Shown: in pieces, positions 1 to 64,000 of the stretch
Layout of the letters: each line of letters begins with the position of its first letter
How positions within the stretch are numbered: position 1 is the stretch's first letter
Assembly (NCBI GenBank): GCA_904066235.2
Contig: CAJFCV020000004.1
Coordinates: 2,790,001-2,854,000, forward strand
Direction: 5' to 3'
Source of the DNA: Bursaphelenchus xylophilus
Taxonomy: Eukaryota; Nematoda; Chromadorea; Rhabditida; Aphelenchoididae
DNA length: 64,000 nucleotides
Made by a program: the position numbers and the translations under genes
Notes under the pieces: model-generated
The model's input: the letters and a program-made list of their open reading frames with translations, nothing else
What the model was told of the DNA's origin: nothing
The model's database searches: none

Positions 1-746
1 CAGAGGTTGTATATTTTGCCACGAGCAATTATTAATGTCAATGGTAGCTGGATTCGAGGTTAAAACGGGATTTATATAATTTTAGGGGCTCAATACATGA
101 AAAAATAAAAGTGCTTCAAACCGGTTGAAATTGATAATACTTATTCTAAGGGCTATTCTAAGACACTTTCTCGTTAACTTTTTTTGGTAGCTTACTGTTC
201 CATGCACTACAGTAAGATAAAGATTTTGTACTTAAGCGGGATTTTCTTCAAGATTGTTGCATCCAGTCTCGAGTTTTTTTGACTAGGTCGTTCAAACAGC
301 AACGAAGGTCCACTATACGTACACAAAATAAATTTCCGCTTCACTTCCAGTGTGTCTTGATATCATCGCTATCTGACAAAACTTCGTGAAATAACCCGGT
401 TGTTTCAAACTGTGCGGCCATAAAAAAATTTTGTATGCAAACCAACTCGTTATTAACCATCTCTATCAATATGGCGATAGTCCGAGCTGTCTACGCCCCG
501 TGGTATGCGAAAAATAAAATTGGATTTCATGTCACAGTAATCCATGTTACAGTAAGTTACGAAAAAAGTTAACGAGAAAGTGTCTTAGAATGGCCCTTAG
601 AATAAGTATTATCAATTTCAACCGGTTTGAAGCACTTTTATTTTTTCATGTATTGAGCCCCTAAAATTATATAAATCCCGTTTTAACCTCGAATCCAGCT
701 ACCATTGACATTAATAATTGCTCGTGGCAAAATATACAATCCTCTG
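1..746. repeat. Long-armed foldback element
   Basis: The first roughly 200 bases are repeated in reverse complement at about 545-746. The outer ends read CAGAGGTTGTATATTTTGCC on the left and GGCAAAATATACAATCCTCTG-like on the right. A roughly 340-base loop in the middle shows no reading frame. The left end coincides with the window edge, so a target-site duplication cannot be checked. This is a non-autonomous inverted-repeat element; its superfamily is not clear. Confidence 0.85.
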
Positions 747-784
747 AATCACAATAAATTATTTCCGACTTCTTTTCGGTATTC

Positions 785-855
785 GCACCCAGCCGGACTC
801 GAACCCGGGTCGCTGGATTGGTAGTCCCGACCACTAACCACTATACCACGAAATT
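785..855 (-). pseudogene. tRNA-Gly(ACC)-like sequence, probably a tRNA pseudogene
   Basis: On the minus strand the A-box-like stretch GTATAGTGGTTAGTGG and the B-box-like GGTTCGAGTCC are correctly spaced. The anticodon loop CTACCAA would give anticodon ACC (glycine). The anticodon stem pairs at four of five positions and the T stem at three of five, but the acceptor arm does not pair. It is best read as a decayed tRNA or tRNA-derived repeat. Confidence 0.5.
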
Positions 856-2341
856 TGTCGCAGCTTTTTTTGAACTTTTTTGATTGCCTCTAGAGCAGAA
901 TTTTATGCTGATTCCAAAAATCGTAAAATCGCCTGTGAAATTTTCAGAAAGAAAGATTCTACGGTCGTTTTTTAGCGGTCGATACAGTATTACGGTATGT
1001 TACAGTAGGAAAAACGGAAAAATAATGATACCATCGTCATCGCAAGGGTAGAAAACTTCAGTAACCGTCAAATCATCGTCCAGTAAGGTAAGATACGACA
1101 GCTGGACGCGGTTACTTCTAAAACAGTAAATTGTAAAAAAATATACCTTGATGAAGGTTTTGGGAAAAAATATTGTTCGCTTTTGCTTAGCACCTTCCAA
1201 CAGCCATTTTAGTGCAAAAAACTCAAAATCGATTTTTTTCTATGTCCACGGCCGACGCACTGACTCAGAAATCGTCTTTTAAAATCTCCAAAGTTTGAAT
1301 AAAAATCGAAAATTAAAAAAAAAATCCTTGTTTTTTCGGCCAATGTCAATTAGATTTGTGACTAGCAAGGTTATAAATGTGTGGTTGTAACAACTAGGAA
1401 ATGCTTGAAGAAAGCCCTACACGTGGAAGCAAGGAAAATGCTGAATTCTATTCGTATGCAAATTTGCATAATGCCCAAAAGGAAAAAATTTCGAATTTGG
1501 GAAAATAATTTGAAAATATTGTTGAAAAGTCGTATTTTAGCTAAGCAAAAATACCGAAAATTGTAAACCATGACGAATACGTGGATTAGTGCACCTTATA
1601 AAGTGGTTTTCCGGAACGAAAACGGTGCAGGGATACTGTAATTCGCTGAATTTTGGGATTTGATTGACCCATATGGATGTTCTGAATAATATTGATGTTT
1701 CTGTATGTCACTGAAGACTGTTGACCCTAACGTGGTAAGGCAATAGAGTATAGGTAAGATAGCGTAATACTGGGAGAGAAATTTGGAGATCCGAAGACAA
1801 TGTCATCGTTAGAAATTGGGATCAAGAAGTGAGTCGAAAAATTGGCAAAAATTTCAAACTTTCGCCGAAAATACTGTTAAAAAAAGTTGTTGGTTAGGGA
1901 AGATACTATAGAATTAGAGAGTGATGTTAGAAGGATAAATTAGGAAGAAAAAATGTAGACTAGGGCGCGAACTGCGGGGTCAAATCGGTATAGGTAGATG
2001 GGAAGCTCGGAAGTTTGGGACAAGTGGAATGTTTGAAGAGAAAATGAATACTGACATACAATAAATTGTCAACCGTAGTTACAATGTCATCTTTATGAGC
2101 TACGGTAAGCTAAGAGTGTCATTTGCCGCTAGATTTTGTAGTTATAGATAATTTATATTATAATATAATATTTTATGTCATTTTGATGACTAAAATAATA
2201 TAAACTGGCTAAAAGACTGAGGCAAAACAAGACTATCAAATCAACAGCGACTCAACACACTCCTAGCTGACTGTAGCGCCAGATTATAACAAAAAATAAA
2301 TTGTTAAATAGCGTAATATTCTCAAAAAATAGTGTTCCAAA
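856..2341. other. No gene seen; DNA downstream of unc-44
   Basis: AT-rich DNA with only short, unsupported frames. It includes the 3' flank of the unc-44 giant transcript (just below 2342). I could not point to a strong AATAAA signal on the minus strand; a weak AATATA lies near 2155-2175. Confidence 0.5.
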
Positions 2342-2617
2342 TTAATGTAATGTTCTTCTGATAGTCTTTGTGATATTCCCCTCCTCATCGACGGATTCAA
2401 TCTCTTGCTCTGGCTCAATATTCCTCAATCGGTCTTCGCTTTCTGTCCCGGTAAATCGGACATGGGAATGGACCGGGTCATTCGTTCTGGTGCGAACTTT
2501 CCGAATGATCGTCTCGGTGGTTCCATCGGGTTTTTCTTGCGTTGTCTGGAAGGTGGTGATTGTCTCGTAATCATCCAAAGCGCCATCCAGTGAGTCTCTG
2601 TCATCGTCGTGGTATTC
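2342..2617 (-). CDS. unc-44: unc-44 exon 19: C-terminus
   Basis: Starts [20 protein letters not shown] and ends in [15 protein letters not shown] and TAA. The pattern [21 protein letters not shown] then DEEGN-TKTIRR is typical of giant ankyrin C-termini. A conserved end after thousands of low-complexity residues indicates that the giant reading frame is maintained. Confidence 0.93.
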   Translation of the reverse strand, partial: EYHDDDRDSLDGALDDYETITTFQTTQEKPDGTTETIIRKVRTRTNDPVHSHVRFTGTESEDRLRNIEPEQEIESVDEEGNITKTIRRTLH

Positions 2618-5600
2618 CTAAAAAAATTGTCAAAGGTTTATATAAAATTCTTGTTTTTTTTTTTTTTGGCATACATTGCCTACTGTAATATAAAAAAAAA
2701 TAAAAAAAAAAGAAAATAAAGATCTCAATTCCTCACCTGGAAGGTCCCAGCTGTATCCGCACTCATTCCAGCTTGCGTATCTTGACTTTGGACTCCGGAG
2801 GTGCCTTCATCCAGCAAAGAGTCATCATGGTGTTGTCGGGATCCCGAGAACTGGGGTTCCAGCGAATCTATTGATGTTTCCATCCGATTCAAGACAGGCA
2901 TTCCACCAGAGGGCTCAAGAGAGTCAGCTGACGTGATCATGGCTTCAGCAATTATCTAGAAACCCAATTTTTGAAAAGATTTTATATTGTACTTGATTAG
3001 TAATGGAGAAAATTTTAAAATCCTTAAGAGCATAATTTAGAAATCTTATAGAAGTATTTGAACGGTGACAAAAGCTAGTTTCTAGTTCCTACTATATGTA
3101 TTCCTTTGTATTTTGCGCAAGACCCTCCAAAAATCTCACCTGCGCTTCGTTCAACGAGTCCTCGTCATCTCCCTTGATGCTCATCTCCTCCACTTCCGAC
3201 TCCTCTCGAATATCGCTCAAGATCATGACCTCTGGGCCGATGGCTTGTCCAATGGCCTCTTGGTTGATCTGATCTTCCAGCACCTCCCTCTCGATATTCT
3301 CAAATTCCAGCAAAGAGTTCACTGAGCCTGTGGCGGACGCCACCATCTGTTCGTTGTCGCTTTGGCCGGGGGAAGTCTGTTTTCCCACAACTTCTTGCTC
3401 CAGACGTTCGAATTCCAACAACGACGATTGAGATCCATCATCAGAGTCTTTCATTTTGACGTCCGGGTTGATTTCCTTCCGCACGAAGACCGTCGATGAG
3501 GCGTTGCTGCTTCCCGAATCATTTGAAGGCGAGATCTCGGCCTTAGCATCGGCTTCCATCTTCTTCGCCGCCAAATCGTAGGCCTCTTCGTTTTGATCGG
3601 CTTCAAGTTGGCCGTCATAGCCAACCTCCTCTTCAGCCACGGATTCAATTGCTCGTGTGCTCTCGGGAGTCTTGGAAGTCCCCGCCGGACTGGCTTCCGA
3701 CTGCTCCACACTCTGGGTTCTTGGTGGGATTGGGCTTTGAGGACGGCCGATTGGCTCGGCTGGCGCTAGAGCTCCTTCTTTTTCAACGAGATCAAAATCA
3801 ACGTGTTTTTCGTCAAGTTCGGACTCGATTTTTATCTCAACTCCTTGATCGAACCGTTCTACCGTTGGCTTCTCATCTTCGGATTCAGAATCCTTGCTTA
3901 AATCGGGCATATGGCCACCAAAGTCTTCTTTGGTCAACTCGCGGTCTTTTAGAATTGAGCCCGCCGAATCGGTCCGTTCAAATTCAATATCCCGCACTTT
4001 CCGCAGATCAGGTCGTTCTAAATCTTCCAATTTATGCGTCAGCTCCGACTCCTCGACTCCAAGGCCGAGTTCGCTGTCCTGAAGCGGCGTTGAGGTGGGA
4101 GATTCAGCGCCTCTTAATCGAGGCGAGAATGAATGAGCCTTCGCGTCTTTGGCTCTTATGGCTTCGCTTTTTGCGATCTCCTCTTCAGTCATTTGGATGT
4201 CAATGATATCGTCGTGTTGAATGATATCAAAGTCATCTTCCTCTTGACGTTTCGGGCTTTCCGCTTCGTGTTGTTCCTCTTCTTCTTCATGATAAATCTC
4301 TTCGGCCGGTTGACGAGCTGATTCATCGTGTTTTTCAAAGTCCAAGTCGGTCGACTCAACAATTTCCACATCATCAAAGTCATAGGGCTCTTCCGCGGCC
4401 TGAGGCGATTCCCTTTGCTCTGCAGATGTCACAGATTTGCTCAGCTCATCTTTGTGGGTTTGTTGACCTTCTAGACCACCTTGGGCGGCTTCTTGACTTT
4501 CAACAAGTTGTTCATGGCTCCCCAAACCTTCTCTATGCTCCTCTCTGTGGATGAAGTGAATATCGCCGGAGGGCTCAAAGTGATGTTCGTCGGGTAACGT
4601 ATGAATGTGAGCTGACTCTACGACATCCTCGCCTTCATACTCGACTTTCTCATCGTGCTTGGGCTCGTCCTTGACTCTGATATCCTCCGGAACATCTGAT
4701 GTTATAATGGCCTTGGCCAATGCGCTCATCTCAACTTGTTCTTCCTCTGTAAGGCCAAACTCGTCTTTTTTGTCTTTCGGAGATTCAATTTTAGGCTCTT
4801 CATGCTCTTGGACTGGTTGGACGAGTTCATGGCCTCCGGCACTCTCTTGACTGAACTGCCGTTGAATGTCTTGTTGAAGAGTGTCCAAGGATAAGATAAG
4901 ATCCGATTGTTTTCGAATTGGCGTCGTTGGAGTACCATCAAATGATCGGCGAGTGTCTTTGCTCTCAACAGCTTCTTGTTTTGTTGGAGATTCCTTGGTT
5001 GGGCTCTCTTTTTCATAGACACTTTCCGACATTACACTTGAGGGTTCTTCTGGATGCTCAATCGATTCAGATTCGACCAACCCATGATGTTCTTGGTCTT
5101 CGGCAGACACCACTGGGCGTTCATAGGCTTCTGGACTTTCTAAATCTTCTTCCGAGTCCTGTTTTTGCGCTAGATATTCTTTCTCACTGGTGATTTGACC
5201 AGGTTGGCTTTCGCTTTGTTCAATACCTTCACTCTCCACCAAATGTTCCTCGTCAATTCGCCTGAACTGGTCTTGATATTCAGTGGTTCCAGTGGTAGTC
5301 TCGGGCTCTTCATCCTCTTTTAAGAAACGGATTTTCTCCTCAACACTTGGTTCTTCGTCCGGTGAGATAATATCGACCGGTGTTTTCTGTGGGCTCAACT
5401 TCGGCGAAGCTGGAGGCTCTTCAGCCCCAAGATCAATGCTCTCCGACTCGACCAAGGCTTGACGATCAACCTCGTGTGTGTCTGTCTCGCTTCCAAAACC
5501 TTCCTGTGGATGACCTTCTTGATCTCGAGGCACTGTAAAATCGATGACTTTAGGCAGATCATGATGTTCTTGAAGATGATGTTGAATTTCTTCGGACTCA

Positions 5601-8600
5601 ACAAGTTCGGGGGAATGGGCATTCGGCTCGAATCGTTCCTCTTCTTCTTTGAGCTCATGAACTCCGAAAGCCTCTCCGACTTTGCCAGGAGAAATTGGCT
5701 CTTTATGAGATGGAGCCGGTTCGTGGAGCTCAACTTCTCCTCCAGTCTCTTCTGGATGTCCCTCTTGATCTCGTGGGACAGTATAGTCGAGAACTTTGGG
5801 GAGATCGTGATGTTCTTGAAGATGGTGTTGTATCTCTTCGCTTTCCACAAGGTCAGGCGAATGTACGTCGGGTTCAAAGTGGCCTTCTTCTTCTTTGAGT
5901 TCATGAACTCCAAAAGCCTCTCCGACTTTTTCCGGAGAAATTGGCTCTTTGTGGATCGGTGAGGTTGGGGTGTCTTGGAGTACGGTGGATTCATCAATAG
6001 TTTCTGAGTGAACCAAGCCACCCGATTCTTCAAATCTTGAGCTCTTCGGCGATTCCAAGCCTTCAGCGCTGGGATGATCAATAGATTCTGATTCCACAAG
6101 CTCTCCTTCGGCTTCAGACGGTGTTTCAGATGGAGCTGTTGGAAGCTGACGTTGCTCTTCTTCAGCCGTCTTCTTTGGCCACTCAACTTCTCGCTTCGCT
6201 GGAGTTGGAGTCTCTGGCAACTCCGGGGCTTCATGTTCTACAGTTTCGGAGCGCACCAACGGTTCTTTATCCTCTTCGAAGGATCTCCTCTTCGGTGACA
6301 AACTTCCCATTTCTTCGGGAGTCTCAACGTCCAGGGATTCGGATTCAACAAGACCATCTGTTTCGCTCACATGGAGCGCGGTGATTTGGCTGTCACTTGA
6401 GAGGACTTGCGAGCTTTCCCGTGAAATCTCAGATTTTCTCTCAAATTCGTCCTTGGAGTCTTTTCGGAGAGGGCTTTGGAGGTCTTCTGGGGACTCAACG
6501 ATCTCTGAAGAGTCTATGGTATCCTCTCCCTCTTTTTTGTCTCCTTTCAGCTTGTCATACAGAGCTTTTCCTCCGAGATACGCAGCTCCTGCAATCATTG
6601 TGCCAAGACCAATCTTTTGCGCTTTTTCTTCATCGATTGACTCGCTCTCAACCACCTCTTGATCATCTTCTTCGCTTTTCTTCTCTTCCTTTCCAACTTT
6701 TTCTTGCTTTTTGTCGACTCCTTCGATGCTTTCTGTGTCCACGACATCCTCCAAGTCCCCTTCAAGTTCCTGATGACTAACCACCGGCTCTGCCTCTTGC
6801 CTGGCATCAACACTTGTAGCGACTTCTTTGGCAATGTTGCCAACTGGTTCCGCTTCCTTCCAGGAAGGCGCGCTTGGAGTGGTTTGCTGTTCAACGTCGC
6901 CGACTGGCTCGGTTTCCAGCTGAATGTCGCCGGAGACATGGGTCTCACGATCGAGGTCTCCAACAGGAGTGGTTTCCGAGTGGATGTCTTCGGAGCGATG
7001 ATGCTGCTCGTCTGGATAGTACTCTTCCTCTTGCTCAATGGACTCGGATTCAACGAGTTCGGAGGGTGGTTTGCGTTGGTCTGAAACGGGGACATTTTAT
7101 ACGAAAGAAAATCGCAGAGTAACTGTTAATCTTTTTGCTTAAAAAATGGCGTATATAGCCCCTATAATTCACTCACCATAAAGTTCATGAACACTTTGTT
7201 CCATAACATCCCGACCACTCCGTTCACCCTCTTCGTAGGCTTGCTGTTGATCTCCTTCTTCGTCATGATGAATATAAATGGACTGTTGCATTGGGTCCTT
7301 CTCCTCATCATGACCTTCGTACTTTTCGCTAGCGAACTCCGGCGTCTGCTCAATATCGTAGCTGTAGTCGGTTTTCGGAGTCCGGCTCTCAGATTGCGGA
7401 GTATCAGCGGGAATGTAGATGCTTTCCTGCATGATATCCAAATTCTCGTCCGTGTCCTCTCGTCGCACTGTGGCTATGGACACTGGCGATTGAAGGTCCA
7501 GATTGTCTTGGGCGTCGATTCCGAGGTCATGAGGTCTTGGGCGGATTTCTTCGGTGGAGCTGTGATAAGGTCGATCATCAACCAGTTCGACGGGTTCATT
7601 GTCAATTTCATCAACAAGCTTTTGCTCGGACTCCTCTTTTTCTTCAATATCAGTTTTTCTTTGGCTTTCTGAAGGCTCAGTGACATGCTGCTCATGTTGT
7701 TCATCAACTGGACTGGCCTGTTCTTGGCTCTGCAAAGCCGCAAGTTCGTAGTCCTCCAAATCTCTTGTCACGTAATCTTTTGTTGATTGACATGGACTGG
7801 ACTCGTCATAGCTGCCAACAGGCTCGGCTTGGTGTGTTGGGTCTTCGCTTGGGGCGGTTTCTTTATCAATATCGCCGACAGGAGAGGTCTCGGACCTTCG
7901 TCGATAAGCTTCTGGATACTCTTCTTCTTCGGCTTGCTCATCTCCCGTTCCTCTCAATTTCTCGGCCAATTTCATTGCGCCATAAGCCGCCGCACCAGCC
8001 AACATTGTCGCCGGGCCAATTTTCTGACCCTCTTCAACTTCTTGAGCATCAACATTCTCTCTGATCGGCTGTTGAGAAATGTCCAAGTGTTCTGTGGACA
8101 TGGCCTCACTTTCGACAATATCCGACGCCGGTGAGCGGTTGATCGGGACCCTCTCAGTAATTGTTAGCCCTTCAATTGGTTGTTGCTCAAAAACGTCGGC
8201 AGTTCTAGCCTCATGATATGGATGACCATCTCCAATATCGAGATCTTTGACGCTAGCATTGCTGATGTTCTCCAACTCCTCTGAGCTCTCTTGGACGTCG
8301 CCCAGTTGGCCTTCTTCAGCTTGTCGAACTTGATGTTCATCTCCTGGCAAGCGCGACTCTCCTCTGATCTCGGCGCTCTTCAGCTCATAAACATTGTCTT
8401 CCGGATGTTCGTCATCAAAGTCTTTGACGTATTTGACGTCGCTCAACACATGGCCTTCCTTGTCCAAGACCTTTTCATCTCTCTCTTCGTGAACATGATA
8501 GTGAACCGGCTCGTCTCCGCTGGCGATGACCTGATCAATTGGCTCACTTGCATCCGGCAAATGAACCTCCTCGGCTCCCTCAGGGACATGCAGATCATAC

Positions 8601-11600
8601 TCTCTGGTTGTGGTGATCTCTCTGTCCTCTCCGCCGAAGCCAACAACATGTTCGACGCGCTTTTCGTGAACATGAATTTCATGCTCCCCTTGGACGGGTA
8701 CATGATCATCAGAGGTTTTCTCGGTGATGTCAAAGTCTTCGACAATCTCGACTTCTCTGGGATGGCCGAATTCGTCTTGACTCCACTCAGTGTGCTGCTC
8801 ATGAACATGAACTTCTTTGGGCTCTTCAGTGGTTGGCAAATCCTCCGGCGAAATTTCAATTTCTCTGCTGGCGTCGCTATATGATGTTCTTCGCTCCTCC
8901 TCTCCAATCGAAGTTTTTCTGGTCTCATATACCTCTGGATGTGCCGTATCATAATCTCGGGTTTCGATGATGTCCTTCAGAACATGCCCATCTGGTCCGA
9001 TGACCGTTTCATGACGTTCTTCATGAATGTAGACTGTCTCTTTCGGCTCTTCAGGGGGCGCCGGCAATCCCTCAATGAATTCTTGACTTCCTTGAGTTTC
9101 TGGGACCTCTTGGACTCCTTGGCGTTGTTTTTCATCAGCTTCTTTATCTAGCTTATCTCTCAACGCGTGTTCATCAACCGCTGGACGTTCAAAGTCATCA
9201 TCAAACTCGTGAACGGTTCTATGCTCTTTTCTGGTCAATTCTGGGCTGGTCTTTGCACTATCCCCAACATGACGATAACTTTCTACAGTGTCACCCTCTG
9301 TGGGCTCAAAGTCTTCGGCAGGGACTTGCTCATAGCCCTGTTTATCTCCTTTCAGCTTGTCGTAGATAGCCTTTCCTCCAAGATAAGCCGCTCCGGCGAT
9401 CATTGTTCCTAGGCCCATTTTCTTGGCCTTATCTCCTTGATCCTCTCCTTCTGGGGACTCTTCATCTTGCGCAATAGGTTCATAGCCTCGATGGCGCTCC
9501 TCACCCTCCGTTCTTTGAAGATCGGATGTTTTCTGAGCTTCTGCTGACTCTATTCCACTAGATTCCGCTCCATAGACATCAATATCTCTTCGTGATCTTG
9601 GCCCCTCCGCAGTGAAGTCTTGTTCTTCCGCTGGAGTGCCAATAACTTCAACCGAAGCTTCAGTTGGAACCGCAGGTCTGTCGGGAATCTCTGACTCTTC
9701 AGGCAGCGGTGAGGGATGTCGCTCTCTTCGCTCAAGTTCCTCCACAGTCTGCGGAAGTTCCTCGGTGGATCCGAAATGATGTCCAATCACTTTTTCATGT
9801 CCGTCTCTGGGCGACTCTTGTTTCTGAAGGGCTTCGGGGCTAAAGTCGGACTTCAAACTTTGATCTTCGGGGATTTCCTCGACTTGGTATTCGGATTCCG
9901 GTTCGGCCTCGCCGGTTTGAACGCTGTAAGTGTCGGATTTCCTTGACAAATCCTCGGATCTGGCCGACTGAGGGATCTCTTGAACAGCGGGGCTTTCAAG
10001 CGGTTTATTTGGGCTTCCAATTGACTCCTTCCCGCTCAAGTCATAGTGTTCCTCGTGTTCGACAACCGGTCCCTCGTCTTCTTGGGTTATGGTTTTATGA
10101 GTCACTTCCACATGTGGTTCATGAACCCCATCGCTGGTATAACTGTACTCGTACGAGTCCGTCATTACCGTATGATGTGGCTCATGATGGATCTGATCGC
10201 TCACTGGACTGGGCTGGTCGATGACCTCAAACGGAGATGAGGTCTGCTCAGGGCTACCAGCAACGTCCTGTTTATCGGCAGAATGACTTGAAGGCTCATC
10301 AAAATGTTCTACAGAGTACTTTCTCTCCAAAACCACTGGTTCTCCGGGACTTTGCACAGCATCTCCTGGGATATCATAGTGCTTTTCGTGTTCGACAACA
10401 GGCCCATCGTCTTTCTGAGTGGAAGTTATGTGAGTGACCTCGGTATGAGGTTGATGTTCACCATCGCTGGTGTACGAGTATTCATAAGTGTCTTTTGTGA
10501 CGACATGACGATGTTCTTGAGGTGTCTCTTGGCTTGGCGAGACGCGAATATCATCCTCTGTGGGTGAAAATCTTTCTGGAAGTTTTTCTCCGTCTTCTCC
10601 ATGCTTTTCAACATGATGTTCCGGGGTTTCAGGAGTTCCATGTACCACAGATTCAGCAGAAATACCTCCGGCTGGAGATGGCTCTGAGATTTCAGCCGGC
10701 GCTTGAGGACTTTCCAACGCTCCACCAGCAATGTCATAGTTGCCTTGACTCTCAACAATTGTGTCGGAGGTTGTAGTAGGCTCTTCGACTTGGGCGACCT
10801 CAAAGTCTGGAGTTTCTTTTTGCTGAGTGGCTTCGAAATGAAGATCTTCGGAGACTTTGCGAGCTGGCTCGGCCTCTGAGACTTCTCCTTGGCTCTCCGG
10901 AGTTTCTACGATCTGTTTCCGCACTGAAGCTGGACTTTGTTTGGCGGAATCTCCAACAGAGCGATATTCAACTTCCGGCTCGTGTTCAACCTCTTCAACA
11001 AGTCGGCCATGATCATCCTGGGCTACAATGTGATGTTCAAACTCTTCTTTTGGCTTTCCACTTCCATCATCAGTATAACTGTACTCATAGGACTCCGAGA
11101 CAATTTTTCCGGCACCTCCTTCTGGTTTTTGGTCATCATCAGAGTCGTGCCCATCATATCCTTCCCCTTGATCTTTGTCTCCTTTTAGCTTGTCGTAGAG
11201 CGCCTTTCCTCCAAGGAGAGCTGCGCCAGCGATCATCGTACCAATACCCATTTTCTTGGCTTGATCTTCTTCCTCTGGAGTTTGTTCATGTTGTTGAACT
11301 TCTTGTTCATGTCTTGTCGCTTCTCTGACATCCTCAGTCTCCAGTTCACTTGGCTGATCAAGGAATTTTCTGGCACTTTCGTCCGGACTGCTTTCTTTTC
11401 TCTTGGCTTCAGATTCTTCATGAGCGTGTTTATGTGGTTGTTGAGCTTCTTGTTCATGTGCTACCGCTTGCCTGACATCCTCAGCCTCCAATTCACTTGG
11501 TTGATCGAGGAATTGTCTTGTACTTTCATCCGGACTAATTTCCTTTCCTGTTCCGACAGGCTCTACCGACTCTGTAGTGCGCAACTCCTTCTCAAGATCT

Positions 11601-14600
11601 CCAACTGGTTCAATCTCTCGTTTCGAAATCGAGACTCTTCCCACAGGCTCAACGGACTCGGTGACCCTCAACTCTTTTTCTAGATCACCAACTGGCTCAG
11701 TCTCTGATTTCACAGTTTGTTTCTGCTCTTCAGCCACCTCTCTTTGATGTTGTTCGTGCTCTTTTTGTTCTTGTTCTAGCTCCTCAAGGAACTCGCGATC
11801 TCTGGCTTCCCCTGTATCTTGTGCCAAAGCTATGGATCCTTCTGTGGATCCGGCGCCTGATTTCTGCTGAAATTCTGAGGTCTTCTGAGCTTCCGGAGAG
11901 GCAAGTCCAGTCGATTCGGCGGAGTAAACGTCAATATCTTTTGTTGATCTTGGCCCTTCGGCTGTGAATTCCTTCTCCGAAACCGGAGTTTCTGCAATTT
12001 CAACGGCCTCTTGTTGCTGCTCAGCTGGTTGAGTATCTCCTCTAGCACTTGAAGCAGCTGAAAGTCTTCGTTCAAGTTCCGAAACAAACTCCTTCTCGGC
12101 TTCATGGACTTCTTCAATCGGCTCGGGATTTTCGTCATCGTAATCTTTCACCACTGTCGTATCTTTAATAACATGTCCGTCAGCATCCAAGACTTGCTCA
12201 TGCCGCTCCTCGTGGACTTTATAATGGCTCTCGGTTACATCGGATTCGGGTTGACCACTCACAAATCCTTCCTTGACTTCTTCTCGGATATTCTCGACCG
12301 GTTGATCTGCCTCCGGCAATGTAATCTCTGTCCCACTGGGCGCTTCGATATCATAGTCTCGCTCAATCAAAACTTTCTCAGGCTGATCGTCTTCACGTTC
12401 AACTCGTTCTTCATGAATGTGCATCTGATAATGTTGATCATCTTTGGGGACAACATGAATGTCCAAGTCCTCTTTAATCGACTTTCTCCTCAAGTCTTCG
12501 GTTGTCTCGACTCGTTCCTCGTGGAAAGTCTGAGTTCCAGAAGGTGGTAAGACGCTAGGATCAATGTGAATTGTCTGCTCTTCGAAGTGGCTGACCGGCT
12601 CGGCCTTGACGTCGTGTCCCACCGCGGCTAGACTGACTTTTCTCTCATCCAGAAGAGGCGACTGTCTTTGTGAAGTCTCAGAAGGTTCTCTTGTGTCGTA
12701 ATTTGACTCAAAAGTTACATCATCAACGAGATTTCCGTCTTTATCAGTGATTTGTTCGTGGTAATGTTCATGGACATGAACGACTTTAGTTGGAGTCGCT
12801 GGCGGAGATTTCGGGCCTTCCTCGGAGATTGAAGCAGCCGATGAGGAGATCTCCAAGGGTTTTTCTGGAGTTTCCAGTTGCTCTGCGACTGGAGATGGCG
12901 CTTCAGCTTGAGGCTGGCTACTAGGCTCGGCCTCTGAGACTTCACCTTGACTCTCTGGAGTTTGTACGACCTGTTTTCGCACTGAGGCTGGACTTTGCTC
13001 GGCGGAATCTCCAACTGATCGATATTCAACTTCAGGCTCTCTATGTTCAACCTCTTCAACAAGTCGGCCCTGATCATCCTGGGCTACAATGTGATGTTCA
13101 AACTCTTCTTTGGGCTTTCCACTTCCATCGTCGGTATAGCTGTACTCATAGGATTCCGAGACAATTTTTCCGGCACCTCCTTCTGGTTTTTGGTCATCAC
13201 CAGAGTCGTGCCCATCATATCCTTCTCCTTGATCTTTGTCTCCTTTAAGCTTGTCGTAGAGCGCCTTTCCTCCAAGGAGAGCTGCGCCAGCGATCATTGT
13301 GCCAAGACCCATTTTCTTGGCTTCATCTTCTTCCTCTGGAGTTTGTTCATGTTGTTGAGCTTCTTGTTCATGTCTAGTCGCTTCTCTGACATCCTCAGCC
13401 TCCAATTCACTTGGCTGATCGAGGAATTTTCTTGTGCTTTCGTCAGGACTGCTTTCTTTTCTCTTAGCTTTATCTTCTTCCTCTGGAGTTTGTTCATGTT
13501 GTTGTTGAACTTCTTGTTCATGTGCGACCGCTTTCCTGACGTCCTCAGCCTCCAATTCACTTGGTTGATCGAGGAATTGTCTTGTACTTTCATCAGGACT
13601 AATTTCCTTTTCTGTTCCGACAGGCTCTACGGTCTCCGTGGTACCCAATTCTTTCTCAAGGTCTCCAACTGGCTCAATCTCTCGTTTCAAAATCTCTTTT
13701 TCCAGCTCTTCCTCAGCTTGATGAGGAGACGCACCTCGTGGAGACAGGGGTTCAGATTCCAAAGCCTTTTCTTGAGCTGATTCTGGGGTCGAGACATCAA
13801 TCGGCGATGGCTCCTGAGATCTGGCGCTGTCGGATGGTGTAGCCAGCGCTTCAGCTGGTTCATGGGCTTTTGTTTGATCCACAGCTTCAGATTCCGTCTT
13901 ATGAGCTCGTTCCGTATCATACTCCTCTTCATGGGGAGACAATTCCGGGCCTTTGAATCCATGAGTTTCCGATATTTGGCCCTCAACAACTTCTCCTTGA
14001 GCTGTATGATGAATGGGGATGCTTCTCGTGGACCGCGGTCCTTCCGCCGTGAAATGGTCCTCCGACGATTCTGAAGGTGTCTGCGCGAGTAAATCCTCTT
14101 CGCAACGGTCGCCGGTTCGTCCGGATTGCTCAGCAGCCACCTCACGCTCGCTTGGAGAAACCGGTGACTTATCCGATTCGGAAGGCGCGTCCGAAGGCAC
14201 AGTGTGTTCTGTGGGACTCCTTGATTCGTATTCTTTGTCATCATGGAGAGAAGAGGCCACAGCGGCGGCGAATCCGCCAGCGGCAGCCAAAGCAGCGGCT
14301 GCTGCCGCTTTTCCGTAGCTGTGTTCCTCTTCGTCCGGCTTGATATGGCTTTCTTCAACGTTTCTACCGGCCTTTTCACCTTCGTCTTCTTCGACAACTC
14401 CTTGTTCGGCAGTTCGACTGATTCTAATCCTCTGTTGTTCCGAAATTACTTCCGGTTGGACTTCAGAAGTTTCGGATTTACCCGCACCAAGCTGCTGAAC
14501 CGAACTTGACGTACTCGTCGATAAGTCTGGTGTCTGAGCTGCTTCTAGATGCGATTCAGGAGTTTCTTTCTCGCCCAGCTCGCCTGTCTCGGCATCCTGA

Positions 14601-17600
14601 ACCTCTTCATCTAGTGCTCTGTGGATCGGCAGGGTTTTTCGTTCCCCTGCAATCTCGGTCGGCTCTTCTGAAGCCTCTTGTCGGGCTTGATTTATCCTCG
14701 CGAATTCCTCATCACTTGGGGGTTTAGTTCGCACTTGAACTTCCTCTTCAACTTCTGCTTTTGCCAGACCTTCATCATGATCGCCAATTTCGGCTTGATG
14801 TTCCGGAACCTGCCGTTCAAATCCTTCTTCGTCATGTTCGCTCTCTAGGCTTGTCGCTGGCTCTAATCTTCGTATTTTCTCCTGAACCGAGACATTCACA
14901 ATGTCATCGCCGAAGCCGGGCTGCACCTGAACGGATTCATGCTGTTCTACTGAGAGCTTATGGACTGTTTGAGCAATGTCCTCGAGATCTTTGTGTTGCT
15001 CCGTTTCCGGGATTGTTGATGCGCTTGGCTCGACCTCCACCTCTTCCCGAACAATGATTTGCTCGCGGCTATCAACGCGCGACACGCCGTCGCCGGCGAC
15101 AACGTGATGTTCGGGGAATTGAGCCGCCGAGGAAGTGTCAGTGGTGCCCTCGGAGGGCTGACTGAATTTCTGGACCAGCTTGTGGACACTGACTTGAGGC
15201 TCTTCGGTGGTGGCTGGAGAGGGCTCTGCAAGCTCTGAAATGAAAATTTTAGTAAAAATTATGAAGATAGATTAATTTGAAGAGCTCTAAATGTAATAGC
15301 CATGATCTTGGAAAAGTTTCGTACCAAGATTCGTACACTTCTTTCCAAACGAATCTGTTTTCATACGAAAGATATCAGGTTAGTTCCACACCGCTAGGCT
15401 CTCTTGTTTACCCATAAACCACTAGGTTTTTTATCACGCTTCGTTTTCTGAGGCATGCCGAAAACAAACTGATGGCTTATTCAATTTCCGGAGGTTTCGA
15501 AAACGCCGTCGTGAGGATTTTATTTTAGCTTCCGTGCATATAGTGGCATGTGACTAAACCTTTTATAGAGAGTTTTCGTTATGTAAATGGGGCTTAATTT
15601 TGGCCTAAAACCGCTTCTTGGGACTTCTTTTTATTCCCAGCAACTTCAATGGTCAAAATTTTGCGTAAAATCAACTACGTGGGACCCACTCCTTTGACGG
15701 TCGGCACATACGGGCAACCAATTTGTGGGCAGCTAGAATAACCGCAGAGATCTGGACGCATGTTTGGATCAGCCAACATTTGCTTACAACAGGAAATTTT
15801 AACCCTGGATTTGGCAGTTAGATGTTGTGATTTAAACCTCCGGCTGCAAAAATGACTTAGTTTTGATAAGGTTTTAGCCAGGTATTTTTAGAAGTTCAGA
15901 AAGCATTTTGACAAAAAGAAACTCCCATAACTTTAGAAGCGGTAGATAGATTCAAATGAATTTTTCATATTTGCGTATTTATCAGTACCAGGGTTTGTCA
16001 ATGCAAAGTTTCTACGTAGATTACGGTAGGAAAATTGCAACTCTAATTGATTGATGTCGGCTGTTCGCAAAGTGGTTGCCCCTATGGTGTCGAACGGCAC
16101 TCCTTTTCCTCAACATCTACACTGTATTTTTAACAATTTCTGTGATGATGTCGTAAGATGTTCTATTATTAGTGGAGGTAAAGCAATAACTTAGTCGGTG
16201 AATATTAGTGCTAGATTGCCCTTGTGTTAGTATATAAGGCAAGAACTAAATTAGCTTTTCATGACTTGCTTGGTAACCTTTTAATAGCCAACCTTTCTTC
16301 ATGTTTCTTTTTTTTCATATTTCTTTTCCCGACAAACCTTGTGTATCCGACTTCGGTGGGCTCTCCACCGTCAACGCTCTCCCGATTTGCTCGCGCTGCT
16401 CCGTAACGACCTGAGGCGTTGACGGCGACTCCATTGGGGTCTCATTCAACCGCTCCGCTTCGGTTTCTTTTCCTTCGGCCGTTCGCTGAATCGACAGCTC
16501 GGTTGGGCGCTGAGAAACATGCTCTTCTTCTTTCCTTTGGCCAGAATGCTCGCGGGCCTCTTCTTCAATCAATTCCGACTCTACCGTTCGATGAATGGGG
16601 AATTTGGCGGTCTCTTTGAGCGATTCAAACCGGGCGATTCGGTCTTTCACGGAGTCTGAACTCACGGACTCGGTGTCTTCTATAATTTAAGGAAATGGAT
16701 TTGGAAACCTTTTGGATTGTCATGAAATTTTGTTCGGTAGAGTAAGTGCTCGAGCGTGACGCAGATTTTGACAAAAGTAGGTAAAATTAAGACTTACAGT
16801 GGTGGACTTGATCCAGTGGCAAGAAAACGTGCCATTTTGCATCCAGGAAGTATCAAAAGTGTGGCAAAATACGTCCCTCTCCACGTGAAAAAACTCAGAT
16901 TTCAAAAGCCCGCCAGCTCTTTTTGTGAGGAAGCCCTTCAAAACGGAGTTTTTTTAGTTGGAGTGGGAGGCATTTTGCTACATTTTTTGATACTTCCCGG
17001 AAGCAAAATGGTACGTTTTTTGCCACGGTATCAGATTTGTCGCTGTAGGTAAAATTAAAACTAGTTTTTGAATAAACAATCTCTAGTGTTTACCAGTGTA
17101 ACACAAAAGCCAAAATTTCGAGAAAATTTTAGCTGCGCACCTCGAGCACTTCCTGTGTTGGAAGGGCTATCCAACATGTATCGCAAACGAAGGATATAGG
17201 GTAAAAAAATGCCGCCTACGGCCATCAAAAACGCCCAAAAGTGAGATTGAATTGAGTGACTTGATAGCAGAGGGAAAACAACGTATCATTTTGCCTCCGG
17301 GAAGTACCAAAAATGCGGCAAAATGCTTCCCTCTCCAACTAAAAAACTCCGTTTTGAAGGGCTCCCTCACAAAAAGAGCTTTTGAAATCAAAGTTTTTTC
17401 GGTTGGAGTGGGAGGTATTTTGCCACATTTTTTGACACTTCCGGGATGTAAAATGGTACCTTTTTGCCACTGGATCAGGTCCGCTACTGTACCGGTCTAT
17501 CGGCCTATTCAAACTTTCCCGGGTATTTTTATTTTTTTTTCTTTGCGATACATGTTTTTACTACATTGACAAGCTCGTATTTTAACCATTTTGCATTATT

Positions 17601-20600
17601 TTTAAATTTAAAAAAGAAATATTTTTCCCTTCTTTGACCATGACCACCACCATCACAATATACCTTCACCGATATGCAACAAAACGTGTGCGAACAAAAA
17701 GTGCGGGCAAACCGAACAAGACAACAGTAAAAACAGCTGGTATTTCAACGCTTGAAATCTATAGAAATTTATTGTAAAATTGCACCAGGATTTCGGACTA
17801 GAAAGATTATCAAATTTTGTACAATAACATGGTTTACAATGGATTTACAAGACATAAAAAGTAGCTGATCAAATTTTTAAGACATCATGAGTACTACAGT
17901 AGAAAAATTATCCATTTTTTCAGACGAAAAATCGGACGAATATTGCATTTAAAATCAAGATTTTGAGACTTTTCCTCAAAATCATCCATTTTTTGTCAAT
18001 TTTATGGATTTGTCTTCAAATTTAATGAAGAAATAAAAGCATATTAGGCGTTAAAGGCAGTAGATGAGAGAAAAAAGGGCTAGACAAAAGTTGGGATATA
18101 AATAAAGGCTTTAGAAGTACTTGACAGGGATCCTTTGGATGGGGATCAGCCGGATCCGGTGCGTTTTCGGGTCCGATTGACCGTCGTACACCTGTTCGTT
18201 GACTTTCAAACGAATGAACTCGCCTGCAATTCGGAATAACCCAATGTTTTTTGAGGGTTAGGAACGCGGGTTAGACACTACAGGCAAAGAATTTAGGATT
18301 TTCGGAAAAACTATTTGGTCAAAATTTGTGATGGGTAAGATTGGGCGATAACTCTAGTCTAAGTTGCGCTTTAGTTATAATTTTTGGCTTGCAAATAGAA
18401 TCTAGGCTGCTTGTTGTGTAGCTAAAATTTGGCCATAGCCAGAGCAAAGACAAAAATTTTATGGCCACAATATCACCACCTGGTTTTAGGCTAAATCTGA
18501 TGTCCAAAAAAAATTGAGATAGCTATGTCACTTTGAAATACATCCCGAAAATAAACTAACATAGTTATCTACAGAGGATCAGGTATGACAAAGCCAAAAA
18601 ACAACCAGATTGATCGACTGCGAGCAAAGTTATTGCCAAAAAATTTCCATCCATTACGTTTGGAGTTACTTGAGTTAAAACCGCAAAAAATCTCAAAAAC
18701 TCAACAAAGTCGGACTGCATTATGAATTACAGGACTGACAAGTCGACAACGAACAGGGCTTTTGACATTTCAGGTATGACTTTGGCAATAAATCTTGGTA
18801 AATCATAAAAATTTTTTTTTTGAAATTTTCGCTTTTTCCAAAAAAGTTCGCCAAAAAATCGCTAAAAATTTCCAAACAGCCTGGCCGCAGTTTGACAAAG
18901 ACAGAATATAAACTGTGTATGACATGATGACAATTCACAATACCAACATTTGAACCAAAAGATCTCAAAAATTAGGAGAAAAACCCCAAAGTTACAAACA
19001 AAAATACCAATAACTAAAAATCAAAGCAAATCCGAACAAAAAATCAACAAAAAGTAAACTCAAGTGCAAACGAGGGGTGAGTCATCCAAATACGATCATC
19101 ATCACAACATCTCCATCACTCTACAAATACAGTAATCTCCACAAAATCACAGCCACAACTTGGTCATTAGGTTGTAAGATTCAAAATTTCAATCCATTAG
19201 CCTTTCTTGGCTATAACTTCGTTTGAGGCGGATCGGCTATGGGGCCAATGTTTATATCCAATGGGGCAAAATTGGTTGACTAGCTGGCCAAAGGGGTTAC
19301 TCTGTGTTCGTTCATACAGTAGGAATGCTAACGATCAAACTCGCGACCTAGGTCGTGACCACAGTCAGTGTGGTTGTGACCTGATCTACAGTGGCAAAAA
19401 AGGTACCATTTTCATCTGGGAAGTATCAAAAATGTGGCAAAACGCTTTACTCTCCAAGTGAAAAAACTTCGTCGCGCCATTATTCCTCACAAAAAGAGGG
19501 GCGCGATTTTGAAATCTGAGTTTCTTCCCTTGCAGAGGGAGGTATTTTGCCATATTTTTTGATACTTCCTTCATGCAAAATGGTACGTTTTTTGCCACTG
19601 TAACTGAAGTGCCAAAACCGTCTGGAACAAGTGCAGTAGCATTATTTTCAGAGGATTTTGTACATTAATCGTGAACCAGCTCACGACCTACATGTAGGTC
19701 GTGAGGTTGATGACGATCTCACCTATAGAAAGTGTCTTGACCATCATAACCAAGCATTCAGACCGTTTTCGGGTATTTTTCAGGCAACCACCTTGACCTT
19801 GGCACGGCATTCTGTACTTTTGGGACACAACCGGTCTCCATGATTTTTTTCTATTTTTTCAAAGTAGACCTCCTTCTTTAATACATTGCTCGCTAGCCGT
19901 TGAAGCTAGAGACTTGAAAATTGGCATGGGTATAGAGTAAATGTTCCGCTTCCAGAATATATAAATATTGTAATGAACCCCGCGCTGTAAGCTCCACAAT
20001 AAGATGCGAAAATATTTCATTCTTAAAACTTCTTGCACCTAAAAGGTCATTATGCAAGATCGAAATGACAAATTTTAAAATGCTGATGTGTGCAGAATTT
20101 TTTTTCTATCAGATACTTAAATTTCGTGGAGTTGTATACGAAAATGGCTGTGCTACGTACGAAAAACTGAGTTTCATAGTGTGTTTTTTTGAAATTTTTG
20201 GAATATCTCTGCCCTCAGGGCACAGATAAATGAAGTTCCGACTCACGTTTGTTGCCGATGATGACATATGTAGCCTTGCCAAATTACAATGTTATATCTT
20301 CAAAATCAAGGGAGCTATTCGCTTTTCAACTTTTTTTCTCACTGATGTACAACAACGATGTCAAGAATGTCCAACTATGGATTGTAGAGCTCGAAGAGCT
20401 CTACAAATTACCCGCTTACATCTTCTTCGTATCTTTAAAATTACGGCCGCCAGGGCGGCCGGAAATTTCGGTCGATTTTTGGTGCACCGTGCGAAAAAAA
20501 TCGCCCTCAGGGCAACAAGCGGAACTGAGCAAATTGATCATACGGGTGCTATTGGGAACAAAATAGACTACCATAGTGCCAAGTTTCAAGTCGCTACCTT

Positions 20601-23600
20601 CACTATCCCCCCACAAAGATGGGCTGAAGCCCATTTTTGATAAAAAAAGTTGAAAAGCGAATAGCTCCCGTGATTTTGGAGATATAACATTGTAATTTGG
20701 CAAGGCTACATATGTCATCATCGGCAACAAACGTGAGTCGGAACTTCATTTATCTGTGCCCTGAGGGCAGAGATATTCCAAAAATTTCAAAAAAACACAC
20801 TATGAAACTCAGTTTTTCGTACGTAGCACAGCCATTTTCGTATACAACTCCACGAAATTTAAGTATCTGATAGAGAAAAAAAATTCTGCACACATCAGCA
20901 TTTTAAAATTTGTCATTTCGATCTTGCATAATGACCTTTTAGGTGCAAGAAGTTTTAAGAATGAAATATTTTCGCATCTTATTGTGGAGCTTACAGCGCG
21001 GGGTTCATTACAATATTTATATATTCTGGAAGCGGAACATTTACTCTATACCCATGCCAATTTTCAAGTCTCTAGCTTCAACGGCTAGCGAGCAATGTAT
21101 TAAAGAAGGAGGTCTACTTTGAAAAAATAGAAAAAAATCATGGAGACCGGTTGTGTCCCAAAAGTACAGAATGCCGTGCTTGGTCACGACCTGGATTAAA
21201 AAAATCGTAAGCTTGACCATAAGCGACCCATCCTACGGTATGCCTGAACACAGAATAACCCTTTGGCCTTGTTAGTCAGCCCATTTTGCAATATTGGGTA
21301 TAAAATATTGGCCCGATACCCGATCCGCCTCAAATAAAAAGTTGTGATTTTCTTAGTTTAGTCCACTTCAAATGGTCGACAAGTTAGTTGGAGACTTACC
21401 ATTGGGTTGGGGGTGGTCGCCAACTCCTGGAAATTTAATGATTAGGAGGTGAGAGAGGGGGTTTACAAATAAAAATGAGGATTTTTGTGCTGTTCTTGTT
21501 GTCCAGGAGAGAAAAAAATTTTTAATTTGAAAAAAAAATTTATTTTTTTTTTCTTCCATTGAAAAAAAAATAAAAAAATTCGATTTTCAAGATAGATATC
21601 CTCGTATTTTACCATGTAAAACTTACCAGAATTAGTGTAAAAGAATATTATTTTACAATTCGAAAAAACTTACCATTAAAATGCCCGTATTTTAGCTTTA
21701 AATTCATTTTAAAAACAAGTTTTTCTTTTCATCTCTTCATTTTCCGTTACAAAATTTATTTTTCTTCAAATTAAAAAAAATTTTTTTTGTCATAGATTAC
21801 ATAGCAAAACGTACAATCCTGAGAAAAAACACATACGGTACTGAGGACGAAATTACAGGACAAGAAGCGAGTAGAGGTTATATAAACTCTTTGTAATGGA
21901 GCTATTTGAAAAACAAACGAGGTTTAGAATTCGAAAAAATGGAAATTTCAAGCACTTTTTTGGCAAAAAAATTTTAACAAAATCGTCTAAAATTATTTTC
22001 AGTGGCTCTAAGTTTATGCAAAAACGGATTTGAAAGCTGTCGAAGCCTTAATTATGCTTTTATTTCGAAAAATTTCGAAAAATTGAAAATTTCAAAGATT
22101 TAAAAAGTAGAATTTCTCAACTATCGTTTGTCCTTGAGTTTTCTAAACTTGAACTAAGCCTAATTGGACTAGTTTCTTGCGTTTTTCCTGTTGCTAATTG
22201 AGATTTTTTGATTTTTTCTTTGTTTTGGCGGATTTTTGAATAATTTGGCAGTGAAATAGATTTTTGGACGCTGGAAGAATAATGAAAATTTGTGATTTAC
22301 ACTGTAAATGGAAGGTGTTAACTGCTAAAATTGAATATAGACCCATTTCCCGTCAAAAACCAGTGAGAGAAACACTTGACCCAAATTTGGGTCAAGTGTT
22401 CCTCTCGGATCGAAAAGCCCGGAAATAAAATGGAAATGAGTGAAAAGTGTTTTTATACCCTAAAAATTCTATTTAGTATCAAAAAATTAACGAAAAGCAC
22501 CTTCCTTTACCTCCAAATCACCTGACAACACAAAAACATTACAGTAATTGCAGACAACACAAAACTTCAAAATTATACAAAATATAAGCAAACAAATGTT
22601 CGTAAATCTTCTTTGATGAGAGCGAAAAGAAGATGGCTCGTTGCGTAGATTACAGTTCTCCACTGCATGGCAAAAAAGATTGTTTTTTCGGATTATTTTA
22701 ATCGCCGTTCACTGAAAACAGAGGGATTACTCATTGTTCGAATAAAAACTCATCGAAATTACTTTTGGCAAAAGTAATTCCGATAATTTTATTCGATTTC
22801 CAATGAGAATCGCACTCTTTTCCCTCGGATTCCGGCAAATTTTGAGATTTGGCCTGTTGTGGGGAGACAAAATTAGATTTTTCGTATTTTAAGGGGATTT
22901 TTGACTGGATAAAGACCGGAATAAAGTTTAAGTTAACTTTATAATGACTGTAGATTGTTTTATTATACATTTTACAATGAAATTTTATCTGAATTTGAAC
23001 AAAAACTGGATTTTTTCGAAACTTTTGCCGAAAATTGGGTTAAATTCGCAAAAAATTGCAAATTCATCCATTCTGGATAGCTTACAACCCCGATTTCCTA
23101 ACTACAATGTTATTGGGATACTATACACATATTAACACTATAACCCTAATCTTTCCCATCTATGTTTCCTCTATCTCTACCTTTCTTATGAGTCATCCCC
23201 CTCTGCTCTCTTAAACTCTATTTCCTCCCTAATCGCCCATTTATCTCCTGCCTATCTCTCCTCCATCTCATCTAATCCCCCTCTAATGATCTGTTTATCA
23301 CCTATTTTTAACCCCCGGGCAATTAATTGAGCTGCTTTGGGGGCTTTTATTCCCTTTCTTCCACAAATTCCGATGATTCTCTCGGCCGAAAAAGAAAGGC
23401 TCGTTTTTCTTTTGGCCGAAACAAATGGCCAAGGAAACACAGATAGAAAAAAACTACTTGCCTTAAGGCTTCAGGAGAGCAAGGAATTTGATGGATTGCT
23501 CATACAGTCTAAGAAATATTAGACTATACATCTTGGGCCATCAAGTGTCAAAAAAAGTGGAAATTTTGCAATTTTTTTGCTTTTTTGAGGTGGATACGTA

Positions 23601-26600
23601 TATCTAATGTCGCCTAAAATTCATAGAAATCTTGGCTCTTAAATATCAGACCAATGACAGCCATAGCTAACGGTGATTTTGATAGATAATACCCTTCTAA
23701 CATCAGAATTCGTTTTCAAAATTATAAGGAGTATTTTATAAAGACAGTAAAAATGAGATCACGACGATGATTCTAGTCTACCAATGAAACAGTTAGTATA
23801 AACTAATCGACAGATGAAAATGGATTGACAGATAGCTGAAGCGTTATTGGGAAAAGAAAGAGAAAGAGGGATGGAAAGAGATCAACACAAAAACTAGTGC
23901 TGTACGATCACTGTACGAACACTGCACACGAATTCTACATACACCTCGCACTACTATGATCTATTCTACCACCTTCTATGGCATGTTTCTATCTAGCACA
24001 TTTATCAACTGAAATTTTAACGGATCCGTCCAAACAAAGCTAACCAAAAATACGATTAGTTTTTGACGTCGTAGCTGAAAAATAAACCTTGTAACGGAAT
24101 GCTTTTGATATGCAATATCATCAGCATGCCCTGCTGAACATTCTGATATCATATTCGATATGTCTCGATACGTTTTACATGGTAAAAATACGGTTTGATT
24201 AAAGGCCCATCAAAATTTTCTCTGGATAACAAAAACCTCGCGCAACTTATGTGCGAGTTGCGCAACACAAAAAACCTCAAGCATGTAGCGATTGGTACCT
24301 TTGACGGACGACTCGGTTGTGGTGATTTGTCGGACGGTGCGTTTGTGAACACTTTCCGTGCCATCCTCGTTGGTCCAGCCTTCTTCGTTGGCGTCGCGGC
24401 GTTTCAGATCATCTATACCATGAGAATTAAGAATCGGCCGGGGTAAATGTGGTATCACTTTGAAGCTCAAGCTCTGTTCTATCACATACTGTAATTTTGT
24501 TACAGTACGAACCCGTCATTTTGCAAAAAATAGCTATTTTTCGCCCAAGCCCCATCAAAAATGACGTTAGGAAATTTCCTTTTTTATAACACTCCTATTC
24601 CCCCTAAGGGCCGAGATTCCTCAGGGTCACAAAACATGGCAGATGCTGATTTACCTGGCTGATCCTTGGCGTCCACATTTTTACCGTAGTCGTTTCGTCC
24701 GCCTGCAAAAAACGGGTGCGATATTTCTGGTTCCGAGGTTGGGCACAGTGCAAATCATATTCTCATAAAAAAAACTCATCAAGCGGGAGGTCAGTAAAAC
24801 ATCTACCGGGGGGACACAGATCTCTCACACTACTTTTAGTACCAATCAATTTGTAAAATGTTAGAAATTCGCCTCAAAACTTTTAATTTTTGATATAAAA
24901 ACCAAAAAAAATGTTATTTTCGCAAGTTTTGCCCAAAATGTTAAGTTTTTTACAGTAAAGAGTGTTGCTAGATAGCCTATAGTGAGCATGTTAGTGCCAC
25001 AAACACAATACGAAATAAAAAAAATATAGGTGGAAAGCAGTTTGGTGAGTGGCAAGCAACGGAAAATTAGAGAAAGCAAGGCATCGTGTTAATGTTGTGT
25101 TAGATGTTAGACATAGATGGCAAAGGTTAGGAGTCAGAAGTAGTAGTAGCTTTTTAAGGCAAATTAAAACTGAGGTAACCTTCAAAGAAATGGTTAAAAA
25201 ATGGGTTTCACTTCAAACGTTCAAACAAATATAAGTGGTTGTAAAAAACCGTTAAAAAGTAATAGTTACTGTAACACGTAGTTGATGAATTATACATCAA
25301 ATTAAAGAATATCACTCCTAGAAAGCCTTGATGACTAAAGATTCTAACTTCAAAATCATTCCAGAACAAAAAAACCATTCAAAGTTAGGACGACTCTCAA
25401 AAAAGTTAGCTCCAAAAACCCTCAAAAAATTACAGTAAGACTACCTTCACCGTCACTTCTAAATCAACGAGGACACAGGTTACCAATAAACAATTAAGTT
25501 AGTCACCGCTTTTTGAACAAATTCCCTAAACTTTGGAACGAAAACCAACTCGGAAAGACCCACTGATTTTGTCCATGAGCTTGGTTTGGAGTTCGCGGAG
25601 TTGATCGGGCGCCAACCCCACCATACCCGGCGTCTCGGTCTCGTAGAACTGCGTATGCGAGGTGCTTTTCCTCGAGGCGGACACCACAATCTGCAGATCA
25701 CTGTGCGGATACTCGGATTGGAGGATTTTGCCGACCAACTCGGTGAGCTGGGCGTCTGGCGGGACTCCCGTGTTTTGAAGCCGCATCTCCTCTTCGAGTT
25801 GTCTCAAGCGCTCCACAATATTGTCGTATTTCGGTTTGTCGGTCATTTTCAGCTCTTTGAGATTTCTGAGAATCGAGCTGATTATCGACGATGGCTCAGT
25901 TGCTGGAGCTGGACTGACCACGTTGGTCGAATGGAATCCACTTTCCTGACTTGGGGATGGTAGATCAACGACTAAAGTTGAAGCATTCACTGCAGGGACG
26001 ATCTTGATCGGAACGTTGCGCTCACCTTCGCTTGTGCGGCTATCGAAATTTTGCACAGTGCGGCGATTCTCTTCTTCCGGTCGAATTTGAGTGTTCTGGA
26101 TTACAGTCGTAGTAATAACTCGTTCGGTTTGATCAGTAGGTCCAGTAGGAAATTTGTATAGTCCAGAATCGCTCTCTCTTCCCTCAGGCTCCGATAATTT
26201 TACAGTAGAAAATTCTGGCTGCACAGTGCGGACAGTTTGCTCAGTACGATCTCGAGCCGGTGGCACAGTGCTCTCGGACTGAATTAGAATTGGAATAACA
26301 CGCTCGGAATGGTTTTGACCCGACGGCAAGGTGGGTGTGGGCTGTTGGCCATTCAAAACGGCCACGTTCCCTTCGTCGGCCCTTTGTGTGGCTGGGCGCT
26401 CCCCGAATTGAATGGGCTCTTTTTCCGGCACCTGGCCGGATTGATCAGTGCCGACGGCCCGCAGGTCTTCCTCCGAGGCCCATCGCTCCAGCGGCTCTAT
26501 TACAACGCGTCGCTCTTGTCGAGCCTTCTCTCCGTTCGGCGCGCTCTCTCGACGAATTTTGATTTCGCTGAGATCTTCTTCGCTTTGAACATTCTTTTTG

Positions 26601-29600
26601 AGCTCTCCAACTTCTTGAGGGGCCTCCTGCTTCTTGTCGATGCCTTCCTCAATAATAATCGGAATGCTACGCGACTTATGAACCATCGAGGCATGGCTAA
26701 GGTCAGGCTCAACTTTACTGTCAGCCTTGTTGTCATACTGTTTTAATTTGATTTGAATATCCTCGGCATTTACCGGCGTTGTCTCATGTAGTTGTACGTG
26801 TGCTTGTTGGCCGTCCCGGCTCTCGGATTTTGTTGAAATCAGCTTTACAAATCCCTCTTCTTCCACAACCGTATCTCCGAGAGACTCTTGAGCGGTGTGA
26901 AATTCTTCGGTGGTCTCCGTTACAGTTGTCTCATCATTATTTTCATCTTTATTTCCCTGTGGATTCTCTTGTTTCTCTTCTGTTTTCTCCTCAATTTTCT
27001 CGGGATTCACATGTTTTATCTCCTTGATCTCGCCTGATGCTGTGGGGGCGCTCTGAATCCCCTGAATTAACGGAAGCCCATCTGTCTGCAGACCTCCGAC
27101 AATCACGTATTCATTCAGCTTTGTAGTAGCATGAAATTTGATTCCTTCCGCAATTCCTGAGGCTGTAACCAGCTCTGGAGGAGTTCCGGCGCCAGTCTGG
27201 TTTGGATCAAAAGATTTCAGCGAAGTATTGGATCCAAACTCACTTAGTGCGTCCCCAACAGGATCCACAACTAAACGATGAATATGTGGCGCTTCTTCGC
27301 CTGCAGCAACAAGTTCATCTTCGTCTTCTGGGTCATTTGGCGCGGAAGACAACTCTTTTTCTTGCTCGTCTACAATTTTAATGGCTTCCAAAGCCTTTGG
27401 ATATTCTTCGCCGTGAACCTGAGCAGAGATTTCAGCTTCATGAACTCCGGATTCTGATTGAATTTCATTTGAAAAGTCTTGAGAATGAACTGGAGCCAGA
27501 GGTGCGGGTGAAGACTCGGTTGGCTTATAGTCATACGCGGCCAGAAGGGCGTCAACCTCTTCTGATGGCTTCTCAGATGATTCTAAAACTTCCAAAGGCT
27601 TTTCAGATTCAACGGCTTTGACGGGCACTTCACCCTCCTTTGCAATTGGCTCTTCAAAGCCAGCTTGCTCTACTTTTGCATGACCTGCTTCCAAGTCACT
27701 AGGACCAAAAGTCAGCCCCGAAATCAGAGGATAGCCGTCAGCAAGGACTCCTTCAACAATATACGTAGAATTCAGCCTGATACTCTCGTCCAGCACTGCT
27801 TCCTTATCAAAAGTGGAGAGGTCTTGTGCTTCCGAAGCTTCGAAACAAAAATCTCCAGTGTCCACTTCGCCTAGATCCGTTGCCAAGATGAGATTCTGAA
27901 TGGGGTCAGCGTCATCATTTGGGATTCCGGGTTCACCAATCACTAGATTCAAGAGTCTTGGATCTTCCACTTCTGCAGCGTGATCATGTTCAACTTCAGT
28001 GGTCGGAAATGGTGCTTCATGTTGTGGTGGAGGATCAGCGGCACTCAACTGTTCCATTAGCTCGTCCAGACTTGGTGGTTGATAAAGCTTTGGGGTCGCC
28101 GGGAGATCAATTGAAGAAGTTCGGCGTTTCCGAAAATTCTCAGCCTCTCCCGTTGTCTGAGGCGATTCTACTGTCCTACCAGCTGCTTGATTGTCTTTCC
28201 TAGGACTTTGACTTTCTCTGAATGTAAATTGAGCATGTTGTTCTTGCTGTTCTTCAACCGCTTTTTCCACTTTTTCATAGGCCTCTTCATTTTGGTCGGC
28301 TTGAAGTTGACCGTGTTTATCTACTTGCTCTTCAGCTTGAACCTCAACTCCAGACAACTTGACGTTCTCGGAGGTCTCTTCTTTCTTACTATCATGACTA
28401 TCCACCAATTCGTGCTTCAGAATTCCAGCAATGAAGCCGGCAACCAAAGTCTGTCCATCAGCCAAGAGACCGCCATGAACTATCGACATGGCCTACTAAA
28501 ACCTCAATTTTAGAGCCGTGAAATCCTCGATATAACAAATCCATATAACGATTACTTCAATCACTTAACCCTCTAATAAATTCCATCAGCCCTAAGGGCA
28601 TGGCTAAGTGAAAACAGAAAAATCAGCGAAAAATCAACTTGAAACCGCATATTGGGCCGTTTAATCGAATGCTGGCCTCATAAAATCAATCAAATTTTAT
28701 GCGACTAAGTCTGTTATAAGGTCCTACATAATATAAAACCGGAAGCCCTCAGGATAAAGGAGAACGAAACTCAAATTTCTTGAGTTTTCCTCAAAAAATC
28801 CGTGAAATCGACGTTTTTGAAGGACACGAACCGCATTTGCAATAAATCCAGTTAATTAATCAGGGTTTAGGGCCCAATAACCAGAAGGAAACATGTCACC
28901 AGATAAACGAACAGAAGTTCCCTTTTCCCAGACAATAAAACCATTGAAAACGAGGGAGTCTTTTCGATAACCGTTGAAAAACAGAGGGCGCCTCCCGGAA
29001 CTCACAAGAAACCGAAGAAATCCCCCGGAAATCCAGCTAATTGTCGAGGGCAAAGGCCATAAACACAAACCTCATATCCGCGGAAAAACGACAACTTCCG
29101 GTGACACGAAAGCATGAACGCCCGTCAAACTCCGAATAATCAACACATGACCGAAAAGTCGGAGGATCTCTTGGCAAAACGCCGCAGGCACGTTTGAAAA
29201 ATCGGACGGACCGCTTCTAATAATCGTCAGCGTTTTCGGTGCAACTGTTCGGAAAGCGCCGGAGGGCCTGATCTTCGCTAATTGTGTTCTTTTTTGAGTC
29301 CCAAGTTTCTTCACGTCCCAAAAAATCTCTCGTCAGATGTATCGGGAATGAAAAATTGTTTTTTATAGTATTTCCAAGTCATCTGCAGCCGATTTCAACT
29401 ATTGTTTTTGGTGTTTGATTGTTTTGAAAGAAAGATAAAGCGGTTCAAACATCACCACATATGATGATGATGACGTCATAAATTTGCCAATAACCTTTCG
29501 ACAGCTCATTTCGACGACAAAATTTCTTTGCCTCTGGGTAAAAGAAGAAGCAGATACTCCGGAGAAGCCACATCTATCAACCCCAGTTCAGAAAATCATC

Positions 29601-32600
29601 GTCAAAATCCTGTTCAATCAAAACACCTCTGTAGAAGGAAATTTCGGTAAAGTAATGTTGAAAAGCAATGTTATTTTGAGCTTATTGGTCGCTTCAAGCT
29701 CAGAATACCGCAAGAACACCATGAAAATAGCAATCAATATTTTAGATTGTACAAAGCAAGCCTTCAGCACCTCAAATCTAATTTTTTCCCGGAAAAATCA
29801 TCATCAATGTTTCTTGAATGGGCGGATATCCATAAAATGCGAAATTACAAGCTCTAAAACTCCTAAAATCATATCTGTAACATCCTATTCATCCTACATG
29901 AGATAAAAACTTATTCAAATTAACCAAAATTTATTACTAATTTACATAAATTTCATCTCATTTACATATTACACAAGCTTGGTCGGATGATGCCAGAATA
30001 CAACAAACATGAGGCTATTGCAAAAATAGAGTGTTAGTCCAAAGAGGGTCATGTTCAGGCGAATTTGCATACCGTTTTTCGGGCGCTATTCAAATTGCCT
30101 TGGAAATGGCGGAAAAAACTGTTAGTCTACAAAATAATGGCAATTGGAAGGAACATAGAGGGCAACAAAGGGGTTGGTGATGATTTTTGGGTAGAGGAGG
30201 AGTCTGTGGCTTTTTTTACAGTAAGAAAATTAAAATCTTTATAGTGAAATTTGCATAAATTGATTTAAAAAATGGAAAAAATCTGCTATTTTCGAAAAAA
30301 CGGGCAAAAAATTCCGAAAAATGGTCAAAAAATTGATTATAATCGATATCAATGAGCAAAAAAAGTACTGTAGATAGTACTATAAAGAGTATCCTATTGT
30401 CAAACATCCCTTCCAACCCAAGAATCATCGCGAAACCGCCGGAAAAATCGAAAATAAAAAGGCAGCACAGTGCACAGACCGCACGGTGCGGTTGAAAAAG
30501 GAAGAACTAGCCAGAGGTTCAAGGAACTAAAATTTCATTCAACCAAACCGTCAAACCGAACTGAAAATGGCGCCCACTCCGACACACGAAACTCAGATTT
30601 TTCTCCATTCCCCGCCGCGGGGGGAAACACAATTTTTCGGCCGCGCCGTTCGCACGGTGCGAGAGTGCGCAAGTCTGTGCACTGTAGACTAGAAAAAACA
30701 ACAACGAATATATTATCGGTGGGCTGTTGTGATGGTGGTAGAAATGGTCGTTTAAATATTTTAAATTATCGGATTTTTGAAGCCCGGAGGGCGGGAGAAA
30801 AATGGTGGGAAAATTTTTGGCCAAATCCCAAATTTGCGTGGAAAAATGAGAGGGAAATAGAGTGCGGTTCCCAGTGGAATTGGAAGTATTTTCAAAATGA
30901 AATTTTTGGAATTTTTAGAGGTGAAAAGATTACTGTACCGGAAAAATTTGATGATTTTTGGCGAAAATGAGCGATAAACCGAGGAAAACCCTATTTTTCG
31001 GCCTAAAAATGAATATTTCACATGGCATAGCTATCGTATCCATAAAGAATACTCATTTGTCTTCAACATAGTACCATTTACAACATTAAATTGACATCTT
31101 TATGACTACTTTCGATCGTTTTCCTAACTCTCACTCAAAACCTCCGGTCTTTTCGAAAAAACCTTGTTTCCAGAGATGTTACAGTAATCCACGGTCCCAA
31201 ATTTGGTCTTAAAATATCCGGTACAGTATACTCTTTCAGTTTCGTATAAATCTTTCCCCATTTTCCCACATTTCCCTTCAATTTTTTCGAGTTTTAATCG
31301 GCCGACTCTCTACCTTCGTCGGTCTGATGAGGTTCGGGCTCGGACTGGACGGCGGGACTGGATTCGTGTCCGGATTCGGTTGTAATCGACTCCTCCAGCG
31401 CCTCGTGATGATGGTGTTGGGGTTCGTGGCGGATGGTCTCGACCGCCTCCACGATGGGCTGGGGCTCGGCCTGACCCGCGACCGACTGCTCGACCGGCTC
31501 TAAAATTGGGTTCGCTGAGTGTTTGAGGCCGCTCGTTTCGGGTGGGTTAGGAGGAGGATTAGAGGACAGAGGTCTTGGATTAATAGTCACTTCAGATTCG
31601 GAGGTTATTCGAACATGATTCGGTGGGTTTGTGTTAGGGCAAAAAGCGCGGAATTTCGGTGATATTAGGGCAAGTTTAGCTCAAATAATGTGCTGATATC
31701 GAATATAAAACATTTTAAAGCATGGTGCGTAATCTTCATTGGGTCCTATCTCTCTGAAAAACACATTTAAAACTGAAAAGAACCGATTTAAGTTCCATTC
31801 CCATCAAAAAATCAAAAAATCAGCACATTACTTGTCTAGTACAATATAAAACATCGATTATTACCAAAATCCGTGACGGTTATTGGAAATGCTTTGTGCT
31901 ACTTTAATTTGCGTGCCTTCTATTTTATTAATAAATTAGTTTTTCTCTACTGTTTATTAGTTCTTGGTGCATTTTAGCCATGTGGAGTTATGCATGTCTA
32001 GTATAATATAACAGCTAATCTTTTGTGATCCAAGCGATCCTGGACCACATTTTTTGGCTATAAAGCGGCTCAAAGTGCAAGCAAAAAAATCCAAAACAGC
32101 AAGTGTTGCAGTGAAGCGAAAAGTAGTCTATTTCGAAAGCTCAAAGTTTTCTATTCCTACGAAAGCCAAGGGGGAGAAGCAAACGGGACACAACTCACGG
32201 TAGAAGAAAACCTGCAGAGGAGATGAGTGGCAAGGGTCAAAGAGAGGTGTATTACGCAGTACGTGTTTTTGAAAATTTTCTAGTAGTCAAAAAGAAATCG
32301 GCTTTCCGAAGGATCAAAATTTTGTACGTAGATTTACAGTGGCGGCCTGATCCAGTGGCAAGAAACGTATCATTTTGCATTCGAGAAGTATCAAAAAATG
32401 TAGCACAATGCCTCCTTCTCCAGGTGAAAAAAACTCCGATTTCAAAAGCGCGCCTCACAAAAAAGCGGGCGCACTTTGGAAATTGGAGTCTTTTCACTTG
32501 GAGAGGAAGGTATTTTGCCACGGTTTTGATACTTCCCGGACACAAAATGATATGTTTTTTGCCACTGGATCAGGGTCGCCACTGAAGAAGATGAATTTAG

Positions 32601-35600
32601 CTATGGTCTTAAAAGGCCATAGATTCCGGGAAAAACTGCATAGCCTTTAATTGAGGGTCAGTCTAACTTTTCAGTTTGTACAGTGGTGAACCTGATCCAG
32701 TGGCAAAAACGTACCATTTTGCATCCGGAAAGTATCAAAAAATGTGTAAAATGCCTCCCTCTGAACGTCCGATTTCAAAAGCGCGCTCTCTCTTTTTGTG
32801 AGGGAACTTTCAAAACGGAGTTTTTTCACATGAAGAGGGAGGCATTTTACCACATTTTTTGATACTTCCCGGATACAATAGGGTATGTTTTTTGCCAATG
32901 GATCAGGTCCTCACTGTAGTTTTGCCAAATCAATATAAATCACCCTTAAATCAGGTTCTAAAAAAACTTAATGACTGTTTCGGTTTGACCTTCTTCACTC
33001 ATCTCCTCCAAAGCCAAAAACCGCAAAATCAGCTGAAACGACACAAGAAGCGTTCAGAAGTGAGAAGACGATGACAAAAGGGGAAACAGGGGAGCTGAAC
33101 TAATTTATGAAATTACCGGATGAGGACGCGGTCTGTGCTGGCTGAGCATGGGAGACGATGTCGTCGGCCTGCGGGGTCTGCTCTAGATCCGGGGTGGGCA
33201 AGGCGTCGGGGCTATAATCTTGGATCGTATTTTGATTCTGTACGTCTTGTTCATGTTGGCTGATCTGAGCCAGAGCCTCCGGCGATTCGGGAGATTCCGG
33301 TTGGATCTCAACTTCTGGAATATCAGCTTCTTGGGATTCTTGATGTTCGTCGGCTCTGGACGTTGATTCTTGAGGGCTGTATAGCGATTCCTCATGTTCA
33401 TCGTGGTCGTCTTGAACAATAATACTATCTTCCATTTCCACGTCGTCCGGGATGCCGTCTCGATAGGCTTGGGCCTGTGGTTGCTCGACAAATTCATGCT
33501 CTACCTCTTGTTGTTGAGCAATGTCGGGTACAACATGCTGTGTGATCAGAGTTCGCCGTTCAATGACGCCATCTGGCGTCAACTCGACTTGTTGAACGAT
33601 CTGAGTCTCTCGGCTTCGATTAAACAGATCCTCGGCCTCCGGATGCTCAGTCGGGTCTCTCATCCAATGCTCGGCTTCGGTTTCGTTTAGCGGGAGTCCG
33701 TGTTGTTCGTGGACAACCTCGTCGACGTCAACATGGTCATCGCCGTAAGTCCGAGTGACCACTCGCTCATCGACCACCGGCTCCGAGCCTTCGTGACGAT
33801 GGACGCGACGTTCCGTTCTCGTGATTGTTGTGGTTTTCTTGACGCCTTCTACTGTAAGAGTGGCATAACCTTTGGATTTTTTTGGGGTTAGGGGAAAGTG
33901 GAAGATTTTTCGAAGGGTTTTTCTGCCCTGGTAACTGTAGTAACCCCAGTAACTTATGTCTCATCATGCTCAGTAAAAGCTACTATGTTCTAATCTAGCC
34001 TCTGAACGACATTTTTCTAATCAATCTCATAAAGAGAGCTTGTTTTATTCCAGTTCATATACGCATAGGCATAGTACATGAACTGGCTCAAGCTGCTAGC
34101 TTACTAATCAAAACTGCTTGATACTGGGCAATCCTAGACAGTATTCTTTGGCCTACAATTCAACAAAATTTCAGCTTAATACCTCTGATATTGCACATGA
34201 TATAAACAAAAATCAAAAAATGCCCAAAAATCACTATTTTTTGGAAAAAAGCTTTCTAAAACGTCACAGCATAGAATAAAAGCTATCTTTAACCTACACT
34301 ATGGTCCACTATGGTCCTCTATCTCCCTGTAATATAGTTTTTCTGATGATATTCGGGTTATATTACCCTTCAATCATCAATTTTCCCGTCATCTCCATCA
34401 AACTTGATACTACCTCAAAAACCCTCAAAGAACACAAAATTTTCCCGCTAAAAATATGTAACTTTACTGTTAATACCACTCCTTACACATCACCTCATCA
34501 TCCCATGTTCAGGTTATTTTCAGTTTTGTTATTTTTCCAGTGAATTTTTAATATTTTTTTATTTTTGTTAACCTGGGGAACCGCAAATTTTCCAAATCAA
34601 AGACTCGGAAGGAAGACGAATAAAACCGAAGTTAAACGTTAGACGACAAAATAAAAATTCAGACAGTGTGAGTAAAAACCATAGCCCATGAAATTGGGAG
34701 GTGAAACCCGTCTCAATTAAGGAGAAAACATAAAAAAAATAAACGGAAATTTCCACTTCAAACCAACATAAAAATAACTACTAATGAAGGAAACATCTCC
34801 TATGAAACCTATTGCTATAGTCTTCAGACTTTTACGGGAGATTATTCGACTAAATTCTAGGCGGCGTTTGGTTAAAAATTCATAGCACACACACTGCAAA
34901 CCATATGTTATCGTAGTCGATTTTGAATGTGAATTCGTTGGAACTGGTTAATTTTGGTGATTTCTTACATGGCTAGGTTAATTTCGGATTAATTGGTGAG
35001 TAAAATACAGTAAGTTTCCTTTTGGTTTTTGAGAAATTCGAGTTTGGCGAGCTGCGCCCGAGCTTTCGGATTTTCTCAAAATTCGAAGAAAAGATCAATC
35101 GCAAAATTTTTGTAGTATCAAAATCTTCGGAAATACAACTCCTACACTTTTTTTAAAAGATTCCGATACCATTAAACCAATTTCCAACGTAATCTCGGGC
35201 GCAGCCTGCCAACTCCAAACCTCTCCGCAATCTCTCAAACTGTTATCCAAACGTAAAATTACATATTTTTACCGCCCATTCAATGTTCCGCCCGTGAGAT
35301 TGCGACCTATCGCCGCAATTCCTACTCTTACTGTACCTGTGATCGATGTGCTACGGATAATATCAAAGGGAAGCGTAAACTGGAAACCTACGTGAGCGAT
35401 CGGCGAGATCGGCGCGCGAATTGCTTTGGGATCCTCGCAGATTGAAGGTGGATTGGTCGATGAGTCGGAGTGAGTCGGTGTCCAAGTCTCCGCGGAGAAG
35501 CTTGTGAACAATGTCATCGCGGCCAATCCGTCGGAGGGCAGAGTGAAGCTCTTGGACTGGAAATAGAATATTAGAGCGTTAAACGTTTAAAAATTGAAAT

Positions 35601-38600
35601 TAAACCTGTCTAGCAAAAAAAATCATCTTTTTTAGCATAATCATCCAAATTCAGTCCAAAATTGTCTAAATTAATATAATTTTAATCCAAAACTTCAATA
35701 AATACTCTATTTTTCTATTCCAAAAAGCTCATCTCCCTTCCTAAAGCCCTTCACTTACCAGTAGCTTCCTCTCCCTTCAAGAAGACCCAGATTTTCAGCG
35801 CTGTGAGCGCTTCGTGTCCGCTCATTTCCTTCTTGATCTGCCGGATATCACTGTCGTGGATTCCCAGCGCCCTGGCCAGCCGTTGCCAGTCCCCATGGAT
35901 CTTCTTGGCCACATAGTCCATTTGTGTGGCCAAATCTCCCTCCGTTGGGGAGCCGGTCAACGCGGTTTGATAGCGCGCTTGGATCGGGTCCAATGGGGAA
36001 GTTGCGGCTGGTTTGAGGGCCGGCAAAGGTCCTCTGTAGTCGGGCAAAGTGATGCTGAGGGTGCAGATGGGATGCTGAGGTGGTAGGTTCTCGGATCTGA
36101 TTCTCGGCTCCTTCATCAGAGCGATTCGACCGGTCGCACTGGCCTCCTGATCATCCGGTTGACGGACCTGGAAAAACGTCAAATTTTATGCATTTTCACG
36201 TTTTCTCTGCCTAAGCTTTTGGGCTCAAAATTTCCCTTATCACTCCTAGTTTGTATTTCGTACCTTCGAATTGAACGCCAGCCGGTTTTCTTGGAATGGC
36301 AAGAAGAAAACGGCCAATTGGTCGCCACTTTTCGTGATCGGAACCAAATTGCCGGCAAACTCGAGGAATTGATGTCTTCCGCCGAGAACTTCGACGTCTC
36401 TGCTTCTGGCGACTTCGATAAAGCCTTCTTGTTTCTCCAACGTCTTGTCCTCCTTGTCATCGGTCATACAGAACAGTCGGAGTTGGCCTTCCAATGGGAA
36501 CGGACGCCGGGCAAAGGCGACAAACTTGGCCATGTATGGAACAGCGATGGCTTCGTTGTAGACTTCCTGCGCCATCCGGGCGGCGTCACGGGGAGTCTGG
36601 CAGTCCATTAACCAGAATCTGGCGGACACTGTTGTCGTAAAACTGACTTCTTCGCCGGTGAAGGTCAGTTGAGTTGTGCCGGTGATATCTTCCCATTGAG
36701 CGGGAGATGAGCCTCCGGTGATCGAACATAGGAGTCTGAAATTAACAAATTATCATTATATTTTCGTCCAAAGTACTATTCCTTAATTTTTCAGCCGAGG
36801 AGAAGACTTGACACATTTGGGAGAACACTTGACCCAAATGTGTCAAGTGTTCTCCTCAAAGGCCAAAACGTTGTAATAGCCTTCACACTTCCAAACTACG
36901 ATTTCTACGGCTTTTAAAACCCATTTTTAACTTGGTTTATTTCCGATTCACGCTAAGCGAACACTTGACTCAAAATGTGTCAAGTGTTCTCCTCAGTCCT
37001 CAGAATTCCGGAGACCATCTAAAATACAATTCCATTCACCAACTGAATTCCCCTTATCCATTTCAATCAATTTCCGACCATTACCAGCCCCGGGAAAACA
37101 GTTGACCCGCATGAGTCAACTCTTTCCCTCGCTCTCCAACCTACCTCAAAGTCGGCGGCTCTTGCCCCGGTTGTCCAGTATACTGTGTGAGCATGCTCTT
37201 GTTCGAAGACTGCGGCAGTGGGATGCACAATGTGATGGGTTTATGGAACTTTCTCCGCCTCGGCTCCACCGTAACAATCGGCGAAACGGCGACTCGATTT
37301 CCATGCAATTTGGTGACAATTTCGTTGGGTACGGGTTGCGCCTGAACCGAGACTTTGATGATCTTGGTCAAACTTCCATCCGGGAAGATGGCTTGGACTT
37401 TGGGGACCACCGAAGAGAGAATGACTCCTCCTTCCGGGCCCACGCAATGAACCTCTTGACGGACGCGCGTCACCACCGCGAAATACATGGGGAAATCGTT
37501 GGTGAGGATGCGAGTGATGCGAGAAGTGTGTAGGTCGTCGAGTTGGCTGAGTTCGTTGGCGTCGAAGGACTCGTTGAGAACCTGAACACAAGATTTTTGC
37601 TATTTTTTTGGATTTCATCGATGTTACAGTAATCCTTATAGACTGTTTTGTTTTAAAATTACATTTCAGAGCTCATAATATTATTTACTAACCATTACAG
37701 AGCCGCGCGATCCAAAAAAATGCAAAAAGTCACGTTTTTAAGCCAAAAATGGCCTAAAGTAATATCGGATTACTCAAAATTTTCCATTTTTTATATCAAC
37801 AATTAGCTAATAATGTCATAAAAAGTCTCAAAAATAACAAAAAAGCAATTTACCTCCTGAACAGCATCTTCAGTGGCCTCCAATTGATGTTCTTTCCAAT
37901 GTTGGCCATCATCCGATCTCAAGATCACGATTTCCCTTTCTCTCCCCCTCAACGATGCGAAGTGTGGCACCTCCAACACGACGGGTCCCAAGAACTTGGC
38001 ACTATGCGGTCCCATCTCCAGGATTCGCGACGCCAGCGCCTCTCCCTCACTCAATGGCGGCGGATGGGCCAGCTTTTCTTTGCGCAGATATCGACAAGTA
38101 ATCCGCATTGGCTGGGCCGCTTTTCGTGGTGGAATGATGACACGGACGCCCGAATGACGACAGCCTCGCATCGCACCGCCGCGCGCGTCCACCAGGAACG
38201 AGATCAGGAAGCTAAAATGCACAGTAAGCAACTAGGGCCAAGAACGGGCAAAAGATCAACGAAAATACGGAGATTCAGGCCTAAAATGAGTGGGAAATTG
38301 CATTAGCTATAATCACTTATATACTAAACTTTCATAAATTCTATTTTCAACCAATTTGAATATAAGTTTTCGTCTCTTTTAGGCAAAAAACACAAAATTT
38401 CGACACTTCTTCGTCAAAAAGTCATCATTTTTTGATAATTTTATAAATTTCCCACAAATTTTCAGACACAGTGCGTAGTGTTATAGACGATAGACCAGTT
38501 AGCGTGTTTAGCAATCATTTCACAGCAGCGCACGTTCAAAAACCCCGAATTTAGCGGCTTGTTGCAGAATGCCAATTTTCGTCTCAAGACCCAAAATTTT

Positions 38601-41600
38601 CAAAAATTAATCTCTCAACTTATGCAACCACGATTTCAGCTTCTACACAGTCGATTTAGCTATTCTACACATCAAAAGCCCAACATCTACGTCAACTTTT
38701 AGCTTCATCTTGCCCTAAAATCAAGTCTAATATTGTTAAGCGACGAGTAAACTCTCCAAAATACATGGACAAGATTACCGCACACCAACCAACCAAGTCT
38801 GTAAAACCTACGTCTTCAGGTGTAACTTGCTGGAAATCGGAAAAAATGGTGTTAATCAAAGAAGAAGTTAGAAGTTTGCGAAAAAAGCGAAAAATGTGAA
38901 AAAGCGATAAATTTATTGAATAAAAGGCAGTCTGATGGCTTATAAAGTAGTGTAAGACATCACGACACAACTAGATTTTTTTTACTCTACCAAATTTTCG
39001 ATGATTTAAATTTGCGAAAGTTTTTTTTCGCAGCGAAGAAAACCTGCGAAAGATTTATTTCGCGGCGAAGAAAATCTGCGAAAGATTTCAAAATTGTCTT
39101 AAACTAAAGACAATGAAAGACAAAACTAAATGGAAAATAAAAATCGTTCAGCAGAAAGAATTAGACATGCTAAAAAAGCGAAAAATATAATAACATACCT
39201 GGGCTGGATGGTATCTCGGACAATGATGATATTATCATCTGTGGAGTGATCCAGAATTGTTGGGTCAGGGATGGCAGTGGTTACAGGTTCAGCCTTAAAC
39301 ATTAAACGTCATATTTTCTATCTTAGATAGGCCATGGACATTTTATACGATGAAATGTGTCAAAAACTTCTTCGGAAGTTTTCATCGTATAAAATGTCTT
39401 CTAATATCTTAAAAGAATAGATAGGTATTAGGCGTATTTTATGAAGATGTTTCAGTCATCACTACATTCTAGTGACATTTTATACGATAAAACATGACTA
39501 AACTTCCAGACACTTTTTCTCGTATAAAATGTCTCCTATTGTCCCAAAAATTCTAAATTGGTATCTAGGCGGCTTCATGAATATTTTTCAGTCTTCAACT
39601 ACAGTCTAGTGACATTTTATACGGTAAAACATGACTAAACTTCCGGACACTTTTCCCCGTATAAAATGTCCCCCAAAGTAAATTTCTTTAACTGTCAAGA
39701 CAAAATGGCCCAAAAGGACTTTTTGTGCACTAATTAAGTTTAACAAGTGTGATATATATTAATATACGAACAAGAAAATCAAATCTTGTCTAAACCATGA
39801 AGGCTAATCTCATCAAGTCCAAAACCAACCTGCGCTCGCTTGATCACTGCGTCCAAATCGGCGTCAGTGGCGTCAAATGTGCTATTCTTTCCTTGTTCTC
39901 CAGTGTGGATCAAATGGATGACCGCCGAGTCCTTGAGGCCTTGCGTAATGCTCTCATTAAAGTCCTTGGCGTGCTCCTGTTGGGCCTGTTGATGTTCGTC
40001 CACCTCGTCCTCCGAATCCGAGAACATGGTCTCGTTCATGCGCTCCGGGTTCTGCGGCTTGTATCGCTCCTCCGTGACGGTGGTGGTCTCGGTGATTACG
40101 GTGGTTTCGGTGACCGTTTTCAGCGTCTCCACAACGCTCACGTAGCCCAGTCTTTGGGCGATCGACAGCGGGGTTTGGCCGTTCTGAAAACAAAATGTTT
40201 TGCGGTGAAATGAAACACCTCATTGCCACTAGTGTTGTGGGAAAATAAATCACAAATTTCACCGTATTTTAGACACTAAAATTAGGCTGTAAGTCAACTA
40301 TTTGGGTTGGGATAATCGAATTATGTGGAAGCCATTGAAAGCATTGGGTGTAATGTTTTCGCAGGCCCCATATGTTCCGCTGGGCTCGGCTAATTGGACT
40401 AATTCAATTAGAACCGCGAGCACCATGCAAGCGATTGATTACAATAGAAGAAGAATTTTCTGGATTTTTTGGAAATTTTAGGATCCAAAAAAATAAAAAT
40501 GAGAAAAAAATTTCGAATGTGGTATAAACCATTACAAAAAACGCAAAAAGTACAATGACGGACCTGATCCAGCAGCAAAAAATGTACCTTTTTGCATCCG
40601 GGAAGTATCAAAAATGTAGCAAAATACCTCCTAGTGGTACCCCAAGTGCAACGCTCTGATTTTCTTTCAATTTTGCACACACATAGGTCATCAACTAACT
40701 ATCAATTCCTCAAAGTTTTAGCTCGCGCTTTGAAAGCGCTGCCGAAATATTGAACGATCTTCGCCGCCGAGAGAACACGCAAAACGTGGAGAGCAGTCAG
40801 AAAGAAACCATTTTTTGACCATAACTTTGCTAGTTTCGTGCGGGAAAAATTGATTTTTTGTGGAAAGATTACCATCTATGGTAGAAATAGGCATGAAACT
40901 TTTCGTGCCGAAATTCGACAAAAAGTCTAAAATTTTCGCCGACTTTCGATATAAAAATCTCGGTTGTTTCTGCAAAACGCGAGCTAGGATTCTCGCATAT
41001 CTTTTAGGAAAAATTATTCTAAATTTGTGCGAAGTTTCATCAAAATCTAAGAGTCGCATTTTGGGTGCATCTCCTGTAAAAAAAATAAAAAAAAAACCCT
41101 AAAATAAGATCAATTTTTCCCGCCTAAATGAATATTTCACAGTATAAAATGTCCCCTGCTACCCTAAAATCACTTTAGATCTCATTTCCAAGCATCACAC
41201 GGCCTCTGCCGTCCATTATATATCAAAAATTGCCACTAAACCCAAAATTCCGATATTGCCCGCAGGGCTAATGCACTCAATTTCAATCCTGAAAATGGTC
41301 CTCACCCTCAATTTGGGCTGTTTATGCCGTGCATTTATTTTGGAAATACACTTTTTTTTATATAAAAAGGAGAATTTTTGCGCGTTCAACTGGAAAACTC
41401 ATTGTTCCAGGGGCCAAAAATTAATTTTATTGTCCAAAAATCGACCAGCCACTAAAAATTTTTGGGTAAATAGTACTCAATAAGGTTTTTTTGGGATCGA
41501 CAAACAATTTTGGGGAATTTTGAGGGGGTCGGGTACTGTAATTTACACAAAAAATTTCGATATTTTCGATTTTTTTTTTTGATTTTTTTCAATTTTTTTG

Positions 41601-44600
41601 GGTAAATAGTACTCCGCAAGGTCTTTTTGGGGCTCAAAAAACAATTTTTTGGGCATTTTTAGGCGGTCGGGATACTGTAATTTACAAAAAAAAATTTTGG
41701 TTTTTCACAATTTTTTCAATTTTTTTGCAAAAACTAAAAACAAATGGTGACAAAATCACAAAACTAAAAGCCAAAGCCCCCACGACATTGGTTTGTCTCA
41801 AAAATTTCGCAATTTCCCTCCCTAGAACAATATCGAAAACACCTTTCAAAGCCAATTTTCTGTGCCTTTGACTCGCGACGGAAGCGAAAAGGCGTAAAAT
41901 CTTTTCGTGGAGAGCCCACAATTTATTTTGGCACCACAAAAAAACCCCGTCACGACATGAAATTTCCGTCGCCAATCCCCGAGGAAATCAGGCGGGGGGG
42001 AAAACAATGGGGCTTGGTGGGACGTCACGGACTGTCGGTGGACTGCCGTAGGGGCCGGATTTTGATTTTCATATGTTTCAGAGTCTAATGAAACTGTTTG
42101 AAATCCAAAAAAATAATTTATAAGGGAAGTAGTACCCCAAATGCGACGCCCAGATTTTGATGAAACTTGGCACAAATTTAGTATATTTTTTTCTAAAATA
42201 TATTCGAGAATCCTAGCTCGCGCTTTGCAGAAACAACCGAGGTTTTTAGATCGAAAGTCAGCGAAAATTTAGGACTTTTTGCCGAATTTCGGCACAAAAA
42301 GTTTCATGCCTATTCCTACCATAGAGGGTAATGCTTCCACAAAAAATCATTTTTTTCCGCGCGAAACTAACAAAGTTATGGTCAAAAAGTGTTTTTCTCT
42401 CTGACCGCTCTCCACATTCAATGTACTCGCTCGGCAGAAAAAATCGTTCAATATCTCGGCGGCGGCTGCAAAGCGTGAGCTAAAACTTTCAGGCATTGAT
42501 ATTTAGTCTATTCCCGACGTATGTACAAAAAAAATTAAAATTTAAAGAATATCTCACTTGAAGTACTTCCCATGCAAATATCAACTCCTACGACGCCCAG
42601 ATTTTCTTTAAATTTTGCACACACGTCGGGCATAGACTAAATATCAATTCCTGAGAGTTCTAGCTCGCGCTTTGCGGGCGCCGCCGAGACATTGAACCAT
42701 CTTTGAAGCCGAGAGAGTACGCTAAACGCGGAGAGCGGTCAGAGAAAAAAGCATTTGACCATAACTTTGTTAGTTTCGTGCGGAAAAAAATGATTTTTTG
42801 CGGAAAGATTACCATCGATGGTAGAAATAGGCATGAAACTTTTTGTGCCGAAATTCGGCAAAAAGTCCTAAATTTTCGCCGTCTTTCGATCTAAAAATCT
42901 CGATGGTTTCTGCAAATCGCGAGCTAGGACTCTCACATATATTTTAGAAAAAAATTTTCTAAATTTGAGCCAAGTTTCATCAAAATCTGAGAGTCGCAGT
43001 TGAGGTACTTCGCCAAAAAATAAACTCCGTATTTCTCCCAAAAAAAATTAATCTCCAACTGCCAAATTAGATCTAAACTTAAAATTACCCCCAGTAGGTC
43101 AGAATAAATCGGAATTGGAATAAAAAACCAGCTGAAAAAAGACCAGCGGATCAACTCTTTGTGTCAATGCCCGTTTCAAATGCATATTCGAGTGAATTCC
43201 GATGGTTTGTTTATTTCCCCGCAGGGGATTACGCGGCAAAACAATTTTCGGACTCTCAGCGATTTTTTGCAGCCTAAACACTAAGAAAATCGGACGAAAT
43301 CTCCGCACCCAAATCTTCATGAATAACAAGTGACCTCCTATAAGGTTGATGCATAATTATCCGGCGTTTATATCGGCGCGTTTTGTTAGTTAAAATTGGC
43401 GTTTTGTTATATTTTGCATAAAAATAATCTTCTCTAGTTAGTTAATAAACATGAGTGTCGAAAACTATAGTCATATTCGCCATATTATGTTCGACGATCA
43501 GGCACTTCTGGCAGTCGCGGAACACGACGAAAGCTTGACAACACGAATACAGTCAACGATCGTTCGACGTCTCAAAAAGCTTGGAAAGGTATGGAAATTG
43601 GCTGGATGGGCCCCTCACAAACAAAGCCAATTGCGCAATTTGTTGAAAAACGCCGGATAATTATGCATCAACCTAATATAATGTCGGATGTCTTGACTTA
43701 CCGCAGTTTTTGTATTCGGACTTGCTCCATGTTCGAGCAAGTACCTCACAACGGAGTTGTGGCCCTGTTGGGCGGCCTGATGAAGTGGTGTGTAGCCGGC
43801 GGAGGTCTCCGAGCCTACCAGCGCGCCATGCTCCATCAAGAGCCGGACCATGTTGAGTTGGCCGAAATGACAGGCCACATGCAGTGGGGTGTATCCGGCC
43901 TTGGTTTTGGCGTTCACTTCGGCCTTGTTGGCGAGAAGGACTCGTGCGGCGTCGACCTGATCCTCTTGGGCGCAGAGATGAAGAGGGGTGAGGCCGTTGT
44001 TGGCGGTCGCATTCACTTTGGAGCCGTTCTCCAACAGCAACGCCGACATCTCGCTGTGGCCCGATTCGGCGGCCAAATGAAGCGGCGTGAAGCCGGCTTT
44101 GCTCGTGGCGTTGGGGTCGGCTTTGTAGCTCAATAAAGAGGAGGCAATTTCCATTTGATTCTTCTTGGCGGCGATGTGCAACGGAGTGTATCCATTCTTG
44201 GCGGTGGCTTGGGCGCCGGCTCCGTTTTGCAGCAAAAGTTGCGCGACTCGATCGTTATTGTAGTGAGCGGCGACATGCAGAGGCGTCACTTGGTTCTTGC
44301 CTTCAATATCGACCGGTGTGCCGCGTTCCAGCAGCAGTTTGGCGACGTCGTAGTTGCCGTATTTCGAGGCCAAATGAAGCGGAGTGAAGCCCTTCTTGGT
44401 GAGTGCGCGTTGGTTGGCGTTGTGGTCGAGGAGGATCTGCGCCACCTCCTCCTTGTCCTCCTTGGCGGCTATGTGCAGGGCAGTGTATTCGTCTTTGGAA
44501 GCGGCGTTCGGATCGGCTTTCGCGTTGAGGAGGATCAGGACAATATCGGTGTTTCCTGCAAGAAAAAAATGATGGTACAGTACCCCCAGAAAAGAATTTT

Positions 44601-47087
44601 GCGTGAAATTCCAAATATAAACCAGGACGTATTTTTAAAATCATTTGTAATCCCCAACGGCGACTTTATACGATGAAACGTATCTAGACACAATTCATCG
44701 TATAAAATGTCCGACAACCAACGTCGAAAGAGACAAATATCGTATTTTACCATAAGTTTCTTATTTTTTGTAGCAACACTTCAAAGTGACATCATATACG
44801 ACGAAATATTCCCAGGCATATTTTATCGTATAAAATGTTCGGCAACTAAATGCCGAAAACGATAAAATGTCGTATTTTACCAAAAGTTTCTTATTTTTTG
44901 CAGCAACACTTCAAAGCGACATCTTATACGACAAAAAATTCCCAGACATATTTCATCGTATAAAATGTGTCTGACAGTAAGAAATTTCCAAGCTTAGCCT
45001 CGCAATCATATATATTGCCCTGGTTATTCGAATAAAAGGCTTTTGTTACAGTAACCCACGTCATTTCTTACCTAGTCTACAAGCAATATGAAGTGGGGTT
45101 TGGAGTTCTCTGGCCTTGGCATTCACATTGGCTCCATTTCGGACCAGCACTCGCACAATGTCGGTCTGATTTGCTCGTGCGGCGAGATGCAGCGGGGTTT
45201 CGCCTCTCACCGTCTCCACATCCACCTTGGCTCCTTGTTGGATCAGATACATGACAATATTAATACATCCCATGAAAGAGGCGACATGGAGTGGAGCGAG
45301 TCCGGACTCGGTGGTGGCCTCGAGAGATGCGTAATACTTTAGCAACAACTCCACCACCTTGATGCGATTCTTTTTGCAGGCAATGTGAAGTGGTGTGAAG
45401 CCGTTCAGGGCTCTGGCGTTCGGGTCGGCATGTCGGTCGAGGAGCAGCTTGGCCGCTTGAACATGTCCGCAATGGGCGGCGACATGCAACGGGGTCAAAT
45501 AGTCTACCGTGACATCATCCACAGGTGCATGATGATAAAGTAATATCCTCGCGCATTCCACATGGTCTCCTTGCGCGGCCATGTGCAGAGGTGCGAGGCC
45601 GTTTTTGGTTTTCGCATTGATCGGGGCGTCATTCTCGAGTAGCAGGTCTACCACAAGATCATGTCCGGATCTGGCCGCGCAATGCAGTGGGGTCAACAAA
45701 TCCCTGGTTCGGCTGTCTTTGGTGGCGCCGTTGTCCAACAACAGCTTGCACAGGTTGACTCTGCCCCATTTCGCCGCCACATGCAACGGTGTGATGTCAT
45801 GGCGGGCCTTGTGATTCACGTCGGCGCCTTTTTCAATCAACAAACTGGCCACGTTCTCGTTCCCGTAGTGGGCGGCAATGTGCAATGGGGTGAAGCCGCT
45901 TTTGGATGTGACATTGGGGTTCTGTTCGCTTTGGAGCAACAGCGTCGCAGCTCTTGTGTCATCTTTTTTTGCGGCGATATGAAGCGCGGGCAACTTCACC
46001 TTGCTGCTATTATCGTTCTCCAAAAGCAGGGCGACAACTCGGTCATGGCCCTGTTGTAGCGCCACCGCCAGCGGAGTGAACCCGTCCTCGGTGGCGAGGG
46101 CTTGATTCGCGCCGTGTGCCAAAAGATACCGCACCACATTTTCGTGGTTTTCCTGGGCCGCCATATACAACGGAGTGAATCCATTGAGACTTTGAGCGTT
46201 CACATTGGCTCCGTTCTCCACCAAAATCGTGACGATAATGTCTTGACCGGCGAGAGAGGCAATGTGCAGGGCTGTGTTGCCCTTGCGTGTGGACGAGTCC
46301 ACCTCGGCGCCGCGGCGGATCAACTCGCGCACCACCTCGTTGTGTCCCTCCTTCGAGGCCAAATGCAGCGCGTTGAGTCCGTTCGAGTTGCAGGTGTTGA
46401 TGTTGACGCCATTGTGGAGAAAGTCCAGGACTTGTGGAAGGTTCCCGGCTCGGGCGGCACGAAGAAATGTGGCGTTCTGGTCTTGGGGCTTCTGAAATTC
46501 GTAAGTGTCATGGATAATATTTGATTTGCTCGAATTAAAAAAATCTTTCAATAATATATTTTGAAAAAGAACGTGCGAGTAAAAAATCTCAAAAATGAGC
46601 GTATTTTACAAAAATTTTTGAAATTGCAGTTTTAAGCGACATTTTATACGATGAAAACCTTTAAGCACAATTCATCGTATAAAAGTCACCAAAATAAAAA
46701 ATCTCGACTGTCATCGAATCCAAATTACGTATTTTACAACAATTTTCGAAATTTCAGTTTTAAGCGACATTTTATACGATGAAAACTTTCAAACACAATT
46801 CATCGTATAAAACGTCACCGAATAAAAAATCTCGAATGTCATCGAATCCAAATTACGTATTTTGTATTTTACAACAATTTTCAAAATTTCAGTTTTAAGC
46901 GGCATTTTATACGATTAAAACCTTCAAACACAATTTATCGTATAAAACGTCACCCAAATAAAAAATCTCGAATGTCATCCAAATTTCTTCTAGTTACCTT
47001 CTGCACAGGTTGTTCGGCATTCCCACTGGTCTCGGGAACCTCCTGATGTTGTTCATGGCCGTTCTCCGGCGACTGTTCGTGACCCAT
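2342..47087 (-). CDS. unc-44: UNC-44 ankyrin, giant isoform (19-exon gene model)
   Basis: Join, in transcript order: 47087-46998, 46491-45072, 44555-43702, 40183-39830, 39293-39199, 38211-37854, 37581-37145, 36735-36264, 36167-35759, 35556-35392, 33851-33117, 31499-31314, 24702-24655, 24412-24299, 16679-16338, 15234-7177, 7080-3140, 2955-2737, 2617-2342. Every junction is GT-AG with matching phase; the total is 18,573 bases, 6,190 residues. Rough domain positions: ankyrin repeats 35-810, ZU5-ZU5-UPA 940-1370, death domain 1420-1510, acidic disordered tail 1550-6190. Ankyrins tie membrane proteins (L1-type adhesion proteins, channels) to spectrin. In C. elegans, unc-44 is needed for axon guidance and axonal organisation, and its giant neuronal form is called AO13 in the literature. 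The weakest junction is exon 4 to 5 (donor GTTGGT, acceptor TTTAAG). Additional cassette exons cannot be excluded. Confidence 0.93.
2737..2955 (-). CDS. unc-44: unc-44 exon 18
   Basis: Phase 0 on both sides, acceptor TTTCTAG, donor TTCCAG|GTGAGG. It encodes 73 residues with two [21 protein letters not shown] units followed by [13 protein letters not shown]. Confidence 0.9.
3140..7080 (-). CDS. unc-44: unc-44 exon 17: VES-repeat tail exon
   Basis: Acceptor GTTTCAG joins [20 protein letters not shown] in phase 1; donor GCGCAG|GTGAGA leaves phase 0. More than a dozen copies of LVESESI(D/E) or close variants are spread along the exon. There is one more hydrophobic island ([20 protein letters not shown]), an EPVGD series at the N-terminus, and a tandem duplication of about 80 residues around [12 protein letters not shown]. 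The rest is Glu/Ser/Pro-rich. Reading on past the donor would stop at 3092, so the donor is needed to reach exons 18 and 19. Confidence 0.93.
7177..15234 (-). CDS. unc-44: unc-44 exon 16: giant 8-kb tail exon
   Basis: An 8,058-base open exon (2,686 codons, phase 1 on both sides) starting [20 protein letters not shown]. The sequence is acidic and disordered but built from several repeat families: five Gly/Ala-rich hydrophobic islands ([20 protein letters not shown] type); about eight HEERxE...DxxGHVxKD...DYD units; four EYSYTxDG units; three FTAEGPRS units; and repeated [10 protein letters not shown] and [15 protein letters not shown] blocks. Two blocks (about 10.86-11.45 and 12.92-13.51 kb) are nearly identical at DNA level. 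In ankyrin biology such giant exons are neuron-specific and extend the tether between membrane and microtubules; that role here is inferred from homology. Confidence 0.95.
15235..16337. other. unc-44 intron between exons 15 and 16
   Basis: About 1.1 kb, AT-rich, with no exon-like frame that matches phase 1 on both sides and no full copy of the repeat families found elsewhere. Confidence 0.6.
16338..16679 (-). CDS. unc-44: unc-44 exon 15 (giant isoform)
   Basis: Phase 1 on both sides, acceptor AATTATAG, donor CAAG|GTTTGT. It encodes 114 acidic residues that include two copies of an I-x-R-T motif ([19 protein letters not shown]), which recurs in the next exon as [20 protein letters not shown] and IPIHHTAQG. 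Confidence 0.88.
16796..17047. repeat. GATCAGGTCC-type inverted-repeat element, copy 1
   Basis: Ends carry the ACAGTGG..GACCTGATCCAGTGGC-like terminal repeat; internal arms TTTTGCATCC..AAGTATCAAAA and TTTTGATACTTCCCGG..CAAAATGGTACG are inverted. One of ten copies in the window. Confidence 0.85.
17254..17492. repeat. GATCAGGTCC-type inverted-repeat element, copy 2
   Basis: Same structure as copy 1, with a diverged left end and an intact right end (GCCACTGGATCAGGTCCGCT). It lies about 200 bases from copy 1. Confidence 0.8.
18111..18223 (-). CDS. unc-44: unc-44 alternative terminal exon (short isoform)
   Basis: Follows acceptor AATTGCAG in phase 1 and encodes 37 residues ([20 protein letters not shown], then [17 protein letters not shown]) before a TAA stop. 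Joining exon 14 to this exon gives a 1,949-residue ankyrin without the giant tail. The frame, clean splice signal and non-random basic/hydrophobic sequence support it. A possible ATTAAA-type signal lies about 90 bases downstream near 18020. Confidence 0.82.
19200..21365. repeat. Large foldback (palindromic) element of about 2.1 kb
   Basis: Bases about 19800-20345 are repeated almost perfectly in reverse complement at about 20637-21188, for example GGCACGGCATTCTG against CAGAATGCCGTGC. The arms extend outwards with weaker matches (TTTGAGGCGGATCGG near 19224 against CCGATCCGCCTCAAA-like near 21325). The central loop is about 290 bases. The left outer arm is interrupted by another repeat at 19388-19602. 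No transposase frame is evident. Confidence 0.88.
19388..19602. repeat. GATCAGGTCC-type element, copy 3 (nested in the foldback)
   Basis: ACAGTGGCAAAAAAGGTACC on the left and GTTTTTTGCCACTGTA on the right, with the same internal inverted arms. Its absence from the opposite arm shows it inserted after the palindrome formed. Confidence 0.8.
22365..22406. repeat. CACTTGAC palindrome, copy 1
   Basis: GAGAGAAACACTTGACCCAA and TTGGGTCAAGTGTTCCTCTC form a near-perfect palindrome. Related copies occur at 36.80, 36.96, 37.09 and 58.57 kb. Confidence 0.85.
24299..24412 (-). CDS. unc-44: unc-44 exon 14
   Basis: Acceptor GGTATAG and donor AAAG|GTACCA enclose 38 codons reading [20 protein letters not shown] and then [18 protein letters not shown]. 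The basic, Thr-rich TVRQITTTE pattern resembles the EDGT..T..R..T elements at the extreme C-terminus of giant ankyrins. Phase 1 on both sides; it is the last exon shared by the short and giant forms in this model. Confidence 0.88.
24655..24702 (-). CDS. unc-44: unc-44 exon 13 (48-base microexon)
   Basis: Sits between acceptor TTTTTTGCAG and donor CCAG|GTAAAT and encodes [16 protein letters not shown]. The length is divisible by three, phase 1 on both sides, so it can be skipped without frame change. Confidence 0.8.
25526..28489 (-). CDS. Nested 987-residue single-exon ORF inside unc-44 intron 12; function unknown
   Basis: One uninterrupted frame from ATG (28489) to TAG, on the same strand as unc-44, between exons 12 and 13. 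The nearest in-frame codons upstream are TAG GCC, so this ATG opens the frame. A TTTTAG dinucleotide site ends 6 bases before it and, entered from exon 12, would meet a stop, so an independent trans-spliced mRNA fits better than cassette use. The product is acidic and mostly disordered. It has three copies of a degenerate motif (residue 3: [17 protein letters not shown]; about 250: [17 protein letters not shown]; about 475: [18 protein letters not shown]). It shares the string ADQNEEAY with exon 17 of unc-44. A charged, probably coiled-coil C-terminus ([20 protein letters not shown]) precedes the stop. It may be an alternative-promoter product of unc-44 or a separate gene born from its tail. 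I do not recognise a family. Confidence 0.75.
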   Translation of the reverse strand: MSIVHGGLLADGQTLVAGFIAGILKHELVDSHDSKKEETSENVKLSGVEVQAEEQVDKHGQLQADQNEEAYEKVEKAVEEQQEQHAQFTFRESQSPRKDNQAAGRTVESPQTTGEAENFRKRRTSSIDLPATPKLYQPPSLDELMEQLSAADPPPQHEAPFPTTEVEHDHAAEVEDPRLLNLVIGEPGIPNDDADPIQNLILATDLGEVDTGDFCFEASEAQDLSTFDKEAVLDESIRLNSTYIVEGVLADGYPLISGLTFGPSDLEAGHAKVEQAGFEEPIAKEGEVPVKAVESEKPLEVLESSEKPSEEVDALLAAYDYKPTESSPAPLAPVHSQDFSNEIQSESGVHEAEISAQVHGEEYPKALEAIKIVDEQEKELSSAPNDPEDEDELVAAGEEAPHIHRLVVDPVGDALSEFGSNTSLKSFDPNQTGAGTPPELVTASGIAEGIKFHATTKLNEYVIVGGLQTDGLPLIQGIQSAPTASGEIKEIKHVNPEKIEEKTEEKQENPQGNKDENNDETTVTETTEEFHTAQESLGDTVVEEEGFVKLISTKSESRDGQQAHVQLHETTPVNAEDIQIKLKQYDNKADSKVEPDLSHASMVHKSRSIPIIIEEGIDKKQEAPQEVGELKKNVQSEEDLSEIKIRRESAPNGEKARQERRVVIEPLERWASEEDLRAVGTDQSGQVPEKEPIQFGERPATQRADEGNVAVLNGQQPTPTLPSGQNHSERVIPILIQSESTVPPARDRTEQTVRTVQPEFSTVKLSEPEGRESDSGLYKFPTGPTDQTERVITTTVIQNTQIRPEEENRRTVQNFDSRTSEGERNVPIKIVPAVNASTLVVDLPSPSQESGFHSTNVVSPAPATEPSSIISSILRNLKELKMTDKPKYDNIVERLRQLEEEMRLQNTGVPPDAQLTELVGKILQSEYPHSDLQIVVSASRKSTSHTQFYETETPGMVGLAPDQLRELQTKLMDKISGSFRVGFRSKV
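28496..28505 (-). promoter_or_regulatory. Candidate trans-splice acceptor for the nested ORF
   Basis: On the minus strand the sequence reads GAGGTTTTAG then TAGGCC-ATG. A TTTTAG site a few bases before a start codon, preceded by AT-rich DNA without an obvious donor, resembles a nematode spliced-leader acceptor. This is inference; RNA evidence for SL1 or SL2 is needed. Confidence 0.4.
28506..31313. other. Intron DNA upstream of the nested ORF
   Basis: No supported exon. Frames of 140 codons at 29484-29906 (+) and 166 codons at 30470-30970 (+) lack any recognisable feature. It includes an inverted-repeat element near 30.46-30.70 kb. Confidence 0.5.
30465..30692. repeat. GC-rich small inverted-repeat element
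   Basis: CACAGTGCACAGACCGCACG on the left is mirrored on the right by CGCACGGTGCGAGAG and GTCTGTGCACTGTAG. The interior is GC-richer than its surroundings, with no coding sign. Confidence 0.65.
31314..31499 (-). CDS. unc-44: unc-44 exon 12
   Basis: Sixty-two residues of low-complexity acidic sequence ([20 protein letters not shown] and a HHHH run) between acceptor TTTTAG and donor GAAG|GTAGAG, phase 1 on both sides. It is supported by splice signals and phase rather than by a recognised domain. Confidence 0.85.
32336..32584. repeat. GATCAGGTCC-type element, copy 4
   Basis: Left end ACAGTGGCGGCCTGATCCAG, right end GCCACTGGATCAGGGTCGCC, with the family's inverted internal arms. Confidence 0.85.
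32680..32918. repeat. GATCAGGTCC-type element, copy 5
   Basis: Same family, under 100 bases from copy 4 and in the same orientation. Right end GCCAATGGATCAGGTCCTCA. Confidence 0.85.
33117..33851 (-). CDS. unc-44: unc-44 exon 11: start of acidic tail
   Basis: Begins [20 protein letters not shown] after acceptor TTACAG. It then becomes Glu/Asp/Pro/Gln-rich with no fold visible, apart from [20 protein letters not shown], which resembles the DG-centred repeats of the giant exon. Phase 1 on both sides. Confidence 0.92.
33852..35391. other. unc-44 intron 10
   Basis: About 1.5 kb of AT-rich DNA. I see no exon with matching phases and no strong repeat. Confidence 0.5.
35392..35556 (-). CDS. unc-44: unc-44 exon 10: end of death domain
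   Basis: Reads [20 protein letters not shown], the last death-domain helix, and then a Ser/Arg-rich tail ending [10 protein letters not shown] different frame over the same bases is open further to 35269, but it does not continue the domain. Phase 1 in and out. Confidence 0.92.
35759..36167 (-). CDS. unc-44: unc-44 exon 9: linker and most of the death domain
   Basis: Begins [20 protein letters not shown] and ends in the death-domain helices ([20 protein letters not shown], then [18 protein letters not shown]). It ends in phase 1. Confidence 0.95.
36264..36735 (-). CDS. unc-44: unc-44 exon 8: ZU5-C end and UPA domain
   Basis: Starts [20 protein letters not shown]. The later part holds [20 protein letters not shown], the signature of the UPA domain shared by UNC5, PIDD and ankyrins, followed by the [18 protein letters not shown] segment. 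It ends in phase 0 at AAG|GTACGA. Confidence 0.96.
36797..36857. repeat. CACTTGAC palindrome, copy 2
   Basis: GAGGAGAAGACTTGACACATTTGGGAG-type left arm and an ACACTTGACCCAAATGTGTCAAGTGTTCTCCTC-type right part, giving two nested pairing possibilities. In the intron between exons 7 and 8. Confidence 0.85.
36959..36994. repeat. CACTTGAC palindrome, copy 3
   Basis: GAACACTTGACTCAAAATG and TGTGTCAAGTGTTCTCC, in the same intron as copy 2. Confidence 0.85.
37092..37127. repeat. CACTTGAC palindrome, copy 4 (diverged)
   Basis: GGAAAACAGTTGACCCGCAT and ATGAGTCAACTCTTTCC, ending just before the exon 7 donor region. Confidence 0.7.
37145..37581 (-). CDS. unc-44: unc-44 exon 7: end of first ZU5 and second ZU5
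   Basis: Begins [20 protein letters not shown] and contains [20 protein letters not shown] and [20 protein letters not shown], which mark the switch from ZU5-N to ZU5-C. It ends in phase 2 at CTTTGAG|GTAGGT. Confidence 0.96.
37854..38211 (-). CDS. unc-44: unc-44 exon 6: first ZU5 domain
   Basis: Starts [20 protein letters not shown] and continues with the IIPPRKA and [20 protein letters not shown] motifs typical of the ankyrin ZU5-N domain, the main spectrin-binding surface. Phase 2 in, phase 0 out at CAGGAG|GTAAAT. Confidence 0.96.
39199..39293 (-). CDS. unc-44: unc-44 exon 5: linker before ZU5
   Basis: Encodes [20 protein letters not shown] and then [11 protein letters not shown]. It leaves two bases that join to exon 6 to give Ser before [12 protein letters not shown]. 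The acceptor TTTAAG is non-consensus, but the reading frame and its fit to exon 6 support it. Confidence 0.88.
39337..39398. repeat. TTTTATACGA hairpin, intron 4, copy 1 of 3
   Basis: GACATTTTATACGATGAAA pairs with TTTTCATCGTATAAAATGTC across a short loop. Confidence 0.9.
39473..39533. repeat. TTTTATACGA hairpin, intron 4, copy 2 of 3
   Basis: GACATTTTATACGATAAAAC and a CGTATAAAATGTC partner. It is part of a tandem unit of about 137 bases together with its neighbours. Confidence 0.9.
39611..39670. repeat. TTTTATACGA hairpin, intron 4, copy 3 of 3
   Basis: GACATTTTATACGGTAAAAC and a CGTATAAAATGTC partner. The flanks resemble those of copy 2 (CTAGTGACATTTTATACG). Confidence 0.9.
39830..40183 (-). 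CDS. unc-44: unc-44 exon 4: last ankyrin repeat and linker
   Basis: Begins [21 protein letters not shown], the characteristic last ankyrin repeat (24th), then runs into an acidic linker towards the ZU5 domains containing repeated TETT motifs. The donor CAG|GTTGGT is weak. If it is not used, the frame would read on 16 residues to a stop at 39779, which I treat as unused but cannot exclude as a truncated form. Confidence 0.92.
40552..40633. repeat. GATCAGGTCC-type element, copy 6 (half)
   Basis: Only the left half is present (GACGGACCTGATCCAG to AGTATCAAAAATGTAGCAAA). It is cut off exactly where the next repeat begins. Confidence 0.75.
40634..41076. repeat. GCTCGCGCTTTG element, copy A
   Basis: Begins GGTACCCCAAGTGCAACGCT and ends CTAAGAGTCGCATTTTGGG-like. 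The interior holds TAGCTCGCGCTTTGAAAGCG and ACCATCTATGGTAGAAATAG. The ends are imperfect inverted repeats. Confidence 0.8.
41457..41700. repeat. Tandem duplication (about 137-base period)
   Basis: GGGTAAATAGTACTC followed by GGTCGGG.TACTGTAATTTAC appears twice, at 41463 and at 41600. Confidence 0.75.
42124..42571. repeat. GCTCGCGCTTTG element, copy B
   Basis: Outer ends GGGAAGTAGTACCCCAAATG and CACTTGAAGTACTTCCC are inverted repeats. The interior is the reverse complement of copies A and C. Confidence 0.82.
42582..43012. repeat. GCTCGCGCTTTG element, copy C
   Basis: Lies about 10 bases from copy B in the opposite orientation, so the pair forms a composite palindrome of about 890 bases. It ends GAGAGTCGCAGTTGAGGTAC. 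Confidence 0.82.
43341..43676 (+). mobile_element. Internally deleted mariner element
   Basis: 336 bases bounded by TA. Terminal repeats TAAGGTTGATGCATAATTAT and ATAATTATGCATCAACCTAA match except at one position. It carries a 69-codon frame (43451-43660) whose end [20 protein letters not shown] resembles the second DNA-binding helix region of mariner transposases; the catalytic domain is missing. It sits 25 bases beyond the exon 3 donor of unc-44. Confidence 0.85.
43451..43660 (+). pseudogene. Remnant mariner transposase N-terminus
   Basis: Starts [20 protein letters not shown] and runs into [20 protein letters not shown]. Compared with mariner transposases, as I know the family, the helix between LTTR and the second recognition helix looks shortened, and nothing of the DD(34)D catalytic core remains. 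It is open over its whole length but cannot encode an active transposase. Confidence 0.7.
43702..44555 (-). CDS. unc-44: unc-44 exon 3: ankyrin repeats 16-23 and start of 24
   Basis: The acceptor CTTGCAG joins [18 protein letters not shown] in phase 1. Eight complete repeats follow, ending with ASPNTKTA at donor GCG|GTAAGT (phase 0). Repeat 24 is completed by exon 4. A small mariner remnant sits 25 bases beyond the donor. Confidence 0.96.
44661..44711. repeat. TTTTATACGA hairpin, intron 2, copy 1 of 3
   Basis: GACTTTATACGATGAAACG and CATCGTATAAAATGTC around a short loop. Confidence 0.88.
44788..44840. repeat. TTTTATACGA hairpin, intron 2, copy 2 of 3
   Basis: GACATCATATACGACGAAAT with TTTATCGTATAAAATGTTC. 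It lies in a tandem unit of about 130 bases (AAAAGTTTCTTATTTTTTG..AGCAACACTTCAAAG). Confidence 0.88.
44918..44970. repeat. TTTTATACGA hairpin, intron 2, copy 3 of 3
   Basis: GACATCTTATACGACAAAAA with TTTCATCGTATAAAATGTG, in the same tandem unit as copy 2. Confidence 0.88.
45072..46491 (-). CDS. unc-44: unc-44 exon 2: ankyrin repeats 1-15
   Basis: After acceptor TTTCAG the frame reads [17 protein letters not shown] and runs through about fifteen 33-residue ankyrin repeats with the TPLHxAA and VVxLLLxxGA signatures. Repeat 6 is shorter and degenerate ([15 protein letters not shown]), as is typical of the ankyrin family. It ends in phase 1 within repeat 15-16 (ACRLG). The membrane-binding solenoid starts here; its inner groove binds adhesion proteins and channels. 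Confidence 0.96.
46638..46688. repeat. TTTTATACGA hairpin, intron 1, copy 1 of 3
   Basis: GACATTTTATACGATGAAAA and TTCATCGTATAAAAGTC. Confidence 0.9.
46766..46817. repeat. TTTTATACGA hairpin, intron 1, copy 2 of 3
   Basis: GACATTTTATACGATGAAAA and TTCATCGTATAAAACGTC, in a tandem unit of about 130 bases (ATTTCAGTTTTAAGCG before, AATCTCGAATGTCATCGAAT after). Confidence 0.9.
46901..46952. repeat. TTTTATACGA hairpin, intron 1, copy 3 of 3
   Basis: GGCATTTTATACGATTAAAA and TTTATCGTATAAAACGTC, in the same tandem series. Confidence 0.9.
46998..47087 (-). CDS. unc-44: unc-44 exon 1 (start codon)
   Basis: Encodes a 30-residue hydrophilic leader beginning [13 protein letters not shown]. It ends in phase 0 at donor AAG|GTAACT. 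It was chosen because it is the only ATG-started frame just upstream that joins in phase to the first ankyrin repeat of exon 2. Another upstream exon with a different N-terminus remains possible, since ankyrin genes often use several promoters. Confidence 0.8.
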
Positions 47088-47113
47088 TTAGTTTTCGTTC
47101 GTTTCGTCGTTCT
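47088..47113 (-). promoter_or_regulatory. Possible 5' UTR and splice or trans-splice acceptor of unc-44
   Basis: On the minus strand TTTTTCGTGTAG precedes 26 bases leading to the ATG. It could take a spliced leader or an upstream non-coding exon. The acceptor is imperfect. Confidence 0.3.
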
Positions 47114-47479
47114 CTACACGAAAAACCAATTTTCGTCGAGGTCCAGGACCCCCGTGTGACACGGTGGTCAGCAGTCTAGAGGAGTCTTTGACCTGGAAAC
47201 CCCGGATTTGAATAATGAGGCGGAATCTGATGAGTTTTTGAAAATCGCGAATAAATGGTATCGATAATTTCACGACAAGCTCTAAATATAAGCTCCTCGG
47301 TCGTATTACGACCTAAAAATTACATTTTTATAAAGGAAATACCATAAAAAGTTATCAAACTGGACGAAAATGGGGGCAATGCTAACTGGTTGGTAGAATA
47401 AGATAATTTTCAGGCCGCAGAAAACCCCCAAATTTTCTGGATTTAGCCTAAAAGAAAGAAGCGCAAAAAATTAGACAGT

Positions 47480-47546
47480 GCACCAATAGCGCAACTGGTA
47501 GTGAGTTTGTCACCAAAATGTCGCGGGTTCGAATCCCACTTGGAGA
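47480..47546 (+). tRNA. tRNA-Val(CAC)-like sequence, degenerate
   Basis: The acceptor arm pairs at five of seven positions (GCACCAA with TTGGAGA). The A box TAGCGCAACTGGTAGTG and B box GGTTCGAATCC are both good, and the T stem pairs four of five. The anticodon loop GTCACCA gives CAC. The D stem is poor and one T-stem pair is lost, so it may be a pseudogene or the tRNA head of a SINE-like repeat. Confidence 0.45.
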
Positions 47547-48110
47547 AAATGCAAAGTCTTGCGGTTTTCGGGCAAAATGAATATGCAAAACCATATATAA
47601 GAAGTTAGAGGTAATTTTGTTTAACTTGAAGTCCAGAAATATAACAAAAATTTAAAGTTCCCACAAAAAACCAAGAAAATCTTCAAAAAAAATGTTCCCA
47701 AAACAAATCATTCGTCGTTCGGACCTCCAAAAATTCCCAAAATATCACCCAGAGTCCATTCATTTCCATAAGCGGCGAGAACTCCGATTTCCCTTTACTT
47801 TTCTGGGGGAAAAACAAAAATATTTCCACACCGATTTCCATGTTTTCTTGGAGGAGAGCTGATTCATCCGCAAAGTTCTCTTTCTCTCGCCTCTAGTATT
47901 TATTTGCGAGAAAAACGGTCTGGCCGGCGGGATTGCGAGGATTTATGAGGTCGAAAGTTAAGGATTGAAAAATGAGTTAGTGAGATTTGAGAAAAAGAAC
48001 TTGTTTGATGTCAGAAATTAATGAATATAGCGGCTTTTGATGGCTGAAAAGATTTAAAAAATGTATTTTTCAGGGGGTTTGAAACAAAAACAGACCAAAA
48101 TTATTATAGG

Positions 48111-48578
48111 GACGTCGTCAATTGGGGAAAAAGACAATTGAGGAAACTGAAAAGTAAAATATTATTTTTCTTCGATGTAAGTGTCGAAATTAGGATAATT
48201 GATGGCGCTGATTTCGAAAATGACAATCATTTTTTTTTTGATCGTTACTGTTTCGCTTAAGTAGTACTGTAAAATTAGTAATTTTTTGAATTTTTTCACA
48301 GATACTCGATTTAGGGGTTTTCGATGGTGCTGATTTCAAATCAGAAAAAATGAATAAGATTTTCGGAATCAGCACTCTCAAAAACCCCCAAATCGAATAT
48401 TTGTGAAAAAAATTAAAAAAAATTACTAATTTTACAGTACTACTTAAGGAAAAAAGTAATGATCAAAAAATGAATGTCATTTTCGAAATCATCACCATCG
48501 ATTATCCTAATTTCGACACTTACATCGAAGAAAAATAATACTTTTCAGTTTCCCCAATTGTCTTTTTCCCAATCGTCA
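48111..48578. repeat. Palindromic element, about 470 bases
   Basis: The left arm (CGTCAATTGGGGAAAAAGAC .. GTCGAAATTAGGATAATTGA) is repeated in reverse complement after a tiny loop at about 48345-48352. The same sequence, partly, makes up the last 700 bases of the window. Confidence 0.88.
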
Positions 48579-49255
48579 CATTTTTAAAACTTCTAGAACA
48601 TTATTTGACCTAAATAAGGTCGATTAGTAAACAAATACCACTATACACCTCCAAATTAAGAAGAAATAACAAATCCAGGGCCTTTCATCAATTCTACAAC
48701 CAAAAACAATACAAAACTATCAAAAATTCCACCCAAATCTTGATTTATCACCCAAAACATCCAAAATTTCTAATCAGACCGCGAAAATCGTAATAACCCC
48801 CCTTTTCAATGGCATGTTTCCATCTCGGAAAAAAGGTGTTGGAAGGAAATTTCAGCAATTTTCTCATCCGTTCGCTTCGTTTTTCGCCGACACGCGCATA
48901 AATTTGCGGTTTTTACTGCCATTATGTTCAGGTGGAAAAAAAATTAAAAATAAATCTCCTGGGGAACTTGACAGGTAAAGCGGAATGGAGAGCATAGGGA
49001 TTGGAGGTCATGGAATGGCTACTGATATTTGAAGGTGTCGAGCGGGAAAATTCGAATTTTCGAGGGGAAATTTTAAATTTAGACCTGATTATTTAGATAA
49101 GATGAAGACAAAAATTTGTGATGTTGTAGCTGATAAATCTTGGTGAAATTTTATATAAATGAAACTTGATGCGCATTGGGGAATGACGCAAAATTTCAAG
49201 ACTAAGGTTACGTCGTTCATCGAGACATTACGAGTTTTCTTTCTCCCACTCAAGT

Positions 49256-49501
49256 ACAGTGGACCTGATCCAGTGGCAAAAAACATATCATTTTGCATCC
49301 GGGAAGTATCAAAAATGTAGCAAAATACCTCCATTTCCAAGTGAAAAACTCTGATTTTTAAAGCGCACCCGTTCTTTTTGTGAGGGAGCCCTTCAAAACG
49401 AAGTTTTTTAGTTGGAGAGGGAGGCATTTTGCAGCATTTTTTGATACTTCCCGGATGCTAAATGGTACGTTTTTTGACACTGGATCAGGTCCGTCACTGT
49501 A
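49256..49501. repeat. GATCAGGTCC-type element, copy 7
   Basis: Left end ACAGTGGACCTGATCCAGTG, right end ACACTGGATCAGGTCCGTCA. Confidence 0.85.
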
Positions 49502-52500
49502 TAAAATAACTTTAAAGCTCATTTTAATCTCTCTGAATGCTTTGAAAAAAGGTGTCGCAAAATCAGGGTGGTCTCCAGAAATTCTCAGCTATATTAAGTA
49601 TGTATAAGATTTTACACAACGTTAGAGGCATCTCTCGGCCAGAAATTCTGGCTCCAACAATCCTCTAAGCCCTTTGGGTTACATTGAATTTAAAATAGAG
49701 ATCATGGAAGCTTAGACAGGAACTTTTTTTTAAACAACAAAAAAAAACATCTTTAAAACCTATTCATCATGTATAATGTCAGATCAAAATTGACTTCAAA
49801 AATCGTTCGGCAACCTCCTCAAAACAAGTTCAAATAGCTAATCTCGCTATGTGGATCCATATAAGCGTCAATTTGATCAAACATAAGAAACCAAGGCAAT
49901 ACTTACGCAATATTGCACAAGTTATTCGATGATTTAGCTTATGAATCACTTTTTTACTGCCTAAAATCCCATTTTTACCCAATAAAACAACTCTATTTTG
50001 CCCGTTTTTACTTTTTTTCGCAACAAATCCTCACAAATCCCACCTTTATACGACTCTTTTTTTACCAAAATTCAACTCAAACCCATTCATTTTTGCAAAA
50101 AAAAGTCCTCCTATTCGTTATAAAGAACAGGGCGGATAGGTGCGGTTAATAACGAGAAACAAAAGCCGACGGGATGGGAAATCCGGCACTGGGGGGACGC
50201 GAGAAAGGTCAGCAAGTGGATTATGACAGTAGAGAGTGGGGAAAGGGAAGAGAGCGGTCAGAGAAAGAAAGGGTTTGGTTATTTTGAGGGAAACGGGATT
50301 TGGCCCGGGTAAATTGAGCGGCTCCACATGAGATTTGCGATATTTGAGGAGGGTAGGATTCAAGTTTTTGAGGGTTTGAGACAAGGTTTTTGAAGGGGGA
50401 ATTGATCATGAACAAGGTGAAGATCAAGGTGGAAATGATATTTCGACTTTAAAATAAGGAATAAATAGCTTCTAATTTTCCTTCGAGAGTAATTCTTGGA
50501 TCGTAAAAACCCAATTAACAGTGATATACAACCATTCCGATATTACTTTAGATACAGATTTTAGGTATCAAATCATCAAAAAATTGCTCCAGATCTCCAA
50601 AATATCGTTCCAAAAACATCCTACAAGGCATGAGAATACCCGAAAAACCAAATCCGACAACAATATTCCAAATTTTCCCAACAAACCGATCAAAATTATA
50701 TTATACTAGGCAAGACCAAATATTCTGTAAATTATAAAACGCTCGTCGATTGTACGCGTTGTAAACAAAAGCCAGCTGAAAGAAACAACAAAAAGAGCGG
50801 TTTTTGCATCCGTTATCAGACCGGAAACACAAATAAATGAGGAGAAGATGAGCGAATAATAAAATCAAACGAACAACATTGAAAATGGCGGTAAAACTAT
50901 AAAGAAATCAAAAATTGAAGTGCAAACTATTTTTAGACAATTAAATATTGCTTCTAGAGTAATAATCCGTCCCTTTGAAGTCTAAATAACAAGTGGAACA
51001 TCCAAAATGTAAAGAAAATTACCGAAAAAAGCCGTTTTCTCGAAGAAAACACGAATTCCGGTAATGAACTCCAATTTGCGGGAGAAATGGGAGTGGTAAA
51101 CAACGTACAACTATACTGGAAGGCTTCTGGAAAGCTGTTTAGACTTGTAAGATTCCGAAATTGAGGAAAAAATCTCATTTTTCGGACAAGGACAGGTTCC
51201 ATCGTATAAAATGTCGCTTTCCAAAAAATGGTAGAAACGGGTTGGAATCAATGCTAAATCGAGCTAGAGGGTAAAATACGTCTTGATTTCCATAATTGTG
51301 ACTAAATTTGATCAAAATTTTTATCTACCAAGTAAAAGGTTGTTTTTGCATGAAAAAGTAAATTTTCACAAATTGTTTGCTGAAATTCATCCGAAACTTT
51401 TCATAGAATAGACTTTTAGACTTTGTATTACACTTTTTACATGCAATCTACCTAAAAAATCTTTAAAATCCCCGCGTTTTCGCTCAAACACTTTATTTTA
51501 GCCTTAAAAATGAGTATTTCGCTTAAGAAACCCCAAAGATCTTCGTATAAACAGCCACACCCTTGGCTATCTTTTGCGCCTCGAGTATAGGGACCAAATA
51601 ATGGAAAGGAGAATGTGCATTTTCTGACCCCCTCTCCCTTCGGCGGGTCTTCGAACGTCAAGAATTCACCGCACTGTGCAGATGGTCAAAAAAGGGCAAA
51701 AAAAAGAGAGCGGGGACAGAGTGGGGGCTCGACCGACTGGCATCGGCTGCAACGTCGGGGACCCAGCCGGACGGAAAAGACCGGGGATGGGAGAAAACGC
51801 GAGGAAATTAGCTCGAGACTCTCGAAAAAGCGCTGCACTGTGCGAACGGCATGGCGCGAGAGAAGCGGGGGATTTGAGAGAGCGGCGAGAGCGGGAAAAA
51901 GACGGGTGTGGGGGGATGGGGAAGTAAAACGAACGTTTGAGAAGTAAGTAGGACGCAAAGCGAGATTCATTTCGACTTCTGCGGGTTATGACCTGAATTG
52001 AGGTCGGAGCCGGGGTTGGAGGTCAAGTGTAAGGTCAGCGAGGCTCGGAACAGATTGAAACTGAAAGAACAGGGCGGTTCCGGCCTAAATGCCATAGTTT
52101 CCATGGAAATGAACGGCTAAATGGAGGTGGGGATATAGCTCAAGACGAGGGTCATGGTTAAAATTTGTTTGTGACCTTTGACCCTAAAATACTCCTCCAA
52201 ATTACTCGATAAATTTGGAGGATTTCGAGCATAAGCCACCGACAGGAATAGTATTGAAACTTAAGAGGGTGGGGGCAGAACCCGTTCCATTCCCCCGGGT
52301 TTCCTCAAGACTCTCGATCCGGAACCCAATCCTTGGCCACGAACCGCCGCTGGGCCAAAAAGCCGCGGAAACTACAACCAATTGCCTGGAGGGTCCAGAG
52401 AGCGAAAGAGGCATGTCATTCGGTCTGACCGCACTATTAATTTTGTTTACTCTCTCGCTTCTCTGTCAACTCTCCGCATTGTTCCTACTCTCTCGGGGTT

Positions 52501-53026
52501 TTTTGCAAAAAATTGCTGAAAATTTGAGGACAAGTAGAAAATAGGGGTCTTAAAACTTTTTACACGGGTATTCGAATACTTTGCGAGAGGGAAAAGGTCT
52601 GTTTCAGAAGCTTTCCGCATTTTTTGCGGGGAATAAGCTCAAATTCTGATCATAAACCGTTCGAAATGCGGAAGAGTAAACAGCAAGGGCTTAAGGCGGG
52701 TGGGGAAAGGGAAGTTTGAACTTTTTGGACAGGGTCATTATGAAAAAAGACATTGTTATTGGCCAACAGAGGAATTATGGGGGAAATGAGTTGAAAGTTA
52801 AAAAATCGTTGAGAAAATGGAAGTTTTATTCATGAAAAACGGGATGAAATGCGGTATGGATAATATTTTGGGCTAACAATTAGAGTTTTTATCACCTTTT
52901 TATATACGTTTTTTCCGAAACAAGGAGGTAATGAAGATTTTCGGGCGAAAAATATTTGATTAGCAGTAAAGAATGTTTCATTTACTAAATAAGATTGTCG
53001 CACGTCAAACTGAGATAAGCTAAAAC

Positions 53027-53225
53027 GGTCGTGATTGGCAATTCGCCAAAAAAGACACAAAAAACTTTTTGTCGGAGAAGAAATGGGGAACTTTTGGAGC
53101 GAGAGAGTACGTTTGCGCGTCTTTTCTCTGTCTTCTCTGGCAAACAAGACGAAGTGTAAAAAACCGATAGTGGAGAGTCTATTCCGGTCACTCATTTTGA
53201 CGTGCGTCGTGCTTCAAAATGCAGC
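53027..53225. repeat. Duplicated upstream block, copy 1
   Basis: TTGTCGGAGAAGAAATGGGG through CTTTTCTCTGTCTTCTCTGG to GAGTCTATTCCGGTCAC is repeated in the same orientation at 57.69-57.89 kb with only scattered differences. Confidence 0.8.
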
Positions 53226-53274
53226 TGAACTTTTAAAATACGTCAATTTAATTTTACGGCAATCGTCAGCTATA

Positions 53275-53520
53275 GCGACGGACCTGATCCAGTGGCAAAA
53301 AACGTACTATTTTGCATCCGGGAAGTATCAAAAATGTAGCAACATGCCTCCCTCTCCAACTAAGAAAACTCCGTTTTGAAGGGTTCCCTCACAAAAAGAG
53401 CGGGGGCGCTTTTTTAAATCGGAGTTTCTCAATTGGAGATGGAGGTATTTTGCTACATTTTCTGATACTTCCCGGATGCAAAATGGTACGTTTTTTGCCA
53501 CGGATCAGGTCCGCCACTGT
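53275..53520. repeat. GATCAGGTCC-type element, copy 8
   Basis: GACGGACCTGATCCAGTGGC on the left and GCCACGGATCAGGTCCGCCA on the right. Confidence 0.85.
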
Positions 53521-54207
53521 GGTAATGGAAAACATTAAAATATATTAGAGAAAAATCTAATATAATAATACAACTATTCGACTGAATTCGATTGAACCGG
53601 CAGATAATTCGCAACATAGCATGCTTAATTTCGAACACAGGTCCCCCAAAACTCCTTCGCCCCATGTACACGACCCCTCCATTCATGAGACGGGAACCGG
53701 ACAAAAAAAGCCGAATCCAGAGCCGGAAACGGGCCGTCCCAAAAGATTCCGGCCTCTGTATGCGGCCTTGTATGGGGTCTTGTTCATGTTTTTTCCCCTC
53801 TGCCCGCATTTTCGGCCGATTTCTTTGCACAAAAAAAACGCGGAAAAAAGCGGCGGCCGAAACCCGGCCCCAGAGTCGTTATGGAGCAGAGGGGTGCAGT
53901 TGCACCGCCCGCTTCTATTTATCCCCGCAAAACAAAAGAATTGGCGGAAAGGAGAAGGGACCAAGGGTGCGGGTGTTTCTGACCGCCCGAGGGTTTTGGC
54001 CGCGGGTCAAAATCAGTCGAAAAACGACTTTTCAAATTTGAATGCAAGTCCGATGAGGGGTGCTGGGAGAGCGGGTGGGATGTCAGAATGGACAAAATTT
54101 ATGGGAGAGAGGTGCGAAGTGTGGCGTTTTTCTAAGGCCTAGGACGCAGCTTGCGCTAATTGCGGATCTTCATTTCTTGTAGGGCGCAGCCTGCCGGAAA
54201 AGATATA

Positions 54208-55412
54208 TTAGGTTGATTCAAAAGTTTTTCCACATTTTTTTGAGACACTTCAAAATAAAATTTCTGGAGCCTGATTGAATGTATGTTAAAACTGAAAGCA
54301 TAGATGTATGGGGCAGAACATTGCAAAATTTTTGATTCGTAGCATTTTATTTTCTACAAGCTTCCTTTCAGAATATTTCAAAAATACTAAAAATTTCTCC
54401 GTTTGTGTCATGGTGAATATCCCGGGCCCTAGCAATTTTCCAGCCCACTAAAAAGTCTCGGGTTTTGGGTTATTCGTACTTGGGATGGCTGTAGTTTCTT
54501 CTGAATTTATTGCTCTACTTATATCTACACTGACTTTTTTTGTAGCATCCCATAAAGTTGGCCGGAGAGCCGAGCTACCGATCTCAAGCAGATTTTTAAA
54601 AATTTTTTGAAAGGAGTTAGATTTTTTTGACTCGGCTGCCATTCAGGTTGTACAAAGACAGTATGCTGATGATACATTCAAAAAGTCACCAACTGAAATT
54701 GCCTTATAAGGTAGAAAAGCAGCATAAACTGCACTTTTAGACGAATTTTTGTAATTTTTTTACTGGTATGGCAAAAGGACCTTCAGCTTAGCGCGTCTAG
54801 CAACTGATAGTGTATGTCAAGTAGGATCAATTATTTATTAAATAACTAGGATACCGGGCGAGAGTAATGAACAGAAAACGTTTTTGTAAAAATCCCCTAA
54901 ATTTCGTAAAATATTGGTAGATTAGAAAGATTCGATTTTTCTGCCGCATAGCTAAAGCTAGCGCGAATGTTTAGCGTTGGCGTTGTAGTGCTACTCATAC
55001 ACTACAATAACAGAACGCGTTATCTCTTAGTGCTTCTAATAGCTGCGTCTACAGGGTCTACTTTTGCCAGACCCTAGTTTTTGATTTTTCGCACTAAAAA
55101 TTTTTCGACTAGCCCTATAGCAAATTGTCCTCGGTGCCATAGAGATTACATACAGGCATACCATATTCTAGAATATTAAGAAGATACAGCCACTCTAGAC
55201 GTAACGCCGGCGGTTTACTTTTTCTTCCTTCGAGTAGTTAAGGTTTAACACGGCGCTACTACTACAAATTGCTAAGTTGTAAAAAGTTATTAATCTACTA
55301 TAATCTACAAACAGCCCTCTTTCTAAAAAGATATATACCAGGCCCACTGGCTTTGGCCTAAATTTTTTAAAATTTTTTAAAGACATGTGGAAAAACTTTT
55401 GAATCAACCTAA
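54208..55412. mobile_element. Mariner-like element shell, 1.2 kb
   Basis: Flanked by TA and bounded by TTAGGTTGATTCAAAAGTTT and AAACTTTTGAATCAACCTAA; the inverted ends match for about 30 bases (through TTTTCCACAT). These are mariner-type termini. I find no frame inside that looks like a transposase, so it is a non-autonomous or decayed copy. Confidence 0.85.
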
Positions 55413-56386
55413 TAGATTATGACTGGTAAAATACGTGCTACGATGATGAGCTTTTCACACCCATAAAAAGACTCTTTCTAAAATACGATTCTCTTTTCTA
55501 AAACACGATTTTCAAGAAGATCCTAGGGCGCAGCTTGCCATTCCAAAAAATTCAAAATTTCTCTCCAAAATCCCCCTTTTTGCCCTACCCAGCTATTACT
55601 CAACCTATTCAACAATTTGCGATATGTTCCAGCCTCGGAAGAAATTCATTTCGCCCCGTTTTTCCTTCAAAAAAGGCCATTTTTAGACGGAAAAGGAGAG
55701 GATTGGAATAATTGGACGGGATGTTATGAAAAACGAGACAAAAGTGCCACTTGAGCGTCGAGGAAAAACATAAAAGGAAGTATGGGTAATGGGCATAAGA
55801 ATGGGGCCATTAAATGGCTGACGAAAAGAGAATGACGAACATGGCGGATCGGGGAAAAACGAGTTGTAATTGGAAAGGGATAAAATGAATTTGAAAATTT
55901 TTGGATTGAAAATGATTGTAAAATACGATATGTGTTCTTTATCGAACCATTTTTGGACCAAAGATAGAGATTTTGTTGGATTTTGGAGCGTTTTTCTGCT
56001 AATTCTAACAATTTTTCAGCTTTCACCGTTTCAAAATTTGTCTCAAAATCAAGTGTAATAATATTGTCCTGAAATCAACTAAAATTTTTTTATTTTTGCT
56101 AATTTTCATCGTCGAAACCTCTTATTGAGCCCTTAAAAAACCTGCAAACTAAAAAATTTTCTAGCGCGGTAAATTACAGACCACTTCCTTCCGACAGCTC
56201 ATAAATAACACTGCAATGGACGGAAAGGTCTGATTTTATCGAATACCACATTTTTGGCGCGAATTTCATTAGCTGAGAAATCAATAGGTCATCGCAGAAG
56301 CATTTTTAAATCATCAAAAGAAATTATTTTTATCTCAAAAAAATCTGTTGGCGATAGTGCCAAATTTGAATAATGAATTAGCCTTT

Positions 56387-56600
56387 ACAATTGCGGACCT
56401 GATCCAGTGGCAAAAAACGTACTATTTTGCATATGGGAAGTATCAAAAATGTGGCAAAATGCCTCCCTCTCCAAATAAAAAAACTCGGCTTTGAAGGGCA
56501 CGTTTCTTTTTTCAATTGGAGAGGGATTTTGCCACATTTTTGATACTTCCCGGATGCAAAATGGTGCGTTTTTTGCCACTGGTTCAGGTCCGCCACTGTA
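56387..56600. repeat. GATCAGGTCC-type element, copy 9
   Basis: GCGGACCTGATCCAGTGGCA on the left and GCCACTGGTTCAGGTCCGCC on the right, with a shortened middle. Confidence 0.85.
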
Positions 56601-57690
56601 AATCGACCGGTCGTTTCCCCCATCCTCACAAATTCCCGTTCTCCTCCTTTTCAAACGACTATCAAGTATATAGTATCAAGTATAAATCAATTCGAAAAAG
56701 TCACCATTATGTTGGTGAAGTCACATTTGAAAATAATAAATTCGGACAGCTCCGGGATGTAATTGTTTTGGAATTTGGGTGCGGAAGAAAAGTTCGGCAA
56801 CCTCAAAGGAAAGCGGGCGAAAAAAAGAGAAATGGGAACGGCAAAAACTTTTAATTTTAATCAAATTCGGATTCCCTTCGTAACGGAATATGAAAAAAAA
56901 TTCTAGAACGAAGAATTGCCGGAGGGTATGTAGGAAAAGTTTGTGAAATTCGAAATGTTTTCGCCCTGAGGACCCTTTGATGTTTATGTATTCGAATCCC
57001 AAAGCGAGTCAAGATGAAGAAAAATGGCTTCGAATCCGTGCCCGCTGGGCATGTCGCAATGTTTTCGAATGCTCTTAACTTTGCGGGAAGGAGTCGTTTT
57101 GGGGACGAGGAAGAGGAAGAGATAAAAGTCGAGAGGTCATGAATGAGACGTCATTAACTCGAGTATATCTTGAAATTGTTGGATCTCTGATCTGAATGGA
57201 CCATGCCGTTTCATGACATGCTTGATAGCCGTATCAAATTTTGACTGGGATCTCAGGGTTCCTCTTACATAAGTCAATTTCCATAGACTCAAATGAAATT
57301 TGAACCTCGCCGATCTCTAAGAGAATTTGATCTATGGTGAGTTTTAAGACGCCCATTGAGAAAGAGCTCTTTGAAATCTGTGCATAATAAACAAGGCGAT
57401 GCGCCATGCTGTACCTTACAAAGGGGAATGGTTAGTGTCCATTCAGAAGCTTGGACGGGCATTGACCGACGTTCAGTCAAGTTAATCCTGCCCGCGGACA
57501 TTTCAAAGAAGACTCAAAGACTGAGAAAATAACAATGATGGCCGAGGTGGTACAAGTCAAAAAAAGTTAAAAAACAAGGAACCTCGGATCATTGATTTTT
57601 GACGAAATGTCGCCGAATTATGGAGTCACAAAAGAAAACTTTCACAGAGAAAAAGTTCGAAAATCTAAAATGGCCCGGTGAATGGATTGG

Positions 57691-57885
57691 CAACTCGCCA
57701 AAAAAGAGACGTGAAAAAACTTTTGTCGGGGAAGAAATGGGGAATTTTTGGGGCGAGAGAGTGCGTTTTTGCGCTTCTTTTCTCTGTCTTCTCTGGCAAA
57801 TTAAGACGAAGTTAAAAACCCGATAGCAAAGAGTCTATTCCGGTCACCGGCTCCTCAGTTTGATGTGTGGTGCTCTAATTGTGTA
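57691..57885. repeat. Duplicated upstream block, copy 2
   Basis: Direct copy of the block at 53.03 kb: TTTGTCGGGGAAGAAATGGG, then CTTTTCTCTGTCTTCTCTGG, then GAGTCTATTCCGGTCAC. Confidence 0.8.
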
Positions 57886-58572
57886 TGATCTGTTTTGATG
57901 TGCATAGCAGTCTGTCGGGAAAATAATGAGCACTCTATCGCTTCAAAAATCCCCGCCGAGAAAATGAATTGTATCGCGGCAAAATCAAACTGTTTTTTTA
58001 CTTCTGCGAGACGACAGATGCAGCGGCATTATGCTCATTATTTTCCTTTTTTTCCCGACAGGATCCCGACAGGATATCTGCAGCAAAATCAGCATGAAAA
58101 ATCAGCCAAAAGACAAAAGCTTCAAGCTTTCTTTTAGGATTGTTTTGAAGACGCTATACATAAAATTGCTCTTACAGTTGTCAGCTTTCATCACACTTTA
58201 CCTGACCTTTACTCTTGCTTTTAATTCCATCTCCGAACAATGGGGGTTTTATCTGTTATTCTCATGGGGGCAATGGGCCATAAAATGGATATGTTTGATG
58301 CCAAAAGCGGGCCCGTCCGTTCTCCCCTCCCGTCCTCTTTTTTTTGGTTGACCATCTGCGCGACTTCTCGGAGACAAAATTGTACGCGGGACAAGAGATT
58401 TTATTAGATTAGGATCAATAAACGGGACGAGACATGGATAATGCAATTAAAAATTCGTTATACGTCGCAAATTAACGGGATATATCGGGCAAAAATGGGC
58501 TGTGTTGCCCGGGAAACTGCCATGAAATGAAACTATCAATTGGCATAATCAAAATTAGGCCATATTTCCACC

Positions 58573-58607
58573 GGAGTGAAGACTTGACTCATGGGTCAAG
58601 TGTTCCG
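58573..58607. repeat. CACTTGAC palindrome, copy 5 (diverged)
   Basis: GGAGTGAAGACTTGACTCAT followed by GGGTCAAGTGTTCC. The left arm has lost part of the pairing. Confidence 0.65.
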
Positions 58608-59084
58608 AACTTTGAAAATTGATCGAAATAAAGTTAAAATCGAAAAAAATGAGTTTAGTGAAAAAGTAAACACACAAAAAAAAAAGGAATTTCGCAACAC
58701 TGTAAGTTGTTTATTTGAGTGCATCGCCATTAAAATTCCTTTTTTTTCTTCGCGTAATTAGGCGTGCTTTAGCGGCTACAACTTGGAATTTTGATGAGAA
58801 TTCGAAAAAATTACGCGTAAAAGTTGCAGCCTATCACAAGAAAATTCTTTAAAAATATCAGCAAAATTCCAAAAGCCAGCGAAAAATGTCCCTTCAAATT
58901 AATTCGCTCTTATTTTTGATTGGAATTTGATGGAAGGAAGAAATTCCTTTGCAGGCATCCGCCGCGTCTCGCTCATTAACTTTTCATCAACACCTTACAG
59001 CGAAATCTCATGTTGAAAGTGGCAGTAAAACAGTTTTTTGAAAATAAATTGCTTCTTGTAAACAAAAAAGTTTCATAAGTTACA

Positions 59085-59642
<558 letters not shown>

Positions 59643-59829
59643 GTTAGTTGTAAAATACGTTCCAATAAATCATTCGGATGTTGGAAAAGACAAAAATCTG
59701 GCCAAAGAGTCATTCGTTAAGAAATTGTTTTCTTTTTTCTCCCTTTCAAAATGCTAATGGGCTTCTTGTTTGATTGAAGATTTGGAAGCAATTGTTTGTT
59801 TCTTTTCCTCAATTCGTCCACAAGAAACG

Positions 59830-60207
59830 ATGCTTTGCTTTCTCATTTTTGTCTATGCTTCTATTCTGTCGTGTTCATCGGCAAACAAGCCAATAGTCCC
59901 ATCAAGTTTGTCGCTCTCTGATCTAAATCTGATGGCGTTGTGTGAATTAGGATACTCCTCATTGGTCTATGAGGATCACGGAAATTATTGCGGACAAAAT
60001 CCGAAAGGTGGAAATGCCACCGATGATATCGATCAGTAAGTGGATTTAGCGCTGAATACATGGTCTATAGATGCTGCAAGGTTCATGTGTTATGCTACAA
60101 CTCTTCTGTAACAGAGAAAAAATGCAAGAAATCGGAAGTTCCCAATCATCCCTACAAACAGAACTGTACCGTTGATGGTATTGGTCAGAAAAAGGCTGTT
60201 TGTGACG
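59830..60207 (+). CDS. Secreted phospholipase A2-like gene, 5' exons (probably degenerate)
   Basis: Exon 1 (59830-60035) starts MLCFLIFVYASILSCSSANK, a signal peptide, and ends GNYCGQNPKGGNATDDIDQ, which matches the Ca-binding loop pattern YGxYCGxGxxG of secreted PLA2 in outline. Exon 2 (60071-60207) reads CCKVHVLCYNSS, the position of the PLA2 active-site CCxxHDxCY motif: the His is present but the following Asp is Val. It ends in phase 1 at GACG|GTAAGA. The expected next Cys-rich exon is not found. The following intron contains a repeat copy, and two possible acceptors (before 60631 and 60650) lead to stops within 16-26 codons. It may be a non-catalytic family member or a decaying gene. ATG chosen because it begins the hydrophobic leader. 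Confidence 0.7.
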
Positions 60208-60274
60208 GTAAGACAAAAAAATTTTATTAATCTTACAAGTTTTTCCTCTGTATTTTACTGCCTAGCTACGCTAT

Positions 60275-60490
60275 AGTGACGTACCTGATCCAGTGCCAAC
60301 AGATATACCATTTTGCATCCTGAAAGTATCAAAAAATGTAGCAAAATGCCTCCCTCTTCAACTAAAAAAACTCTGTTTTGAAGGGCGCGCCCTTTCTTTC
60401 ACAAAAAGAGCTTTTGAAATCGGAGTTTTTTTTCGCTTGAAGAGGGAGATATTTTGAGACATTTTTTGATGCTTCTCGGATGCAAAATGG
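60275..60490. repeat. GATCAGGTCC-type element, copy 10 (right end lost)
   Basis: Begins TGACGTACCTGATCCAGTGC and keeps the right internal arm (TTTTTGATGCTTCTCGGATG) but lacks the terminal GGATCAGGTCC. Confidence 0.8.
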
Positions 60491-60852
60491 TTTAACGCCT
60501 GTTTTTTCCTGAAATCATAAAAGAATACCAAGTAATTAACATAAAGTAAAGTTTGTTGGCGTTTTTACCGCCACTTTGATGACTTTTTTTATCCGCGGAA
60601 ATACAAAACAAATACAAAGCAACTTTTCAGGCAGTTTATTTTATTACAGCCTACCTGCTAATATCACAGACGTTGTGTAGAATTTTAAAGCAGCTCAAAT
60701 TGCTGCAATTTCCATATTTTTCATGATGGAATAAGTGCAAAGTCGAAACATCTCCAAAATCGAGGTCCTTCCGTTTGACATTCAAAAAAACAAGTTAATA
60801 AATCAGTATAGTCATGAAAAGAAAGTGACTAGTGTAGAATACCACGGATAAT

Positions 60853-61119
60853 TTAGTAGTATAAAAATCGCTTGGCTGCATCTAAAAGTTTTTGCCTCAA
60901 GACCCAAGAAAAAAGATTGCAGTTTTTCCCGCCGCACCCTACGTATCCTTTCAGATGACAACGATAAATGCGGGTTATTCCTCTGTTGGTGCGACAAATA
61001 TCTGGTCGATTGCTGGCAACAGTACCCTCCTCCCCACATAGCGGACAAATTTCGTCAAGACTTCCAAAAAAGCAACAACTATTCGTCATCAAAGTCCATC
61101 TCTTCACTTTGAAGCACAT
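60853..61119 (-). CDS. Possible small cysteine-rich protein, unknown family
   Basis: An open frame of 88 codons starting MCFKVKRWTLMTNSCCFFGS (a second ATG at 61089 is possible). It contains CPLCGEEG, then a Cys at about +14, then RCHLKGYVGCGGKNCNLF, so several CxxC or CxxxxC pairs could bind zinc. It lies between the PLA2-like and carboxylesterase genes. I see no homologue from memory and no strong splice signal; the Cys spacing is the only argument for coding. Confidence 0.35.
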   Translation of the reverse strand: MCFKVKRWTLMTNSCCFFGSLDEICPLCGEEGTVASNRPDICRTNRGITRIYRCHLKGYVGCGGKNCNLFSWVLRQKLLDAAKRFLYY

Positions 61120-61393
61120 AATATAAATTTTAATTTTTCTCAATAAATTTATTCCAACAACTATGTGATTATAACACATTATGTTAACAACCTAAATGAA
61201 AGGGCTTGTTGTCTTCCCGGAGCTGATAAATAGGCGCGTTATCGTACATAAACAATACTGTTAAAAGGTGAAAATTCGAGAAATACGAAATGAAAGTCTA
61301 AAAAATCAAAGATACGATGGATAAATACAGTTCTAGAAGTGTGTATTTACAGAACATTTTTGGGCTGAAACAATGTTTTTGGCCGGGTTTGCC

Positions 61394-63206
61394 TCAATTT
61401 TTCTTTGCGTCGCCATTCCTGAATGCTTTGTCATCCTGCACTAGCTCCTGTTCAATCGCTTCAATATCCGATACTGGCGCATCAATCGTCTCAAACTCCT
61501 CTCCCTCCTCAATAGTTGGCATTTCATTCAAATCTGGCCAAATCTCGGCCCACTTCAGATACCTGTTCTCGCAAAATTCGGGTTTCATTACACACTCTTC
61601 CAGGTCGATCACATAATTCCGAGTCACGTTGTCCGGCGAAATTGGAATCCATTTCTTTTCGCCACGCCCATTCGGGTCTCCATAACGGGCAAAGTTGGCA
61701 AAAAGATTGGTGAAGTGGTCCATTACAATCAAATCTTCGGCGGATGGAGTGAAATGCGTGGAGACAATGCATTTTCCAAACAAATAAGCGAGTTCGGTGC
61801 TATGGGTGGCTCCTGCGAAAGTAAGGTTATAGATTTGAAAACAATTTGGAAAAAATACAGGCTAGAGTCGAATCTCGATTTTTCGGGTCGACGACAGTTC
61901 GGGTCAACAGAAAATCAATCGATAGAACAGACGGAGACCCAAAAAAGATTGGAAGAGGTGCCTACGAGACATGGAAAAGCAGTTGGATGCTGCTTTTCCA
62001 TGTCTCGCTCGGCGAACGGTCGGCGAAGACTTTCAATATGAACACTTTTTCTAATTTTAGCTATTGCTAACCTTCGTTTTCTTAACCCTGGGTTATTGTA
62101 ACATATAACAAACCAAAATTTGCGGCAAAGAATGAGGATCCGTAACTTTTATCTAGATATTATTGATGTGAGTGCATGTGAAATACCTCAAAATACGTGA
62201 TAGACTATTCTTGGACTTTTGACCTTATCATGTTAACTAAGCCTTCTCTTAGCCTCCCCGATGCGCAAAACGACAAATTGAGGTAGCCCAAAGTACCCCC
62301 TGAATTGTTGTTGACCCGAAAAGTCGTAGCGCCGCAAGAATACCCAATGGCAGATCGACAATTCCTAATTCGCGTTTTGCAGAAGCAACGGAGATTTTTC
62401 CGCTTTTTTTCCCGGTGAGAGATCAACCTTTCAAAATAAATTGACAAATTTATGGCCAGAAAATCTTTTCTTTAAAATTCCTGCCTCTGCTTTGAAACAG
62501 CTACAATTGGGAAAATTTGGCAGGTGCCTCAGGTAAACCATGCACTCAAAATTTAAAGAAATTCCAAGGGTAGACCCTCAATAATTATAACCCAATAAAG
62601 TTATCAAAAAATCTCACCTTTGAAAGGGAAAAGATGACCCAATAGACCCCCAACACTTGGCCGATGATAATCAAATGTGTACAAGTAAACGTCATGTCCC
62701 AACTTCACCATCGACTCAGCCAAATGTATCGTGCTGTTGTTGAACATCACATCCGAGCAGAGCTTGATGATCTGCTCTTTGTATTCCAAGGACTTGGGGG
62801 ACTTTGTCTCATCCAAAAACGTGGCAAATGCCTTGTCAATCAGCTCTTGTTTGGGCTGATCCAGCTTGTACTTGCTCAAGGTTTGATCCAGCACCATGGT
62901 GGCGAAATCTTTGAGCGAATGGTTGATCTGTTTGGCGATTACTGAAAATGAGATTTTTTGGGTGAAAAATGGAAAAAAAGTTTTGTAAATCTCTTTTCAA
63001 TTTTGAACTCACCAAATAAAAGACTTTCCCATTTTGTGACTCCGGTTATGACCTGTTTCTTTGGCATTTCTTTCCGTAATTCGAGGAATTCTTTGGGGAA
63101 AAAGTCTCCATCAACAACTGGACACACATGAATCCGACCGTCCTTGTTGATCCTCAATTTCCTTGATGGTAATAGGCTTAGCTCGAGTTTGGATGCCGGA
63201 AGGGCC
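61394..63206 (-). CDS. Type-B carboxylesterase, C-terminal three exons (5' end outside window)
   Basis: Exons 63206-63013, 62941-62618 and 61812-61394 join in phase (2 in, then 1, then 1) and end in TGA. The first reads ALPASKLELSLLPSRKLRIN, then VVDGDFFPKEF and VTGVTKWES-like ITGVTKWESLLF, where the Glu should be the acid of the catalytic triad. The second carries the helical part (FATFLDETKSPKSLEYKEQI) and YTFDYHRP. The third begins GATHSTELAYLFGK, with the catalytic His, then NFARYGDPNG. The Ser-containing GxSxG exon must lie beyond 64000. The last 35 residues are acidic (EEGEEFETIDAPVSDIEAIE) without a hydrophobic anchor. Related nematode enzymes are gut or secreted esterases; substrate cannot be told. 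Confidence 0.88.
61965..62007. repeat. Perfect 18-bp hairpin in the carboxylesterase intron
   Basis: CGAGACATGGAAAAGCAG and CTGCTTTTCCATGTCTCG pair without mismatch around the loop TTGGATG. Confidence 0.9.
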
Positions 63207-63292
63207 CTGAAAAAAGAGAAATTTAGTCATCATTTTTATCATCCTGGATTGTTTTAAAAAAATAATTGAGAATTTTTGTAGTAAGCCGGAGT

Positions 63293-63381
63293 TGGACGAT
63301 TGGGGAAAAAGACGATTGGGGAAAGGGACGATTGGGGAAAAAGACGATTGGGGAAAAGTACGATTGGGGAAACCGAAAAGT
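63293..63381. repeat. 16-base tandem repeat, five units
   Basis: The unit GACGATTGGGGAAAAA is repeated five times with changes only in its last bases. It forms the outer edge of the palindromic element that follows, in the intron upstream of the carboxylesterase exons. Confidence 0.92.
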
Positions 63382-64000
63382 GTTATTTTTCTTCCATGCA
63401 AATGTCGAAGTTAGGATAATCGAGGGTGCTCATTTCGAAAATGACATTCATTTTTTTGATTCTTACTTTTTTCCTTAAGTAGTACTGTAAAGTAGTAATT
63501 TTTGATTTTTTTTCATAAATACTCGATTTAGGGGTTTTCGAGGGTGCTGATTTCGAAAATCATGTAAATTTTTCCTCTAGTACTACATAGTACTATTCTG
63601 ATACTATATAGTACGAAGTGAAAATATGGCTTTTGACGTTAATGGTGTTGTTTTGATGCTTAGTACTCTTCAAAAATACGTTTTTAAGACTTGGTGCTAT
63701 ACAGTACTGTCTGATACTATGTAGTACGAAGTAAAAATAGGCGTACTAAGCACCAGAACAACACCACGAACGCCTAAAGGCCAACTTTACACCTCGTACT
63801 ACATAGTATCAGGTAGTACTATATAGCACCAAGTCTTTAAAACGTGTTTTTGAAGAGTACTAAGCATCAAAACAACACCATTAACGTCAAAAGCCATATT
63901 TTGACCTCGTACTATATAGTATCAGAATAGTACTATATAATACTAGAGGAAAAATGAACATGATTTTCGAAACCAGCACCTTCGAAATCCCCTAAATCCA
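63382..64000. repeat. Nested palindromic elements, cut by the window end
   Basis: The outer part (GTCGAAGTTAGGATAATCGA, CTCGATTTAGGGGTTTTCGA) is one arm of the element seen at 48.1 kb. Inserted in it is a palindrome at about 63573-63951 whose arms begin CCTCTAGTACTACATAGTAC and end GTACTATATAATACTAGAGG. Within that is a third one (GTACTACATAGTATCAGG). Confidence 0.88.

What the first reader, a model, noticed from the sequence alone, without database searches (positions are those of the whole stretch)
6537..14320. Six hydrophobic Gly/Ala-rich islands spaced along the giant ankyrin tail
Five near-copies of [20 protein letters not shown] followed by LKG lie at about 13234-13322, 11174-11260, 9340-9428, 7937-8033 (diverged: [20 protein letters not shown]) and 6537-6624; a sixth Ala-rich island ([18 protein letters not shown]) is at 14229-14320. 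Each is about 25 residues in an otherwise acidic, disordered tail, spaced by roughly 330-690 residues. The G-x3-G/A spacing and basic C-terminal edge resemble amphipathic or membrane-inserting helices, or self-association motifs. The tail could therefore be more than a spacer: a string of evenly placed sticky sites for membrane, microtubules or itself. That role is inference.
Basis: partly seen in the sequence, partly recalled or inferred. Interest (0 to 1): 0.82.

Follow-up and report, generated by a model that had tools for sequence, protein, structure and literature searches.

The report
Hydrophobic helices in giant ankyrin tail
A huge nerve-cell scaffold protein of the pine wood nematode carries six short, greasy stretches spaced along its acidic tail; similar stretches were reported in C. 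elegans in 2002, and here they look like conserved docking helices rather than membrane-spanning segments.

Summary
The window is Bursaphelenchus xylophilus, not Caenorhabditis. The gene is its unc-44-like ankyrin; the islands lie in the giant tail downstream of the Death domain. Four are near-identical, one is diverged, one Ala-rich. Among the four, the five older pairs keep amino acids (pN 0.05-0.08) while synonymous sites change (pS 0.5-0.8), so these are under strong purifying selection. B. okinawaensis has all six plus a seventh. An unnamed, probably nematode, giant has two of the same motif; nine other nematode records scanned show no match.

The feature as a kind is known: the title of Otsuka et al. 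[quoted passage not shown] elegans UNC-44 AO13. The evidence here argues against membrane spanning: unfavourable insertion energy, a lysine in most helices, and 6 versus 7 islands in congeners, which would flip the conserved C-terminus. Amphipathicity and G-x3-G enrichment did not beat permutation. AlphaFold models island I1 as one 22-residue helix. Best guess: cytosolic docking or self-association helices; inner-leaflet binding is a close rival. Part of the tail is predicted beta-hairpins, not disorder.

The parts
14246..14311 (-). Ala-rich first island ([22 protein letters not shown])
   Evidence: B. okinawaensis counterpart 15 of 27 aligned residues identical
13235..13318 (-). Island I1, 28 codons
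   Evidence: AF2 helix, ten-residue pLDDT blocks 73, 79, 64
11174..11257 (-). Island I2, in a recent segmental duplicate of I1 and its flanks
9341..9424 (-). Island I3
   Evidence: also drawn as a helix in a second model, but at pLDDT under 50
7949..8026 (-). Island I4, diverged
6536..6619 (-). Island I5
7177..15234 (-). Giant tail exon (Ala island, I1-I4)
   Evidence: open frame 7172-15271; splice signals read by eye; tblastn of P0001
3137..7080 (-). Second tail exon (island I5), after a 96-nt GT..AG intron at 7081-7176; low end approximate, from tblastn
   Evidence: P0001 reads across this junction
2345..2955 (-). Last two mapped exons (2737-2955 and 2345-2623), part of the conserved C-terminal module
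8375..9040 (-). Four HEER-type beta-hairpin units between I3 and I4
   Evidence: coordinates by arithmetic
12101..12787 (-). Four HEER-type units between I1 and I2
   Evidence: sequence only; coordinates by arithmetic
43618..46605 (-). Ankyrin-repeat open frames (43618-44634 and 45064-46605) of the same gene
37911..38201 (-). ZU5 domain
35760..35924 (-). Death domain (positions 3-62 of 86, 30 bits, over the cut-off of 22.6)

Best explanation
The islands are the nematode giant ankyrin's hydrophobic domains, of the kind described for C. elegans UNC-44 AO13. Shown: four of them are under strong purifying selection, all are kept in B. okinawaensis, the I-type motif was found nowhere else in this genome, and they recur about every 480-500 residues in a tail that ends in a conserved C-terminal module. 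Inferred: each is one cytosolic helix of about 22 residues, with small residues plus a mostly conserved K, Y/F, D/E and K, that docks side-on against a protein surface, either a cortical partner or another island. Several weak docks per chain would hold a very long acidic tail close to the cortex and to neighbouring tails, so that the far C-terminus stays at the membrane skeleton instead of drifting into the cytoplasm. In C. elegans that C-terminus binds UNC-119, which bridges to UNC-33 and microtubules. Identity as AO13-type hydrophobic domains: about 0.85. The docking mechanism: about 0.4.
For: Exact residues are conserved, not only hydrophobicity. The five older pairs among I1, I2, I3 and I5 have pS 0.51-0.80 and pN 0.047-0.078, while their 120-residue flanks have pN 0.51-0.59; four of the five can be corrected, omega about 0.03-0.06. 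Orthologous 24-mers of I1-I5 are 19-22 of 24 identical between the two species, with flanks at 17/61 to 54/106 aligned positions for I1, I2, I3 and I5. A profile built from Bursaphelenchus alone found an island in P0004, an unnamed record (10.0 bits; 0 of 200 local shuffles reach it); a pattern drawn from both sees two there. AF2: one helix L25-G46 of the I1 stretch. Against membrane spanning. C-terminal module shared with P0012, a single chain with ANK, ZU5 and Death.
Against: No partner is known and no binding was tested. AF2 rests on 5 paralogous rows, mean pLDDT 59.8; the helix ends in a block of 64, and I3 in the second model is under 50. The conservation moment is not significant (P 0.11), so no single conserved docking face is shown. 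I4 differs from the others with pN 0.34-0.39 at pS 0.45-0.76, so those pairs give no sign of strong constraint, and its flanks are almost as conserved between species (88/119) as the island (24/30). The Ala-rich island keeps mainly its character (15/27). No profile match in nine other nematode records (P0003, P0005, P0006, P0007, P0012, P0015, P0016, P0017, P0023). Islands are not the most conserved parts of the tail (56th-92nd percentile of 30-residue windows). Interface partition values favour membrane binding for four of six islands.
Confidence: 0.4

Rival explanations
1. Inner-leaflet membrane anchors: each island lies in the cytosolic face of the plasma membrane as a shallow helix, stapling the tail along the cortex.
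For: Wimley-White interface sums of -1.8 to -2.5 kcal/mol for I1, I2, I3 and I5 (scale recalled), and helix prediction for I1. In C. [quoted passage not shown]
Against: Interface sums near 0 for I4 and the Ala island; hydrophobic moment no better than permuted in 11 of 11 Bursaphelenchus I-type islands; acidic flanks; membrane helices usually conserve character rather than exact residues (general knowledge).
Confidence: 0.33
2. Transmembrane helices, as the 2002 title proposes for C. elegans AO13: the tail threads through the membrane several times.
For: Title of Otsuka et al. 2002 (reference lists only); KD17 maxima 0.92-1.86; a 22-residue helix could span a bilayer (inference). The extra B. 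okinawaensis island o6 lacks the mid-helix lysine and has the mildest I-type energies (+1.6 and +1.2 kcal/mol).
Against: Summed Hessa scale +2.6 to +7.2 and octanol +2.6 to +4.5 kcal/mol over the best 19 residues for the six B. xylophilus islands, against -2.9 and -9.3 for a glycophorin A control (scales and control recalled); a lysine at the same mid-helix column in four of five I-type islands and one residue on in I4; 6 islands in B. xylophilus against 7 in B. okinawaensis would put the C-terminal module, 85% identical over 299 columns, on opposite sides; all seven blocks have similar make-up (D+E 23-29%, STEP 36-47%).
Confidence: 0.07
3. By-product of module duplication: islands are copied with their modules and have no role of their own; even spacing is module length.
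For: I1 and I2 sit in a recent duplicate with similar flanks (103/119 and 99/119 identical); HEER arrays follow I1 and I3.
Against: In the five older pairs the flanks hardly align (pN 0.51-0.59) while islands keep pN 0.047-0.078 at changed synonymous sites.
Confidence: 0.1
4. Internal Velcro: weak self-association of islands within one chain compacts the tail into loops, with no outside partner.
For: Several near-identical Gly/Ala-rich stretches per chain, one modelled as a helix.
Against: Small-x3-small pattern not enriched; no dimer model was made here.
Confidence: 0.1

Closest known systems
C. elegans UNC-44 AO13 giant ankyrin hydrophobic domains (H) between STEP blocks
   Same: Giant ankyrin, long exon after the Death domain, STEP-rich blocks separated by hydrophobic stretches; seven in C. 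elegans by the papers, seven in B. okinawaensis, six here
   Different: The C. elegans letters could not be fetched, so sequence-level homology is untested; the 2002 title calls them potential transmembrane domains, which the evidence here argues against for Bursaphelenchus
Drosophila Ank2 XL/L and vertebrate giant ankyrin exons
   Same: Giant, Ser/Glu-rich ankyrin insertions (passages, PMC5135030)
   Different: No island-profile hit above 0 bits in the 115 non-nematode records among the 127 proteins scanned
Anisakis (P0006), Cercopithifilaria (P0007) and Ditylenchus (P0003) giant tails
   Same: One or two Gly/Ala-rich hydrophobic patches in an acidic tail with the same C-terminal module
   Different: No sequence-level match to the Bursaphelenchus island profile: scores below 0, within the shuffle range

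Membership tests
UNC-44 AO13-type giant ankyrin | Ankyrin repeats, ZU5 and Death domain in order on one strand | tested here: met
   the Rhabditophanes giant maps onto window 46482 down to 35760
UNC-44 AO13-type giant ankyrin | Very long STEP-rich exon downstream of the Death domain | tested here: met
   STEP 36-47% per block; tail exon 7177-15234 against Death at 35760-35924
UNC-44 AO13-type giant ankyrin | C-terminal module shared with single-chain nematode ankyrins | tested here: met
   36% identity to P0012 (ANK, ZU5, Death; E 2e-28), 30% to P0015 (ANK, ZU5; E 2e-11)
UNC-44 AO13-type giant ankyrin | Hydrophobic domains between STEP blocks | tested here: met
UNC-44 AO13-type giant ankyrin | One transcript joins ankyrin core and tail | not testable with these tools
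   No RNA data; the deposited model P0001 starts inside the tail
UNC-44 AO13-type giant ankyrin | Island letters homologous to the C. elegans hydrophobic domains | not testable with these tools
   No C. elegans giant was listed
Transmembrane helix | Favourable insertion energy | tested here: not met
   (recalled scales, simple sums without position weights)
Amphipathic membrane helix | Hydrophobic moment above that of permuted sequence | tested here: not met
   0 of 11 Bursaphelenchus I-type islands exceed; 1 of 2 P0004 islands does (P 0.006); the Ala-rich islands were not put to the permutation test
Glycine zipper / GxxxG helix | Small-x3-small enrichment beyond composition | tested here: not met
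   0 of 11 Bursaphelenchus I-type islands and 0 of 2 P0004 islands
Any Pfam family | Match over gathering score for tail or islands | tested here: not met
   both tail open frames and 4 of 6 islands alone

The most novel reading that the evidence does not exclude
The islands are a sequence-defined repeating anchor that fixes the giant tail to the cortex about every 480-500 residues, a contour of roughly 170-180 nm if fully stretched (0.36 nm per residue, recalled), close to the spectrin period of about 190 nm (recalled). One ankyrin tail would then run along the membrane skeleton with one anchor per spectrin repeat, a molecular ruler for the periodic UNC-44/UNC-119/UNC-33 complex.
Probability: 0.06. 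Interest if true: 0.75.

Novelty: new member of a known kind. Interest (0 to 1): 0.38.

Why it matters
Giant ankyrin tails are often treated as spacers. Here the hydrophobic domains get a defined motif, selection evidence, a cross-species comparison and an argument against the transmembrane reading in a 2002 title. They become a short list of removable sites for asking how the tail of a giant ankyrin stays at the neuronal cortex.

Tried and rejected

A Caenorhabditis comparison was wanted, but none was listed by the three protein searches (the last listed 120 of 1644 passing proteins, so absence from the list shows nothing). Inter-species dN/dS was not possible because only the B. okinawaensis protein was at hand; comparisons between islands replaced it. 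On the recent I1/I2 pair alone the island contrast is marginal (1 nonsynonymous change against 3.9-6.4 expected from flanks, P 0.10 and 0.01). Rhabditophanes and Trichinella records lack the motif.
Full report
What the sequence is. A search with part of the tail returned a Bursaphelenchus xylophilus protein identical over the 901 residues searched (P0001, 4290 aa) and its B. okinawaensis counterpart (P0002, 4034 aa). So the window is the pine wood nematode, not Caenorhabditis. On the minus strand the window carries ankyrin-repeat open frames (43618-46605), a ZU5 domain (37911-38201), a Death domain (35760-35924) and, further downstream, the tail exons: tblastn of P0001 places residues 13-4290 at 16680 down to 2345, and its first 12 residues at 17177-17142 with weak support. 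The deposited model P0001 starts inside the tail. The link to ankyrin rests on order, strand and homology: the last 303 residues of P0001 match the C-terminus of a Rhabditophanes protein of 6541 aa that has ankyrin repeats, ZU5 and Death in one chain (P0012, 36% over 314 columns, E 2e-28) and of Trichinella Ankyrin-2, which has ankyrin repeats and ZU5 (P0015, 30%, E 2e-11). A transcript joining core and tail was not seen.

The islands. I1, I2, I3 and I5 share 24-27 of 28 residues pairwise; I4 shares 12-15 of 28 with the others. The first island is Ala-rich. The tail without the islands has no segment with KD17>=0.9, although shuffling that part gives 3.5 on average; in the whole tail 6 are seen against 4.0 in shuffles, and 20% of shuffles reach 6. 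With I5 as query the whole-genome search listed five matches at E<=10, and all five are I1-I5; a longer query with I1 gave four matches at E<=0.001, all in this gene. Only the tool's best candidates are scored.

Selection. Nei-Gojobori counts on 28-codon cores: I1/I3, I2/I3, I3/I5, I1/I5 and I2/I5 have pS 0.51, 0.56, 0.68, 0.70 and 0.80 with pN 0.047, 0.062, 0.055, 0.063 and 0.078. For the first four the corrected omega is about 0.03-0.06; the fifth is beyond correction. The 120-residue flanks of these pairs hardly align (pN 0.51-0.59). There are only about 20 synonymous sites per comparison, so the figures are rough. Against this, the four I4 pairs have pN 0.34-0.39 at pS 0.45-0.76: I4 has gone its own way. 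I1 and I2 are a recent duplicate with similar flanks; there the island contrast is marginal. Between the species the orthologous 24-mers of I1-I5 are 20, 20, 22, 20 and 19 of 24 identical, whereas the 60-residue flanks are identical at 38/112, 17/61, 45/119, 88/119 and 54/106 aligned positions; the contrast is small for I4. The Ala-rich island is 15/27 identical. The islands are not the most conserved tail parts: they fall at the 56th-92nd percentile of 30-residue windows, and several longer stretches, among them hairpin units and the C-terminal module, are at 80% or more.

Other species. B. okinawaensis has all six plus a seventh at about residues 3295-3324. It lies between DEHHFEP and VESTDLD, whose starts are 151 residues apart there and 77 here; the B. 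xylophilus frame is continuous at that place, so the absence is not an annotation gap. A profile of the 11 Bursaphelenchus I-type islands, run on all 127 proteins fetched, scored above 0 only in P0001, P0002 and P0004. Of the 127, 12 are nematode records, counting P0004, which has no name but matches nematode giants at its C-terminus (42%); the other nine nematode records beside the two Bursaphelenchus gave no match. In a test with 200 local shuffles each on eight of the ten non-Bursaphelenchus nematode records, only P0004 exceeded its shuffles (10.0 bits, 0 of 200, best shuffle 1.2); P0003 (Ditylenchus), P0006 (Anisakis) and P0007 (Cercopithifilaria) scored below 0 within the shuffle range, and P0005, P0012, P0015 and P0017 gave no domain. 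P0016 and P0023 (Trichinella) were left out of that test. A pattern drawn from Bursaphelenchus and P0004 together matched nine places in the 127 proteins (591,013 residues), all of them islands; this is partly circular, and the pattern misses I4 and three B. okinawaensis islands of the I type. Anisakis, Cercopithifilaria and Ditylenchus tails carry Gly/Ala-rich hydrophobic patches of similar character.

Physics. AF2 on five paralogous rows gives one helix over L25-G46 of the I1 stretch, in ten-residue blocks of pLDDT 73, 79 and 64, with poorly defined flanks; mean pLDDT 59.8. A second model, of I3 and the stretch after it on two sequences, also draws I3 as a helix but at pLDDT under 50. Summed Hessa values over the best 19 residues are +2.6 to +7.2 kcal/mol and octanol values +2.6 to +4.5 for the six B. 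xylophilus islands, against -2.9 and -9.3 for a glycophorin A control; the seven B. okinawaensis islands are positive too (+1.6 to +7.9 and +1.2 to +4.2). Interface values are -1.8 to -2.5 for I1, I2, I3 and I5 and about 0 for I4 and the Ala island (scales and control from memory, simple sums). Hydrophobic moments of the 11 Bursaphelenchus 24-mers do not beat permutation (P 0.19-0.40), small-x3-small pairs are not enriched, and the conservation moment is P 0.11. One of the two P0004 islands is amphipathic by this test (P 0.006).

Why not transmembrane. Besides the energies and the lysine in most helices (absent at that place in the extra B. okinawaensis island), parity speaks against it: six islands in one species and seven in its congener would place the C-terminal module, 85% identical between them over 299 columns, on opposite sides of the membrane. 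In C. elegans the C-terminus binds UNC-119, which bridges to UNC-33, and the giant isoform is cortical (passages of PMC7159925). That the module here does the same is inference.

Literature. Otsuka et al. 2002 was not held. [quoted passage not shown] The legend of Figure 2 in PMC7159925 speaks of "seven hydrophobic domains (H)". Of the six papers listed, only that one holds the term "hydrophobic domains". I saw passages of four papers (PMC7159925, PMC5135030, PMC7343241, PMC9433327) and listings of the rest; none of what I saw tests the hydrophobic domains, which does not show that no test is in print. So the feature is known in kind; what is added here is the motif, the selection evidence, the second genus, the copy-number difference and the argument against membrane spanning.

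Mechanism. I favour cytosolic docking helices (0.4) over inner-leaflet anchoring (0.33), because exact residues rather than general character are kept in I1, I2, I3 and I5. This is inference: no partner is known. Even spacing (P 0.009 and 0.0002 against uniform placement) may come from module duplication, as HEER arrays follow both I1 and I3.

Noticed in passing
8375-9040 and 12101-12787 (-): Two arrays of four HEER-type units (such as [32 protein letters not shown]), largely conserved between the two species. In the array at 8375-9040 AF2 draws long beta-strands, pLDDT 51-87 over most of units two to four and under 50 over unit one. No convincing profile match in the other 125 proteins (best 5.8 bits). 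The tail is not simply disordered.
   Followed up: partly
about 10800-13700 (-): I1 and I2 with about 120 residues on each side are a recent segmental duplication (103/119 and 99/119 residues identical).
   Followed up: partly
25529-28492 (-): A 988-aa acidic open frame between the Death domain and the giant tail, no Pfam match; its end (25562-25882) matches Rhabditophanes giant ankyrin residues 1783-1889 at 35%, so it is probably another exon of this gene.
   Followed up: no
2345 to about 3560 (-): The C-terminal module (about 300 residues) is, with a short stretch before it, the only part of P0001 with BLAST matches at E<=1e-4 in the non-Bursaphelenchus nematode giants compared; a good candidate for the UNC-119-binding end.
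   Followed up: partly
P0006 (Anisakis): A record with this tail but no precomputed ankyrin domain is named Microtubule-associated protein 2 in UniRef; P0001-P0007 all lack precomputed Pfam domains, so tail and ankyrin core may be split between gene models.
   Followed up: no
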